This document shows positions 1 to 64,000 of a DNA stretch of 64,000 nt, one piece after another. A model generated the notes under the pieces. The model saw only the letters and a list, made by a program, of their open reading frames with translations, was not told where the DNA came from and ran no database searches. Position 1 is the stretch's first letter. Every line of letters begins with the position of its first letter. The stretch comes from Erodium maritimum (Eukaryota > Streptophyta > Magnoliopsida > Geraniales > Geraniaceae), in assembly GCA_963921825.1 (NCBI GenBank), contig OY997591.1, positions 32,137,825-32,201,824 on the forward strand. Reading direction: 5' to 3'. The position numbers were made by a program, and so were the translations under genes.

Positions 1-1232
1 AGTTATCACTGGTAGTCTACTTAAGATCAAGAAACAGCGATCGAGTAAAATAAGGATGACGGCCCTAAGCCTTATTCGATCGAGATATCATTGACAGAAG
101 GGTTAGCATATTAGCGTGTAAAAGGTTAAGTCGCATTGACGATCATTATACACGTTTGGGTAGCCATATTGCTTTGCTAGAAGACAACTATGACATGTGG
201 ACGAAACGAGGATTTCGGGCCCACTGCCAACACATGTTATGAGCCTACAGGGTCGCACACAACAACGAGCCAAAAATCGAATTGGACTTATGAAGTCCCT
301 CAAGTGAATATAATAATATATTATATATGATATAATATTTATTTATTCATTAACTCGTTTTTCGAATTACCAATATAATAAAGATTATGTTGGACAATTA
401 AAATGCAAAAATGACTCTTGAATTTGTGAAATTCAAAGAGGGTATTTTTGCATGACCACTACTCCTAAAATGAGACACTTGTCATAAAAGAAAGTCCAAG
501 AGTTGGGCTTGATTGAAATGACTTAGTGGAGTCATGTTTAGGAATAGTAAGCATGCAAAACCTAAGTGAGACACTTGTCCAAGTGTTGGGTTTTTCCAAA
601 TAAAATAAGTGTGGTCATGTTGGGTTATATAAGCATGCAAGTGTAGAGAAAAATCAGTTTTTTTTTATCATGGTTGAGTTGAGAATGGTTCTCAAAGTGT
701 AGAGAGAAAAACGAGTGGAGAGAAAAGAGAGAGGAAGAAGTGTTCTTCATCTTGTGCTAGCACACAAACGATTTTGGGAAGGATTGTTCAAGAACTACGT
801 GGCTTTGATTCCTCCAAGAGGATACTTAGGCGTCTTGGAGACTCAAGCCAAATCCATTTGTTTCGGGTGTTGTTTGTTTGCAAGAAAAAGATGAAAAATC
901 TGGGCAGATTTTTCTGCCCAGATTCTGTCCGACCAGCCACTGTAAAGAGCTCGATCGGAGGTTCGTCTGAGGTCCGATCTTGCTGATTTTTGGACTGAAC
1001 GTTCTACACATATTGTTCTTCAATCTGACCGGAGGGATTTGCATTCCAACGGTTCGTGTCTGAGATATACGAGCTGCAAGTTGGTCCCTATCTCGAACCA
1101 AGCTGGAAAATTGAAAGAGGTAATCTCTCCTTTAATTTTGTTTGTCGTTTTACTCGGAATTACATGGATCCTGAGGCTATTCTAGGGAAAGTTTTTATTT
1201 TCCGCTGCGTTTTTCTCCCTAGAATTCCAACA
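1..1232 (+). repeat. Element A 5' LTR (right-hand part)
   Basis: Aligns almost base for base with 7071-8300 and ends in the same CCAACA. The first ~600 bp of this LTR lie left of the window. Confidence 0.93.
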
Positions 1233-1233
1233 G

Positions 1234-1245
1234 TGGTATCAGAGC
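1234..1245 (+). other. Element A primer-binding site
   Basis: TGGTATCAGAGC begins one base after the LTR end. It is the usual plant primer site complementary to the 3' end of initiator tRNA-Met. Confidence 0.92.
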
Positions 1246-2972
1246 CTCTTGTAATTCGTTTAAACCGACCATGCATGCTTGGTTGTTGTATGAGCTTTCG
1301 TGTTTAAGAGGTTTTTGTTGTTGCATGTTGATGCATGTTTGATTGTAGGCTGAATTTGCATGATTTAGGCATGTTGGATAATAGGATTATACAACATGTG
1401 TTATAGTTGTGAACTATGATTATGCAAATTAGTTTTTCTAATGGGGTGCACTGTTATGAACCGTGAAAATAATCTATTGAGAATGGATAATTGATTTCAT
1501 AATGTGATTATGGAATGATGAAGGTGCTAGTAACACGCATGCATGAGTACTAGTAGCATATTTTGCAAGTGCTAGTAGCATGCATGCATAAGTGCTAGTA
1601 TCATCCTAGTTCAAGTGATGATAGCATCCTTTTTGGGGGCACTAATACTTTGTAATACTATGTTATGAACATATGGTTTAATTCACAATATGATTGTGAT
1701 TTGTTAATGGAATTGTGGTTATTCGAGTTGTTTTAAAACAAGTTCAAATATCATAAAATCCAATGGTTGGATTAATTCCAATGAGGTTTTTCTTTGGTAA
1801 TTCAAATGCCTTAGTGAAAAATTCTCTGAACCCCTTCACCCCGTTAGAGGCGCTACAATCATCTTTGAATAAATTGTTTACTTTAAGGTGTGTTGCTTGA
1901 TGCATGGTGCATAGCATAGCCCATCCCGACCAATTTTGCTTGCTTTAATTTTATTTGGGTTTGTAATTTAAATACGGCTTGCGTGTCATTATTTTTATTG
2001 TAATAAGTTCTTTGTAACAAGAGAAGCCCAAGACGGTGTTTTTCAAGAGAAGCAATTTTGAAGGAAGGTCAAAAAGAAAAGTGGGAGGTGGAACTCAAAG
2101 ACGGAGGTTCAAGATGAAGAGTTCTCTTGAAGGCTTGTTTTTGTTTCACCCCTAGGATTGACCTTTGGTCTTCATATGGGCTTATGAAGACCAACTTAGT
2201 AATGGACTATGCTATGACACGTTTACTTTTATGCTTATGCATGGTATTGCATGACTTATTTATTGTTAAAGTGCTTAGACCGTTTGTATGTGATACAACA
2301 GACCTTTTGTATATGATACAATAAGGAAAAATCAACCCTAAACTAAATATTAAGTCGGTGAGATGCCTTCCATATTTGTCCACCTATCGAAACTTAGATC
2401 TATGTGTAGGTTATGCCTACGCGTGGTGCACATAGTTCTCTAAGTTAGATAGGATGGATTAAGCACTTATCCAACCTTAGAACGTTGTGTGTAGGTTATG
2501 CCTACGCGTGGTGCACACAATTGTCTAAGATTGGATGGATCAAACTTTAAATTGCTATGTGTAGGTTATGCCTACGCGTGGTGCACATAGTCGTTTAAGT
2601 TTGATGGCAATGAGTGAACTTTAGGTTGCTATGTGTAGGTTACGCCTACGCTGTGGTGCACATAGTAATCGAGGTTGCATATCCGGATATGGTTGTACTT
2701 TTCTAGGTTATCAAAACAGTTTTGGACCTAGGGCATCAGATAGAATTTGTGCCAACACATATGATGTGTTTATTCTATCCAAGAGTTGTATAGTGATGCA
2801 ATTGGTAAATAGTTACCTACCTAATTAGTATCGCTTGGGGCGATTAAGCCCACGCTTACTCCAAGTGGTATTCAATATGGATCTTGGCTTTTAATGTATC
2901 CTGAAGATACAACAAAGGGTTGATTATTTTATATTCGTATTAATGACTTTGCATATCTATCTGTTGTAGATC
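1246..2972 (+). other. Element A untranslated leader with repeat blocks
   Basis: A 1.7-kb leader between the primer site and the gag start. I see no coding content. Around 1520-1625 there are tandem variants of a GTGCTAGTAGCATGCATGCAT-like word. From about 2381 to 2668 lies an array of four hairpins, annotated separately. Confidence 0.75.
2381..2668 (+). repeat. Array of four long hairpins in leader of element A
   Basis: Four copies of a core (TAGGTTATGCCTACGCGTGG, with small variants) at about 2407, 2492, 2562 and 2636. In each, GTAGG pairs with CCTAC around a 5-base loop. A 7-bp outer stem is perfect in all four: CTATGTG/CACATAG in copies 1, 3 and 4, and TTGTGTG/CACACAA in copy 2, a compensated change. 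Farther out the arms differ between copies but still pair within each copy: AACTTAGA/TCTAAGTT in copy 1, ATCCAACCTTAGA/TCTAAGATTGGAT in copy 2 (one mismatch), and ATCAAACTT/AAGTTTGAT in copy 3. Copy 4 is weaker outside the 7-bp stem. The function is unknown; a structured leader RNA is my inference. Confidence 0.8.
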
Positions 2973-5900
2973 ATGTCTTCAAACAATTCACATAATTTAT
3001 CGATACAATCGATCCTTGAGAAGGATAAGCTCAATGGGACAAATTTTCTGGATTGGGCCAGAAACCTGAGAATTGTTCTCAGGTAGGAAAGAAAAGAGTA
3101 TATCTGGATGAGCCAGTTCCTGAGGAACCAGCCTCGAATGCTTTGAAATCCATTAGAGATGGTTGGACCAAGCATTTTAATGACTTTGTTGATGTCACTT
3201 GTATAATGCTTGGTTCCATGGAGGCTGATCTCTAGAAGCAAATGATGGAGGAGGATGCGTATGACATGATGGTTCAACTCAAGGAAATGTTCCAAGAGAA
3301 GGCTAGGATTGAAAGGTTCAATACTGTCAAGAACCTCATGTCATGCAAGATGCCTGCTGGGAAGAGTGTTAGCCCTCATGTGCTTAAGATGAAGGGTTTC
3401 ATTGAGCATCTTGAGAGACTCGATTTCAAGTTAGAACCGGAGTTGGCTACAGATATTCTCCTCCAGTCACTTCTTGATGAATTTCATGGTTTCATTATGA
3501 ACTTCTATATGCATAACATGGTCAAGACCATCTCAGAGTTGCATGGGATGCTTCAAACTGCTGAGAAGAACATCCAAGGTAATACCAAGGATGTTCTGAT
3601 GGTTAAGAGAGGAACCGAGTACAAAAGGAAAGGGGTAGGGAAAGGAAATGGTCTTTTGGCTCCTATGAGTTTAAGGCCCATGTCAAAGCCAAGGCCCGAG
3701 TACACTCAATTTCCAGCCCCAAAAGACTCGGTTTGCCATTACTGCAATGAGGTTGGTCATTGGAAGAGGAACTGCAAGAAATATAAAGATGATCTGAAGA
3801 AGAACAAGGGTAGTGTACCCAGCTCTTCAGGTATTCATGTTATAGAAATAAATGCATCTACATTTTGATTCTTGGATATTGGATATTGGATCCGAATCCC
3901 ACATTTGTATAAATGTGCAGGGACTCAAAAGTAAGAGGGCATTGAAGGAAGGCGTGGTGGACCTAAAAGTTGGGTATGACCATGGAGTCATTGCCTTAGC
4001 TGTGGGGACATACGAGTTGGCCTTGCCTAGTGGGCTTGTTTTGCATTTTGAACAATGTTATCATGTACCTACGTTTTGTAGGAGTATCGTCTCCATTTCG
4101 TGTTTGGACAAAGAAGACTATATGTTTGCTATTGAGAATAGTAATTTTAGTCTTTCTCATGATAACGTTCATTGTGCAAATGCTTCTCGAGTTAGAGGTC
4201 TTTATATTTTGAACATAGAAGACTCTAATGAGAAGTCCCTCTATAACATTGATACAAGAGGGTTTAAGTCTAATGAGACAAACCCTATATTCCTCTAGCA
4301 TTGCCGCTTGATTCATATAAATAAGAAACGCGTATCAAAACTCCAATTCCATGGACTTTTGGATTCTTTTATGAATCATTTGAAACGTACGAATCTTATT
4401 TAATGGACAAGATGACAAAGACACATTTTTCTGAAACCGTAATAGAGCTAGTGGCTTATTGGGGATTATACATTGGATGTATGTGGTCCAATAAGTGCAA
4501 CTGCTAGAGGAGGATTTGGGTACTTCATAACAAATCGGAATTTTTGAAACGTTCAAAAATTTCAAGAATGAAGTACAAAATAAACTTGGCCAAAATATTA
4601 AGGCACTACGATATGATCGAAGTCGTGAATATTTGAGCCAAGAGTTCGTAGATCATCTGAAAGATTGTGAGATCATTTCTCAACTAGCTTCCTCGGGAAC
4701 ACCACATTGGAATGATGTGTATGAACTGAGGAATCGAACCCTATAGGATATGGTTCGGTCTAAGATGAGTAACATTGATCTCCCAATATCATTTTGAAGA
4801 TATGCTCTGGAAACTACTACATTCGTCTTGAACAGAGTACCACCAAAAGCAGTAGATAAGACACCATATGAGATGTGGACAGGAAAGGTTCTTGATTTGT
4901 CTTTTCTAAGGATATGGGGATGTGTAACTTATGTGAAGCGTCTAATGACGAATAAGTTAGCCCCAAATCAGAGAAGTTCCTCTTTGTAGGATATCCTAAG
5001 GAAACTAAAGGATATTACTTCTACAATGCTACGAAGAACAAAGTGTTTGTTGCTCGGGGTGGAGTATTTTGGAAAGAGAGTTTATTTCCAAAAGAAACAG
5101 TGGGAGGGCTGTTGAACTTAAAGAAGTTACAGACCCACAAAGTAGCGTTGTGCCTAAAATGGTTACTCAAGTACATGAACAAGAGAATGTAGTACTTGAG
5201 GTTGTACCACAAGTACAAAGGAGGTCTGATAGGACACGTCAAGCCCATATCAGATACGGGTTTCTCAGTTCAGAGATTAATGACGTGATAGATGTGGATC
5301 AAGTTGAATCCACATCCTATCAAGAGACCATTGACTAGCTGCAGAAATCCATTCATGGATTAAAGCAGGCTCGTCAAAGTTGGAATCTTTGTTTTGACGA
5401 ATAAGTCAAAGGGTTTGGCTTCATCGAGTACAAAGATGGGCCTTGTGTGTACAAGAAGGTTAGTGGGAGCGCGATCGTATTCTTAGTGCTGTATGTAGAT
5501 GACATACTGGTCATTGAAAATGACATCTTTATCTTGAATGACGTTAAGGCGTGGTTAGGGCAATGCTTTTCAATGAAGGACCTAGGCGAAGCTGCCTATG
5601 TATTACGTATCAAAATCTATGGAGATAGATCTAGAAAGCTTCTGGGCCTAAGTCAGAGCACTTACACTGACAAGGGGTTGTCAAGGTTTAGTATGCAAGA
5701 CTCTAAAAGAGGGTTTTTGCCAATGTCCCATGGCATTAGTCTCAGCAAGACTCAGTGTCTTATGACACTTGATGAGCGAGACCGCGTGAGTAAAATCCCA
5801 TATGCGTATGATATTGGGTTTATCTTATATGCGATGTTGTGTACTAAACACAGTGTCTCGTATGCATTAAGTGCAACGAGTAGATACCAGGCAGGTCCAT

Positions 5901-6452
5901 GTGAAGGTCACTGGACGACAGCTAAAGGATCCTTAAGTACTTGAGAAGGACTAAGGATGCATTTATGTTGTATGGCGGTCAGAAAAGTGAACTAGCTGTA
6001 AAGAGTGACATAGATGCTAGCTTCCAGACCGACATAGATGATTTGAAATCATAGTTTGGTTATGTGTTTTTGTTTGAATGAAGGTGAGTTCAGCTTAAGA
6101 AGCTCGGAGCTGAACACGGTTGCTACAACAGAAGACGAGAAGTTAGCTGCATTGGATGCAGCTAAAGAAAGTGTTTGGATCCGGCTTGGGAATCATCCCT
6201 AGTATATCAGATCCGGTAAACATATATTGTGATAACTATGGGGCGATAGCACAGGCCAAGGAGCCTAGATCGCACAAGAAATCCAAACACATCCTAAGTC
6301 GTTACCATCTTATTGAGAGAGGAAACGCTAAGATATGCAAAGTACCTACAAATGATAATGTGGCTGATCATATAACCAAGGCGCTTCCACACCTTGGACA
6401 TGAGTGTCATGTCAGGTCAATAGGCATTACTTGTAATGTCGATTGGACCTAG
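2973..6452 (+). pseudogene. Element A gag-pol region (fossil)
   Basis: In order: gag from the ATG at 2973, with the plant copia capsid-type region and a CCHC zinc knuckle at about 3734-3775 (CX2CX4HX4C); the protease region near 3870-3930; integrase, from the zinc-binding region through the catalytic core, about 4290-5000; the integrase-RT linker about 5000-5340; reverse transcriptase about 5340-5940, including the YVDD-type block at about 5490; RNase H about 5950-6440. Gene order identifies Ty1/copia. The region is broken in many places and should be read as a fossil. Confidence 0.88.
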
Positions 6453-6464
6453 TGCAAGTGGGAG
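6453..6464 (+). other. Element A polypurine tract
   Basis: GCAAGTGGGAG lies directly before the TGTTGG start of the 3' LTR, the expected place and composition for plus-strand priming. Confidence 0.8.
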
Positions 6465-8300
6465 TGTTGGTTTTTGTGCCCTAGGCCAATCGTGATTATG
6501 GACGGCATTATCATTTCATTAATACACCGGCACTACTGTTATCATTTATGAAATGTTAATAGTGTGAATTATACTCTTTCTTAAGATCATCGGGTTGAGG
6601 ACCTGATAGTAAAACTCTTAGAAGTAATAGAGTATTATTCACTTGATCCCTGGTCTTACTGATATACTAAGACTAGTATGATGTTGGCTGATGATCACGT
6701 TTTACTGATCATACATATTGGATATGAAGTCAAATCATAGATGTCATTTAGGGAAATGGCATTGGATGACCCACTATGAGAATACTACATAGGAACTGTC
6801 ATGAGTATTTCTCAGTACCGTAATATGACTTAAGTCCTCTGACCTTATAGTCATCATGATTTCTACATAGGTGGCTGTGTGCTTTGACACAGTTAAACGT
6901 TGTCTTTAACCGGGCAATTATAAAGGCTGTGATTGGGTGCATAAGTGTCTATGTGAGAGATATGGTTGACTGATAATAGATCTGTCACTCATATAAATAT
7001 GAGAGATATCGTTTGGGCCCCTTGATAAGTGGGACTGCAGGAAAAAGCATAGCCATGCGAATTGATAAAGAGTTATCAGTGGCAGTCTACTTAAGATCAA
7101 GAAACAGCGATCGAGTAAAATAAGGATGACGGCCCTATGCCTTATTCGATCGAGATATCGTTGACAAAAGGGTTAGCATATTAGCGTGTAAAAGGTTAAG
7201 TCGCATTGGCGATCATCATACACGTTTGGGTAGTCATATTGCTTTGCTAGAAGACAACTATGACATGTGGACGAAACGAGGATTTCGGGCCCACTGCCAA
7301 CACGTGTTATGAGCCTACAGGGTCGCACACAACAACAAGCCCAAAATCGAATTGGAATTATGAAGTCCCTCAAGTGAATATAATAATATATTATATATGA
7401 TATAATATTTATTTATTCATTAACTCGGTTTTCGAATTACCCATATAATAAAGATTATGTTGGGCAATTAAAATGCAAAAATGACTCTTGAATTTGTGAA
7501 ATTCAAAGAGGGTATTTTTGCATGACCACTACTCCTAAAATGAGACACTTGTCATAAAAGAAAGTCCAAGAGTTGGGCTTGATTGAAATGACTTAGTGGA
7601 GTCATGTTTAGGAATAGTAAGCATGCAAAACCTAAGTGAGACACTTGTCCAAGTGTTGGGTTTTTCCAAATAAAATAAGTGTGGTCATGTTGGGTTATAT
7701 AAGCATGCAAGTGTAGAGAAAAATCAGATTTTTTCTCATGGTTGAGTTGAGAATGGTTCTCAAAGTGTAGAGAGAAAAACGAGTAGAGAGAAAAGAGAGA
7801 GGAAGAAGTGTTCTTCATCTTGTGCTAGCACACAAACGATTTTGGGAAGGATTGTTCAAGAACTACGTGGCTTTGATTCCTCCAAGAGGATACGTAGGCG
7901 TCTTGGAGACTCAAGCCAAATCCATTTGTTTCGGGTGTTGTTTGTTTGCAAGAAAAAGATGAAAAATCTGGGCAGATTTTTCTGCCCAGATTCTGTCCGA
8001 CCAGCCACTATAAAGAGCTCGATCGGAGGTTCGTCTGAGGTCCGATCTTGCTCATTTTTGGAGTGAACGTTCTACACATATTGGTCTTCAATCTGACCGG
8101 AGGGATGTGCATTCCAACGGTTCGTTGCTGAGATATACGAGCTGCAAGTTGGTCCCTGTCTCGTACCAAGCTGGAAAATTGAAAGAGGTAATCTTTCCTT
8201 TAATTTTGTTTGTCGGTTTACTCGGAATTACATGGATCCTGAGGCTATTCTAGGGAAAGTTTTTATTTTCCGCTGCGTTTTTCTTCCTAGAATTCCAACA
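6465..8300 (+). repeat. Element A 3' LTR (complete, 1836 bp)
   Basis: Starts TGTTGG and ends CCAACA. The portion from 7071 matches the window start to 1232. It contains a hairpin-like AAAATCTGGGCAGATTTTT stretch (about 7962-7981), also present in the 5' copy. Confidence 0.93.
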
Positions 8301-8351
8301 CCTAATTGACGTACAATCCGAGGTGTGAAACCTCGAGCTCTGATACCAAGC
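8301..8351 (-). mobile_element. Stub of element D1 interior with its primer-binding site
   Basis: GCTCTGATACCA at 8337-8348 is the reverse complement of the initiator tRNA-Met primer site and lies 3 bp from the LTR edge at 8352. D1 is therefore an LTR element on the minus strand, with its body continuing to the left beyond element A, which interrupted it here. No D1 coding sequence is visible in the window. Confidence 0.85.
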
Positions 8352-8920
8352 TGTCACGCCCCAATTTCAGTAAACCGAACTCAGGACGCGAACGTTTAAA
8401 ACAATAAAACATTTTGAAACCTTTTACATAAATCACTTTAAAATCACCGTTTGTTCATTAAAATAATCATTTACAACTTAAACGTACGTCCCAACAAATG
8501 GAAAAAATGCAAGGTATACGTCGCTAGACTCAAAATAAACCCAGAATCCTGCTCCTAGCTCTTCAAGCTTCAGAAGCTCACCTAGTCCAATCTGCGACCG
8601 GTACCTGTAGGAAAAGCAGCTAGGGGTGAGCGTTCGCTAACCACCACGGATAACAGACTGACTACGGCATACTTAGCAGACAATGCCGGTAACACCAACA
8701 ACCAACTCAACACCGGGGATCACTATCCCCAGACTCAAGTAACCCGACTGACACACACACACATGTACTTTCCTCAACCGACTCAACACTCGGACACGTA
8801 AAGTAGACCTGACACAACGATCGACGACATCCTCCAAAGACACGACATACCACCACGCAACACCCAAGATCACAAAGGATCGCACACCAAACAAGATCAC
8901 AAAGGATCGCACTCCAGCTG

Positions 8921-9190
8921 CTCAGTAACCTCTCTCACTCACGCGCTTTGCCAGTCCGGGTCAGGCCAGGCGGTCGACCTGTCTCAGTAACCTCTCTCAC
9001 TCACGCGCTTTGCCAGTCCCGGTCAGGCCAGGCGGTCGACCTGGCTCAGTAACCTCTTTGACTCACGCGCTTTGCCAGTCCCGGTCAGGCCAGGCGGTCG
9101 ACCTGTCTCAGTAACCTCTCTCACTCACGCGCTTCCCCGACACAAAGTCGGGCCAGGCTGTCGACTTGTCTCACTAACCTCTCTCACTTA
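8921..9190 (-). repeat. 62-bp minisatellite inside D1 LTR
   Basis: About 4.3 near-identical units begin CTCAGTAACCTC at 8921, 8983, 9045, 9107 and 9170. Each unit carries a GGTCGACC-type palindrome. The related LTR D2 has essentially one unit (about 56340-56445), so the expansion is specific to this copy. Confidence 0.88.
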
Positions 9191-9254
9191 GGTAACCACA
9201 ATCACAATCACAAGCAAGTTCAACAAACAGTAACAACACAGGTTCAACACTCCA

Positions 9255-9800
9255 CATGCAGTCATGGCCACCCAAGACACACCGACCATAACTCACGGGC
9301 TCAACAACCCCACGGCACTCACGGCCACCCAAGACACACCAACAGTAACTCACGGGCTCAACAACCCCACGGGCACTCACGGCCACCCAAGACGCACCGA
9401 CAAAAACTCACGGGCTCAACAACCCTACGGGCACTCACGGCCTCCCAAGACACACCAACAGTAACTCACGGGCTCAACAACCCCACGGGCACTCATGTCC
9501 TCCTAAGACACACCAACAGTAAAGACACGGGTTCAACAACCCCACGGGCACTCACGGCCTCCCAAGACACACCAACAGTAAAGACACGGGTTCAACAACC
9601 CCACGGGCACACATGGCCTCCCAAGACACACCGACAATAACTCACGGGCTCAACAACCCCACGAGCACTCATGGCCACCCAAGACACCAACAGTAAAACA
9701 CGGGCTCTCATGGACACCCAAGACATAACAGTAATACGGGCTCTCATGGCCACTCAAGACACAACATTTATACGGGCTCTCATGGCCACCCAAGACACAA
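9255..9800 (-). repeat. 57-58-bp minisatellite inside D1 LTR
   Basis: About seven regular units of a CCACGGGCACTCACGGCC...GGGCTCAACAA type run to about 9690, followed by shorter degenerate units of 30-40 bp. Its reverse complement is the 55500-56140 array of LTR D2. A further two-copy repeat follows (about 9815-9915). Confidence 0.87.
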
Positions 9801-11617
9801 CTACACAATCAACCTCCGGGCATAACCAATGCCTCCAGCAGTTCTAATATCAATAAGTTCACAATCAACCTCCGGGCATGGTCATATGCCTCCAGTAATT
9901 CTAATGTCGATAAGTTCACTGCTCCTACGACACTACTAAGTGTCACATGCATTGCTAAGATTCGCTACGTTCCCGTATCATACCTTTCTAATATTCGATA
10001 AACCTACTTAACCCACGACACCCCGGTGTCACATGCAGTTCTACTGTTAACTTTCCCTAGTCAGGGCCGAGATCCGGCTACTTTTCCCTACCTCTTGAAG
10101 CGTGTCAAACCCGATACTCTTACTCCGGCGAAGCTCCATAATTCCCGCTTAGCCTCCTATTTCCACGGTAGGCGACACGGTATACAATCATTACAATTAA
10201 CACACTTTTTAAGTAAGCAGGCGAAACCCGAATTTAAAGAACTAAACGCCCAAATGCAACCCCGACAATGTCGATCACTCCCAAACTTCCCAATTACTCG
10301 ACCTTGTCGATAATGGGCTCGGAAAAGCCCGATTCGCCCGACATGGCGAGTCTGCCCGGGTTTTGGAAACGCCCTTCCGGGGCCCCGAAAATTCCCGTTT
10401 TCGTTTCTACGGTCTTAGAATAATTCAAGGGTTTCTAGGCACTCGACGAAATCGAATTCCGACTTCCGAGTCATTTAATTAGCGTTTAAAGTTTCTAAAC
10501 CCGTCAATTACAACTTCTATAATTTAATTCCAAATTTCGATCCGGGTGTGGATTAATTACTTGGGGAACGTTCTAAACCACCCGAACTAGAAACCCGAAT
10601 ACCCGAGCATGTGGCCCCACCCGATCCCCTTTGGCCGTGGGTGGCTAGGGCCGGTTTGGGGCCGGTCCTAAATCCGGCCAGCCACCCTACAAAACTGGCC
10701 AGCCACCATACACGGTGGCCGGAGCTCCCCCGAGCCTCCGGTCACCGGAAAACGTTCACCTCTTCGTTCCAAAACACCTCCAACGAACCCCACACCTCAA
10801 ATCATCCATAAACTACTAGTTTTAACCCAAACCCTAATCTTTAAATTCTACAAAACGAAAATCGAATAGGTGCTCACCGTAGGCAATGATGACGGAGACT
10901 CGATTCTTCGATCGTCGAGACTATCCGTCGGTTGGATCGTCGAGAGATCGACAAACCCTAACCTTGTCTTCTCTTTTTCTCTCCTCCTTCTCTCCTCTTT
11001 CTAACTCCTTTTTCTCTCTCTAAAAACTCTTATTTTCACCCTTTTTGAATGTATGGCCGAACACCTCTATTTGATCTTCTTTTTGTTTTGTTTTAAAAGA
11101 ACAAATAATACTTAAATTGTAAAACTAACCATCAAGTAGTCTTGTCTTGTGTTGTCCAATAAACCTAACACCACCACATTGGTGACATGTGGCAAGTGGG
11201 TCCCACACCTTTTGAAAAATATCTTCTAGATATTTTCCAAGAAGATTCGCGAAATTCGGTCGTTTCGGGCCCCGAACGGGCACTTTTTCCAAGAAATTAC
11301 GAAATTTCACGGGCTACAAGAAAACGGCTCAACTAAGACCGCTGCGACGATGGCTAAGCTTTTTCGATCCAAAACGGTCCTCGAATGGACCAAAACGTTG
11401 CTCGGTTGACTTTTCCAGCGAAAAGTCAACAATTCCCAAATTGGTCAGAAAGTTGCCCTGAGTCCCCCGGAACTCACTTTGGTCGATATCGGGGTCAACT
11501 TAAGTCCAGTATGACCCTCGGGGTCAAATTTACATTCATTTAAGTGTCTGCTTAAAAATTTTAAATTTTTCTATTTTTCGCAGATTTGACTGGCGTTGAC
11601 CGGGAGTGGTTATTACA

Positions 11618-11704
11618 GATACCATCGGGTTCTTCGAGATACAGAGGACGGTTTCCTCCTCTTCCTCCATCTTGGGGGCATCTAATCCATGTTGAAGTGC
11701 CAGG
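11618..11704. other. Short pre-insertion segment between D1 and B1
   Basis: GATAC at 11618-11622 is the presumed target-site copy of D1. The segment ends in CCAGG (11700-11704), the target-site copy of B1, and resumes at 19105. No gene was recognised in the 80 bp. Confidence 0.7.
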
Positions 11705-13197
11705 TGTTGGGTCTCGAGGTAGGGTATGAGATGAATCAACTCGTAGCGGAATGACAAATAAAACCAAGTGATCATTAAAACCATGAATCAACTTCAAAAG
11801 ATTAGAATCACACAAAAAAATCAGTATTTTCATACCAAAAAAAGAACACCGGGTAAATAATGATTTAGCTTGAGTCTGCAAGACGCCTACGTATCCTCTT
11901 AGGAATCAAAGCCACGTAGTTCTAAGCTTAGAGGACTCAAGAACACAAAAATGGAGGTGGGAGCTTGCCTTGGCCGAAATCTAGAGAGACAGTGGAGAAA
12001 AATGTTGCTTCCTATTTGTGTCTTGTGTTTGTTATGTTGGAAAATGATGACTTAAACCAATTAAATCTCATCAACATAATAAACAATAGTATAGGACAAG
12101 CATGGTGTACATAGGACAAGAATTGTGTTAATTATGGTTAGACATGATGGGGTTAGGTGGTACTAACACCTTAATCCTTGTCTTGGTTACTTAGTTTAAT
12201 TAATCAAGATTTGATTAATTAGTTACATGGGCTTTGGTTGCAAGGGCCTCTCATGGGTCTCTTAGAACATAGCCCGTGGCCATTCTCAACGAGGTCCCGT
12301 GATGTGCTCATCGCCTCCAAGACTTTCATACCTGAAATGTCCAACATTATCCGATGTGATCAACCCTAGACTCCAACCCTTGTCTCCATCCGTAAAGTCT
12401 TATTCACATACGGGCACATGACCCAAAACCCAGTTTTGGTCATGTCCCGAGACAACTCCCTTTAGGCTATTCTCCATAAATGTGTCAATGAGTTTTATCC
12501 TCCAGTGTGACCCTTAGATTTTTGCATGTAAATAGATCAACGTAAAATCTCATTTTACTTGATCTTATATAAGTGGCAATTAACGAGACTATAGTATTGC
12601 CTGACACTACATAACGAATCGACGCTATCGATTCTAACCTTTACGTCGTCTATGTCACTATCCTTTTATCACCGATATCCTGATTGAGATAAGGCATAGA
12701 GTCGTCATCCTTATTATTCTCAATCATTGTTCCTTGATATGTGAGGTGATTGAATATATGATACTCATTATCATGTACATGACCATGCTATTCTTTCAAT
12801 CACTCTCGATCAAGCGGCCGAGAACCGATATCTTTCCCATACCTTAGTATGATGGATAAATCCCTTAGCCTTCTTTCGTGTCACTCATGCAGTGCGTCCC
12901 CAAGCCAATACTGCCCACTGATCAAGATGTGGTACCTTGTCTCATTCCAATGACTAACAGTAAGCCATAAAGAGCCATCTTTCATACTAGCCGCTTATAG
13001 TGAAGCTTTGTTGACTAGGGACCCATCGAGTGTGATCTATCTCGATCTATGGTTCTATTCGCATTGCGGATATAGATCAGAACACACATCGATATATTAC
13101 TCCAACACATAAGTAATATAAAGTCTCTTTAATTTTATTGCTAACGATGATATACATTTGGAAATTTATGATTGAACTACGGGAAATAAGACTAACA
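11705..13197 (-). repeat. Element B1 3' LTR
   Basis: On the plus strand it runs TGTTGGGTCTCGAG...GACTAACA, then a purine tract in reverse complement (TCTCACACTTGCCC). It is 1493 bp, shorter than its partner. Confidence 0.9.
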
Positions 13198-16164
13198 ATC
13201 TCACACTTGCCCTAGTTACAATCTAAACTCCAATTTATTCCCATTGACTTTACATGTCTAACATGATCTGGCAGCTAGAGTGCCTTAGTCAATGGATTGG
13301 CTATGTAATCATCAGTTGCAATATTGGTGATTTTTACTTCACCTCGATTTATTATTTCTCTGATGAGATGGATACGCCGTAGTACATGTTTGGATTTGTT
13401 ATGCGATCTGGGCATTTAGCTTGCGCAATGGCCCTTGTGTTTTCTCAAAATAGATTCACCACGCGGGATGGGTTTTTAATTACACCCAACCTTGCCGTGA
13501 ATTTCCAAATCCACATAGCCTTCTTAGCTGCCTCTACAGCAACCATGTACACGGTCTCTGTCGTATATTCGACAACGGTATCTTGCTTTAGCTCTCCCAG
13601 CTAAAAGCTCTGCCATTATGCGTAAACACATATCCTGATGGACTTCTAAAGTTATCTGGATTTGTTTGGAAAACTAGCGTCTACTTATCCTTTGATGACT
13701 AGTTCAACATCATCTTTCCCCAAGGGTTAGACTGATGTCTACTGGTACAACACAAGGCATACGAGACGTCCGTCCTCGTATATGTCATGGCATATATGAT
13801 CGATCCTACCCCTAGGGGCATGGGATTCACATCATCCTTTTCAGCTCATCGGGTGTTTTAAGACACTAAGTCTTGTTGAGATGAGCGTCATGATGAGCGG
13901 GTAAGAATCCTTCTTTTTGAATCGAACATTGAGAACCCACTCAATGCCTTGTTCACATAGGTGCTCTAACTTAAACCCAAGACCCTCTTGGTGCAATCTC
14001 TATATATCTTAATCCCTAAGATATAAGGAGCATCGCCTAAGTCCTATATTGCGAAACACTTCCTCAACCAAGCTTTTAGTCTCGTGCAAGGTTGGGATGT
14101 CGTTTCCAATGAGCACCATAAAGGCAATCTTTCTCCCACTACCCTTCTTATAAAGGCAAGGGTCATATTCGTTCTTGATGAAGCTAAATCTAATTACTGC
14201 TTCATCAAAACGAAGTTTCCAACTCCGAGAAGCTTGTTTCAATCCACAAATGGATTTTAACAACTTATAAATCTATCTCGTTATTCTTCGGATCGTCAAA
14301 ACCTTCTGGTTGAGACGTATAAACTTCCTTAGTCAAAATCTCGTTTAAAAGCGGTTTTGACATCCACTTTCCATATCTCGTAATCAAGATACGAGACTAT
14401 GTCAAGAAGAATCTGTATAGATTTGACCATGGCCACTTGTGAGAAGGTTTCCTCATAGTCAATCCCTCAGATCTGCCTATGACCTTTTGCAACCAGTTTG
14501 GCTTCATAGGTATGAGGCTTGTCGTCCTTGTCCATCTTTACCTTGAAGATCTATTTGCATCTGATGGTCCTCACACCATCAATGGGATCAACCAGTTCCA
14601 AGACTTGTTTGTCCGACATGGACTGTATTTCCTCCATTATGGCTCCCAGCCATTACTCGGAGTCGGCCCCATCCACGGCTTCTTGAAAGGTGGTTGGATC
14701 CTTATGATCCACCACTAGCTGACCGTCCCCTCCAGACACAAAATAACCATATCTCGGAGGTGGGTGAATGATCCTTCCAGATCGCCTTGGGCCTTCATGA
14801 ATTGCTACAAAAACTAGTTCTTGCTCCACGACAACTTCAAGCTCCTCTACTGGTTTGTCAAGTGGTTCAGAGGACTTTGTACCATCTTGAACTTCTTCTA
14901 AATGTACATCCCTCCCACTGACGTCTTTGGAAATGAATTCCCTTTCTATAAAGACCTCTCCCTTAGCGACGAACATCAAGTTCTCACTGGGTTTGTAGAA
15001 GTAGTATCCCTTTGTTCCTTTGGGATACCCCACAAAGGTGCATTTCTCAGATCTTGGTTTGAGCTTAGTCGAAACCAAACGCTTCACATAAGCGTCGCAA
15101 CCATTATCAGTTGTCCACTCTGAGGTCCAATCCGTCCTTCTCCAAGCATGTCCTACCTTATAGTCACTACACATTAGTGCATATGTGAGATTCAGCTCTG
15201 GTACCCAATACTCATGAATCTTTGGAAGTAGAGAGAGGTTCTCTATAAAGTTAATACCTAATGAAGGCGCAGTCCCACTGCCCTTCTTCAGATCATCCTG
15301 GTTTTTCCCGCAATCCCTTTTTCGTTGATCAGGCTTCTTGTAGTAGAAGCAGACAGTCTTATCCTTCTTAGCCTTCCTTAAGGACCCCCGGTCTTATGAG
15401 GGTTAGGAGAGGTCAATTGTCTCATCTTCCATGCCAAGTGCGCAGGGGCCTTGCCATTGCCACTACTAGTTTCCTTATTGAAACTAGATCCCTTTCTGAC
15501 CATCAGAATATTCTTGGATCCTAGATCCCTGATATTCTTCCCAGCAGTTACAAACACGCCATGTAACTATGATATGGTCATGTCCATATCGTGCATGTGA
15601 TAGTTCATGGTGAACTCAACATACGCACGAGGAAGGGAGCGCAAAAACCTATCTGCTGCCATCTCTGATTCTATCTTAAGACTTAGTCCATTAAAATGTT
15701 CGAGATGCCCCTTCATTTTCTGAACACAAGGGATATCCTTGTCAAAGTCATTTTCTTTTCTTTTATATTTGAGGATCATCCTCAAATTTCTATTCTACTC
15801 CAGATAGTTTGTCCCATTAAGCTTGACCCCATCAATCATGTTCTTAATGACAAATTACTGTTTACTTTTGCCATTTGATCTATACGAAAGATAAAATTCA
15901 ATCAATAAACTAAATAAATTTTCTAAAGATCAGGCTTAAACATCAACCAATCAATTCTAAACCGTTAGAATTTAAAACCAAGATCCCTGATTCACTCGAT
16001 CAAGCTGAACAAAGGCTCGCCCCTCAATCGAGCTATGTAGGTAGGACCCCGTCAAATCACATCCAATGTGACTCTTGGCTAGGGTATATACTTAATTACA
16101 CGGCTTACCCTATCTGATACCCTAGCTCAACCTTAGCTGAGAAACGTACCCGGGTCCAACAATT

Positions 16165-16310
16165 TTCAACTATGACCTGTCACTATGCAGGTGCTCCGCT
16201 AAGGCGCACGACACCCACATATGTCGTCCATACTTGTTACACCGCCTTCCCATGGATGCTCCGCTAAGGCGCACGACACCCATAGGACGAGGAGGTAGTA
16301 AGTTGTTGAG
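16165..16310 (-). repeat. Leader hairpin pair in element B1
   Basis: Two copies of the core CTCCGCTAAGGCGCACGACA (about 16193 and 16259) with complementary arms on either side (GCAGGTG/CACCCAC and CATGGATG/CACCCATAG). This is the same pair seen in B2 and B3, so the arrangement predates the divergence of these copies. Confidence 0.7.
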
Positions 16311-17429
16311 AATTTGGGAGGTATCTGACATGACCCCTTTTTACTTGTCTGGTTGTGTTTAAACTTTGGCACATCCTATATGTGATAAGCACATCAACTA
16401 CATTCCAAATGTAATGATGCCTCAAATTACATCCAATGTAATTCTTCCTTCGAACCCATCAACTACATCCAATGTAATGACGGTTCTAAGTTCTCACAAA
16501 CAATAATCAAAATCCAATTTTATCTTTACATGTAAGGTGATATGCTCAGTAAATAGAGTTAAGCATGCAATTCTAAAACACATAGAACTAATCATGCAAA
16601 AACTAAACCAAACATAAAGCGATAAATGTGCACATAATATCCCCCTAAACTAACTCCCACTAGCTTCTTGAGCTCCACCGACTCCAAGCCGATGTCAACA
16701 CCCGAAAAGCCACGAAAAGATCTTTTGCCCTTTCTTCGTCTTGAGGAAAATATTAAAATTTAATACACGACTTGCATGTCGGGAATAAATAAATATTACA
16801 AATAAGTGGTTTGATGACCACACATTGAAAAAAATAATTACATGCTAACTTTAACGGCTCAAAAGCCGTGAAAACCGATAAACAATTAAATCGAGCTCGG
16901 GGCTATTATGTACACCATGCCAACATATCATCACATATCGTGTTGTCAAACAAGCATGTTATCAAACATTATGTGATTTTCCGGTTTTAATTAATAGCCA
17001 AGTTTCAAAAAAATTTGATGTTCGGTTTACCGAAACCGATCAAAATTGAAACTTTTGAACATTTGATTTTTGAGTTCGCCGAGACGGTTCCAAACTCGTC
17101 ATGACTAAAAAAAGGTTTGGCTCGGCATATCCACCATCCAATGCTCATTCTCGGCCTAGCTGTGTCCAACGGAGCCTCGTTCGCTCCCGGTTTTGGCTCC
17201 ACGAATGTCCCGCTCTTGAGACCCGAAAAATCAAACTTTTTTCAAAAATTACAGATTTGATATCATTTTCAAAACATCATTTTTCATGAATTAATTTCAT
17301 AAACAAGAATTTAAAACATGTTATCTAACAATTTAGCAAAGCAATATGTTAAAAAAGAAAATTTCAAGGAAAACCGAAACATTCAACACCATCTTGTGAA
17401 TCGCGAAGGTAGCACGGCTCTGATACCAC

Positions 17430-19104
17430 TGTTGGGTCTCGAGGTAGGGTAGGAGATGAACCAACTCGCAGTGGAATGACAAATAAAACCAAGAGACCAC
17501 TAAAACCATGAATCAACTAACAAAGATTAGAATCACAAGAAAAAAAATCAACATTTTCATACCAAAACAAGAACACCGGGTAAAGAATGATTTAACTTAA
17601 GTCTCCAAGATGCCTACGTATCCTCTTAAAAATCAAAGTCACGTAGTTCTAAGCTTAGAGGACTCAAGAACACAACAATGGAGGTGGGTGGTTACCTTGG
17701 CCGAAATCTACAGAGAAGGGGGAGAAAAATGTTGCTTTCTATTTGTGTCTTGTATTTGTTATGTTGGAAAAGGATGACTTAAACCAATTAAATATCATCA
17801 ACATAATAAGCGATAGTATAGGATAAGCATGGTGTAAATAGGACAAGTATGATGTTAAGTATGGCTAGACAAGATGGGGTTAGGTGGTGAATAACCAACA
17901 TCTTAATCCTTGTCTTGCTTACTTAGTACTAAGTAATAAACACTTGATTATTTAGTTCCATAGGTGTTGGTTGCATGGGCCTCTTGGAACATGGCCCGTG
18001 GCCATTCCCAACGAGGTCCCGTGACGTGGTCATTGCGTCCAACCTTTCCATATCGGAAATGTTCAACATTATCTGACGTGATCAATCCCAAGACCCCAAG
18101 CCTTGTCTCGATTCGTAAAGTCCTATTCACTTAAGAGCACATGAACCAAAACCCAGTTTTGGTCATGTCCCGAGACAACTCTTTTTTTGCCATTCTCCAT
18201 AAATGTGTCAATGAGTTTCATCCTCGGGTGTGACCCTTAGGTTTATGCATGTCAATAGATCAATGTAAAATCTCATTTTAGTTGATCTTGTATAAGTGGC
18301 AACTAACGAGACGTTAGTATTGTCTGACACTGCATAATGAATCGACCATATCGATTCTAACATTTCTGTCGTCTATGTCGCTATCCTTCTATCTCTGATA
18401 TCTTGATTGAGATAAGGCATAGAGTCGTCATCCTTATTACTCTCAATCACTGTTCCTTGATATGTGAGGTGCCTGAATATATGATACCTAGTATAATGTG
18501 CATGGCCATGCTATCCTTTCAGTCACTCTCAATCAAGCGGCCGGGAACTGATATCTTTCCCATAACTTAGTATGAGGGATAAATCCCTTAGCCGTCTTTC
18601 ATGTCACTCATGCAGCCCATCTCTAAGACAATCTTGGCCGTTACGAAAGCCCTGTTACGAACAACGTTAGGCTCGGGTCAAACTCAATTGTTGAATGCAT
18701 AACGATCACAAAGACTCCTTGGTCTAAGGATACATGACAACCTACGACACTGAATATGTTCATGACTTAGTTTATGGCACATATGCAGGCGGGTCGTCCA
18801 ATATCATGTCCCATATGGTATCTATGATAAGTCTCCGGAATCCCATTTCAATGACTAACAGAACGTGAGTCATAAAGATCCATCTTTCATACTACTCGCT
18901 TATAGTGAAGCTTTGTTTACTAGGGACCCATCGAGTGTGATCTATCTCGATATATTGTTCTATTCGCATTGTGGGCATTAATCATAGCACACATCGATAT
19001 ATTACTACAACACATAAGTAATTTAAAGTTGCTTTAATTTTATTGCTCACGATGATATATACATTTGGACATTTATGATTGAACTACGGGCACCAAGACT
19101 AACG
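17430..19104 (-). repeat. Element B1 5' LTR
   Basis: A 1675-bp copy adjoining the primer site. It matches 11705-13197 and the LTRs of B2 and B3 in reverse complement. Confidence 0.9.
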
Positions 19105-19109
19105 CCAGG

Positions 19110-20196
19110 AGCATCTCTAGGGTAGGTAAGAGTCCCTCCTGATATGTGTGATTGGTGGTAGGGAAAAAAGCATGGAGGTGGTGATGGGAGGGGAGCAGTG
19201 GCCGTTCTCAGTAGTATGCTCGCTGAGAGGGTTAGACCGAGGGGAGGTGATGGACGTTCGGCTTCATGTCTGATTGCTGGGACAGATCGGGAAGACTGGC
19301 ATCGGCAATGAGAGATCTTTGAGTCCCAGGTCATTTATCCGGTCTGGAGTCGTCTTGGCAAAAAAGGAGGTTGTAGTCCCCGGTTCAAGGCGAGGAATTG
19401 GTGGGAACGATGTAGTCAGATCGTATCCCAGTCAAACGGTCGTGGTGGCTATGGCCTTGCCTATGGTGGTATACAGAGGCACCTTTTGTACGCTTGGCCA
19501 GGTTCCTTAACAGATAGGGTGTCCGGGTCGATATTCATAAGAGGCGCACGACGGTGAGATAGGGAGTGGTCGAAGAGGAGGAAGAGGTTGTCTCTAATAT
19601 TTCCTCCTGGATCGTGAAGGTCTTATAACCTCATGGCTCGGGGCTAGAGGCATAGAGTGTCCAAGAAATGATGGTGGAGTCATCGAGGGAACAACGACTT
19701 GCCCGAGGTGAGTCCCCGCGTGGGAAAGGGAGGAGCCGACAGGTTCTCGGGACGAGTGGGGGAGATGGGGGAGCATTGGTGTAGGCGAGGATTGTGATTC
19801 ATGGAGAAAATAGGCACAACGATGGAGAGGCTCGAGTAGCGTGGAGAGAAGACGAAGAGCAAGAAACCCTAGAAGAAGCGGTGATTTTTTTTCATTTGTA
19901 TCTTTAGTTGTTTCTTCTATCTACAATTTTATTTTGGGAATTTTTTAATTTAGTACCTTGCCAAACATTTATTTGCAAGATAATACCCCAACATAATTTT
20001 TTTGCAATAAAATACCCTACCAAACATTTAATTGCAAGATAATACTCTAGCATAATATTTTTGCAGTATAATACCCTGCTGATTGGAAAGCATAAGATTC
20101 ATGTAGAGTTTGGAAAAAGTTTCTCTAGGCGTACTGAGTGTTGTGCGTCCCTTTGCACTGGAAAAGGGGTAGCACCGACACACACCTTGAGACGAG
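19110..20196. other. No gene recognised; degenerate GC-rich sequence
   Basis: Continues the sequence interrupted by B1. Plus-strand text around 19120-19870 is rich in GAGG/CGG. Read on the minus strand it begins with AAACCCTAG-like words, pyrimidine-rich, like the 5' part of a plant gene or LINE. No conserved motif was found. From 19930 the sequence becomes AT-rich. Confidence 0.4.
19951..20074. repeat. Two-copy ~60-bp AT-rich tandem repeat
   Basis: Two imperfect units of the form TACC-CCAAACATTTA-TTGCAAGATAATAC-C--CATAAT-TTTTTGCA--A, followed by a third beginning TACCCTG. Confidence 0.65.
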
Positions 20197-20991
20197 ACTT
20201 TAGTATTTCCTAACACTGCATAACGAATCGACCCTGCCGATTCTAACCTTTTCGTCGTCCATGTCACTATCTTTTTATCTCCGATATCCTGATTGAGATA
20301 AGGCATAGAGTTGTCATCCTTATTATTGTCAATCGTTGTTCCTTAATATGTGAGGTGACTGAATATATGATACCCAGTATCATGTGCATGACCATGATAT
20401 TCGTTCAGTCACTCTCGATCAAGCGGCCGAGAACCGATATATTTCCCATACCTCACTATGAGGGATAAGTCCCTTAGCCGTCTTTCATGTCAATCATGCA
20501 ACTTTTTCCTAAGTCAATCCTTGCCGTTATGGAATCCATGTTACAGACAACGCTAGGATCAGGTCAAACTCAGTTGTTGACTACATAGGGATTACAAAAA
20601 CTCCTTGGTCTAAGGATGCATGACAAGCTACGAAAATGAATATGTTCATTACTCAAGCTAAGGCACATATTCACTCCGGGTCATCCAATATCATGTCCCA
20701 CATGATATCTATGATCAGACTCCAGAATCCCATTCCAATGACTAACATAACATAAACCATAAAGAGCCATCTTTCACACTAGTCACTTCTAGTGAAGTTT
20801 TGTTGACTAGAGACCCATCGAGTGTGATCTATCTCGATCTATGGTTCTATTCGCATGGTGGGAATAGATCAGAACACATATCGATATATTACTCAAATAC
20901 ATAAGTAATGTAAAGTAATATTTATTTTATTGCAAATGATGATATTTATATGTGGACATTTATGATTGGACTACGGGCACTACGACTATCA
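20197..20991 (-). repeat. Truncated B-family copia LTR (minus)
   Basis: 795 bp homologous in reverse complement to the U3-side half of the B LTRs. The right border matches the LTR terminus (CTACGGGCAC...CTATCA); the left border stops abruptly inside the LTR. No paired LTR or clear target duplication was seen, so it is a solo or recombinant remnant. Confidence 0.8.
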
Positions 20992-22104
20992 ACTCTTTCT
21001 TGACTTTCAGTTTTGTGAGGATGTCGACCTTCAGTGTAATCACTATCGGCTCGTACCATTAACATTGGTCTTAGGTTGGCAGGGATCTCGGGGGTGGATT
21101 TTTTTGACTTGGGACCACGGGCTTTTCTCTTATCTTGCGAGGACCAGGGCATTTAGTCCTCCTAAACGGACGACGGGTGGAAGGCGTTGCACCCTTTGTT
21201 CTTTAACTTCTCTAACTGTGCCCGTCGTGGTTTTTATGGATGAAACTTCTTTAGGTGGATATCACTGGTCTCCCGATTGTGTGCTGGAATCGAGTTTCCA
21301 TCGTTGAGGTTGTTGGGATGCTCGGTCAGCTAGTTTCCATCCATCCGTGTTCTTTATTTCCAGCTCAATCGTTTAGGGCTTTGGCTCTAGTGCATGTTAG
21401 ATGTTACATCGGTAGGTGAGTGGTTGATGCTCGTCGTTTGGTCTTCTGTGTTTATGTGCTTCTTGAGCCAGCTCTCGTGGACACCATCCCTTATCTTCCT
21501 CAGTCTGGGGTTCTAGCTGCATGGTCTTATGATAATGGAAACCCTCCTACTCTTGTATCATAAGAGATCCTTACCACTTTGTGCCTTCTAGTCATAATTG
21601 TCCCCCCTTATCGAGCAGTTAGCCCCTCAGCCTGCTATTACTATTACTTCTGGTAGGCCAGAGGGTTCATCTGGTAACAAGTCGAATAAATGGGCGGATG
21701 TGGCTTTAGATGTAGTTGGGTCGGACTCGACCTCTCTAATAGACTTGTATGGGGCGTTGGATCGAGCACTTGTTCCTCTCGTCGGCCGGTCTCTTCCACT
21801 TATCGAGGTTGATTTTGGCGATACTCTTCCTCCTCCAGATATTTTCACGGGGGTCTCTTAGTCATTGACGGATGGAAAGTATTACTCACTCAGTGGAGCA
21901 ATTTACTGAGCGATTGGGTGTACGCTACAGACGATCGGCTTAAGAAGGCTTTAGGAAGATTGAAGCGGTTCTGACTTCTACATAAATACCGACCTCTTAG
22001 ACCTGTCGTGGTAACTTGATTTTGCTGCTCTTGTTTTTTGTTGTTTTCTACTTTTTTCCGATTATTTTTTATTTTTTGGGTTCACTCTTTGTATCTACTC
22101 TTTT
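20992..22104. other. No gene recognised; degenerate repeat-like sequence
   Basis: Contains a short plus-strand open frame at about 21598-21861 without a recognised domain. It ends in a T-rich stretch (about 22020-22110) resembling the 3' untranslated part of plant LINEs. I could not assign it. Confidence 0.35.
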
Positions 22105-22635
22105 TTTAAAGGAAAAGAACGAGTTTTATTCGTATCAAACCATCAAACATAACGAGAAATAGGGGGAGTAGTATATCTGAAGACTGAATACAACTAATCC
22201 TCCAAATAAACCCGAGGTATAGTCAGGTTTTTTGAGTGACCAAGCACTTAGATTTACCATAACACTTATAAACTAAGAAGTAAAATTGATGCTAGACCAA
22301 CTAACTAGACATGAACTGAAAACTATATCTGACTCGACCTGAACCCAACGAAAGTAGCTTCAAAACTTATGTATCCTTCAATTGGGACCTCTAAACTGTT
22401 GGGAGACGCGTGCGGTTTGGGGATGGATCACGTGACATGGTGGACAGTTAAACCATGTAAAAAAGAATAAAACAGATAAAGGAAAACTAAACCAAACAAT
22501 CATGATAGCCCGAAACCGAAAGACAGATCGAATAGGAGGCATCGGTGTAAACCAAGGAGGAAGCTTCGTCACTGGAAGCTTTAGAGGCAGCGAGGGATGA
22601 TCGGGGGAGCGTCGGCTTTAGTGGCTCCCCCATGG
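22105..22635 (-). mobile_element. LINE-like 3' end, minus strand (interrupted by B2)
   Basis: Read on the minus strand it ends in AATAAAACTCG...CCTTTAAAAAAA, the short A-tail preceded by AATAAA typical of plant L1-type LINE 3' ends. No reverse transcriptase is present. The copia B2 insertion cuts it at 22635, so the remainder may continue at 31085. Confidence 0.45.
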
Positions 22636-24317
22636 TGTTAGTCTTAGTGCCCGTAGTTCAATCCTAAATGTCCAAATGTATATATCATCGTTAGCAATAA
22701 AATTAAAGCGGCTTTATATTACTTATGTGTTGGAGTAATATATCGATGTGTGCTCTGATCTATGCCCACCATGCGAATAGAACCATAAATCGAGATAGAT
22801 CACACTGGATTGGTCCCTAGTCAACAAAGCTCCACTAGAAGCGACTAGTTTGAAAGATTTATGGCTTACGTTCTGTTAGTCATTGGAATGGGATTCCGGA
22901 GTCTGATCATAGATATCATATGGGACATGATAGTGGACGACCCGCCCTGAATATGTGCCATAGATTAAGTCATGAACATATTCAGTGTCGTAGCTTGTGA
23001 TGTATCCTTAGACCAAGGAGTCTTTGTGATCGCTATGTAGTCAACAACTGAGTTTGACCTGAGCCTAACGTTGTCCGTAACAGGGCTTCCATAACCGCCA
23101 GGATTGGCTTGGGGACGGGCTACATGAGTGACACGAAAGGCGGCTAAGGGATTTATCCCTCATACTGAGGTATGGGAAAGATATCGGTTCTCGGCCGCTT
23201 GATCGAGAGTGACTGAAAGAATAGCATGGCCATGCACATGATACTGGGTATCATATCTTTAGTCATCTCACAAATCAAGGAACGGTGATTGAGAATAATA
23301 AGGATGAAGACTCTATGCCTTATCTCAATCAAGATATCAGAGATAAAAGGATAATGACAGGGATGACAGAAAGGTTAGAATCGACAGGGTCGATTCGTTA
23401 TGCAGTGTCAGGCAATACTAAAGTATCGTTAGTCGCCACTTAAATAGGATCAAGTAAAATGGGATTTTACGTTGATCTATTGACATGCATAAACCTAAGG
23501 GTCACACCGGAGGATGAAACTCATTGACACATTTATGGAGAATGGCCAAAAGGGAGTTGTCTCGGGACATGACCAAAACTGGGTTTTGGGTCATGTTCCC
23601 GTAAGTGAATAGGACTTTACGGATCGAGACAAGGCTTGGAGTCTTGGGATTGATCGCGTCGGATAATGTTGGACATTTCCGGTATGGAAGGCTTGGAGGC
23701 GATGAGCGAATCACGGGACCTCGTTGGAAATGGCCACGGGCCATGTTCCAAGAGGCCCATGAAAGACCCATGCAACCAAGGCCCATGGAACTAATTAATC
23801 AAGTCTTGATTAATTATTACTAAGTAAGCAAGACAAGGATTAGGGTGTTGGTGATTCACCACCTAACCCAATCTTGTCTTGCCATACTTTGTCCTATTTA
23901 CACCTTACTTGTCACCATGTTTGTCCCATGCCTTTAGTTGGACAAGTATTGGTTTTGTTATGTTTAAGTCATCTTTTTTCAACATAACAAACACAAGACA
24001 AGAATAGGAAACACAACTTCTCTCCCCCTTCCCTTGCAATTTCGGGTTTGGCAAGCTCCCACCTCCATTTTTCTGTTCTTGAGCCCTCAAAGAGAAGAAC
24101 TACGTGGCTTTGATTCCCATGTGGACACGTAGGCGTCTTGGAGACTCAAGACAATCATTCGTTACCCGGTGTTCTTGTTTTGGTAAAAACTAGTGCTGAA
24201 TTTTTCTCTTGTGAATCTATTCTTTGTTAGTTGTTTCATGATTTTAATCGTCTCTTGGTTTTCATTGATTTTCCGCTGCGAGTTGGTTCATCTCCAACCA
24301 TACCTCGAGACCCAACA
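22636..24317 (+). repeat. Element B2 5' LTR
   Basis: TGTTAGTC...ACCCAACA, 1682 bp, followed immediately by the Met-tRNA primer site. Confidence 0.94.
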
Positions 24318-24318
24318 G

Positions 24319-24330
24319 TGGTATCAGATC
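24319..24330 (+). other. Element B2 primer-binding site
   Basis: TGGTATCAGATC, one base off the initiator tRNA-Met complement that is exact in B3 (48600-48611). Confidence 0.85.
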
Positions 24331-25261
24331 CGTGCTACCTTCGGGATTCACAAGACGGTGTTCAAAGTTTCGGTTTTGCTTGAAACTTTCGTTTTTGGCA
24401 TGTTGTTTCGCTAAATTGTTTGATAAAATGTTTTAAATTCTTGTTTATGGATTTAATGCATGTAAAATGAATTTTTGGAAATTATTTCAAATCTGAAATT
24501 TTTGAAATTTTTTTATTTTTCGGGTCTCGGTAGCGGGACCCTCGGGGAGCCGAAACCGGGACCGAACGGGGCTCTGTTGGACGGAGCTAGGCCAAGCATG
24601 ACCATTGGATGGTTGATATGCCAAGGCTAAATCGTTGTTTTAGTTATGACGAGTTTGGAACCGTCATGACGAACTCGAAGATCAAATGTTCAAAAGTTTC
24701 ATTTTTGAACGGTTTCGATAAACCGAGCATCAAAACTTTTCGCAACTTGGCTATTAAATAAAACGGAAAAATAACATGATGTTTGATAACATGATTGTTT
24801 GATAACACGATGTGTGATGTGATGTTGGCATGGTGTACATAATAGCCCCGAGCTCGATTTAATTATTTATCGCTTTTCACGGCCTGCGAACCGTTAAAGT
24901 TAGCGTGTAATTATTCTTTCAAGGTGTGGTCGCCGAACCACTTGTTTGTAATATTTATTTATTCCCGACCTGCGAGTCGTGTATTAAATTGTAATATTTT
25001 ACTCAAGACGAAGAAAGGGTGAAAAGGTCATTTAGTGGCTTTTCGGGTGTTGGCATCGACTTGGAGTTGGTGGAGCTCAAGAAGCTAGTGGGAGTTAGTT
25101 TAGGGGGCTATTATGTGCACATTTATCGCTTTATGCTTGGTTTAGTTTATGCATGATTAATTCTATGTGTTTTAGAATTGCATGCTTAACTTTATTTACC
25201 GAGCATATCAACTCACATGTAAAGATAAAATTGGAATTTTAATCCTTGTGTGTGAGCCCTT

Positions 25262-25700
25262 AGAATCGTCATTACATTGGATGTAGTTGACAGGTTCGAA
25301 GGAAGAATTACATTGGATGTAATTTGAGGCATCATTGCATTTGGAATGTAGTTGATGTGCTCATCGCATCTAGGATGTGTCAAAGTTTTAAACACAACCG
25401 GACAAGTAAAAACGGCTCATGTCCGATACCTCCCAATTATCAACACCTTACTACCTCCCCGTCCTATGGGTGTCGTGCGCATTAGCGGAGCATCCATGGG
25501 AAAGTGGGTAGTAGGTTTGGACGACATATGTGGGTGTCGTGCGCATTAGCGGAGCACTTACATAGTGACGGGCCATAGTTTAAAATTGGTGGACCCGACT
25601 ACGATTCTCAGCCTGAGGTTGAGCTAGGGTAACAGATAGGGTAAGCCGTGTACATAAGTACATACCCTAGCCAAGAGTCACATTGGATGTGATTGGATGA
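25262..25700 (+). repeat. Leader hairpin arrays of element B2
   Basis: Two kinds of repeated hairpin. (1) Small ones centred on ACATTGGATGT at about 25269-25290, 25306-25325, 25331-25356 (variant) and 25676-25692. Outer pairs change together, for example TTACAT/ATGTAA in one and TCACAT/ATGTGA in another. (2) Two large ones (about 25446-25519 and 25520-25571) with the common core GTCGTGCGCATTAGCGGAG. Their arms differ: TACTACC..CCTATGGGTG pairs with CATCCAT..GGTAGTA, and CATATGTGGGTG pairs with CACTTACATAGTG. A further 9-bp stem GCTAGGGTA/TACCCTAGC spans 25623-25671. Confidence 0.7.
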
Positions 25701-25871
25701 AGTCCTACCTACATAGCTCGATTAAGTGGTGAGCATTAGTTTAGCTTAATCGAGTGAATCAAGGATCTTGGTTTCAGATTCTAAAGGTTTAGAATCGTTT
25801 GTTGGTGTTTAAGCTTGATCTTCATAAAATTTATTCAGTTTACTGATTGAATTTTATCTGTTGTAGATCAA

Positions 25872-28800
25872 ATGGCAAATTCAGCGAACATTAATAGTTT
25901 GTCATTAAAAACCATTCTTGACATGGTCAAGCTAAATGGGACAGACTATTTGGACTGGTACAGAATTTTGAGGATAGTCCTCAAGTCTGAACGCAAAGAA
26001 TATGTCCTTGACAAGGCTGTCTCTAAGACCATATCAGAGTTACATGAAGTGTCATTAATTGCTGAGAAGAATATATCAGGGATCTGTGATCCAAGGATAT
26101 TCTGATGGTCAACAAGGGAATTGGAAGTGGCAAGGGCGGGGACCATGCACACCTGGCAGGAAAGATAAGACACCTGAGAATGTCTGCCTCTACTGCCAAC
26201 AGCCTGGTCATTGGAACCGGGATTATAGGAAGTTCACGGCTGATCTGAAGAAGGGTAGTGGGACTACGCCTTCATCAAATAGCCTGGCTGATCTGAAGAA
26301 GGGCAGTAGGACTGCGCCTTCATCAGGAAACCTGGATGATCTAAGGAAGGGCGGTGGGACCGTGCCTTCATCCGGTATTAACTCTATGGAGCTGCATCTC
26401 TCTACTTCCAAAGGTTCATGGGTATTAGATACTTGGACTGAATCTCACACATGCACTAATATATAGTGGTTGAAAGTAGAAGAGGTTTGGAAAGCACGAA
26501 GTGGACCTCAGAGTTGTGGCAACTGTAGTAGGATCCATGAGTCTTGATTTGCCAAGTGGCCTTGTCTTAGTATTGTATAATGTATATTGCATACCTACTT
26601 TTAGTAGGAATATTATATTTGTATCCGTGTTTGACAAGGAAGGATATAATGTTAATATTGGAAATGGAGTTTTCAATGTTCTATGCAATGATATGTTTTA
26701 TACCAGGCTGACTTGGTTGGAGGATTGTACATATTAGATATGGGTAACAATGCCTCAAGTTCTATATATAACGTTAATACTAAGAGGTCTAAATCCAACG
26801 ATTTAAACCTAACTCTGTTATGACACTGTCATTTGGGCTGCATAAACAAGAAGCGCCTATCAGCACTTCAGAAGTGCGGGCTTGCAGGTTCATTCGGATT
26901 CCATTCGATCGATAGGTGCAAGGTTTGTTTGATGGGCAAAATGACTAAAGTGCCCTTTATTGAGCGCGATGAAAGGGCGGGTGAATTATTGGGGCTGATA
27001 CACTCGAATGTGTGTAGACCAATAAGTTCACTTGCCTGGAGGGGTTTTAGCTACTTTATCACATTTACTGATGATTACAGTAAATATGGTTATGTCTATT
27101 CGATGAGACATAAGTATGAAGCTTTTGATAAATTCAAAGAGTTTAAGACTAAAGTAGAAAACCAGCTCGACAAAGGTATTAAGGCACTTCGATTGGATCG
27201 AGGTGGAAAAATACTTGACCACAGAGTTATTAGATCATCTAAAAGAGAATGGGATCCTTTTGGAATGGACTCCTCCTGGGACACTGTAGTTGAAAGGTGT
27301 AGCCAAACGGAGAAATCGGACATTGTTAGACAATGGTCCGTTCCATGATTAGTTGGACTGGTCTCCCATCTCTTTTAGGGGTTATGATCTAGAGACGACC
27401 ACATTCATAGTGAATCGGGCTTCGACGAAGGGTGTGGAAGGGACACCATTTTAAAATGGTACGAGATGATGCCCGCTTTGTCCTTCCTAAAGATTTGTGG
27501 TTGCGAGGCTTATGTGAAACATTTGGTTTCGACTAAGCTCGAACCAAGATCTGAGATATGCACCTTCGTGTGCTATCCCAAAGCAACAAGGGGATACTAC
27601 TTCTATAATCCCAGTGAGAACATGGTGTTCGTCGCTTGGGGTGGGGTCGTTATGGAAAAGGAGTTTTGTTTCCATAGACGTCATTGGGAGGACTGTGCAT
27701 CTCGAAGAAATTCAGGATGGTACAGATCTGTCTAAACCAATTGACAACCCAGTAGAAAGGATCCAGAGATTGTCGTAGAGTAAGAACCAATTCCTGTTAC
27801 AATTCCGGAAGGTCTAAGGCGATTTGAAAGGATCAATCTTCCACCTCCAAGATATGGTATCCGGAGGTGACAATGAAGTCATGGTGGATCGCGATGATCC
27901 AGCCACCGTTCAAGAAGTCGTGGATGAGCCCTACTCCGAGTTATGGCTGGGAGCCATGAGGGAGGAAATGCAATCCATGTCGGACAACCAAGTCTGGGAA
28001 CCGGTTGATCCCATCAATGGTGTGAGGACCATCGGATGCAAATGGATCTTCAAGGTGAAGATGGACATGGACGACAACCCTCTGACCTACAAATCTCAAC
28101 TGGTGGCGAAAGGTTATAGGCAGATCCAATGGATTGACTATGAGGAAACCTTCTCCCTAGTGGCTATGGTCAAAATCGATCCAAATTCTTCTTGACATAA
28201 TTGCGTATCATAATTACGAGATATGGCAAGTGGATGTCAAAACCTCTTTCCTAAATGGTTATTTGACTGAGTACGTTTGTATGTCTCGGCCCAAAGGTTT
28301 TGATGATCCGAAGAATAAGGGAAAGATTTATAAGTTGTTGAAATCTATTTATGGATTGAAACGAACTTCTCGGAGCTGGATCCTTCGTTTTGATGAAGCT
28401 GTAATTGGATTTGGCTTAATCAAGAACGAGGATGAATCTTGCGTTTATAAGAAGGCTAGTGGGAGCAAGATTACCTTTCTGGTTCTCATTGAAAACGACA
28501 TCCCAACCTTGCACGAGACTTAAGCTTGGTTGAGGAAGTGTTTTTCAATAAATGACTTAGGCGATGCTTCTTATATCTTAGGGATTAAGATATGTAGAGA
28601 TCGCACCAAGATGGTCTTGGATTTAAGTCAGGGAACCTATGTGAACAAAGCATTGAGTAGGTTCTTAATGCTCGATTCAAAGAAAGTACTCTTACCCACT
28701 AGTCATGGCATTTATTTCAGCAACACTCGGTGTTCTCAGACAGCTGATGAGCTGAAAAGGATGATGAGAATCCTATGCGCCTGGGGGCAGGATCGATCAT

Positions 28801-29375
28801 ATATGCCATGACATGTATGAGACCGGACGTCTCGTAAGCCTTTGTTGTACCAGTAGACATCATTCTAACCCGGGGGAAAGATGATGCTGAACTAGTCGTC
28901 GAAGGGTGAGTAGACGCTAGTTTTCCAAGACAAATCTAGATGACTTTAGAAGTCAGTCAAGATATGTGTTTACGCTGAATGGCAGAGCTTTAGCTGGGAG
29001 AGTGTAAAGCAAGATACCATTGCCGAATCTACGACAGAGGCCAAGTACATGGATGCTGCAGAGGCAGCTAAGGAGGCTATGTGGATTTGGAAATTCATGG
29101 CAGGGCTGGGTGTAATTAAAAACCCATCCAGCCCGGTGAATCGATTTTGCGACAACACAAGGGCCATTGCGCAAGCTAAAAGCCCAGATCGCATAACAAA
29201 TCCAAACATGTACTGCGGCGTATCCACCTCATCAGAGAAATACTGAACTGAGGTGAAGTGAAGATAACCTTTATTGCAGCAGATGATAACATAGCCAACC
29301 CTTTGACTAAGGCAGTGTCACTGCCTGAACATGTTAGACATGTAAAGTCGATGGGGACATATTGGAGTTTAGATT
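25872..29375 (+). pseudogene. Element B2 gag-pol region (fossil)
   Basis: gag starts at the ATG at 25872. The zinc-knuckle region is near 26190, followed by three 48-bp tandem units (26239-26379). Protease remnant near 26420-26465; integrase about 26820-27400; integrase-RT linker about 27460-27900; reverse transcriptase about 27940-28800; RNase H about 28950-29340. Order and motifs are Ty1/copia (TNT1-94-like). Broken in many places; most breaks recur in B3. Confidence 0.87.
26239..26379 (+). repeat. Three 48-bp in-frame units in gag of B2
   Basis: Units begin at 26239, 26287 and 26335. Each encodes a 16-residue stretch of the type DLKKGSGTTPSS, hydrophilic and basic-serine rich, directly after the zinc knuckle. 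B3 has the same three units at 50513-50653. Confidence 0.85.
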
Positions 29376-29397
29376 GGAACTAGGGCAAGTGGGAGAT

Positions 29398-31079
29398 TGT
29401 TAGTCTTAGTGCCCGTAGTTCAATCCTAAATGTCCAAATGTATATATCATCGTTAGCAATAAAATTAAAGCGGCTTTATATTACTTATGTATTGGAGTAA
29501 TATATCGATGTGTGCTCTGATATATGCCCACCATGCGAATAGAACCATAGATCGGGATAGATCACACTCGATGGGTCCCTAGTCAACAAAGCTTCACTAG
29601 AAGCGACTAGTTTGAAAGATTTATGGCTTACGTTCTGTTAGTCATTGGAATGGCATTCCGGAGTCTGATCATAGATATCATGTGGGACATGATATTGGAC
29701 GACCCGCCCTGAATATGTGCCATAGATTAAGTCATGAACATATTCAGTGTCGTAGCTTGTGATGTATCCTTAGACCAAGGAGTCTTTGTGATCGCTATGT
29801 AATCAACAACTGAGTTTGACCTGAGCCTAACGTTGTCCGTAACAGGGCTTCCATAACCGCCAGGATAGGCTTGGGGACGGGCTACATGAGTGACACGAAA
29901 GGCGGCTAAGGGATTTATCCCTCATACTGAGGTATGGGAAACATATCGGTTCTCGGCCGCTTGATCGAGAGTGACTGAATGAATAGCATGGCCATGCACA
30001 TGATACTGGGTATCATATCTTCAGTCATCTCACATATCAAGGAACGGTGATTGAGAATAATAAGGATGACGACTCTATGCCTTATCTCAATCAAGATATC
30101 GGAGATAAAAGGATAATGACAGGGATGACAGAAAGGTTAGAATCGACAGGGTCGATTCGTTATGCAGTGTCAAGCAATACTAAAGTCTCGTTAGTCGCCA
30201 CTTAAATAGGATCAAGTAAAATGGGATTTTACGTTGATCTATTGACATGCATAAACCTAAGGGTCACACCGGAGGATGAAACTCATTGACACATTTATGG
30301 AGAATGGCCAAAAGGGAGTTGTCTCGGGACATGACCAAAACTGGGTTTTGGGTCATGTTCCCGTAAGTGAATAGGACTTTACGGATCGAGACAAGGCTTG
30401 GAGTCTTGGGATTGATCGCGTCGGATAATGTTGGACATTTCCGGTATAGAAGGCTTGGAGGCGATGAGCGAATCACGGGACCTCGTTGGAAATGGCCACG
30501 GGCCATGTTCCAAGAGGCCCATGAAAGACCCATGCAACCAAGGCCCATGGAACTAATTAATCAAGTCTTGATTAATTATTACTAAGTAAGCAAGACAAGG
30601 ATTAAGGTGTTGGTGATTCACCACCTAACCCAATCTTGTCTTGCCATACTTTGTCCTATTTACACCTTACTTGTCACCATGCTTGTCCCATGCCTTTAGT
30701 TGGACAAGTATGGGTTTTGTTATGTTTAAGTCATCTTTTTTCAACATAACAAACACAAGACAAGAATAGGAAACACAACTTCTCTCCCCCTTCCCTTGCA
30801 ATTTCGGGTTTGGCAAGCTCCCACCTCCATTTTTGTGTTCTTGAGTCCTCAAAGAGAAGAACTACGTGGATTTTATTCCCATGTGGATACGTAGGCGTCT
30901 TGGAGACTCAAGACAATCATTCGTTACCCGGTGTTCTTGTTTTGGTAAGAACTAATGCTGAATTTTTCTCTTGCGAATCCATTCTTTGTTAGTTGTTCCA
31001 TGATTTTAATCGTCTCTTGGTTTTCATTGATTTTCCGCTGCGAGTTGGTTCATCTCCAACCATAACTGGAGACCCAACA
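29398..31079 (+). repeat. Element B2 3' LTR
   Basis: 1682 bp, same length as the 5' LTR, followed by target-site copy CATGG. Confidence 0.94.
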
Positions 31080-31084
31080 CATGG

Positions 31085-32574
31085 GACCTCAGCAGATCCA
31101 CAGAGGTAGAAGAGAAGACGGTACTCGGTTCCGAGTAGTGATGAGGGGATAGAACATTGTGGATCCTTTCTTCTGCCCAGTCCGAGAGGGGGTCTAGAGG
31201 TGGTGCCCGTGAAGGAGGAGAAGTTGGAGGTGGTGGTGGAGTAACGGTAGAGGAAGAGTTAAGGCGGGTTGCGGAGAGAGCCGACAGAAGAGAGAATGGA
31301 AGAGGCTGCTTTGACGATAGTGGTAATGAATGGGAATTAAGTCGTCAAACTTTTAAACCCGCAACCTAATTTAAGAGAACAACAATTGATACTAGAGTCG
31401 AAAAGACTGAGTTTTAGGGTTGAAAAAACCTCTCCCCCTCCTCCTATAATTCTCGCGACCACACCTCTCTCCGACAAACCCATGGCCTCTTCCTCTCTCT
31501 CTGCGCTGGACACCACCGCACCGGGCATAATCCAAACCCTTCCATCCTTTTTCCTGGACATGAAATTTCCTCTGGTCCATATCTCCCCGGATTCGTTGAT
31601 ATTCGGTGCTCCCTCGCAACCCACGCAGCTTTGAGACCCTCCCCCCCAATCAGACGAGACTCTACTGGAGTACATGAGACGATGTACTTGGGATCCGGGA
31701 GGAGGGAGGATAGGATGGGGTGAAAACGTTCCACATAGGGTAAAAAAAACCTAGTCGTCACGGTTCCGTCCTTTCTTCTTATGTCGTTGTCATCCACTAC
31801 TATCCACCATGGTTGTTCTCGTCGACGCCTCCATTGATCCACCTCCCTCGAGCCATCATCCTCTCAAGCGAAGAGGCCTTCAGATGCTCCCCTTTTTCGG
31901 TGAATATCAGGTACGAATCTCGGAGCAATATAGACGGTGGATATGGGATCCGAGAGGAGGGGAGATAGGATGGGGTCTGTCTCTACGGCACCCAAAGTCG
32001 GGCACCTCGAGTCTGGGCAGACCCTTGTGGGTCTATCCGATGATGATCTACGGAAGCCAGAGTGATCTGCTTCTACGAGAAGTATCGATGAAATCACATC
32101 CGGAGCATGCTCTGTTGTCCTTATCACACTTAAACCAAGTCTCATCACAGGGAGGGACATCTCAGGTGATCCCAATGACTCAAGACGATGGGCTAGCAAT
32201 ACCAGAACGCCCCACTACGAAAGTTACGGGTTTCAGAAGACTGGTATCGCAGGCCCTATAGTTTCTTATGTTCGTTTTTGTGTTCTTTGTGTTTTTTATT
32301 GTCTGAGATACAAAGTAGGCTACTAATACAAGTTCAAGTACGCCGGAATCCCTACAGGGCCTCGAACAATATTGGAGCTCAAGTTCAGGGACCCAATTTA
32401 TGTTCACGATTCATTATCATGATTAATAAAGTACATATATTCACGTTTCAAAATAAAGAACAACAATCGTTGTAGTTTTGTACTGAACACTCGTATCTCA
32501 GTTACACATTTTACTTGACCAACAGATACATCCGCGACAACAGACAACAAATTTTCAGATGCTTATCATGTAAC
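31085..32574. other. No gene recognised; degenerate sequence with an internal duplication
   Basis: Continues the sequence split by B2. Several short open frames on both strands lack recognisable domains. Two similar segments occur at about 31688-31722 and 31942-31976 (both of the type TGGGATCCG-GAGGAGGG...GATAGGATGGGGT). Read on the minus strand both give a PILS-LL-DP peptide pattern. It may be a decayed LINE 5' region; unproven. Confidence 0.35.
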
Positions 32575-32600
32575 AGATAGAAGAAGAAATCTCAGTCTCC

Positions 32601-34369
32601 TTTTTTTTTGAACAAAAGGTGCAATTTTATTACTTGAAATCGATTACATTATCATGCATCGGAGAACATGCTCCCTGATCAGCAGAAGGCCAATATTAAC
32701 GAACATTGGTTCACTGATCCTTTTACTATTATAACTGTCACAGATGGTATTGTGATATCACTTGGGCAGAGAGAGAAGACGGTGAGGAGGAACGGGGTAC
32801 CGGAGATCCTGAGGGACCTCAATAGTAATGGTGATGGTGGGAGGCAAAGCATCGATTGGGGACCCTCCCAGGGCCAGTCCCCGATGTTCAAACGGTGCAT
32901 AATCCCTCTCGGCGATGCTTCTTCCCCGCCTGTAGTATGGCTCCCCACATAGGAGCTGGTGCCATCCTCTTCCGTGCTCCATCAGCGACGCTTCCAAGGA
33001 TAATGACCGATGGAACTTCAACACATCGCACCCCTGGATGCGCACGTCCCCACCTCCAAGCTCCCCACGCTCCTAGAGTAGGGGAGCAGCAAACGAAACA
33101 GTAGAGAGCTGATCATCACCCGGCTCCTGCCGAGTCTTTGCATGTACAAAATCCGGAGGGTTTGGAGCGGACCACCCAGGGAGGCTTATCGCGGGTGGCC
33201 GGCTGGTGCCCTAGGTAGGAAAGCGGGGTCCTGAATTAGGTCTCGGGTTCATTTTCACACGGGCACCCCGTCCTCTAGGCAACCCCTCCTTAGGTCTCGG
33301 ATCCAATGTCAGTTGGCTGGAACTAGCTCCCTTCAGAATCCCGGTCATTGCAGTACCGTCTTCTAGACTCCCATTTAGGGCAGCGCCATCTCCGCGGTTC
33401 TCGGTCCCCCAAGAAAATCCAGAGGTAGCCCCCTAGAAGACAATCATTCCCTCGGGTGCCGCCTTGTCCAGCTTGTTGTAGGGGTTCCCATGGATACCGG
33501 CACAACCTCCCTCGGGGATAGAAACGGCCTGCCACCGACCTCAGGGTCATGCCTTATAGCAGCTCCTCCATAGGGTATCCAAACCCTACTCTCCCTTCGC
33601 GTCCAGCCTTGCCGAAGAACCCTGGAAGATGCCTCCACCACGCTCCGCCGCCACCCATGTCTGTCACGGATCCAGTGTTGGGTTCTAACCGTCACCATCG
33701 TGATCGTGAAGTACTCCTAGTACTCCGCTATGGTCTGAACCGTTGTCGCCTTAGGTGTCACCAGAGCAAGTTCATGGTGAACCCGGGGAAGCAAACTAGG
33801 GTTCGGTCTAAAGGGAGTCAACCCATAGTGTAGAGCAGAAGGCAACCGTGGCCGCCGCAACAGTATCCGTGGACGAAAATCGCCACACGGAGGAGGAGGC
33901 GGACCCAACCCAGCCGTCGAGAGCAGCGATGGGCAGGAAGACCAGAGCTTTATGGATCTCGGGACCGAGACCGGCGAGACAAGGGAGGAGGAGGGAGAAG
34001 AGATTAGTGGTGGCGACCAACCCCATCGATTTTTACCTAGTTCCAAGCGTGGTCTGCGAGGGGATTGACCTAATGGGACAGGGAAGCACGCGGGCGGCCC
34101 TACCGATAGGAGCATCACCAAGTGACGAGGTCCCATGCGATACGACGACGGTGTTGTCAGGAAGGAGCACCATAACGGCAAAGACTAAGACTAGATTGAG
34201 AAAGTCAAGGAGCGAGAGAGAATTATCCAGGTGGGTTGATAGTAAAAATAAATTCAAAATTCTTTATATTTATAATTTATGTCAGTAACAATTTTTATTT
34301 TTTAATCTGAACAATCTATTTTGCTTCATCTAATGGCTACAATGGCTATAAATAGTTTCTTGTATACAT
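32601..34369 (-). mobile_element. Probable LINE-derived remnant, minus strand
   Basis: On the minus strand the left end reads AATAAAATTGCACC...GTTCAAAAAAAAA, a plant LINE-like 3' end with A-tail. The body (about 33000-34230) is GC-rich, with proline/serine-rich frames and no reverse transcriptase. Imperfect direct repeats flank it: AGATAGAAGAAGAAATCTCAGTCTCCTTT at 32575-32603 and a diverged counterpart at 34370-34402. These could be an old target duplication. Confidence 0.4.
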
Positions 34370-34402
34370 AGATAGAAAACAAAAATGTTCCAGTCTCCTT
34401 TA

Positions 34403-34997
34403 ATAGTCTACATGTTCTGGTTCTCAATTAATTGTACAAAATCGGATCAAGGACGAAATCTCTATATTTTTTTCAATAATATTCATGTTTTTTTTCGAAT
34501 GTCTACAAAATAAAACCAGTCATTAATAATCAAATAAATAAATCCTTGATTGGTTAGAGAATCAAACAATAGCACAAGTCGCCAACGGAGGATAGCGTCT
34601 GAATGACTGAGGCTCTACTCTCTTGAGCCCCTTCAGTAATAAAGATTTCGCTCTACATTTGTGCTCATGTAAATTCTTCTTGTTTGGAAGAACGATAAAC
34701 GAGTCAACAATAACCCTTAGAAGTTATAAGGTAACCATAATACTAAAAACCAGCCATAAATTAGAGAGATACATTCTGCAAACGAAACACTTGAAGAAGC
34801 AGCAATGAGAAACAAGCTGTGTAGCTCCCAAGTCAAACAGGTTTTGTCTACTCATTGCTCGTTGCCTTCTGTCAAGAAACATGAATGATCAAAGCATATC
34901 CAAAATCTGTAAATCAACTCTCAAATATATATACAGGAGAGAACTCTACTGCCTGCCGTGGATTCCACCAAAACAAGGTAAGACCACAGCAACGCGC
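34403..34997. other. Intergenic / 3' flank of the glycosyltransferase gene
   Basis: AT-rich, no open frame of note. It must contain the 3' untranslated region and polyadenylation site of the gene that ends at 34998 on the minus strand. I could not place the cleavage site. Confidence 0.5.
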
Positions 34998-37900
34998 TTA
35001 AACTGTTGTATAGTTGGAGAAAAGGAACAGCAAGTTATCCAAAGTTTCCGGATAGAACTTCCTAGCAAATAAATAACAAGGTCGCCTCGATCCGTTCCAC
35101 GTGCAAGGTGCTACTGTCTTTTTCTTCTGCAGTTAAAATTATAAGGTTTTAGATATTTTCTTCCTTGGAACATAAATGATTATCAAACTCCCTCATCAAT
35201 ACGGCATTTATATCATGCAAAACTGCTGAAAATTACCATTTTGCTCTTATTGTTGTTCCAATTCGTACATTCTCCAAAAATTGGATACTAAGAGCATCAA
35301 ATACCGTTTCGGTACATTCTCCAAACTTTAGAATGAAAAGTTTCTATTGGCTAAGACTCCTCAATTATTTATCAAAAGCAACATGAGAGGAATGATCAGT
35401 GTACCTTTGCATCGCTTGTAACATGGGTGGTTTCTTCTATAGACTGCAATGGTAGAAAACATTAAAATAGAAAAATTAATATAGGTAATCTCTCAAAGCA
35501 AAGAAATAGAGTAAGAGAAGTGTATTGTACTGTTATGTTTTTAAGCAGTTCATATGTAACATCTTCAGCCCTATATGCTCTTGGATGCCACTTTCCTTCA
35601 GACCAATCCACGTGCGTTACAGACCAATTAGAGATTCCACCAGGATCAACCATCTGAACAACAAAAACCGAGAATATTGGCAACGAATGAGCAACAACAA
35701 TACAGTCTGGCACATTTGAAAGCAAGCAAGATGTACTCACAGTAAAAAGGGTTGGCAAGTAATGCTCGTCTGCATAGCAATTGCGTCCATCCATATTTGG
35801 CTGAGAAAGTATTAACACATACATGTAAAAATGTTTGTTAACAGGAAACAGGTATTTTTATTTTTGATTTAAAAACTGCAACATACAAAATGATCCAATG
35901 GTTGGGTACACTAGAGCTAATAAAACTTATCTGTTGGTTATACAGTCACTCAGGTAATATTGTTCTTATATAAGATTCACGCCCAAGTCTTTGTTCTTGG
36001 TGGGGGAAAAACTTTCCTACGGAAAATATCTTCACTGTACGTTTTTTTTTCCATTATTAGGCATATATGCAGGAGATTTATTTCAGTATCTAAGTAATTA
36101 TACCCCATACCCAATTTTGGAAAGGGAAAGGAAAAGAGGGAGCTGATTCCCAGAGATAGAAACAGGAACCACTGATGATTTGTTGTTATCGAATTATAAT
36201 ATGGGAGCTAATTGTTAAATATTAAAGTCCCACATTGCTCAATGACAGAAAAACAAGTTATCTCCAAAGCCGTACTGTATAATAACGAGGAACTTTTAGT
36301 AAGATAACCTAAGCACTTATATGTAGTCCAACGATACAAATTTAACACTTACGATGACATCCACAACTGAAATTCTAGTTTCCAATCCAGAAAACTATAC
36401 TGGTGGGCACTGATCCAAAATTTTATAATGAGTGGTAATTTTCAAGTAACAATGGTAGCAAAATGTTCAAACAAATAGCACCAATACGACTTTTTTAAAA
36501 CAAAGGGTGTATATGGAAGGAAACAAGATCAAGTGGAGCCAATAGCCATCACTACTTCTCATATGTATCTGCCCCTCATTCACATGATGTGTGTACTTTT
36601 TACCCACAGCATTTGCTTGACGAATGGTAATCAATAGCAAATAAAACATATAAATTTTCATTGAAGGTACTTAAAGACCAGCGTACGTGTACACACTTTT
36701 GAAAATTCACATAATATACAATAAATTAAGATGAGATTACCTTGCAGAAAAACTTGAACTTTTTGTAGTATAGACTGTCTGCCATAACTACTAGAGCATG
36801 CTGCCGCTTCATGGAGAACCACTGCAAGGAAACATGAATTGAATCCGTCTTAAGGTGTGAAACAGTTAATTCCACAAAATAACATATCCATTAATACCTG
36901 TATTTTATCTAGTGTTGGTTGTATGAAGTCATTATACCGCTTATTAACTGGAACTTTATAGTGCATAAGGTAACAGTTGAGGGAAGCAAATAAAGATCAT
37001 TCCATACACAAGAATTACACTAAATTGTAAGTCATGTGAAGACGTATCCCGTTCGGGCTGTTGTTGCATAATATAAAAAAGAAGATGATTACAACCAAAA
37101 AAATTAACCCCTTGACTTAGAAAATAGTTTCACTTTATATCATTTAGCAGAATTATGAATTTCCAATCAGTTGAAAAAAAGATGCTATAGACGTAATGAA
37201 TTCAATAATAATTAATTGCTCATATATAAGCTCCCAATTTACTTGTCACATGTTTATTTTTTGGATAAGCTCGAAAAATTTTATTAGAAAAAATTAGATC
37301 CAAGCAGGATCTAACCAAAGGCAACCATTACAAGGGAGCTCTCAAAAGGAGCTGCAGGAACAAAACCCGACACAAAAACAAAATGAATCACAAAATATGA
37401 TATACTTGTCACATGATAGATATGATATACCTGTGCCGCCTTCCGAAAATCCTTCTTTTCTACTTCGGGCAACATATGTTCTGAATACCTGCCAGATCCA
37501 TGTGGACCTGGATCCTCGAAACTGAGGAGAAAGGTTAGAATTACATAAACGGACTTTCATATTAAGATATACTGTGACGGAACTAGCAAGAATATGCATT
37601 GGAAGTTCGTCAACAAGCAAGTAAACAAAGGACCCTTCTTGTTGTAAATCATAAAAGTTGTGGCTTACCTATCAATGAAGCTGATATTTGTAAACATTAG
37701 ATAGTTGTACACATACTCAAAGTTATGAAGTGGTACACAGCTGGAGGATGAAAAGGAAATAGGAGAAAGATCAGCCAACGAATGAATAGCAACTTAATAT
37801 ACTGCAGTAGTAAGAGGTGTTGATAACTCAATCACCTATCAGACAGCAAGACGAACTGTTGGTTATCAGGGTCTAAGAGTGCCCTTCCTAAAAGTCTCTT

Positions 37901-40042
37901 CTCTGCATCAACCATGGAAATTTTTCCCCAAGCCACCTGCAACAATGTGGCTCATGGTTTCAACACAGGTCTTTCATTTGCAAAGCCAAGAAGCCCTATT
38001 TACTGAAATGATTGCATGCAAGTAAAAGTGATAGAAGAGTTCTCTTTATTACAGTATACAAGATTAAAAAATTGTTACTACAAGTGCCATAATAAAATTT
38101 GCCAGAGTGAACATTTTGTAACATTTGGCAGCATAACACAACTCATATGATTTTGCCTTGAACGTTCTTACTCTATTTTCTGTTGTCTGGACAAGCAAAA
38201 CAACATATGGATGAATGGATGAAAAATCATGCAATTGTAGTGGGTTTTTTTCATAGACATTCATTTTTAGTTATCTCATAAATGAGAAAGATAAGGCTTT
38301 GAACAATGAAATATGTTTTCATGAATACTAAAGTTGATCTTAAACTGCAATTTAAGGTTTGCATAGTAAGCAGAATTATCATAGTAAATACAGAAAACAG
38401 ATCATTTTTCTTCTTAACTTTTGGTTGTGTATTCATGTAACCAAAATAAAGCGAAATCAATGTTCTCATGCTTTTCCCTTCTCAAACTTCCTGCAGATTA
38501 CTTTCCAACCGAAATTGGCTAAGAAGCTGTATCAACTAGTAGTAATAGATGTAATTAGTCATACACCATCCTCGAACAGATAAGATGGACAATATTGCCA
38601 GGTTGAAAAGGATGGGAGAAAATAAGTAATTTAAGAACATAGTAGTTTATTTTTCAAATAACAGGTGCCATGTTGACAACAAGTACATATGAGGAACTAC
38701 ATGTACCTTGCCACTGTGAATGTCTCGACCAACAAAATAAGGGCTCACATGAACTGGTTCTTCCCTGGATGCATGTATGTAAACTGAAAATCTATCCTCA
38801 TGGCCCTGCAGCATAAATTTTTTTACAATAAGAATATATAGCAACTAAGCAAAAGAAAAATATTTTACTTAATATGGTAAGGAAAACAAACTGCATTAAT
38901 ATAGTGCCAAATACAATAATTGTATCTGGCAATTGCCATCCTTCAGCCTTGTAAAAATAGAAGGTAAAAGTGAACCCAAATAGTGTGTAGCTGATTTGCC
39001 GTCTGACTATACTATTTAACTCTTCTAACCTCTAAATCAAACTATAATTGTACCCATATTTACCTACAACCAGATATATCATCAAAGAACACGAAAATCA
39101 TCACACAAGATGGACCAAAACTAGTCAGAAACTAAGGTGGTACCATTCCAATTTCCAAGACAGCAAAAAGCAAACTATTATCTCCCCAACTGAAGCAAAA
39201 ACATCCATTTACCAGACTGAAAAAAAAAAAAGGCAAGCACAGGATCCCTGTCGGAGACCTCCGAAACAATTGACATCAATTTCGAGGAAATGAAGATATA
39301 ACAAAACACAGAACTTGAGCTCATCTATTTTACCCAACACCTATGCTCATAATGTTGAGTATCAGCTCTCTTAATCATGTGGATAAAAGACTAGATGGGA
39401 TTATGCATGCACAAAGAATTTCAAACATCTGGTTTCATCATGTTGCTTGCCAATCTTGCGTTAAAGTAAATCAGAACTCTTGTGGTATGTTCTGGAATGT
39501 TGCATATTGCAACCATGACCTCCATGCTTGACGTTACTTTTCTTTTTGCTGAAGTCGACAAGTGAGATGAAAAGCCCACAAGACCTCTACATCTAATTAT
39601 TTCGTGTACATATCTTAAATAAGACCTGCATAAATTATCATATTGAATATTGAAGGCATATAATTGTATGTAAATTGCATAGGTTGCTAAAACTAAGTAA
39701 ACAATGCCTTACATGAAAGAACTTATCCCAGAGCTTCTCAAAAGGCAATGAACCTGGAGTGAGAAACATAAAGGCGATTTTTGGGTTCTTCGATTGAGAA
39801 GGCAAGTTCAAAATATCTCTAATGACAACTCGAGCTGCGGTCTCTTCATCGTTGAATTCTCTCGAAGGAATGGGTGGAGGCTGTTCGAGCATAGTACAAA
39901 CACCAGTAGAGAAGATATAACATGCTGCAGAGGTTCTCGGTGGGTAAAGATAGACACCAACTAGAAGAAAGCTCACCAAAGAGACCAATGCAATAATCCA
40001 CACTGGCCTCCTTAAAATTGGCCGCTTACGTGAACCAGACAT
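34998..40042 (-). CDS. BC10-like: Family-14 glycosyltransferase, BC10-like (Core-2/I-branching domain), 10 coding exons
   Basis: Host gene, apparently intact. Coding exons (plus coordinates, read right to left): 39713-40042, 38707-38805, 37836-37936, 37669-37740, 37431-37521, 36741-36821, 35741-35800, 35531-35653, 35405-35443, 34998-35126. All nine introns are GT-AG, phases fit without a stop, and the total is 374 residues, normal for this plant family. Residues 14-33 form one hydrophobic segment after a basic N-terminus: a type II membrane anchor, as in Golgi glycosyltransferases. The Core-2/I-branching domain starts at about residue 88 (KIAFMFLTPG). Family blocks follow: LLSDSCVPLH (~173-182), FEDPGPHGSGRYSEHMLPEV, YADEHYLPT (267-275) and WSEGKWHP (295-302). 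Conserved cysteines and several N-glycosylation sites are present. By family it is a luminal sugar transferase; donor and acceptor are not shown by sequence. Rice BC10 affects cell-wall strength, but orthology is not established here. The ATG at 40042 precedes the anchor and is preferred over the in-frame ATG at 40063. Confidence 0.95.
37240..37415 (-). mobile_element. 5'-truncated LINE in intron 5 with 13-bp target duplication
   Basis: About 150 bp (37253-37402) flanked by TACTTGTCACATG at 37240-37252 and 37403-37415. On the minus strand the insert ends TAATAAAATTTTTCG...TTATCCAAAAAATAAA after a CTCCCTTGTAATGG-type 3' UTR, the classic plant L1 tail. Same orientation as the host gene. The duplicated site ends 15 bp from the exon-5 splice donor, which is preserved. 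Confidence 0.85.
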
Positions 40043-40099
40043 GATGAGAAATCTATTATGCATGCATGATTAGACCTTTTTGAAGAGAAATCCACCAAT

Positions 40100-40659
40100 C
40101 TGCCATTGAAAGAGAGAAAAAAAAAAGAAAAATTACGGCAGGGACAATATGAATAAATTGAAGAAAAAATGGTCACTGCAAGGGGTAACATGTCAGCAAA
40201 GCACACCGGCACATAAATTGCCAAACACAGACGCGGGCAAGTACCAGAAGTTCCCCTCAAATGTACTCAAATACGTTTTGTTGGCTTGACCCAATTAAAA
40301 TTTCTTGAAATCTTCAACCACACAAGCAAATCAGAGAAGGTAAAGGGGGAATAATTACATGATAGTACAAAAATTGAGCAATTTGAAGCATCCAAAGCTA
40401 AAAATCTGTAGCTCGTGGCATATTCAGTAGAAGTAAATTGAGCACCTAAAGCATCATTGCACATACTGATTCATCCATCGATTGACTGAAGCATATACCA
40501 AAAGAGTGTATATAGAAATATCTATAATCTGGAAAAGATTAGAGTCGGGATTTGAAATAAAAAAATAGAAAACAGAGAAAGTTAGCGTTAATTTGATGCA
40601 TAGCGTGCAAGTGCAGAAAGAGGGAAAATGAAGGAGCCGCCATGGGAGCACGAGAGTAC
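40100..40659 (-). other. 5'-UTR intron of the glycosyltransferase gene
   Basis: Minus-strand donor CACAG|GTACTC at 40659 and acceptor AATGGCAG|ATTGG at 40100, with a pyrimidine-rich tract before the acceptor. This places the ATG 58 bp into the second exon. A leader intron is common in this family; splicing here is predicted from signals only. Confidence 0.65.
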
Positions 40660-40800
40660 CTGTGTGAAGCAGAGAGATAGCACAAGTTGGAGATCTGAGT
40701 GAGAGCACAGAAGCAGTAGAGTACAGTACAGTAGAGTAGGAGAAGAGGAATCAAATCGATCAAACAAGGAAGTAGAAGAGTAGAGTAGAGTATGCACACA
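40660..40800 (-). other. 5'-UTR first exon of the glycosyltransferase gene (3' border firm, start approximate)
   Basis: On the minus strand this stretch is rich in CTACT/TCTACT repeats, a CT-rich leader typical of plant transcripts, and ends at the donor CACAG|GTACTC. The start is a guess. An AT-rich stretch at about 40840-40870 (ATTATAATTATAATT, TATTTAATTTA) could hold the TATA element. Confidence 0.5.
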
Positions 40801-41319
40801 AGTAGTAGCACTAGGTTTTTCTTCACAAAAGCTAATGCACTAAATTAAATATTTACCAATTATAATTATAATTTTTAAGAAATGTATATTATGATTTCAG
40901 TCATCACTAAATCCTTCAATTGAAATGGTAACCTGATTGACTCATTTTGTAAATTATCACGCATCTCCAAGAAATAAATCATATACATAAGAAAAATCAA
41001 AATCATCACGTTATTAGTTTAGATATTTTAAGATTTGGCGAATTATTGACCCAAATTTTGTAAATTGTACGAAACAAAGAAAAGTGTATAGGAAATACAA
41101 TAGGAGGGCTTGGCTGATTGGGATGTGAGAGGAGACGTGGTCGTGTCGTGGATTAGAAGCGGGAAGGTCATTGTCGGAGGTTGGCCACCTAACATGAGTT
41201 TTTGCAACATATAATTCAATTCAATGCCGGTTTCTTGTTTTGACATGCAAATTTATTGATCTAGTAGATCATATTTTTAAATACACACAGTGAACTATGT
41301 TTATGTTTATAATTTGTAA
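40801..41319. other. Intergenic interval, promoter side of the glycosyltransferase gene
   Basis: About 520 bp of AT-rich sequence between the presumed transcription start and the candidate Helitron terminus. Nothing else was recognised. Confidence 0.5.
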
Positions 41320-41359
41320 TCTTATTCTTATTAAAAACAAAAGAATAAGGACACGTGTC

Positions 41360-42679
41360 TGCTCCACAAAAAACCCTTATTTCCCTTTTTTTCTCATGTT
41401 TGCTTTCCCATTTTCCTGTAGCCTCAACGCTCGAGCACTTTCTCTTGTCCTTTCCTTTCCTCCCTCCTTCAATACAGTGGCAGTTTTTTCCGATTCCTAT
41501 CGTTACAAGGTTGATTGGGAGGTTTAATTCGCGTCGATGAAGAGTCGACTACAGCCCTATATGGGTGATCGTTGCCTTCTGGTTTTCATATGCCGTCCTC
41601 TTCATCTTCTTCTCCGCTTTGAGCTCTCTGTAATTGTTATGTTTCTAGCTTCAATTTCTATGTATGATAAGATGTTGATTCGTCCGATTTTTGGTTTGTG
41701 TTGGTGTGTGTTGATATGCTTCGTGTTTTTTGCTCTTGCGATTTAGATTTGTCTGAATGTTTGTTAGGGTTTGCAGATCGTTTGTTAGAGATTGCATTTG
41801 TTTTCTTTTCTGCTTCTCTTCTTCAACCAAGCGACCATCACAAAACACAATGTAGCACATACAGTAATTTCGTTTGGAGGTCTTTAACAAGGTTTTAGAT
41901 AGTGGTGCTACCTTCAGGTTCTATTTCTAAATATTTCTAGGCCATACATCCAAGTTGTATTTTTTCATAATTCAGAAGAATCTTGTGTCATGTGACGGCC
42001 CAAAAGAATATCCTTTGCTTTTGGATACCTTATGCCACTTTCAGTGATGAATTTACACTCAGAATTATTCAATGTTCCTCGGTTTTTAGTATGTTCCATG
42101 AGTAGGTATTAAATCAAGAAGATCCCAATATTACTGTAAATAATAGTGTAGGCATTTTTTCATTTCCATCTGTGGTTCATGCCTCGAGTACAGGCATTGT
42201 ATTTTGGTTTTTTTCGTATGTTCGTTTGGGTTATGTGTTTGGGTCCTTATGGTATTCTAGGATCTTCCATGTCGGCTTTTCTGGACGCGGTTTTGGAGTT
42301 TGTTATTGATCTAATTCGAATTTGTAATTCCGTTTATATTTTGTGGGTTTGGCTTTTATAGGAGCTTAGTTATCTATGTGATAAGTTACTTAAACTTTAG
42401 GTATAGGTTTGTGTTGTTTCCCACAGTTTGACTGTTTACGGATTTGTTGAATATCTTCGTTGTAGCCTTTAGATTTGGCTGTTTAATCGTCTGATACGGG
42501 TACCCAATCGTGTTTTCTTTTTACTTCTGTATGGTTTGGCCAACGAGGTCCACAAAATGTTGGTTGGCTAGTGTTGTTATGTGGAATTTTGTGTGTGTGC
42601 CTGACACCTCTCGAGTTTTCCCGTTGATATGGTTTCGTTTGACTTTTCCCGTCTGTTTTCCAACATGTAGTTGCTTATC
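41360..42679 (+). other. Helitron 5' non-coding region
   Basis: T-rich sequence between the candidate terminus and the RPA-like start codon. It is likely promoter, leader and possibly leader intron. No conserved protein was seen; open frames here are hydrophobic by composition only. Confidence 0.45.
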
Positions 42680-44831
42680 ATGGAATTCGTTGCCTTGGGA
42701 TCTCTTAATGCTTCGCCGGAATCGGCTCCTGTTCAGGTACGAATTTGCCGTTTATGGGAGTCACGGAATTTCAGGTGCCGCAACGAGCTCCTCAGTGTCG
42801 ACCTGATCGTTGTCGACTGTGAGGTGTGTTCTTCCTTACTTTTTCATATACTTTGTTCCTATTTTACGCCCTCCCGTCTTCGCTGCGCACTGGAATTAGT
42901 TTCTTCCATATGTTTGCCGATGGTCGTTGTTATTTACTCTTCTTTGGTTGTTTGCGTGACTGTTTTTATTGCCCCCATGACACACCCATGTGGGTCCAGT
43001 TGAACAGTCGGGTCGTGCCAAAATTCAGGCCCCATTTGACAGTTGGATGCATCTACACCATTACGAATTACACTGTATCGATTGTGACTGGCCAGTATCG
43101 GCCTCTCGACTCCCGGTACAAGATGTCTTTCAGCTTGCTGACATGTGTAAAGAAAGTTTACGGCCCGACTGCTTCAATTCCAATGCATGCTTTCCAATTT
43201 ATTTCATCCTCGGATATTCTCCCACGCTCAGTTGACTCCACTTTTCTGGCAGGTTTGCTCCGTTAATTCATCAGTTTTAAAGTTACCCCTTCCATGTTTG
43301 TTTGGCCAACAACTTTTTTCCCCGTGCCAGATGTTGTTGGCTGTTTGGTGTCTGTTGGTGACGTTGAGGTTGTTACCGGCGGTCATACAAAGCGTGACTT
43401 GGATATTAGGGCAGACATGTAGGCCCTTTTCTCTCACACATTTATGTACCCTTCCTTTTGTTGGTTGCCGTGCTTATGTTTTGTTCCTTTGCAGCATGCC
43501 AGGCAAGGGTAACCCTCTGATATGACCTTGCACAGAATTTTGTCAAGTACAATAACATTGGCACCTCCCCTGAACCTTTTGTGCTGATCTTCACCTATAT
43601 GAAGGTCAAGCATTTTATGGGTATGTGTAGACTCTTTCTCATGCCTGTTTTAGATGCCTTATACTTCTTTCGACTTACATTTCCCTCTTTTATTTTGGGT
43701 CAGATGGTGTCAACTTCTCGGCGACTCCGGCAACCCAGGTCTTTGTCAATTTAGACCATGAGTATGTGCAGAAATTGGCCCGTGAATTTGGAAGCAAGGT
43801 CCCATAGGTAACCTTTAAAAATCGATCTCCCGGGGTCAACGGTACAACTGAAGAAGCAATGTTTGAGAATCATCAGACAATTGCTGAGATTCTGGATGCT
43901 GGTTGGGCTGGGCAGAATTCAGTTTGTTGCTTTTCCCCTTTCTCTTCATTGTTTTGTCCCTGTATGTGGTCACTTTACGAATTTAACTACAGGGTTACAA
44001 GATGACTTTTGCTGGGTCCATTGATGAGGTTGATACGAGGTTTGGGTGGCATTATTTTGGTTGTGAGATATGCAAGAGTAAAATTCAGCCTACGAGCTCC
44101 GTGTACAAGTGTGGGAAGTGTAAGAAAACTCTTGATTTTCCAGCCGTTTTGTAAGTTCTCAGTGTCAGTGATCTGTCAAGTACTATACTGTTTAGTGGAA
44201 ATTTTAACTGTTTCTATTTCCCATATACAAGATCCATTTCACTGCTAAAGATCCCATGGGGGTTCTCTCATGCACAGCTATGAATGGTGTGTCCGAGCGT
44301 ATGGTCGATTCCTGCGCGATGAAGCTTTTCAATCGCCTCGGTCCCAACATCAAAGAAATTCCCCGGCAGATTCTCGATCTTGCTGGCCAGGAATTTATTT
44401 TTAAGGTTTCCCTAAACAAATACAACCTCACCGAAGGCGGTGATGTCTTCACGGTCTCTGATTTGTTTACTGTTGACCCTGTTTTGGAGGCCAGACAAAA
44501 AAAAAGCTCCCTAAGGTACATATGCACTCTTTATATTGTGTTTTAATAATTTGTGTGCATCTGTCCTGTATTTCGTCTTGGCACTCACGCCTCTTACATC
44601 TTTGTTTCCTAGGCTGCACTTCTTGTGTCGTCTTCAGCCTCCTACGAGGCTGGGAATTCTACCATTGTGCTTGATGATGGGGCTGAGGACTTGGCTTTAG
44701 TCGAGGGGCGGGCCAAGGGAAAGGGTCATGCTGTTCCAGAACAGTCTGAGGTTCTTTTGACTCCATCAAAAAGGAAAGCAGCCTTATCTGCCTCAGAGGA
44801 AGACACTGACTTGGACGACACAGTCGAATAA
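42680..44831 (+). pseudogene. Helitron RPA70-like single-stranded DNA-binding protein gene (decayed)
   Basis: Exons by splice signals and family similarity: 42680-42823, ~43000-43252, 43331-~43418, ~43503-43620, 43704-43921, 43993-44150, ~44222-44515, 44613-44831. The first two give an N-terminal OB fold of the plant RPA1-like/DUF223 type (VALGSLNAS, VQVRICRLWE, YRPLDSRYKMSF). The next three give a second OB fold (DVVGCLVSVGDVE, VFVNLDHEYV). Exon 6 carries the C-terminal zinc ribbon (GCEIC...YKCGKC, two CX2C pairs), followed by a third OB region and an acidic tail. Two in-frame stops interrupt it: TGA at 43518-43520, where relatives have tryptophan, and TAG at 43805-43807. The exon-3/4 and exon-6/7 junctions are also irregular. 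In the intact family this protein binds single-stranded DNA and is thought to assist Helitron transposition. A host RPA paralogue is less likely given the neighbouring Rep gene. Confidence 0.8.
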
Positions 44832-46921
44832 CTAAACACCTGTTATATGCTCTATTTCATCTGAATTCAATTTGAACCTTTGTTCCGGTCATATACTTTT
44901 TGGGAGTTTCCTTATTTATGTTTCCCACTGTCACGCCCCAAATCCAGTTTTGACCGGACTCGAGACGTGACTTCAAGAAGAAACGAGTATAACAATAAGA
45001 TATCATAAAAATGGTAAAATCATCCAACTTTCATTTAATAAAAACATCTCAAATAATACTTATAATAAATCCTTTAACAAAAGGTCATGACCACAAAATA
45101 CGACCAACGTCTCTAAGCACCCGGACCCTAGAAGCTCCCGAGCCTCGAGTCCACTAATCATCACGCAAACCTGTAGAATAGTCGTAAACAGATAGGGGTG
45201 AGCTTACGCTCAGTAGGGAAAATGCTTAACTAGGCATGCCTTTAGTTTAACAGTTAGGATTCCTCAATTTTAGTTCGAATCTCAAATTACGAAGAATTGC
45301 GAATACATTTGTAATAACCACTCCCGGTCAACGCCAGTCAAATCTGCGAAAAACAGGAAAATTTAAAAAATTTCAGCAGACACTTGATTGAACCTAAATT
45401 TGACCCCGATGGTCATACCGGACTTAAGTTGACCCTGATATCGACCAAAGTTAGTTCCGGGGGACTCAGGGCAACTTTCTGATCAGTTTGGGAAATGTTG
45501 ACTTTTCGTTGGAAAAGTCAACCGATCGACGTTTTGGTCCATTCGAGGACCGTTTTGGATCCAAAAAGATTAGCCGTCATCACAGCGGTCTTAGTTGAGC
45601 CGTTTCCTTGTAGCCCGTCAAGTTTCGTAATTTCTTGGAAAAAGTGACCATTCGGGGCCCGAAACGTCCGATTTTCGCGAATCTGAGTTGAAAATATCTA
45701 GGAGATATTTTCCAAAAGGCGTGAGACCCACCTTACCACATGTCACCAATGTGGTGGTGTTAGGTTTATTGGAAAAAACAAAAGAAGACTAAATGGTGTT
45801 AGTTTTGTAAATGAGGAAAGTTGATGTTTTTTTGAAACAAATTAAAAGGGAAGCAAGTGTGTGTCTCGGCCACAAAATAGAAAAAAGGGAGCGTTTGAAG
45901 AGAGGGAAAGGAGCTAGAAAGAGGAGAGAAGGTGGAGAGAAAAAGGAGAAGAAAGCTTGGGTTTTTGTCGATTTCTCGACGATCAAACCGGTGGATCGTC
46001 CCAACGATCAAGGAATCGAGCTCCCACCGTCATTCCCTACGGTGAGAACCTAACCGATTTTCATTTTGGAACGTTTGAATTTTATGGTTTGAGTTTAAAT
46101 GGTCTGATTATGGTTGAGTTAAGGTGTGGGGTTCGTTAGGAACGTTTTGGTGCGAAAAGGAACATTTTGCGTTGTGGCCGTGTGGGGCCCACTTGGTCGG
46201 GCCACGGGTTTTTCGTGTTCGGGTGGTCTTGGTTGATCCCCGAGTCGAAAATTCTCACCCGGAACGAATTATGGAGTTAAATTGTAAAAGTTGTAATTGA
46301 CGGGTTTAGAAACTTTAAACGCTAATTAAATGACTCGGAAGTCGGAATTTGATTCCGTCGAGTGCCTAGGAACCCTTGAATTATTCTAAGACCGTAGAAA
46401 CGAAAACGGGAATTTTCGGAGCCCCGGAAGGGCGTTTTCAAAACCCGGGCAGATTCGCCATGTCGGGCGAATCGGGCCTTTCCGTGTCCAATATCGACAA
46501 TGTCGAGTAATTGGGGAGTTTTGGAGTGATCGACATTGTCGGGGTTACTTTTGGGCGTTTAATACTTTAAATTCGGGTTTCGCCTGCTTACTTAAAAAGT
46601 GTGTTAATTGTAATGATTGTAGACCGTGTCGCCTACCGTGGAAATAGGAGGCTAAGCGGGAATTATGGACCTTTGCCGGAGTAAGAGTATTGGGTTTGAC
46701 ACGCTTCAAGAGGTAGGGAAAAGTAGCCGGATCTCGGCCCTGACTAGGGAAAGTTAACAGTAGAATTGCATGTGACACCGGGGTGTCGTGGGTTAAGTAG
46801 GTTTATCGAACATTAGAAAGTCATGATACGGGAACGTAGCGAATATCGGAAATGCATGTGACACTTAGTAGTGTCGTAGGAGTAGAGAACTTAGCGTTAT
46901 TAGAATTACTGGAGGCATATG

Positions 46922-48598
46922 TGTTAGTCTTAGTGCCCGTAGTTCAATCCTAAATGTCCAAATGTATATATCATCGTTAGCAATAAAATTAAAGCGGCTT
47001 TATATTACTTATGTGTTGGAGTAATATATCGATGTGTGCTCTGATCTATGCCCACCATGCGAATAGAACCATAGATCGAGATAGATCACACTCGATGAGT
47101 CCCTAGTCAACAAAGCTTCACTAGAAGCGACTAGTATGAAAGATGGCTCTTTATGGCTTACGTTCTGTTAGTCATTGGAATGAGATTCCGGAGTCGGATC
47201 ATAGATATCATGTGGGACATGATATTGGACGACCCGCCCTGAATATGTGCCATAGATTAAGTAATGAACATATTCAGTGTTGTAGCTTGTCATGTATCCT
47301 TAGACCAAGGAGTCTTTGTGATCGCTATGTAGTCAACAACTGAGTTTGACCTGAGCCTAACGTTGTCCGTAACAGGGCTTCCATAACGGCCAGGATTGGC
47401 TTGGGGACGGGCTACATGAGTGACATGAAAGACGGCTAAGGGATTTATCCCTCATACTAAGGTATGGGAAAGATATCGGTTCTCGGCCACTTGATCGAGA
47501 GTGACTGGAAGAATAGCATGGCCATGCACATGATACTGGGTATCATATCTTCAGTCATCTCACATATCAAGGAACGGTGATTGAGAATAATAAGGATGAC
47601 GGCTCTATGCCTTATCTCAATCAGGATATCGGAGATAAAAGGATAATGACAGGGACGACGGAAAGGTTAGAATCGACAGGGTCGATTCGTTATGTAGTGT
47701 CAGGCAATACTAAAGTCTCGTTAGTTGCCACTTAAATAGGATCAAGTAAAATGGGATTTTACGTTGATCTATTGACATGCATAAACCTAAGGGTCACACC
47801 GGAGGATGAAACTCATTGACACATTTATGGAGAATGGCCAAAAGGGAGTTGTCTCGGGACATGACCAAAACAGGGTTTTGGGTCATGTGCCCGTAAGTGA
47901 ATAGGACTTTACGGATCGAGACAAGGCTTGGAGTCTTGGGATTGATCGCGTCGGATAATGTTGGACATTTCCGGTATGGAAGGCATGGAGGCAATGAGCG
48001 AATCACGAGACCTCGTTGGAAATGGCCACGGGCCATGTTCCAAGAGGCCCATGCAACCAAGGCCCATGCAACTAATTAATCAAGTCTTGATTAATTAGTA
48101 CTAAGTAAGCAAGACAAGGATTAAGGTGTTGGTGATTCACCACCTAACCCAATCTTGTCTTGCCATACTTTGTCCTATTTACACCTTACTTGACACCATA
48201 CTTGTCCCATGCCTTTAGTTGGACAAGTATGGGTTTTGTTATGTTTAATTCATTTTTTTTCAACATAACAAACACAAGACAAGAATAGGAAACACATTTT
48301 CTCTCCCTCTTCCATGGCCATTTCGGGTTTGGCTAGTTTCCACCTCCATGTTTGTGTTTTTGAGTCCTCAAAGAGAAGAACTACGTGGCTTTGATTCCCA
48401 TGTGGATACGTAGGCGTCTTGGAGACTCAAGCCAATCATTCGTTAACCGGTGTTCTTGTTTTGGTAAGAACTAGTGCTGAATTTTTCTCTTGTGAATCCA
48501 TTCTTTGTTAGTTGTTTCATGGTTTTAATCGTCTCTTGGTTTTCCTTGATTTTCCGCTGCGAGTTGGTTCATCTCCAACCCTACCTCGAGACCCAACA
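46922..48598 (+). repeat. Element B3 5' LTR
   Basis: TGTTAGTC...ACCCAACA, followed at 48600 by the exact initiator tRNA-Met complement TGGTATCAGAGC. Confidence 0.94.
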
Positions 48599-49529
48599 GT
48601 GGTATCAGAGCCGTGCTACCTTCAGGATTCACAAGACGGTGTTCAAAGTTTCGGTTTTGCTTGAAAGTTTCGTTTTTGGCATGTTGTTTTGCTAAGTTGT
48701 TTGATAACATGTTTTAAATTATTGTTTATGGATTTAATGCATGTAAAATGAATTTTTGAAAATTATTTCAAATCTGGAAAAAGTTTGATTTTTCGGGTCT
48801 CGGGAGCGGGACTCTCGGGGAGCCGAAACCGAGACCGAACGGGGCTCCGTTGGACGGAGCTAGGCCAAGCATGACCATTGGATGGTTGATATGCCAAGGC
48901 TAAACGGTTTTGTTAGTTATGACGAGTTTGGAACCGTCATGACGAACTCGAAGATCAAATGTTCAAAAGTTTCATTTTTGAACGGTTTCGATAAACCGAG
49001 CATCAAAAAATTTCGAAACTTGGCTATTAATTAAAACCGGAAAATCACATGATATTTGATAACATGATTGTTTGATAACACGTTGTGTGATGTGATGTTG
49101 GCATGGTGTACATAATAGCCCCGAGCTCGATTTAATTATTTATCGCTTTTCACGGCCTGCGAGCCGTTAGAGTTAGCGTGTAAGTATTCTTTCAAGGTGT
49201 GGTCGTCGAACCACTTGTTTGTAATATTTATTTATTCCCGACCTGCGAGTCGTGTATTAAATTGTAATATTTTACTCAAGACGAAGAAAGGGTGAAAAGG
49301 TCATTTGGTGGCTTTTCGGGTGTTGGCATCGGGTTGGAGTCGGTGGAGCTCAAGATGCTAGTGGGAGTTAGTTTAGGGGGCTATTATGTGCACATTTATC
49401 GCTTTATGCTTGGTTTAGTTTATGCATGATTAATTCTATGTGTTTTAGAATTGCATGCTTAACTTTATTTACCGAGCATATCACCTCACATGCAAAGATA
49501 AAATTGGAATTTTAATCCTTGTGTGTGAA

Positions 49530-49965
49530 CCCTTAGAACCGTCTTTGCATTGGATGTAGTTGACGGGTTCAAAGGAAGAATTACATTGGATGTAATTTGA
49601 GGCATCATTGCATTTGGAATGTAGTTGATGTGCTCATCGCATCTAGGATGTGCCAAAGTTTTGAACACAACTGGACAAGTAAAAGCGGGTCATGTCCGAT
49701 ACCTCCCAATCATCAACACCTTACTACCTCCCCGTCCTATGGGTGTCGTGAGCATTAGCGGAGCATCCATGGGGAAGCGGGGTAGTAGGTTTGGACGACA
49801 TATGTGGGTGTCGTGCGCATTAGCGGAGCACCTACATAGTGACGGGCCATAGTTGAAAATTGGTGGACCCGACTACGATTCTCAGCCTGAGGTTGAGCTA
49901 GGGTAACAGATAGGGTAAGTCGTGTACATATGTACATACCCTAGCCAAGAGTCACATTGGATGTG
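49530..49965 (+). repeat. Leader hairpin arrays of element B3
   Basis: Same arrangement as in B2: small ACATTGGATGT hairpins (about 49577-49600, 49950-49967) and two large hairpins with the GTCGTG-GCATTAGCGGAG core at about 49719-49792 and 49794-49845. In the second, TATGTGGGTG faces CACCTACATA, a 10-bp stem with one mismatch. Confidence 0.7.
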
Positions 49966-50145
49966 ATTGGATGGAGTCCTACCTACATAGCTCTATTAAG
50001 TGGTGAGCATTAGTTCAGCTTAATCGAGTGAATCAAGGATCTTGGTTACAGATTCTAAAGTTTTAGAATCGATTGTTGGTGTTTAAGCTTGATCTTCATA
50101 AAATTTATTCAGTTTACTGATTGAATTTTATCTGTTGTAGATCAA

Positions 50146-53100
50146 ATGGCAAATTCAGCGAACATTAATAGTTTGTCATTAAAAACCATTCTTGACAGGG
50201 TCAATCTAAATGGGACAAACTATTTGAACTGGTACAGAATTTTGAGGATAGTCCTCAAGTCTGAACGCAAAGAATATGTCCTTGACAAGGCTGTCTCTAA
50301 GACCATATCAGAGTTACATGAAGTGTCATTAATTGCTGAGAAGAATATATCAGGGATCTGGGATCCAAGGATATTCAGATGGTCAACAAGGGAATTGGAA
50401 GTGGCAAGGGCGGGGCCCATGCGCACTTGGCAGGAACGATGAGACACCTGAGAATGTCTGCTTCTACTGCCAATAGCCTGGTCATTGGAACCGGGATTAC
50501 AGGAAGTTCACGGCTGATCTGAAGAAGGGCAGTGGGACTGCGCCTTCATCAAATAGCCTGGATGATCTGAAGAAGGACAGTAGGACTGCGCCTTCATCAG
50601 GAAACCTGGATGATCTAAGGAAGGGCGGTGGGACCGTGCCTTCATCCGGTATTAACTCTATAGAGCTACATCTCCCTACTTCCAAAGGTTCATGGGTGTT
50701 AGATACCAGGACTGAATCTCACACATGCACTTATATATGGTGACTGAAAGTAGGAGAGGTTTGGAAAGCACGATGTGGACCTCAGAGTTGTGGCAACTGC
50801 TGTAGGATCCATGAGTCTTGTTTTGCCAAGAGGCCTTGTCTTAGTACTGTACAATGTATATTGCATACCTACTTTTAGTAGGAATATTATATCTGTATCC
50901 GTGTTTGACAAGGAAGGATATAATGTTAATATTGGAAATGGAGTTTTCAATGTTCTATGCAATGACATGTTTTATACCAGTACTGACTTGGTTGGAGGAT
51001 TGTACATATTAGATATGGGTAACAATGCCTCAAGTTCTATTTATTCCGTTAATACCAAGAAGTCTAAATCCAACGATTTAAACCTAACTCTGTTAAGGCA
51101 CTGTCATTTAGGTCGCATAAACAAAAAGCACCTATCAGCACTTCAGAAGTGCGGACTTTCAAGTTCATTCGAATTCCATTCGATCGATAGGTGCAAGGTT
51201 TGTTTGATGGGAAAAATGATTAAAGTGCCCTTTTATCGATCGCGATGAAAGGGCGGGTGAATTATTGGGGCTGATACACTCGAATGTGTGTAGACCAATA
51301 AGTTCACTTGCCAGGAGGGGTTTTAGCTACTTTATCACATTTACAGATGATTACAGTAAATATGGTTATGTCTATTCACTGAGACATAAGTCTGAAGCTT
51401 TTGATAAATTCAAAGAGTTTAAGACTAAAGTAGAAAACCAGCTCGACAAAAGTATTAAGGCACTTTGATTGGATCGAGGTGGAAAATACTTGACCACAGA
51501 GTTATTAGATCATCTAAAAGAGAATGGGATCCTTTTGGAATGGACTCCTCCTGGGACACTGTAGATGAAAGGTGTAGCCAAACGGAGAAATCGGACATTG
51601 TTAGACAATGATCCGTTCCATTATTAGTTGGACTGATCTCCCAATCTCTTTCTGGGATTATGCTCTAGAGACGACCGCATTCATAGTGAATCGGGCTTCG
51701 ACGAAGGGTGTGGAAGGGATACTATTTTAAAAATGGTACGGGATGATGCCCGCTTTGTCCTTCCTAAAGATTTGTGGTTGCGAGGCTTATGCGAAACATT
51801 TGGTTTCGACTAAGCTCGAACCAAGATCTGAGATATGCACCTTCGTGTGGTATCCCAAAGCAACAAGGGGATACTATTTCTACAATCCCAGTGAGAACAT
51901 GGTGTTCGTCGCTTGGGGTGGGGTCTTTATGGAAAAGAAGTTTTGTTTCCAAAGACGTCATTGGGAGGACTGTGCATCTCGAAGAAATTCAGGATGGTAT
52001 AGATCTGTCTAAACCAATTGGCAACCCAGTAGAAAGGAGCCAGAGATTGTCGTAGAGTAAGAACCAATTCCTATTACAATTCCGGAAGGTCCAAGGCGAT
52101 TTGAAAGGATCAATCTTCCACCTCCAAGATATGATATCCGGAGGTGACAATGAAGTCATGGTGGATCACGATGAACCAGCCACCTTTCAGGAAGTCGTGG
52201 ATGGGCCCAACTTCGAGTTATGGCTGGGAGCCATGAGGGAGGAAATGCAATCCATGTCGGACAACCGAGTCTGGGAACCGGTTGATCCCATCAATGGTGT
52301 GAGGACCATAGGATGCAAATGGATCTTCAAGGTGAAGATGGACATGGACGGCAACCCTCTGACCTACAAAGCTCAACTGGTGGAGAAAGGTTATAGGCAT
52401 GGATTGACTATGAGGAAACCTTCTCCTTAGTGGCTATGGTCAAAATCGATCCAAATTCTTCTTGACATAACTGCGTATTATAATTACGAGATATGGCAAG
52501 TGGATGTCAAAACCGCTTTCCTAAATGGAAATTTGACTGAGTACGTTTGTATGTCTCGGCCCAAAGGTTTTGACGATCCGAAGAATAAAGGAAAGATTTA
52601 TAAGTTGTTGAAATCCATTTATGGATTGAAACGAACTTCTCGGAGTTGGATCCTTCGTTTTGATGAAGCTGTAATTGGATTTGGCTTAATCAAGAACGAG
52701 GATGAATCTTGCGTTTATAAGAAGGCTAGTGGGAGCAATATTACCTTTCTGGTTCTCATTGAAAACGACATCCCAACCTTGCACGAGACTAAAGCTTGGT
52801 TGAGGAAGTGTTTTTCAATAAAGAAATTAGGTGATGCTTCTCATATCTTAAGGATTAAGATATGTAGAGATCGCACCAAGAGGGTCTTGGATTTAAGTCA
52901 GGGAACCTATGTGAACAAGGCATTGAGTAGGTTCTTAATGCTCGATTCAAAGAAATGACTCTTACCCACTAGTCATGGCATTCATCTCAGCAAGACTCAG
53001 TGTCCTAAGACACCTGATGAGCTGAAAAGGATGATGAGAATCCTATGCGCCTGGGGGCAGGATCGATCATATATGCCATGACATGTATGAGACCAGACGT

Positions 53101-53640
53101 CTCGTAAGCCTTATGTTGTACCAGTAGTCATCATTCTAACTCGGGGGAAAGATGATGCTGAACTAGTCGTCGAAGGATGAGTAGACGCTAGTTTTCCAAG
53201 ACAAATCCAGATGACTTTAGATGTCAATCAGGATATGTGTTTACGCTGAATGGCAGAGCTTTAGCTGGGAAAGCGTAAAGCAAGATACCATTGCCGAATC
53301 TACGACAGAGGCCAAGTACATGGATGCTGCAGAGGCAGCTAAGGAGGCTATGTGGATTTGGAAATTCATGGCAGGGCTGGGTGTAATTAAAAACCCATCC
53401 AGTCCGGTGAATCCATTTTGCGACAACACAAGGGCCATTGCGCAAGCTAAAAGCCTAGATCGCATAACAAATCCAAACATGTACTGCGGCGTATCCACCT
53501 CATCAGATAAATACTAAACTGAGGTGAAGTGAAGATAACCGATATTGCAACAGATGATAACATAGCCAACCCTTTGACTAAGGCAGTGTCACTGCCTGAA
53601 CATGTTAGACATGTAAAGTCGATGGGGACATATTGGAGTT
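50146..53640 (+). pseudogene. Element B3 gag-pol region (fossil)
   Basis: gag from the ATG at 50146; zinc-knuckle region near 50460; the 48-bp triple repeat 50513-50653; protease remnant near 50690-50740; integrase about 51095-51640; linker about 51740-52180; reverse transcriptase about 52210-52960; RNase H about 53240-53610. Copia order. Broken in many places. Confidence 0.87.
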
Positions 53641-53668
53641 TAGATTGGAACTAGGGCAAGTGGGAGAT

Positions 53669-55356
53669 TGTTAGTCTTAGTGCCCGTAGTTCAATCCTAA
53701 ATGTCCAAATGTATATATCATCGTTAGCAATAAAATTAAAGCGGCTTTATATTACTTATGTGTTGGAGTAATATATCGATGTGTGCTCTGATCTATGCCC
53801 ACCATGCGAATAGAACCATAGATCGAGATAGATCACACTCGATGGGTCCCTAGTCAACAAAGCTTCACTAGAAGCGACTAGTATGAAAGATGGCTCTTTA
53901 TGGCTTACGTTCTGTTAGTCATTGGAATGAGATTCCGGAGTCGGATCATAGATATCATGTGGGACATGATATTGGATAACCCGCCCTGAATATGTGCCAT
54001 AGATTAAGTAATGAACATATTCAGTGTTGTAGCTTGTCATGTATCCTTAGACCAAAGAGTCTTTGTGATCGCTATGTAGTCAACAACTGAGTTTGACCTG
54101 AGCCTAACGTTGTCCGTAACATGGCTTCCATAACGGCCAGGATTGGCTTGGGGACGGGCTACATGAGTGACACGAAAGACGGCTAAGGGATTTATCCCTC
54201 ATACTAAGGTATGGGAAAGATATCGGTTCTCGGCCACTTGATCGAGAGTGACTGGAAGAATAGCATGGCCATGCACATGATACTGGGTATCATATCTTCA
54301 GTCATCTCACATATCAAGGAACGGTGATTGAGAATAATAAGGATGACGGCTCTATGCCTTATCTCAATCAGGATATCGGAGATAAAAGGATAATGACAGG
54401 GACGACGGAAAGGTTAGAATCGACAGGGTCGATTCGTTATGTAGTGTCAGGCAATACTAAAGTCTCGTTAGTTGCCACTTAAATAGGATCAAGTAAAATG
54501 GGATTTTACGTTGATCTATTGACATGCATAAACCTAAGGGTCACACCGGAGGATGAAACTCATTGACACATTTATGGAGAATGGCCAAAAGGGAGTTGCC
54601 TCGGGACATGACCAAAACTGGGTTTTGGGTCATGCGCCCGTAAGTGAATAGGACTTTACGGATCGAGACAAGGCTTGGAGTCTTGGGATTGATCGCGTCG
54701 GATAATGTTGGACATTTCCGGTATGGAAGGCATGGAGGCGATGAGCGAATCACGGGACCTCGTTGGAAATGGCCACAGGCCATGTTCCAAGAGGCCCATG
54801 AAAGGCCCATGCAACCAAGGCCCATGGAACTAATTAATCAAGTCTTGATTAATTAGTACTAAGTAAGCAAGACAGGGATTAAGGTGTTGGTGATTCACCA
54901 CCTAACCCAATCTTGTCTTGCCATACTTTGTCCTATTTACACCTTACTTGACACCATACTTGTCCCATGCCTTTAATTGGACAAGTATGGGTTTTGTTCT
55001 GTTTAAGTCATTTTTTTTCAACATAACAAACACAAGACAAGAATAGGAAACACATTTTCTCTCCCTCTTCCATGGCCATTTCGGGTTTGGATAGTTTCCT
55101 CCTCCATTTTTGTGTTCTTGAGTCCTCAAAGAGAAGAACTACGTGGCTTTGATTCCCATGTGGATACGTAGGCGTCTTGGAGACTCAAGCCAATCATTCG
55201 TTAACCGGTGTTCTTGTTTTGGTAAGAACTAGTGCTGAATTTTTCTCTTGTTAATCCATTCTTTGTTAGTTGTTTCATGGTTTTAATCGTCTCTTGGTTT
55301 TCCTTGATTTTCCGCTGCGAGTTGGTTCATCTCCAACCCTACCTCGAGACCCAACA
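53669..55356 (+). repeat. Element B3 3' LTR
   Basis: 1688 bp, preceded by the purine tract GGGCAAGTGGGAGA and followed by ATATG. Confidence 0.94.
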
Positions 55357-55499
55357 ATATGACCATGCCCGGAGGTTGATTGTGAACTTATCGATATTAG
55401 GAGTACTGGAGGCATATGACCATGCCCGGAGGTTGATTGTGAAACTGTTGATATTAGGACTGTTTGATTCATTGGTTATGCCGGAGGTTGATTGTGTAT

Positions 55500-56140
55500 G
55501 TTATGTCTTGGGTGGCCATGAGAGCCCGTGTTTTACTGTTGGTGTCTTGGGTGGCCATGAGTGCCCGTGGGGTTGTTGAACCCGTTTCTTTACTGTTGGT
55601 GTGTCTTGGGTGGCCATGAGTGCCCGTGGGGTTATTGAACCCGTGTCTTTACTGTTGGTGTGTCTTGGGTGGCCATGAGTGCCCGTGGGGTTGTTGAACC
55701 CGTGTCTTTACTATTGGTGTGTCTTGGGTGGTTTTGAGTGCCCGTGGGGTTGTTGAACCCGTGTCTTTATTGTCGGTGTGTCTTGGGAGGCCGTGAGTGC
55801 CCGTGGGGTTGTTGAACCCGTGTCTTTACTGTTGGTGTGTCTTGGGAGACCGTGAGTGCCTGTGGGGTTGTTGAGCCCGTGAGTTACTATTGGTGTGTCT
55901 TGGGAGGCCGTGAGTGCCCGTGGGGTTGTTGAGCCCGTGAGTTGTTGGTGGTTTTGAGAGGCCGTGAGTGCCCGTGGGGTTGTTGAGCCTGTGAGTTACT
56001 GTTGGTGGTTTTGAGTGGCCGTGAGTGCCCGTGGGGTTGTTGAGCCCGTGAGTTACTGTTGGTGTATCTTGGGAGGCCGTGAGTGCCTGTGGGGTTGTTG
56101 AGTCCGTGTTTTACGGTTGGTGTTTTGGGTGGCCATGAGT
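55500..56140 (+). repeat. ~57-bp minisatellite inside LTR D2
   Basis: Roughly ten to eleven units of the type GGTGTGTCTTGGGTGGCC..GAGTGCCCGTGGGGTTGTTGA. This is the reverse complement of the 9255-9800 array in D1, with a different copy number. A two-to-three-copy repeat around ATGACCATGCCCGGAGG precedes it (55357-55500). Confidence 0.87.
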
Positions 56141-57375
56141 GCATGTGGAGTGCTAAACTTGTGTTGTTGCTGTTTGTTGAACTTTGTTTGTGATTGTGAT
56201 TGTGGTTACCTGCGGTTGTGGGCCCGCTTCGGGAAACGGGGTCCTCGATCACACGCGTCTGCATGTTCAGATGGGGTAGGGGGCCCGCCCGTCAGTAAAG
56301 GTGTCCTTGCCACGCGTGTGTGGTTCGGGGTTGTGAGTGTGATAGGTCGACAGCTTGATCTGACTTTGTGTCGAGGAAATGCTACAGGTCGACCGCCTGA
56401 CCTGATGAGATCGGTAAAGGGCGTGAGGGAGGTTACTGAGCAGCTGGTTTGCGATCCTTTGTGATCTTGTTTGGTGTGCGATCCTTTGTGATCTTGTTTG
56501 GTGTTGCGTAGCTTTCTGTCGTGTCCTTGGAGGAGGTCGTTGATAGTTGTGTCGGGTTTACATTACGAGTTCGAGTGTTGAGTCTGTTGAGGAAGGTAAC
56601 GGGTTGTGTGTCAGTTGAGTACTTGAGTTTGGGGATTGTATTCCCGGTGTTGAGTTTGGTTTTGGTATTATCGGCATTGTCTGCTAATTATGTCGTAGTC
56701 AGTCTGTTATCCGTGGTGGTGAGCGAACGCTCACCCCTAGCTGCTTTTCCTACAGGTACCGGTCGCAGGTCGAACTAGGTGAGCTTCTGAAGCTTGAAGA
56801 GCTAGGAGCGGGATTCTGGGTTTTACTTTTGAGTCTAGTGACGGATACCTTGTTTTGTCCACTTGTTGGGACTTATTTTGAGTTGTAAATATTATTTTGA
56901 TTAGCTAAATGGAGATTTTAAAGTGTTTATTCAAAACAGGTTTCAATTGTTTTATGATTTTAAATGTTCTCGTCCCGAGTTCGGTTTACTGAAATTGGGG
57001 CGTGACAACATTGAAATGTGGGAGTAAAACGAGTGTTTAACAATTTCAAGGAGTCAACAACAATCATAGGGAATCAAGGGAATCAATGCATTTCTTAAAT
57101 AATCAATAAAGGATCGAGCGTTCAATTAATGTCGTGGGACATGAAATCGCCACCCTCCGATCCACAATACTCGTTGTGTCATGTCGGATTTTCCCTCGGT
57201 CCAGAGTAAACGCATAACGTCACAAAGACGTATAACGTCGAGAATATCGGTAACAACCCCTGAGGGCGCTTATCGTCGGTATTCTCGGAAACGTCTCCAA
57301 AGGACCATATGTCATAGGGAACCAAGGTACTGCTCCCGCAGGACGCATACACTTGGGTGAATCAACCAGAAACCA

Positions 57376-57650
57376 TTCCCCGCAGGCTCCGATAACCATT
57401 GCCCCGCAGGGTCCAATAATCAATGCCCCGTAGGGTCCAATAGTCGATGCCCCGCAGGGTCCAATAATCAATGCCAGCATGCTCCAATAATCAATGCCCT
57501 GTAGGGTCCGATAGTCGATGCCTCGCAGGGTCCAATAATCAATGCCTGCAGGCTCCAATAATCAATGCCCCGCAGGGTTCAATAGTCGATGCCCCGCAGG
57601 GTCCAATAATCAATGCCCGTAGGCTCCAATAATCAATACCACGGCTATGA
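57376..57650 (-). repeat. 24-bp minisatellite inside LTR D'
   Basis: About eleven units of TCCAATAATCAATGCCCCGCAGGG with small variants, often alternating ATAATCA and ATAGTCG forms. Not present in D1 or D2. Confidence 0.88.
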
Positions 57651-59538
57651 TACTACCGGATCCCCCCCCGGTGTAAGTACCATACCGAACAACCAAACAT
57701 CTTAAGAACAAGAATAAGAGAAACACACAATAACACATCAACTAATCAACGCTTATCGAATCACACTTTCACCACAACACACCAAAGACATCCATTTAGC
57801 CCTTTACACTTACCAGTCACGATCCACCGGTCCATCGATCACTTGATCGTACCGTTTGACACAATCAGTCATACTCGATCATCCGTTCAAGCATTCAATT
57901 ATTCAATCATTCAATCAATCATTCAATCATACAATTTAACTAGTTTCATTAGACTCTTGAATTATCTCGAACTAAACAAGCAAGCATGTGAAGCAAGCAC
58001 ACACAACTAATCCGAGGGCTCATCACGGCCTCTCTACCAGTAAAACAATTCACAAGTATTAAAAGCGAAATACACTAGTTATTCACATCCTAAGAATGCA
58101 CACTAGACACGTCCGGTTATTAGTAATTGAAAGACGATTATCCTAGTTATTCGCATCCTATATGCAATTCTAGGACCTTTCCGATTTTATTAACCTAATA
58201 GGCATACTAGTATTGAAATGCACGAGGAGTTAGTACTTTCCCTACCTTGTGGTCTTCCTCTAATAATACTCTGCTGTAAAGTCGATTAGTCTCTCCTCCG
58301 TTCTTCACACGGGTTCCGGAGTGGTCTTCGTCTTCTCGGGCGAAGTCCAAGCTCTCGGGCGAAGTCTAGGTTCGAGTCTGGGTTCACAGATAAACTTACA
58401 ATCAGATCAGGACGGTAAAAAATAAATTCAATACGTTGCCTTTAAACTTGAACGGGATAAAAACGAGCTTAAACGACGAATCAGATTCGAGTACCCGAGC
58501 ACCGAACCCGGTGCACGTTCACCGAGGCACAATTCCCCATGCACGGATCCCGAGGCATGGGTTTCAAGGCACGATTCCCGAGACACGGGTTTCGAGGCCC
58601 GATTCCCGAGGCGTCTGATTCATCATTCCACTTTTAGTCCCGTATAAGTCCGATTTTTAATCGTCTCGTTTAAACGTCCGTGGTTCCAAATCCGTTCATG
58701 TTTCGGTGAATCGATCCAACTCAAAAGGTCCTTCGAAATGTCCAACCGTCCAGAAAAACTCGTTTTAGTTATTTTTCCTTTTCAAATTAATTTCTTTCAT
58801 TTTCTGATTCAACAAGTACTGTTCCGAAGTTGTCCAGATCCAAAACATTGATTCCGTTCAACAATAATCAAAACCAACAGAAGCTTGCAGAAAACAAAAG
58901 CGAAAAGGAAGAGAAATAGTTCACTTTAGAGCTCCGACCGACCACCGGCGGCGCCGTTGCCGGCCGAAGCTTCACGGCTCGAAATCTCACCAGGGGAAAA
59001 GAATGATGACGAGAGGGAGGGTCGGTCTCGGCTCGGCCGAGCTCTCAGGCGACGGAGCGGCGCCGGCGCGCTGAGAGGGGGAGAGTAGATCTAAGATGGG
59101 AGGCTCGGGTAAGGACGACGACGACAATGGTTAGATCTGGACATAGAGGAGGAGCGGCGAACGGTGGTGACCGAGGCGGAGAGCGCGGTCGGAGATGATG
59201 GCGGCGGCGTGCCTGAGCAGCGAAGAAGGGGAGAGAGGTCGGAGATGAGGTGAGCGGCGGCGAGCTGCTCGGGCTGACGGAGGGGAGGAAGGGAGTGAGT
59301 CAGCCGGGTTTCGTGACGAGAGAGGGGGGAGGGTCGGCGATGGAGGTGTGGTCGGAGATGGTGGGAGATGGCGGAAGTCGGAGATGCAGAGAGAGACGGC
59401 GACGAGGTTGGCCTTGGCGGCGGCGGTCTGAACGAGGAAGATGAGGTGGAAAGGGAGAGGAGCTGTGCGATTCGGGAGAAGGAGGACGACGTCTGGTTCA
59501 GAGAGAAGGGAAGGAGGCGAACGTGAAGCTGAGAGGGA

Positions 59539-59573
59539 ATTAGGGTTTAACCCTAATTTCATGCCTTTATATA
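59539..59573 (-). promoter_or_regulatory. TATA box and telo-box palindrome of LTR D'
   Basis: On the minus strand TATATAAAG (59565-59573) is followed about 10 bp downstream by ATTAGGGTT-A-AACCCTAAT (around 59539-59557), a near-perfect palindrome made of two AAACCCTAA telo-box-like words. The position near the upstream side of the LTR suits a core promoter directing minus-strand transcription. Activity is not shown. Confidence 0.5.
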
Positions 59574-59800
59574 CCAAGGCTTGGGCTCGTTGCCCCTTTT
59601 TGGGCCTCAAGCGCGGAAATGGGCTTCATGCCCAAGTAATAAGGAGTTGGGTCGGGCCTGGCCCGGTTCAGTTCTCCTCCTTTTTTTTCTTCTTTTTTTG
59701 AAGTCGATCCAATCTTCCCACTCGATTTCCACCCACGACATTGCAATACGATAAAATTAATATTTTACTTCCTTTTAATTTAGCCGGTCTTTACACCCAC

Positions 59801-61440
59801 GGTTTGTGAATTGTTGTTTGAAGACAATTTATTTCCCTTTCCAGTATTTTGTGGATTAATTAAGTTGGAGGTCGTGCATGACCTTTTCATGTTTGCACAT
59901 AACAGTTCTGGCCATCGCCTCTTTACCGGTTTTATTTGGCAGTTCTAAATACTTTATCGTGTGCCGCATTTTTTGTTTCTTGATATCGTTGTCCCTTTAC
60001 GAGAAATTAGCCTTCTTGATATCGCAGTTCTAAAAGTTTGAACCAAAATGTGGATTAATTCTGGTAAAGGGAAAACGATATATTGGGGGGAACCTTTTAC
60101 GGCAGTTCTAAGAGATTGAACCAAAATGTGGAACCTTATTTATTTTTTTGCTGATATCATTTTGTCACTTTATATGTTGCTTTGCTTTGGGGTTTACCCG
60201 CTTCATTATACGAAACCTAGCAAGCGTGCGTTCATTAGTTTCGCCGCTTACCTCTTCCCCCATATTATCCCTGTTGTTCGTTCCCCATTGTGCCTAGGGC
60301 TTTTGTTCCTGTATATGGTATGTTCCTTTGGTGTTCACCCGTTTAATCATACAAAACCAGGAAGCGTTCATTAATTAGTTTCACTGTCAAATTCTTTGTT
60401 TTGTATACATACAATCAGATACGGTGTAGTTTGTTATTGATATCAATAAAAAACATTTAGGGTATATTCTTCGCATTTTACCCTTTGACCCGTGACCATG
60501 GTCATGGATATTTGAACTACTAATGTGTGGTTGTACTGTTCTTCCCTTCTGCATCGCCTATTTCCAGTCCTTCAATAAAAAAAATGGCCCTTCGTCATAC
60601 TGTGGTGATTGGTCAATATAACAGCTTCATGGTTTTTATTTGTTGATCTTATCAGTGTGTTGTGTTGGCTTGCCCCATCTTTAAATAAATATATTTTGTC
60701 CTGCAAGTTTGTAAATTTCGTTGTCTTCAGCTTGCAGGTTTAGAGTTCAACATTCAGTTTTACTGCTTCTGCCCTTTGATGGTTATGGATGCTTCAGTTC
60801 CAAGGTTGTATGTATTCTATTTCCCCTAAATATCAATGTAGTTAATTACATCTTTTAATGCTCACACTTGGTTTCCTCTGAAATAGTTTACATTCCTTAG
60901 TAATTGCATTGTCATGCCTTTTTGTTATCCATCTTTTCATCTGCATTTCATTTGGTATATAACAACTGAACTATATGGATGATTTTCCATAACCTGCTCC
61001 ATATCTGACATTTTCCTCTCATTTGTTGCTCACACAAGTCTACACGTTAAGGTATTTATTTTTATTTTACATTGGTTCTTTACTACTTTTTCCCTTTACT
61101 GGTGTTTGTGTGCTTGGTTTGTGCTGACTGCTCTGCACATAGTATTTGTCTTTTTCCTTTGATTTAATATGATCCTTTAACGTATATTGCGCCGTTCTAG
61201 AAATACTAATAGTTGGTTTTTCATTTCTAATTGTTGTTTTTCTAGCTGCCATGTCTGTTTTAGTATTCTAATGTCTTTTCCCTCTTGGTTGTGTGACCAA
61301 TTTTTTTTTGTTGTACAATCCAAAATGGCTTTCCAATGGCCATGTGATGTTATAACTAAACTGTGTTTTTAGCTTTACCTAGCGGTTTTTTACAGTAACT
61401 TCCAAACCAGCTTCATCTACCTCTAGGTACACAAATGGTA
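59801..61440 (+). other. Helitron spacer between RPA-like and Rep genes
   Basis: Resumes at the site split by D' (CCCAC copy ending at 59800). AT-rich, with a short duplicated segment (CAAAATGTGG near 60045 and 60122, each following GCAGTTCTAA-A---TGAAC) and two similar stretches near 60190-60240 and 60320-60370 (both CGTTCATTA after CGAAACC/CAAAACC). No conserved protein was recognised. Confidence 0.45.
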
Positions 61441-62130
61441 CTCGCTCATGTCTCTAGCTGCCTCCTTATTACCTGCCTTCCAGATGACATGCTTTTTGGA
61501 AGAAAAAAATTCGAGCACTTGAAGATAGTGATCAGCCGTTCGCAGTTCTTTCTTGCTGGTGCGCCCTACTCCCCTTTTTAAATTTAATCTCCATCCAACA
61601 TTCACAGTTTTTTCCCCTTCATGCTCTGGCTCATTGTTCTATATTGTCTGCAGTTGTAAGGAGTTTTATAGGGTGCTGCACTCTCCCCGTATTCTGCAAC
61701 TGTAGCGATGTGATTGTGTTCCTCAAACCGTTAGGCTGGTTACAGAGAACAGTAAAAGTGTCTTGCAGGATGCCCGAGATTGTGGAAACATATATGCCCA
61801 ATGTCTTCTTGGCCTTTACCTAGCTTTCAATGGCCCCGACACACGCAAAGGAGTTAGGTACATTGCTCCCCTATAGAAAGATAAGCTGTTTGTCAGCCGG
61901 TACATATATGCAATGGCTATGTTCAAGGTTAATCGTACTCGAAGTGGTGCCCATATGATGCATTCTCTTCTTGAGTCCATGGACTTCAACAGGTTTGAAC
62001 TTAGAGCCTGCCGAGTACTTCTGCGGGAAATGTTGCTACCCCACAAACACAAGGAACTTCGTGTCACTCGCTTTTGCTCTTTCACAGGCCTTGGTCATTG
62101 GTTTCTTAAAACTATTGGTGTAATTTAAGG
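61440..62130 (+). pseudogene. Possible captured F-box/Sel1-like gene fragment in the Helitron
   Basis: CLPDDML at 61474-61494 resembles the start of a plant F-box. Downstream, about 61770-62000, two stretches follow the small alpha-helical repeat pattern of At2g35280-like F-box proteins: CGNIYAQCLLGLYLAF..GVRYI and YIYAMAMF..SGAHMMHSLLES. In-frame stops and poor similarity in between show it is not a working gene. Helitrons often carry captured host fragments, which fits. The assignment rests on remembered family patterns and needs a profile search. Confidence 0.33.
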
Positions 62131-62429
62131 GGACCTCGAACTTGATATTGACTGTCCCTTTTGTGTTATTGATGTTGAAACATATAAACTTCGGCATGCC
62201 ATTGAATAATTCATGGCCTAACATGATGACCTTAGTGTAGCCATTTAGAGATTTGTGTTGTTCTATGTGTTTTTTCTAGCTGGTGAAGTGAATAAAGATC
62301 AGATCATGTTTTCCTTTTTTTTACTTATCTCTTTTTTCCCTTGGAAGTTCATGTGCTTTGGTGTAAACTTATTTTCCCAGGTGTGAATCAATGTGATTCA
62401 CCATATGATGTGTTACAAGAAAGGTAACT

Positions 62430-64000
62430 ATGGACGATGGTGATCCAAGGATTGACATTACTTCTTCGTTGGCCCGACTTGCTCGGTGGAATAGACATCA
62501 TCTACTCGATGTTGCTAAGCAACGTTGGACCATGGCCGGAGCCAATTTGTTTACCTATTTGAAGAATGCGCATTTGCTCGGTTGTAGATATAATAGGCTC
62601 CAACGACGCTTGGCTATTATTCGACGCAACCTGTATTTGGAAGAGGTTATTAGTGCGCGGGTTCAATTACGAGCTATTCGTCAATTCGTATCACGATATT
62701 TGCGACCCATTCTTGCGATACCGTTGTGCCAAATTGCACCGGGCTCTCCGATGCCTCTTCCAACTCCTGCATCGCCTAACACCTCACACATCCTGTCCCC
62801 TACGACTTCGACTACTATGCCACCCATCGTGCTATCTACACCCACCAATTTGATGGGCACGCATGCCGCGCTAATCATGCCTTCTACAGAAGAAAGTGGA
62901 GATTGTGGCCGACATGCTCGTCAGAAATGGAAAAAAGTGCTTATTGTTGGTAGTAGCTCGCTCCACCCTGTGCCCCCAACAAAATGGAGTCTCCCATTCT
63001 CCAATGTCGATGTTGTGCCTGGAGGTATTTATTTTTGTTTTTTTTGGGGAAAACCCCACTCTTTTTCTGGTGCTTCGTGCGTTTACTTCGTATCCTAACG
63101 ATTGGGACACAAAACTCAGGCACCGTATCTCCGACTACTACTACTACTGCATCAACTTCCCAACACACTACAAAAATTAAATTGATCATCCGTGGAGGTA
63201 AGCACATATTTCCCCGTACATTTGGTTTCTCAAGTACGCGTCAGATGTCGCACGCACATGCTTACTCCCATCTGTGCTATGCAGTCCAAGCCCCCGTGGT
63301 CGATTGGAGAGCCCACTTCCACATGTTCCTTTTGCGGGGCAATGATGTGGGCCGAAGAACGTAGTCCAAGCTTGGGAACATCATCTGTACCTGTTTTCAC
63401 ACTTTGCAGCTCAGCGGGTCGTGCATGCATCCCTTTGATACTTGAGCCACCAACATTATTAGAAGCATTATTGAACTCGACAGGTGACCCACGATATGCT
63501 CAATTTCACATTGAGATTCTGCATACAATGCCATGTTTTCCTTGACATCTTTGGGAGGCCGTATTGATGTCACCATCAATCGAGGTAATGGACCTTTTGT
63601 GTATAGAACTAGCGGGCAGAACTACCAGAACATAGGTTCCCTTTTACCTGTTGATGGAAATCAGCCGCAATTCACCCAATTGTACATCTACGATACTCAG
63701 CACAAGGTCCAGAACCGTAGACAAGCTTTGGGTCACGATGCTACAATGATCGTATTGACGACACTTTGATTGAAGCTATATCTGCAATGTTGGACGAGCA
63801 CATCATTTTGGTTCAATCTTATAGGACTGCTCGAGATCGGCATGAAGCACATCCATCCGAACTGTGTAGACTCAGACTTATTTCGGACCGCAAAGAGAGA
63901 AACCGCCAGTACGCGATGCCTACACACGATGAAGTTGCTTGTCTCATTGTTGGGGATTTCGCAAACGGTTCCTTTGAAAAAGATGTTGTTGTTGAACATC
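62430..64000 (+). pseudogene. Helitron Rep/helicase, N-terminal part (decayed, cut by window edge)
   Basis: ATG at 62430 opens a basic, arginine-rich exon (62430-63024) ending at a GT donor. A second exon is 63120-63197; coding sequence resumes by about 63235. From 63330 the Helitron-like N-terminal domain is recognisable: CSFCGAMMW with the EER that follows, then LILEPPTLLEALL, TSLGGRIDVTINRG, SGQNYQNIGSLLP, TQLYIYDTQHKVQNR, and finally an SYRTARDRHEAHP and CLIVGDF block near the right edge. The Rep nickase and helicase motifs would follow beyond 64000. Two apparent frameshifts (about 63530-63545 and 63735-63760) break this copy, and the 37-nt gap at 63198-63234 is too short for a normal plant intron. 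Intact relatives nick and unwind DNA for rolling-circle transposition. Confidence 0.85.

Follow-up and report, generated by a model that had tools for sequence, protein, structure and literature searches.

The window, the whole 64,000-nucleotide stretch of Erodium maritimum DNA analyzed here, comes from a 763-Mb genome in 40 contigs, nine of which are 63 to 159 Mb long. At its left end lies a degraded Copia element that starts about 605 nucleotides (nt) before the window and ends near position 8300, with all of its features on the forward strand. Its long terminal repeats (LTRs) are about 1.84 kb each and 97.2 to 97.5% identical to one another; the 3' portion of the 5' LTR occupies positions 1 to 1232, and its direct repeat, the 3' LTR, occupies positions 6465 to 8300. 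Directly after the LTR end is a primer binding site (PBS), TGGTATCAGAGC, at 1234 to 1245, which we take to be a match to the initiator tRNA-Met. The coding part retains a gag piece with a CCHC zinc knuckle (3236 to 3868; Pfam PF14223, E = 3e-12, and PF00098, E = 2.7e-5), a Pol_BBD piece (3852 to 4298; PF22936, E = 2e-8), and a reverse transcriptase piece (5405 to 5944; PF07727, RVT_2, E = 6.6e-12). The LTR pair, PBS, copia-type gag, and RVT_2 domain identify the element as a Copia LTR retrotransposon. An untranslated leader of 1.74 kb (1233 to 2972), which contains 63 ATGs, extends from the LTR end to a gag-side ATG at 2973 that we infer to be the gag start. The lengths of the LTR and leader presumably resemble those of BARE1, of the Angela/BARE lineage.

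The leader contains four tandem hairpins, which an earlier note on this sequence had placed at 2381 to 2668. The four copies are real, and their measured extent, 2378 to 2680, is slightly wider. Hairpin 1 (2378 to 2459), which has an extra outer arm, has a minimum free energy (MFE) of -38.2 kcal/mol (z score, -6.7, as for each hairpin relative to 200 dinucleotide shuffles). The values are -32.0 kcal/mol and -5.1 for hairpin 2 (2468 to 2537), -28.4 kcal/mol and -5.5 for hairpin 3 (2539 to 2605), and -26.4 kcal/mol and -2.5 for hairpin 4 (2614 to 2680). Hairpin 4, whose apex has one extra base on the 3' side, is the weakest, with 5 of its 200 shuffles equally low. The MFE of the whole array is -133.0, compared with -90.7 ± 5.2 for 200 dinucleotide shuffles, none of which was as low (z, -8.2).

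The array is not the only structured site in the element. When 105 windows of 100 nt across it were scanned, with z scores from mononucleotide shuffles, 18 had a z score below -3; the array contributed five consecutive windows (-3.5 to -5.6), and single windows at 1533 (-6.2) and 5283 (-6.6) scored lower. The first of these overlaps a tandem palindromic repeat around GCATGCATGC at 1519 to 1604 of the same leader, and the second falls in a strongly folding stretch of the pol part at 5233 to 5433. Just 5' of the array, at 2277 to 2321, a 23-nt direct repeat is present in two copies, both of them small hairpins (TTGTAT-NTG-ATACAA), and 3' of the array, at 2738 to 2779 on the forward strand, is a further hairpin that is conserved in 27 distinct versions, among which no covariation was seen. 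A long-range helix around the array (2330 to 2339 with 2916 to 2925) appeared in the fold of 2300 to 2975 and was absent from the fold of 1233 to 2975; it is not claimed because about 1.4 perfect 10-mers would, by estimate, be expected by chance in a 1.7-kb leader. Comparison of positions 1000 to 4000 with Rfam, at E values up to 5, gave three matches, all below the gathering score and none in the array.

The hairpins share one design. An outer arm of about 8 to 13 bp leads through an internal loop to an inner stem of approximately nine pairs, beyond which come two bulged Gs on the 5' side, an apical helix of six pairs, and a four-base loop. In hairpin 1 the core spans 2407 to 2428, with the GG bulge at 2409 to 2410, the apical helix at 2411 to 2416 and 2421 to 2426, and the tetraloop at 2417 to 2420. 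The other cores in the array are at 2492 to 2513, 2562 to 2583, and 2636 to 2658. The inner arms that had been singled out, CTATGTG/CACATAG in copies 1, 3, and 4 and TTGTGTG/CACACAA in copy 2, are present and fully complementary. The almost constant apex of the earlier note is indeed shared but is not an unpaired loop. It folds into the GU-rich helix UUAUGC/GCGUGG, flanked by a GG bulge and capped by a tetraloop; in the minimum-energy fold this is TTATGC(CTAC)GCGTGG with a 2-nt bulge. Three pairs of the apical helix are U-G in most family I copies. An alternative apical stem, GTAGG/CCTAC, requires the CTAC loop and is broken by a CAAA loop; it was rejected as the common fold because it is lost in relatives with the latter.

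A 25-nt core, allowing up to 3 mismatches, had 382 matches across the genome, which represent hairpins rather than elements, and a reversed control had none. Loss of the array from relatives, which would have argued against a conserved fold, is not what was found: 38 of 40 scored leaders, part of 174 candidates that match the 5' part of the leader, have matches at the expected place, some of them partial and all with places paired by eye. Of the remaining two, L085 has four hairpins on reading, and in L084 the family match ends near window position 2205, before the array. The row alignment comprised 57 of 69 arrays, the other 12 being partial, lengthened, interrupted, or unclear at one end. 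Copy number shifts by whole units, with additional hairpins in L033, L050, L060, and L061. A deeper family II consists of 12 loci that are 71 to 84% identical over the alignable part; eleven have three to five hairpins, spaced largely 85/70/73-75 nt. Within this family L091 has one hairpin, L099 has a different spacing (74/69/69), and L086 and L098 have one extra hairpin. Steps of 131 to 132 nt in family II were discarded as a false match downstream. A search of viral contigs for the apex yielded no matches.

The arms were described in the earlier note as differing between copies yet remaining self-complementary within each, and this description held. Of the 24 arrangements of left with right arms, the hairpins' own ranked first in the window; among 53 elements with four scored hairpins it ranked first in 49, second in three, and seventh in one. 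All six pairwise swaps favored the own arms in 47, 50, and 49 of the 53 elements at arm lengths of 16, 23, and 30 nt, respectively, counts that are not independent because the elements are related to one another. In family II the own arms won 47 of 65 swaps across eleven loci, a weaker preference than in family I.

Pairing is well preserved within the close family and is for the most part retained in family II. When the 57 aligned arrays were scored on the structure taken from the window, 96.7% of cells were paired in subfamily A, 94.3% in B, and 90.0% in the single C row, compared with 24 to 44% when partners were slid. Covariation between these close copies was at about chance level by estimate, with 5 of 13 both-sides-changed states pairing. 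One-sided changes kept the pair in 14 of 23 cases when shared by at least five rows and in 33 of 115 cases when private (P = 0.007). This difference arises largely because transversions are rarer among the shared changes in stems (20 transitions and 6 transversions) than among the private ones (54 and 61), and it thus lends weak support; in unpaired columns, the corresponding numbers were 5 and 14 for shared changes, which include the loop changes, and 18 and 22 for private ones. Shared and private variants showed no difference in GU-type versus CA-type one-sided changes (P = 0.41).

Hairpins were also collected with a strict core descriptor, which returned 284 cores, 153 of them distinct; it fixes parts of the inner stem and the bulge, and so favors them, and it misses hairpins with indels such as window hairpin 4. 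It replaced a looser first version (394 cores, 230 distinct, 0.769 of cells paired) that probably included false cores in 10-kb loci. Among the 153 distinct cores, 2,162 of 2,295 cells were paired, a level reached by none of 500 shuffles, and sliding the partners by 1 to 2 nt left at most 0.634 paired. The covariation proposed in the earlier note was found at three of the 15 core pairs: apical pair 4 and two inner pairs, 1 and 3, each exceeded all 2,000 column shuffles. Such shuffles take no account of relatedness, and few independent events are therefore involved. At apical pair 4, 85 cores have U-G, 22 U-A, 21 C-G, 19 G-C, and 1 G-U, and 5 are unpaired; inner pair 1 of copy 2 occurs as C-G, T-G, and T-A. 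The other 12 core pairs were not beyond the shuffles, most of them because they hardly vary. Three double-change pair types were seen against a shuffle mean of 2.6, and 273 of 500 shuffles reached three.

Other parts of the core are nearly fixed. The GG bulge is kept in 138 of the 153 distinct cores, and U-G is nearly constant at apical pair 1 (141 cores), apical pair 2 (132), and inner-stem pair TA1 (144). At apical pair 3, 26 of the 153 cores have a mismatch, A-A or A-G, which is frequent in family II. The apical helix of that family depends on the place of the hairpin in the array, being typically T[TC]AGGC/GTC[AG]GG in copies 1 and 4, TTACGC/GCGTGG in copy 2, and TTATGC/GCAAGG in copy 3, and the last copy of L099 has TTTGAC/GTCAAG. 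Eight diverged rows differ from the window at 0.157 per site in the spacer and 0.102 in the outer stem, compared with 0.040 in the inner stem and 0.046 to 0.048 in the apex; the loop value, 0.430, mostly repeats the same few changes because most of the eight rows belong to subfamily B.

When the substitutions of each of 12 diverged rows were placed randomly in the window array, the real fold was above the mean stability in all 12. At most 4 of 100 simulations were as stable in 8 of the 12, and in the remaining four rows the numbers were 9, 12, 17, and 30. For ten A rows, 0, 2, 11, 14, 16, 19, 33, 39, 48, and 50 of 100 simulations were as stable. The array is a conserved structured RNA with pairs that covary beyond column shuffles. 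The earlier view that compensated differences mark a folded RNA is therefore sustained by the comparison of tandem copies and of family II, but not by the close copies, which covary at about the chance level. It is very likely that selection maintains the RNA fold, since the paired arms change together.

The array probably acts in sense-strand RNA, because several of its near-constant pairs are G-U. The sense fold is more stable than the antisense fold in 57 of 57 rows, and the z scores for the window array are -8.2 and -7.0, respectively. Base composition explains much of this preference, and therefore only the conserved G-U pairs were used as an argument for the strand.

Among 69 arrays, CTAC is the tetraloop of every hairpin in 23, and CAAA takes its place throughout another 23; the remaining 23 arrays are partial, have private variants, or have other loop types, such as CTAA in L056, CCAA/CTAA in L050, and CTAC/CTAA/CAAC in L064, which demonstrates that loops can differ within one array. 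None of 31 clusters of at least two places each, counted by eye among 100 listed of 297 places, mixed CTAC with CAAA. The CAAA loop, being common in family II, is probably the older, which would mean that subfamily A changed all of its loops, through either conversion or selection. Lower array variation among A copies was not used as evidence because rows had been picked by array similarity. Between 13 A and 9 B rows, group differences occur at 2262 and then at numerous sites between 2327 and 2869; the stretches 2081 to 2261 and 2870 to 2960 have none. The forward-strand patch at 2327 to 2869 thus lies between stretches where the two subfamilies agree. In two B rows there are almost no A/B differences at 1161 to 2300, and differences appear again in gag from about 3200. 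The pattern therefore looks like a recombination mosaic with one patch around the array, as judged from these alignments. It is conceivable, although we consider it quite unlikely, that the tetraloops are a replaceable identity tag and the array a modular cassette that sets Gag-RNA packaging or RNA pairing partners. The four loops of one lineage would have gone from CAAA, perhaps via CTAA, to CTAC with copy-specific arms unchanged, and the array would have been exchanged as a block between subfamilies with a common neighboring leader. If so, subfamilies could separate or parasitize one another by swapping the array.

Position, the repeated site, a putatively exposed GG beside a weak helix, and the CCHC knuckle of the element's own Gag all favor a role in packaging or dimerization. 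The array is downstream of the PBS and upstream of gag and hence part of the genomic RNA, the location of a retroviral-type packaging signal. We propose, with a probability of roughly 0.45, that the array is a multicopy sense-RNA cis element whose sites are bound by the nucleocapsid part of the element's own Gag. Each hairpin, with its stable stem, bulged GG, weak GU-rich apical helix, and tetraloop, would be a putative binding site for the CCHC nucleocapsid, and Gag binding to the repeated sites together would select and pair genomic RNA for packaging. Packaging or dimerization through repeated Gag recognition appears to be the best mechanism among those considered. A counterpoint is that about 1.1 kb separates the PBS from the start of the array, a long distance for a packaging signal of retroviral type. 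Furthermore, none of the 15 commonest tetraloops is self-complementary on inspection, so simple kissing of loops is unsupported; a GTGCAC palindrome is present but is located in the stem.

Other origins and roles for the array have to be weighed against Gag recognition. Template switching during DNA or reverse-transcriptase synthesis might make and repair matched arms without selection on the RNA fold, an unlikely explanation in our view. Template switching in DNA replication is reported, in the available part of PMC8794818, to yield stems, along with compensatory changes at several bases, in a single event. An RNA that is reverse transcribed and has tandem hairpins would be a plausible substrate for it; in copy 2, inner pairs 1 and 3 both have double changes, which are close together; and array length is variable, as the loci with extra hairpins illustrate. 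The process leaves unexplained the retained GG bulge, the GU-rich apical helix, and the slow change of the apex and inner stem, and the three states of inner pair 1 in copy 2 look as if they were connected by a GU intermediate. A further alternative, which we also regard as improbable, is that the array, in the manner of constitutive transport elements, drives nuclear export or stability of the unspliced genomic RNA. According to the accessible portion of PMC12786077, IAP and musD export RNA with the help of cis-acting RNA elements, and components of TREX are recruited by the structured leader of CaMV; repeated hairpins would fit a host RNA-binding protein, but no named export factor is indicated by the sequence.

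Plain scanning through a leader with 63 ATGs is unlikely, and the array might therefore serve translation as a site of ribosome shunt or entry on the way to gag. In plant pararetroviruses shunting involves a short upstream open reading frame (uORF) that ends before a large stem-loop (PMC5902531, in the part available), and a uORF ends upstream of the array in all eight copies considered (the window and the seven that could be anchored of eight named loci, nine having been tried in part), with gaps of 50 to 63 nt in seven and of 26 to 33 nt in L086, L094, L096, and L097. This role is nevertheless rather doubtful, given that the gap and the uORFs vary between copies, that some uORFs reach into the array (in L082, in L094, and at 2363 to 2443 of the window), and that the window array itself has ten ATGs. 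It is very unlikely that the array works in DNA, for example, as palindromic transcription factor binding sites: although repeated palindromic motifs are described in noncoding parts of other Copia elements (Sirevirus; PMC2829016, available part), the conserved U-G pairs work in sense RNA and not in a DNA duplex or the antisense strand, and the sense fold is the more stable in every row, much of which is composition. Dicer-like enzymes can cut long imperfect hairpins, so the array could be a source of small RNAs acting for or against the element, but the bulge and wobble pairs make a poor perfect duplex and we judge this role highly improbable.

Known systems offer partial parallels to an array recognized by Gag. 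The dimerization and packaging region of the gammaretrovirus MuLV likewise has four stem-loops, SL-A to SL-D, close to the 5' end of its genomic RNA, and the same conserved tetraloop caps two of them (PMC5874298, accessible part). In contrast, the four hairpins here are tandem repeats of one GG-bulge design in another class of element and with a putative function, and their loop is not GACG, varies by subfamily, and lacks a long palindrome. MLV leader recombination is biased to the dimerization region, as stated in the title of a reference cited in the accessible part of PMC5874298, and the A/B patch that brackets the array can be likened to this bias. In HIV-1, a UUUU:GGAG helix with weak pairing is the site to which the nucleocapsid binds first (PMC7395439, available text). 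The short GU-rich helix beside the GG bulge is similarly weak, although there is no sequence relation to the HIV-1 site and Gag binding is here an expectation.

Among plant elements, the barley Copia elements BARE1 and BARE2 also have an untranslated leader between LTR and gag, and BARE2 is said to keep dimerization and packaging signals; their description, with which the comparison was made rather than with their sequences, gives no tandem hairpin array in the accessible part of PMC3735527. Sirevirus elements, which are plant Copia elements, have repeated dyad-symmetric motifs in noncoding parts, but these lie upstream of the LTR TATA box and, in some elements, also close to the env gene; they are compared to activators of transcription, unlike leader hairpins with RNA-type pairs (PMC2829016, part available). 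No tandem hairpins in a retrotransposon leader were described in the titles and opening abstract lines listed by literature searches, whose reach excluded most subscription papers. Such an array is absent from the available parts of PMC3735527, PMC2829016, PMC5874298, PMC12786077, PMC1950507, PMC5902531, PMC8794818, and PMC7395439, and a term search within the available part of PMC12218528 gave no matches. The novelty of the array in print is not proven.

How plant LTR retrotransposons choose their own RNA for packaging is, to our knowledge, poorly understood. The natural variants in loops, apical helices, and copy number yield direct predictions about how Gag binds RNA, about packaging, and about cross-packaging from one subfamily to another, and the many genomic copies of a repeated RNA design can be used for structure statistics. 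Elsewhere, the window contains two 8.4-kb LTR elements (22635 to 31079 and 46921 to 55356) that are 95% identical to each other and have LTRs of about 1.68 kb, and two related arrays of an approximately 58-nt tandem repeat lie in opposite orientations at 9226 to 9919 and 55357 to 56148.
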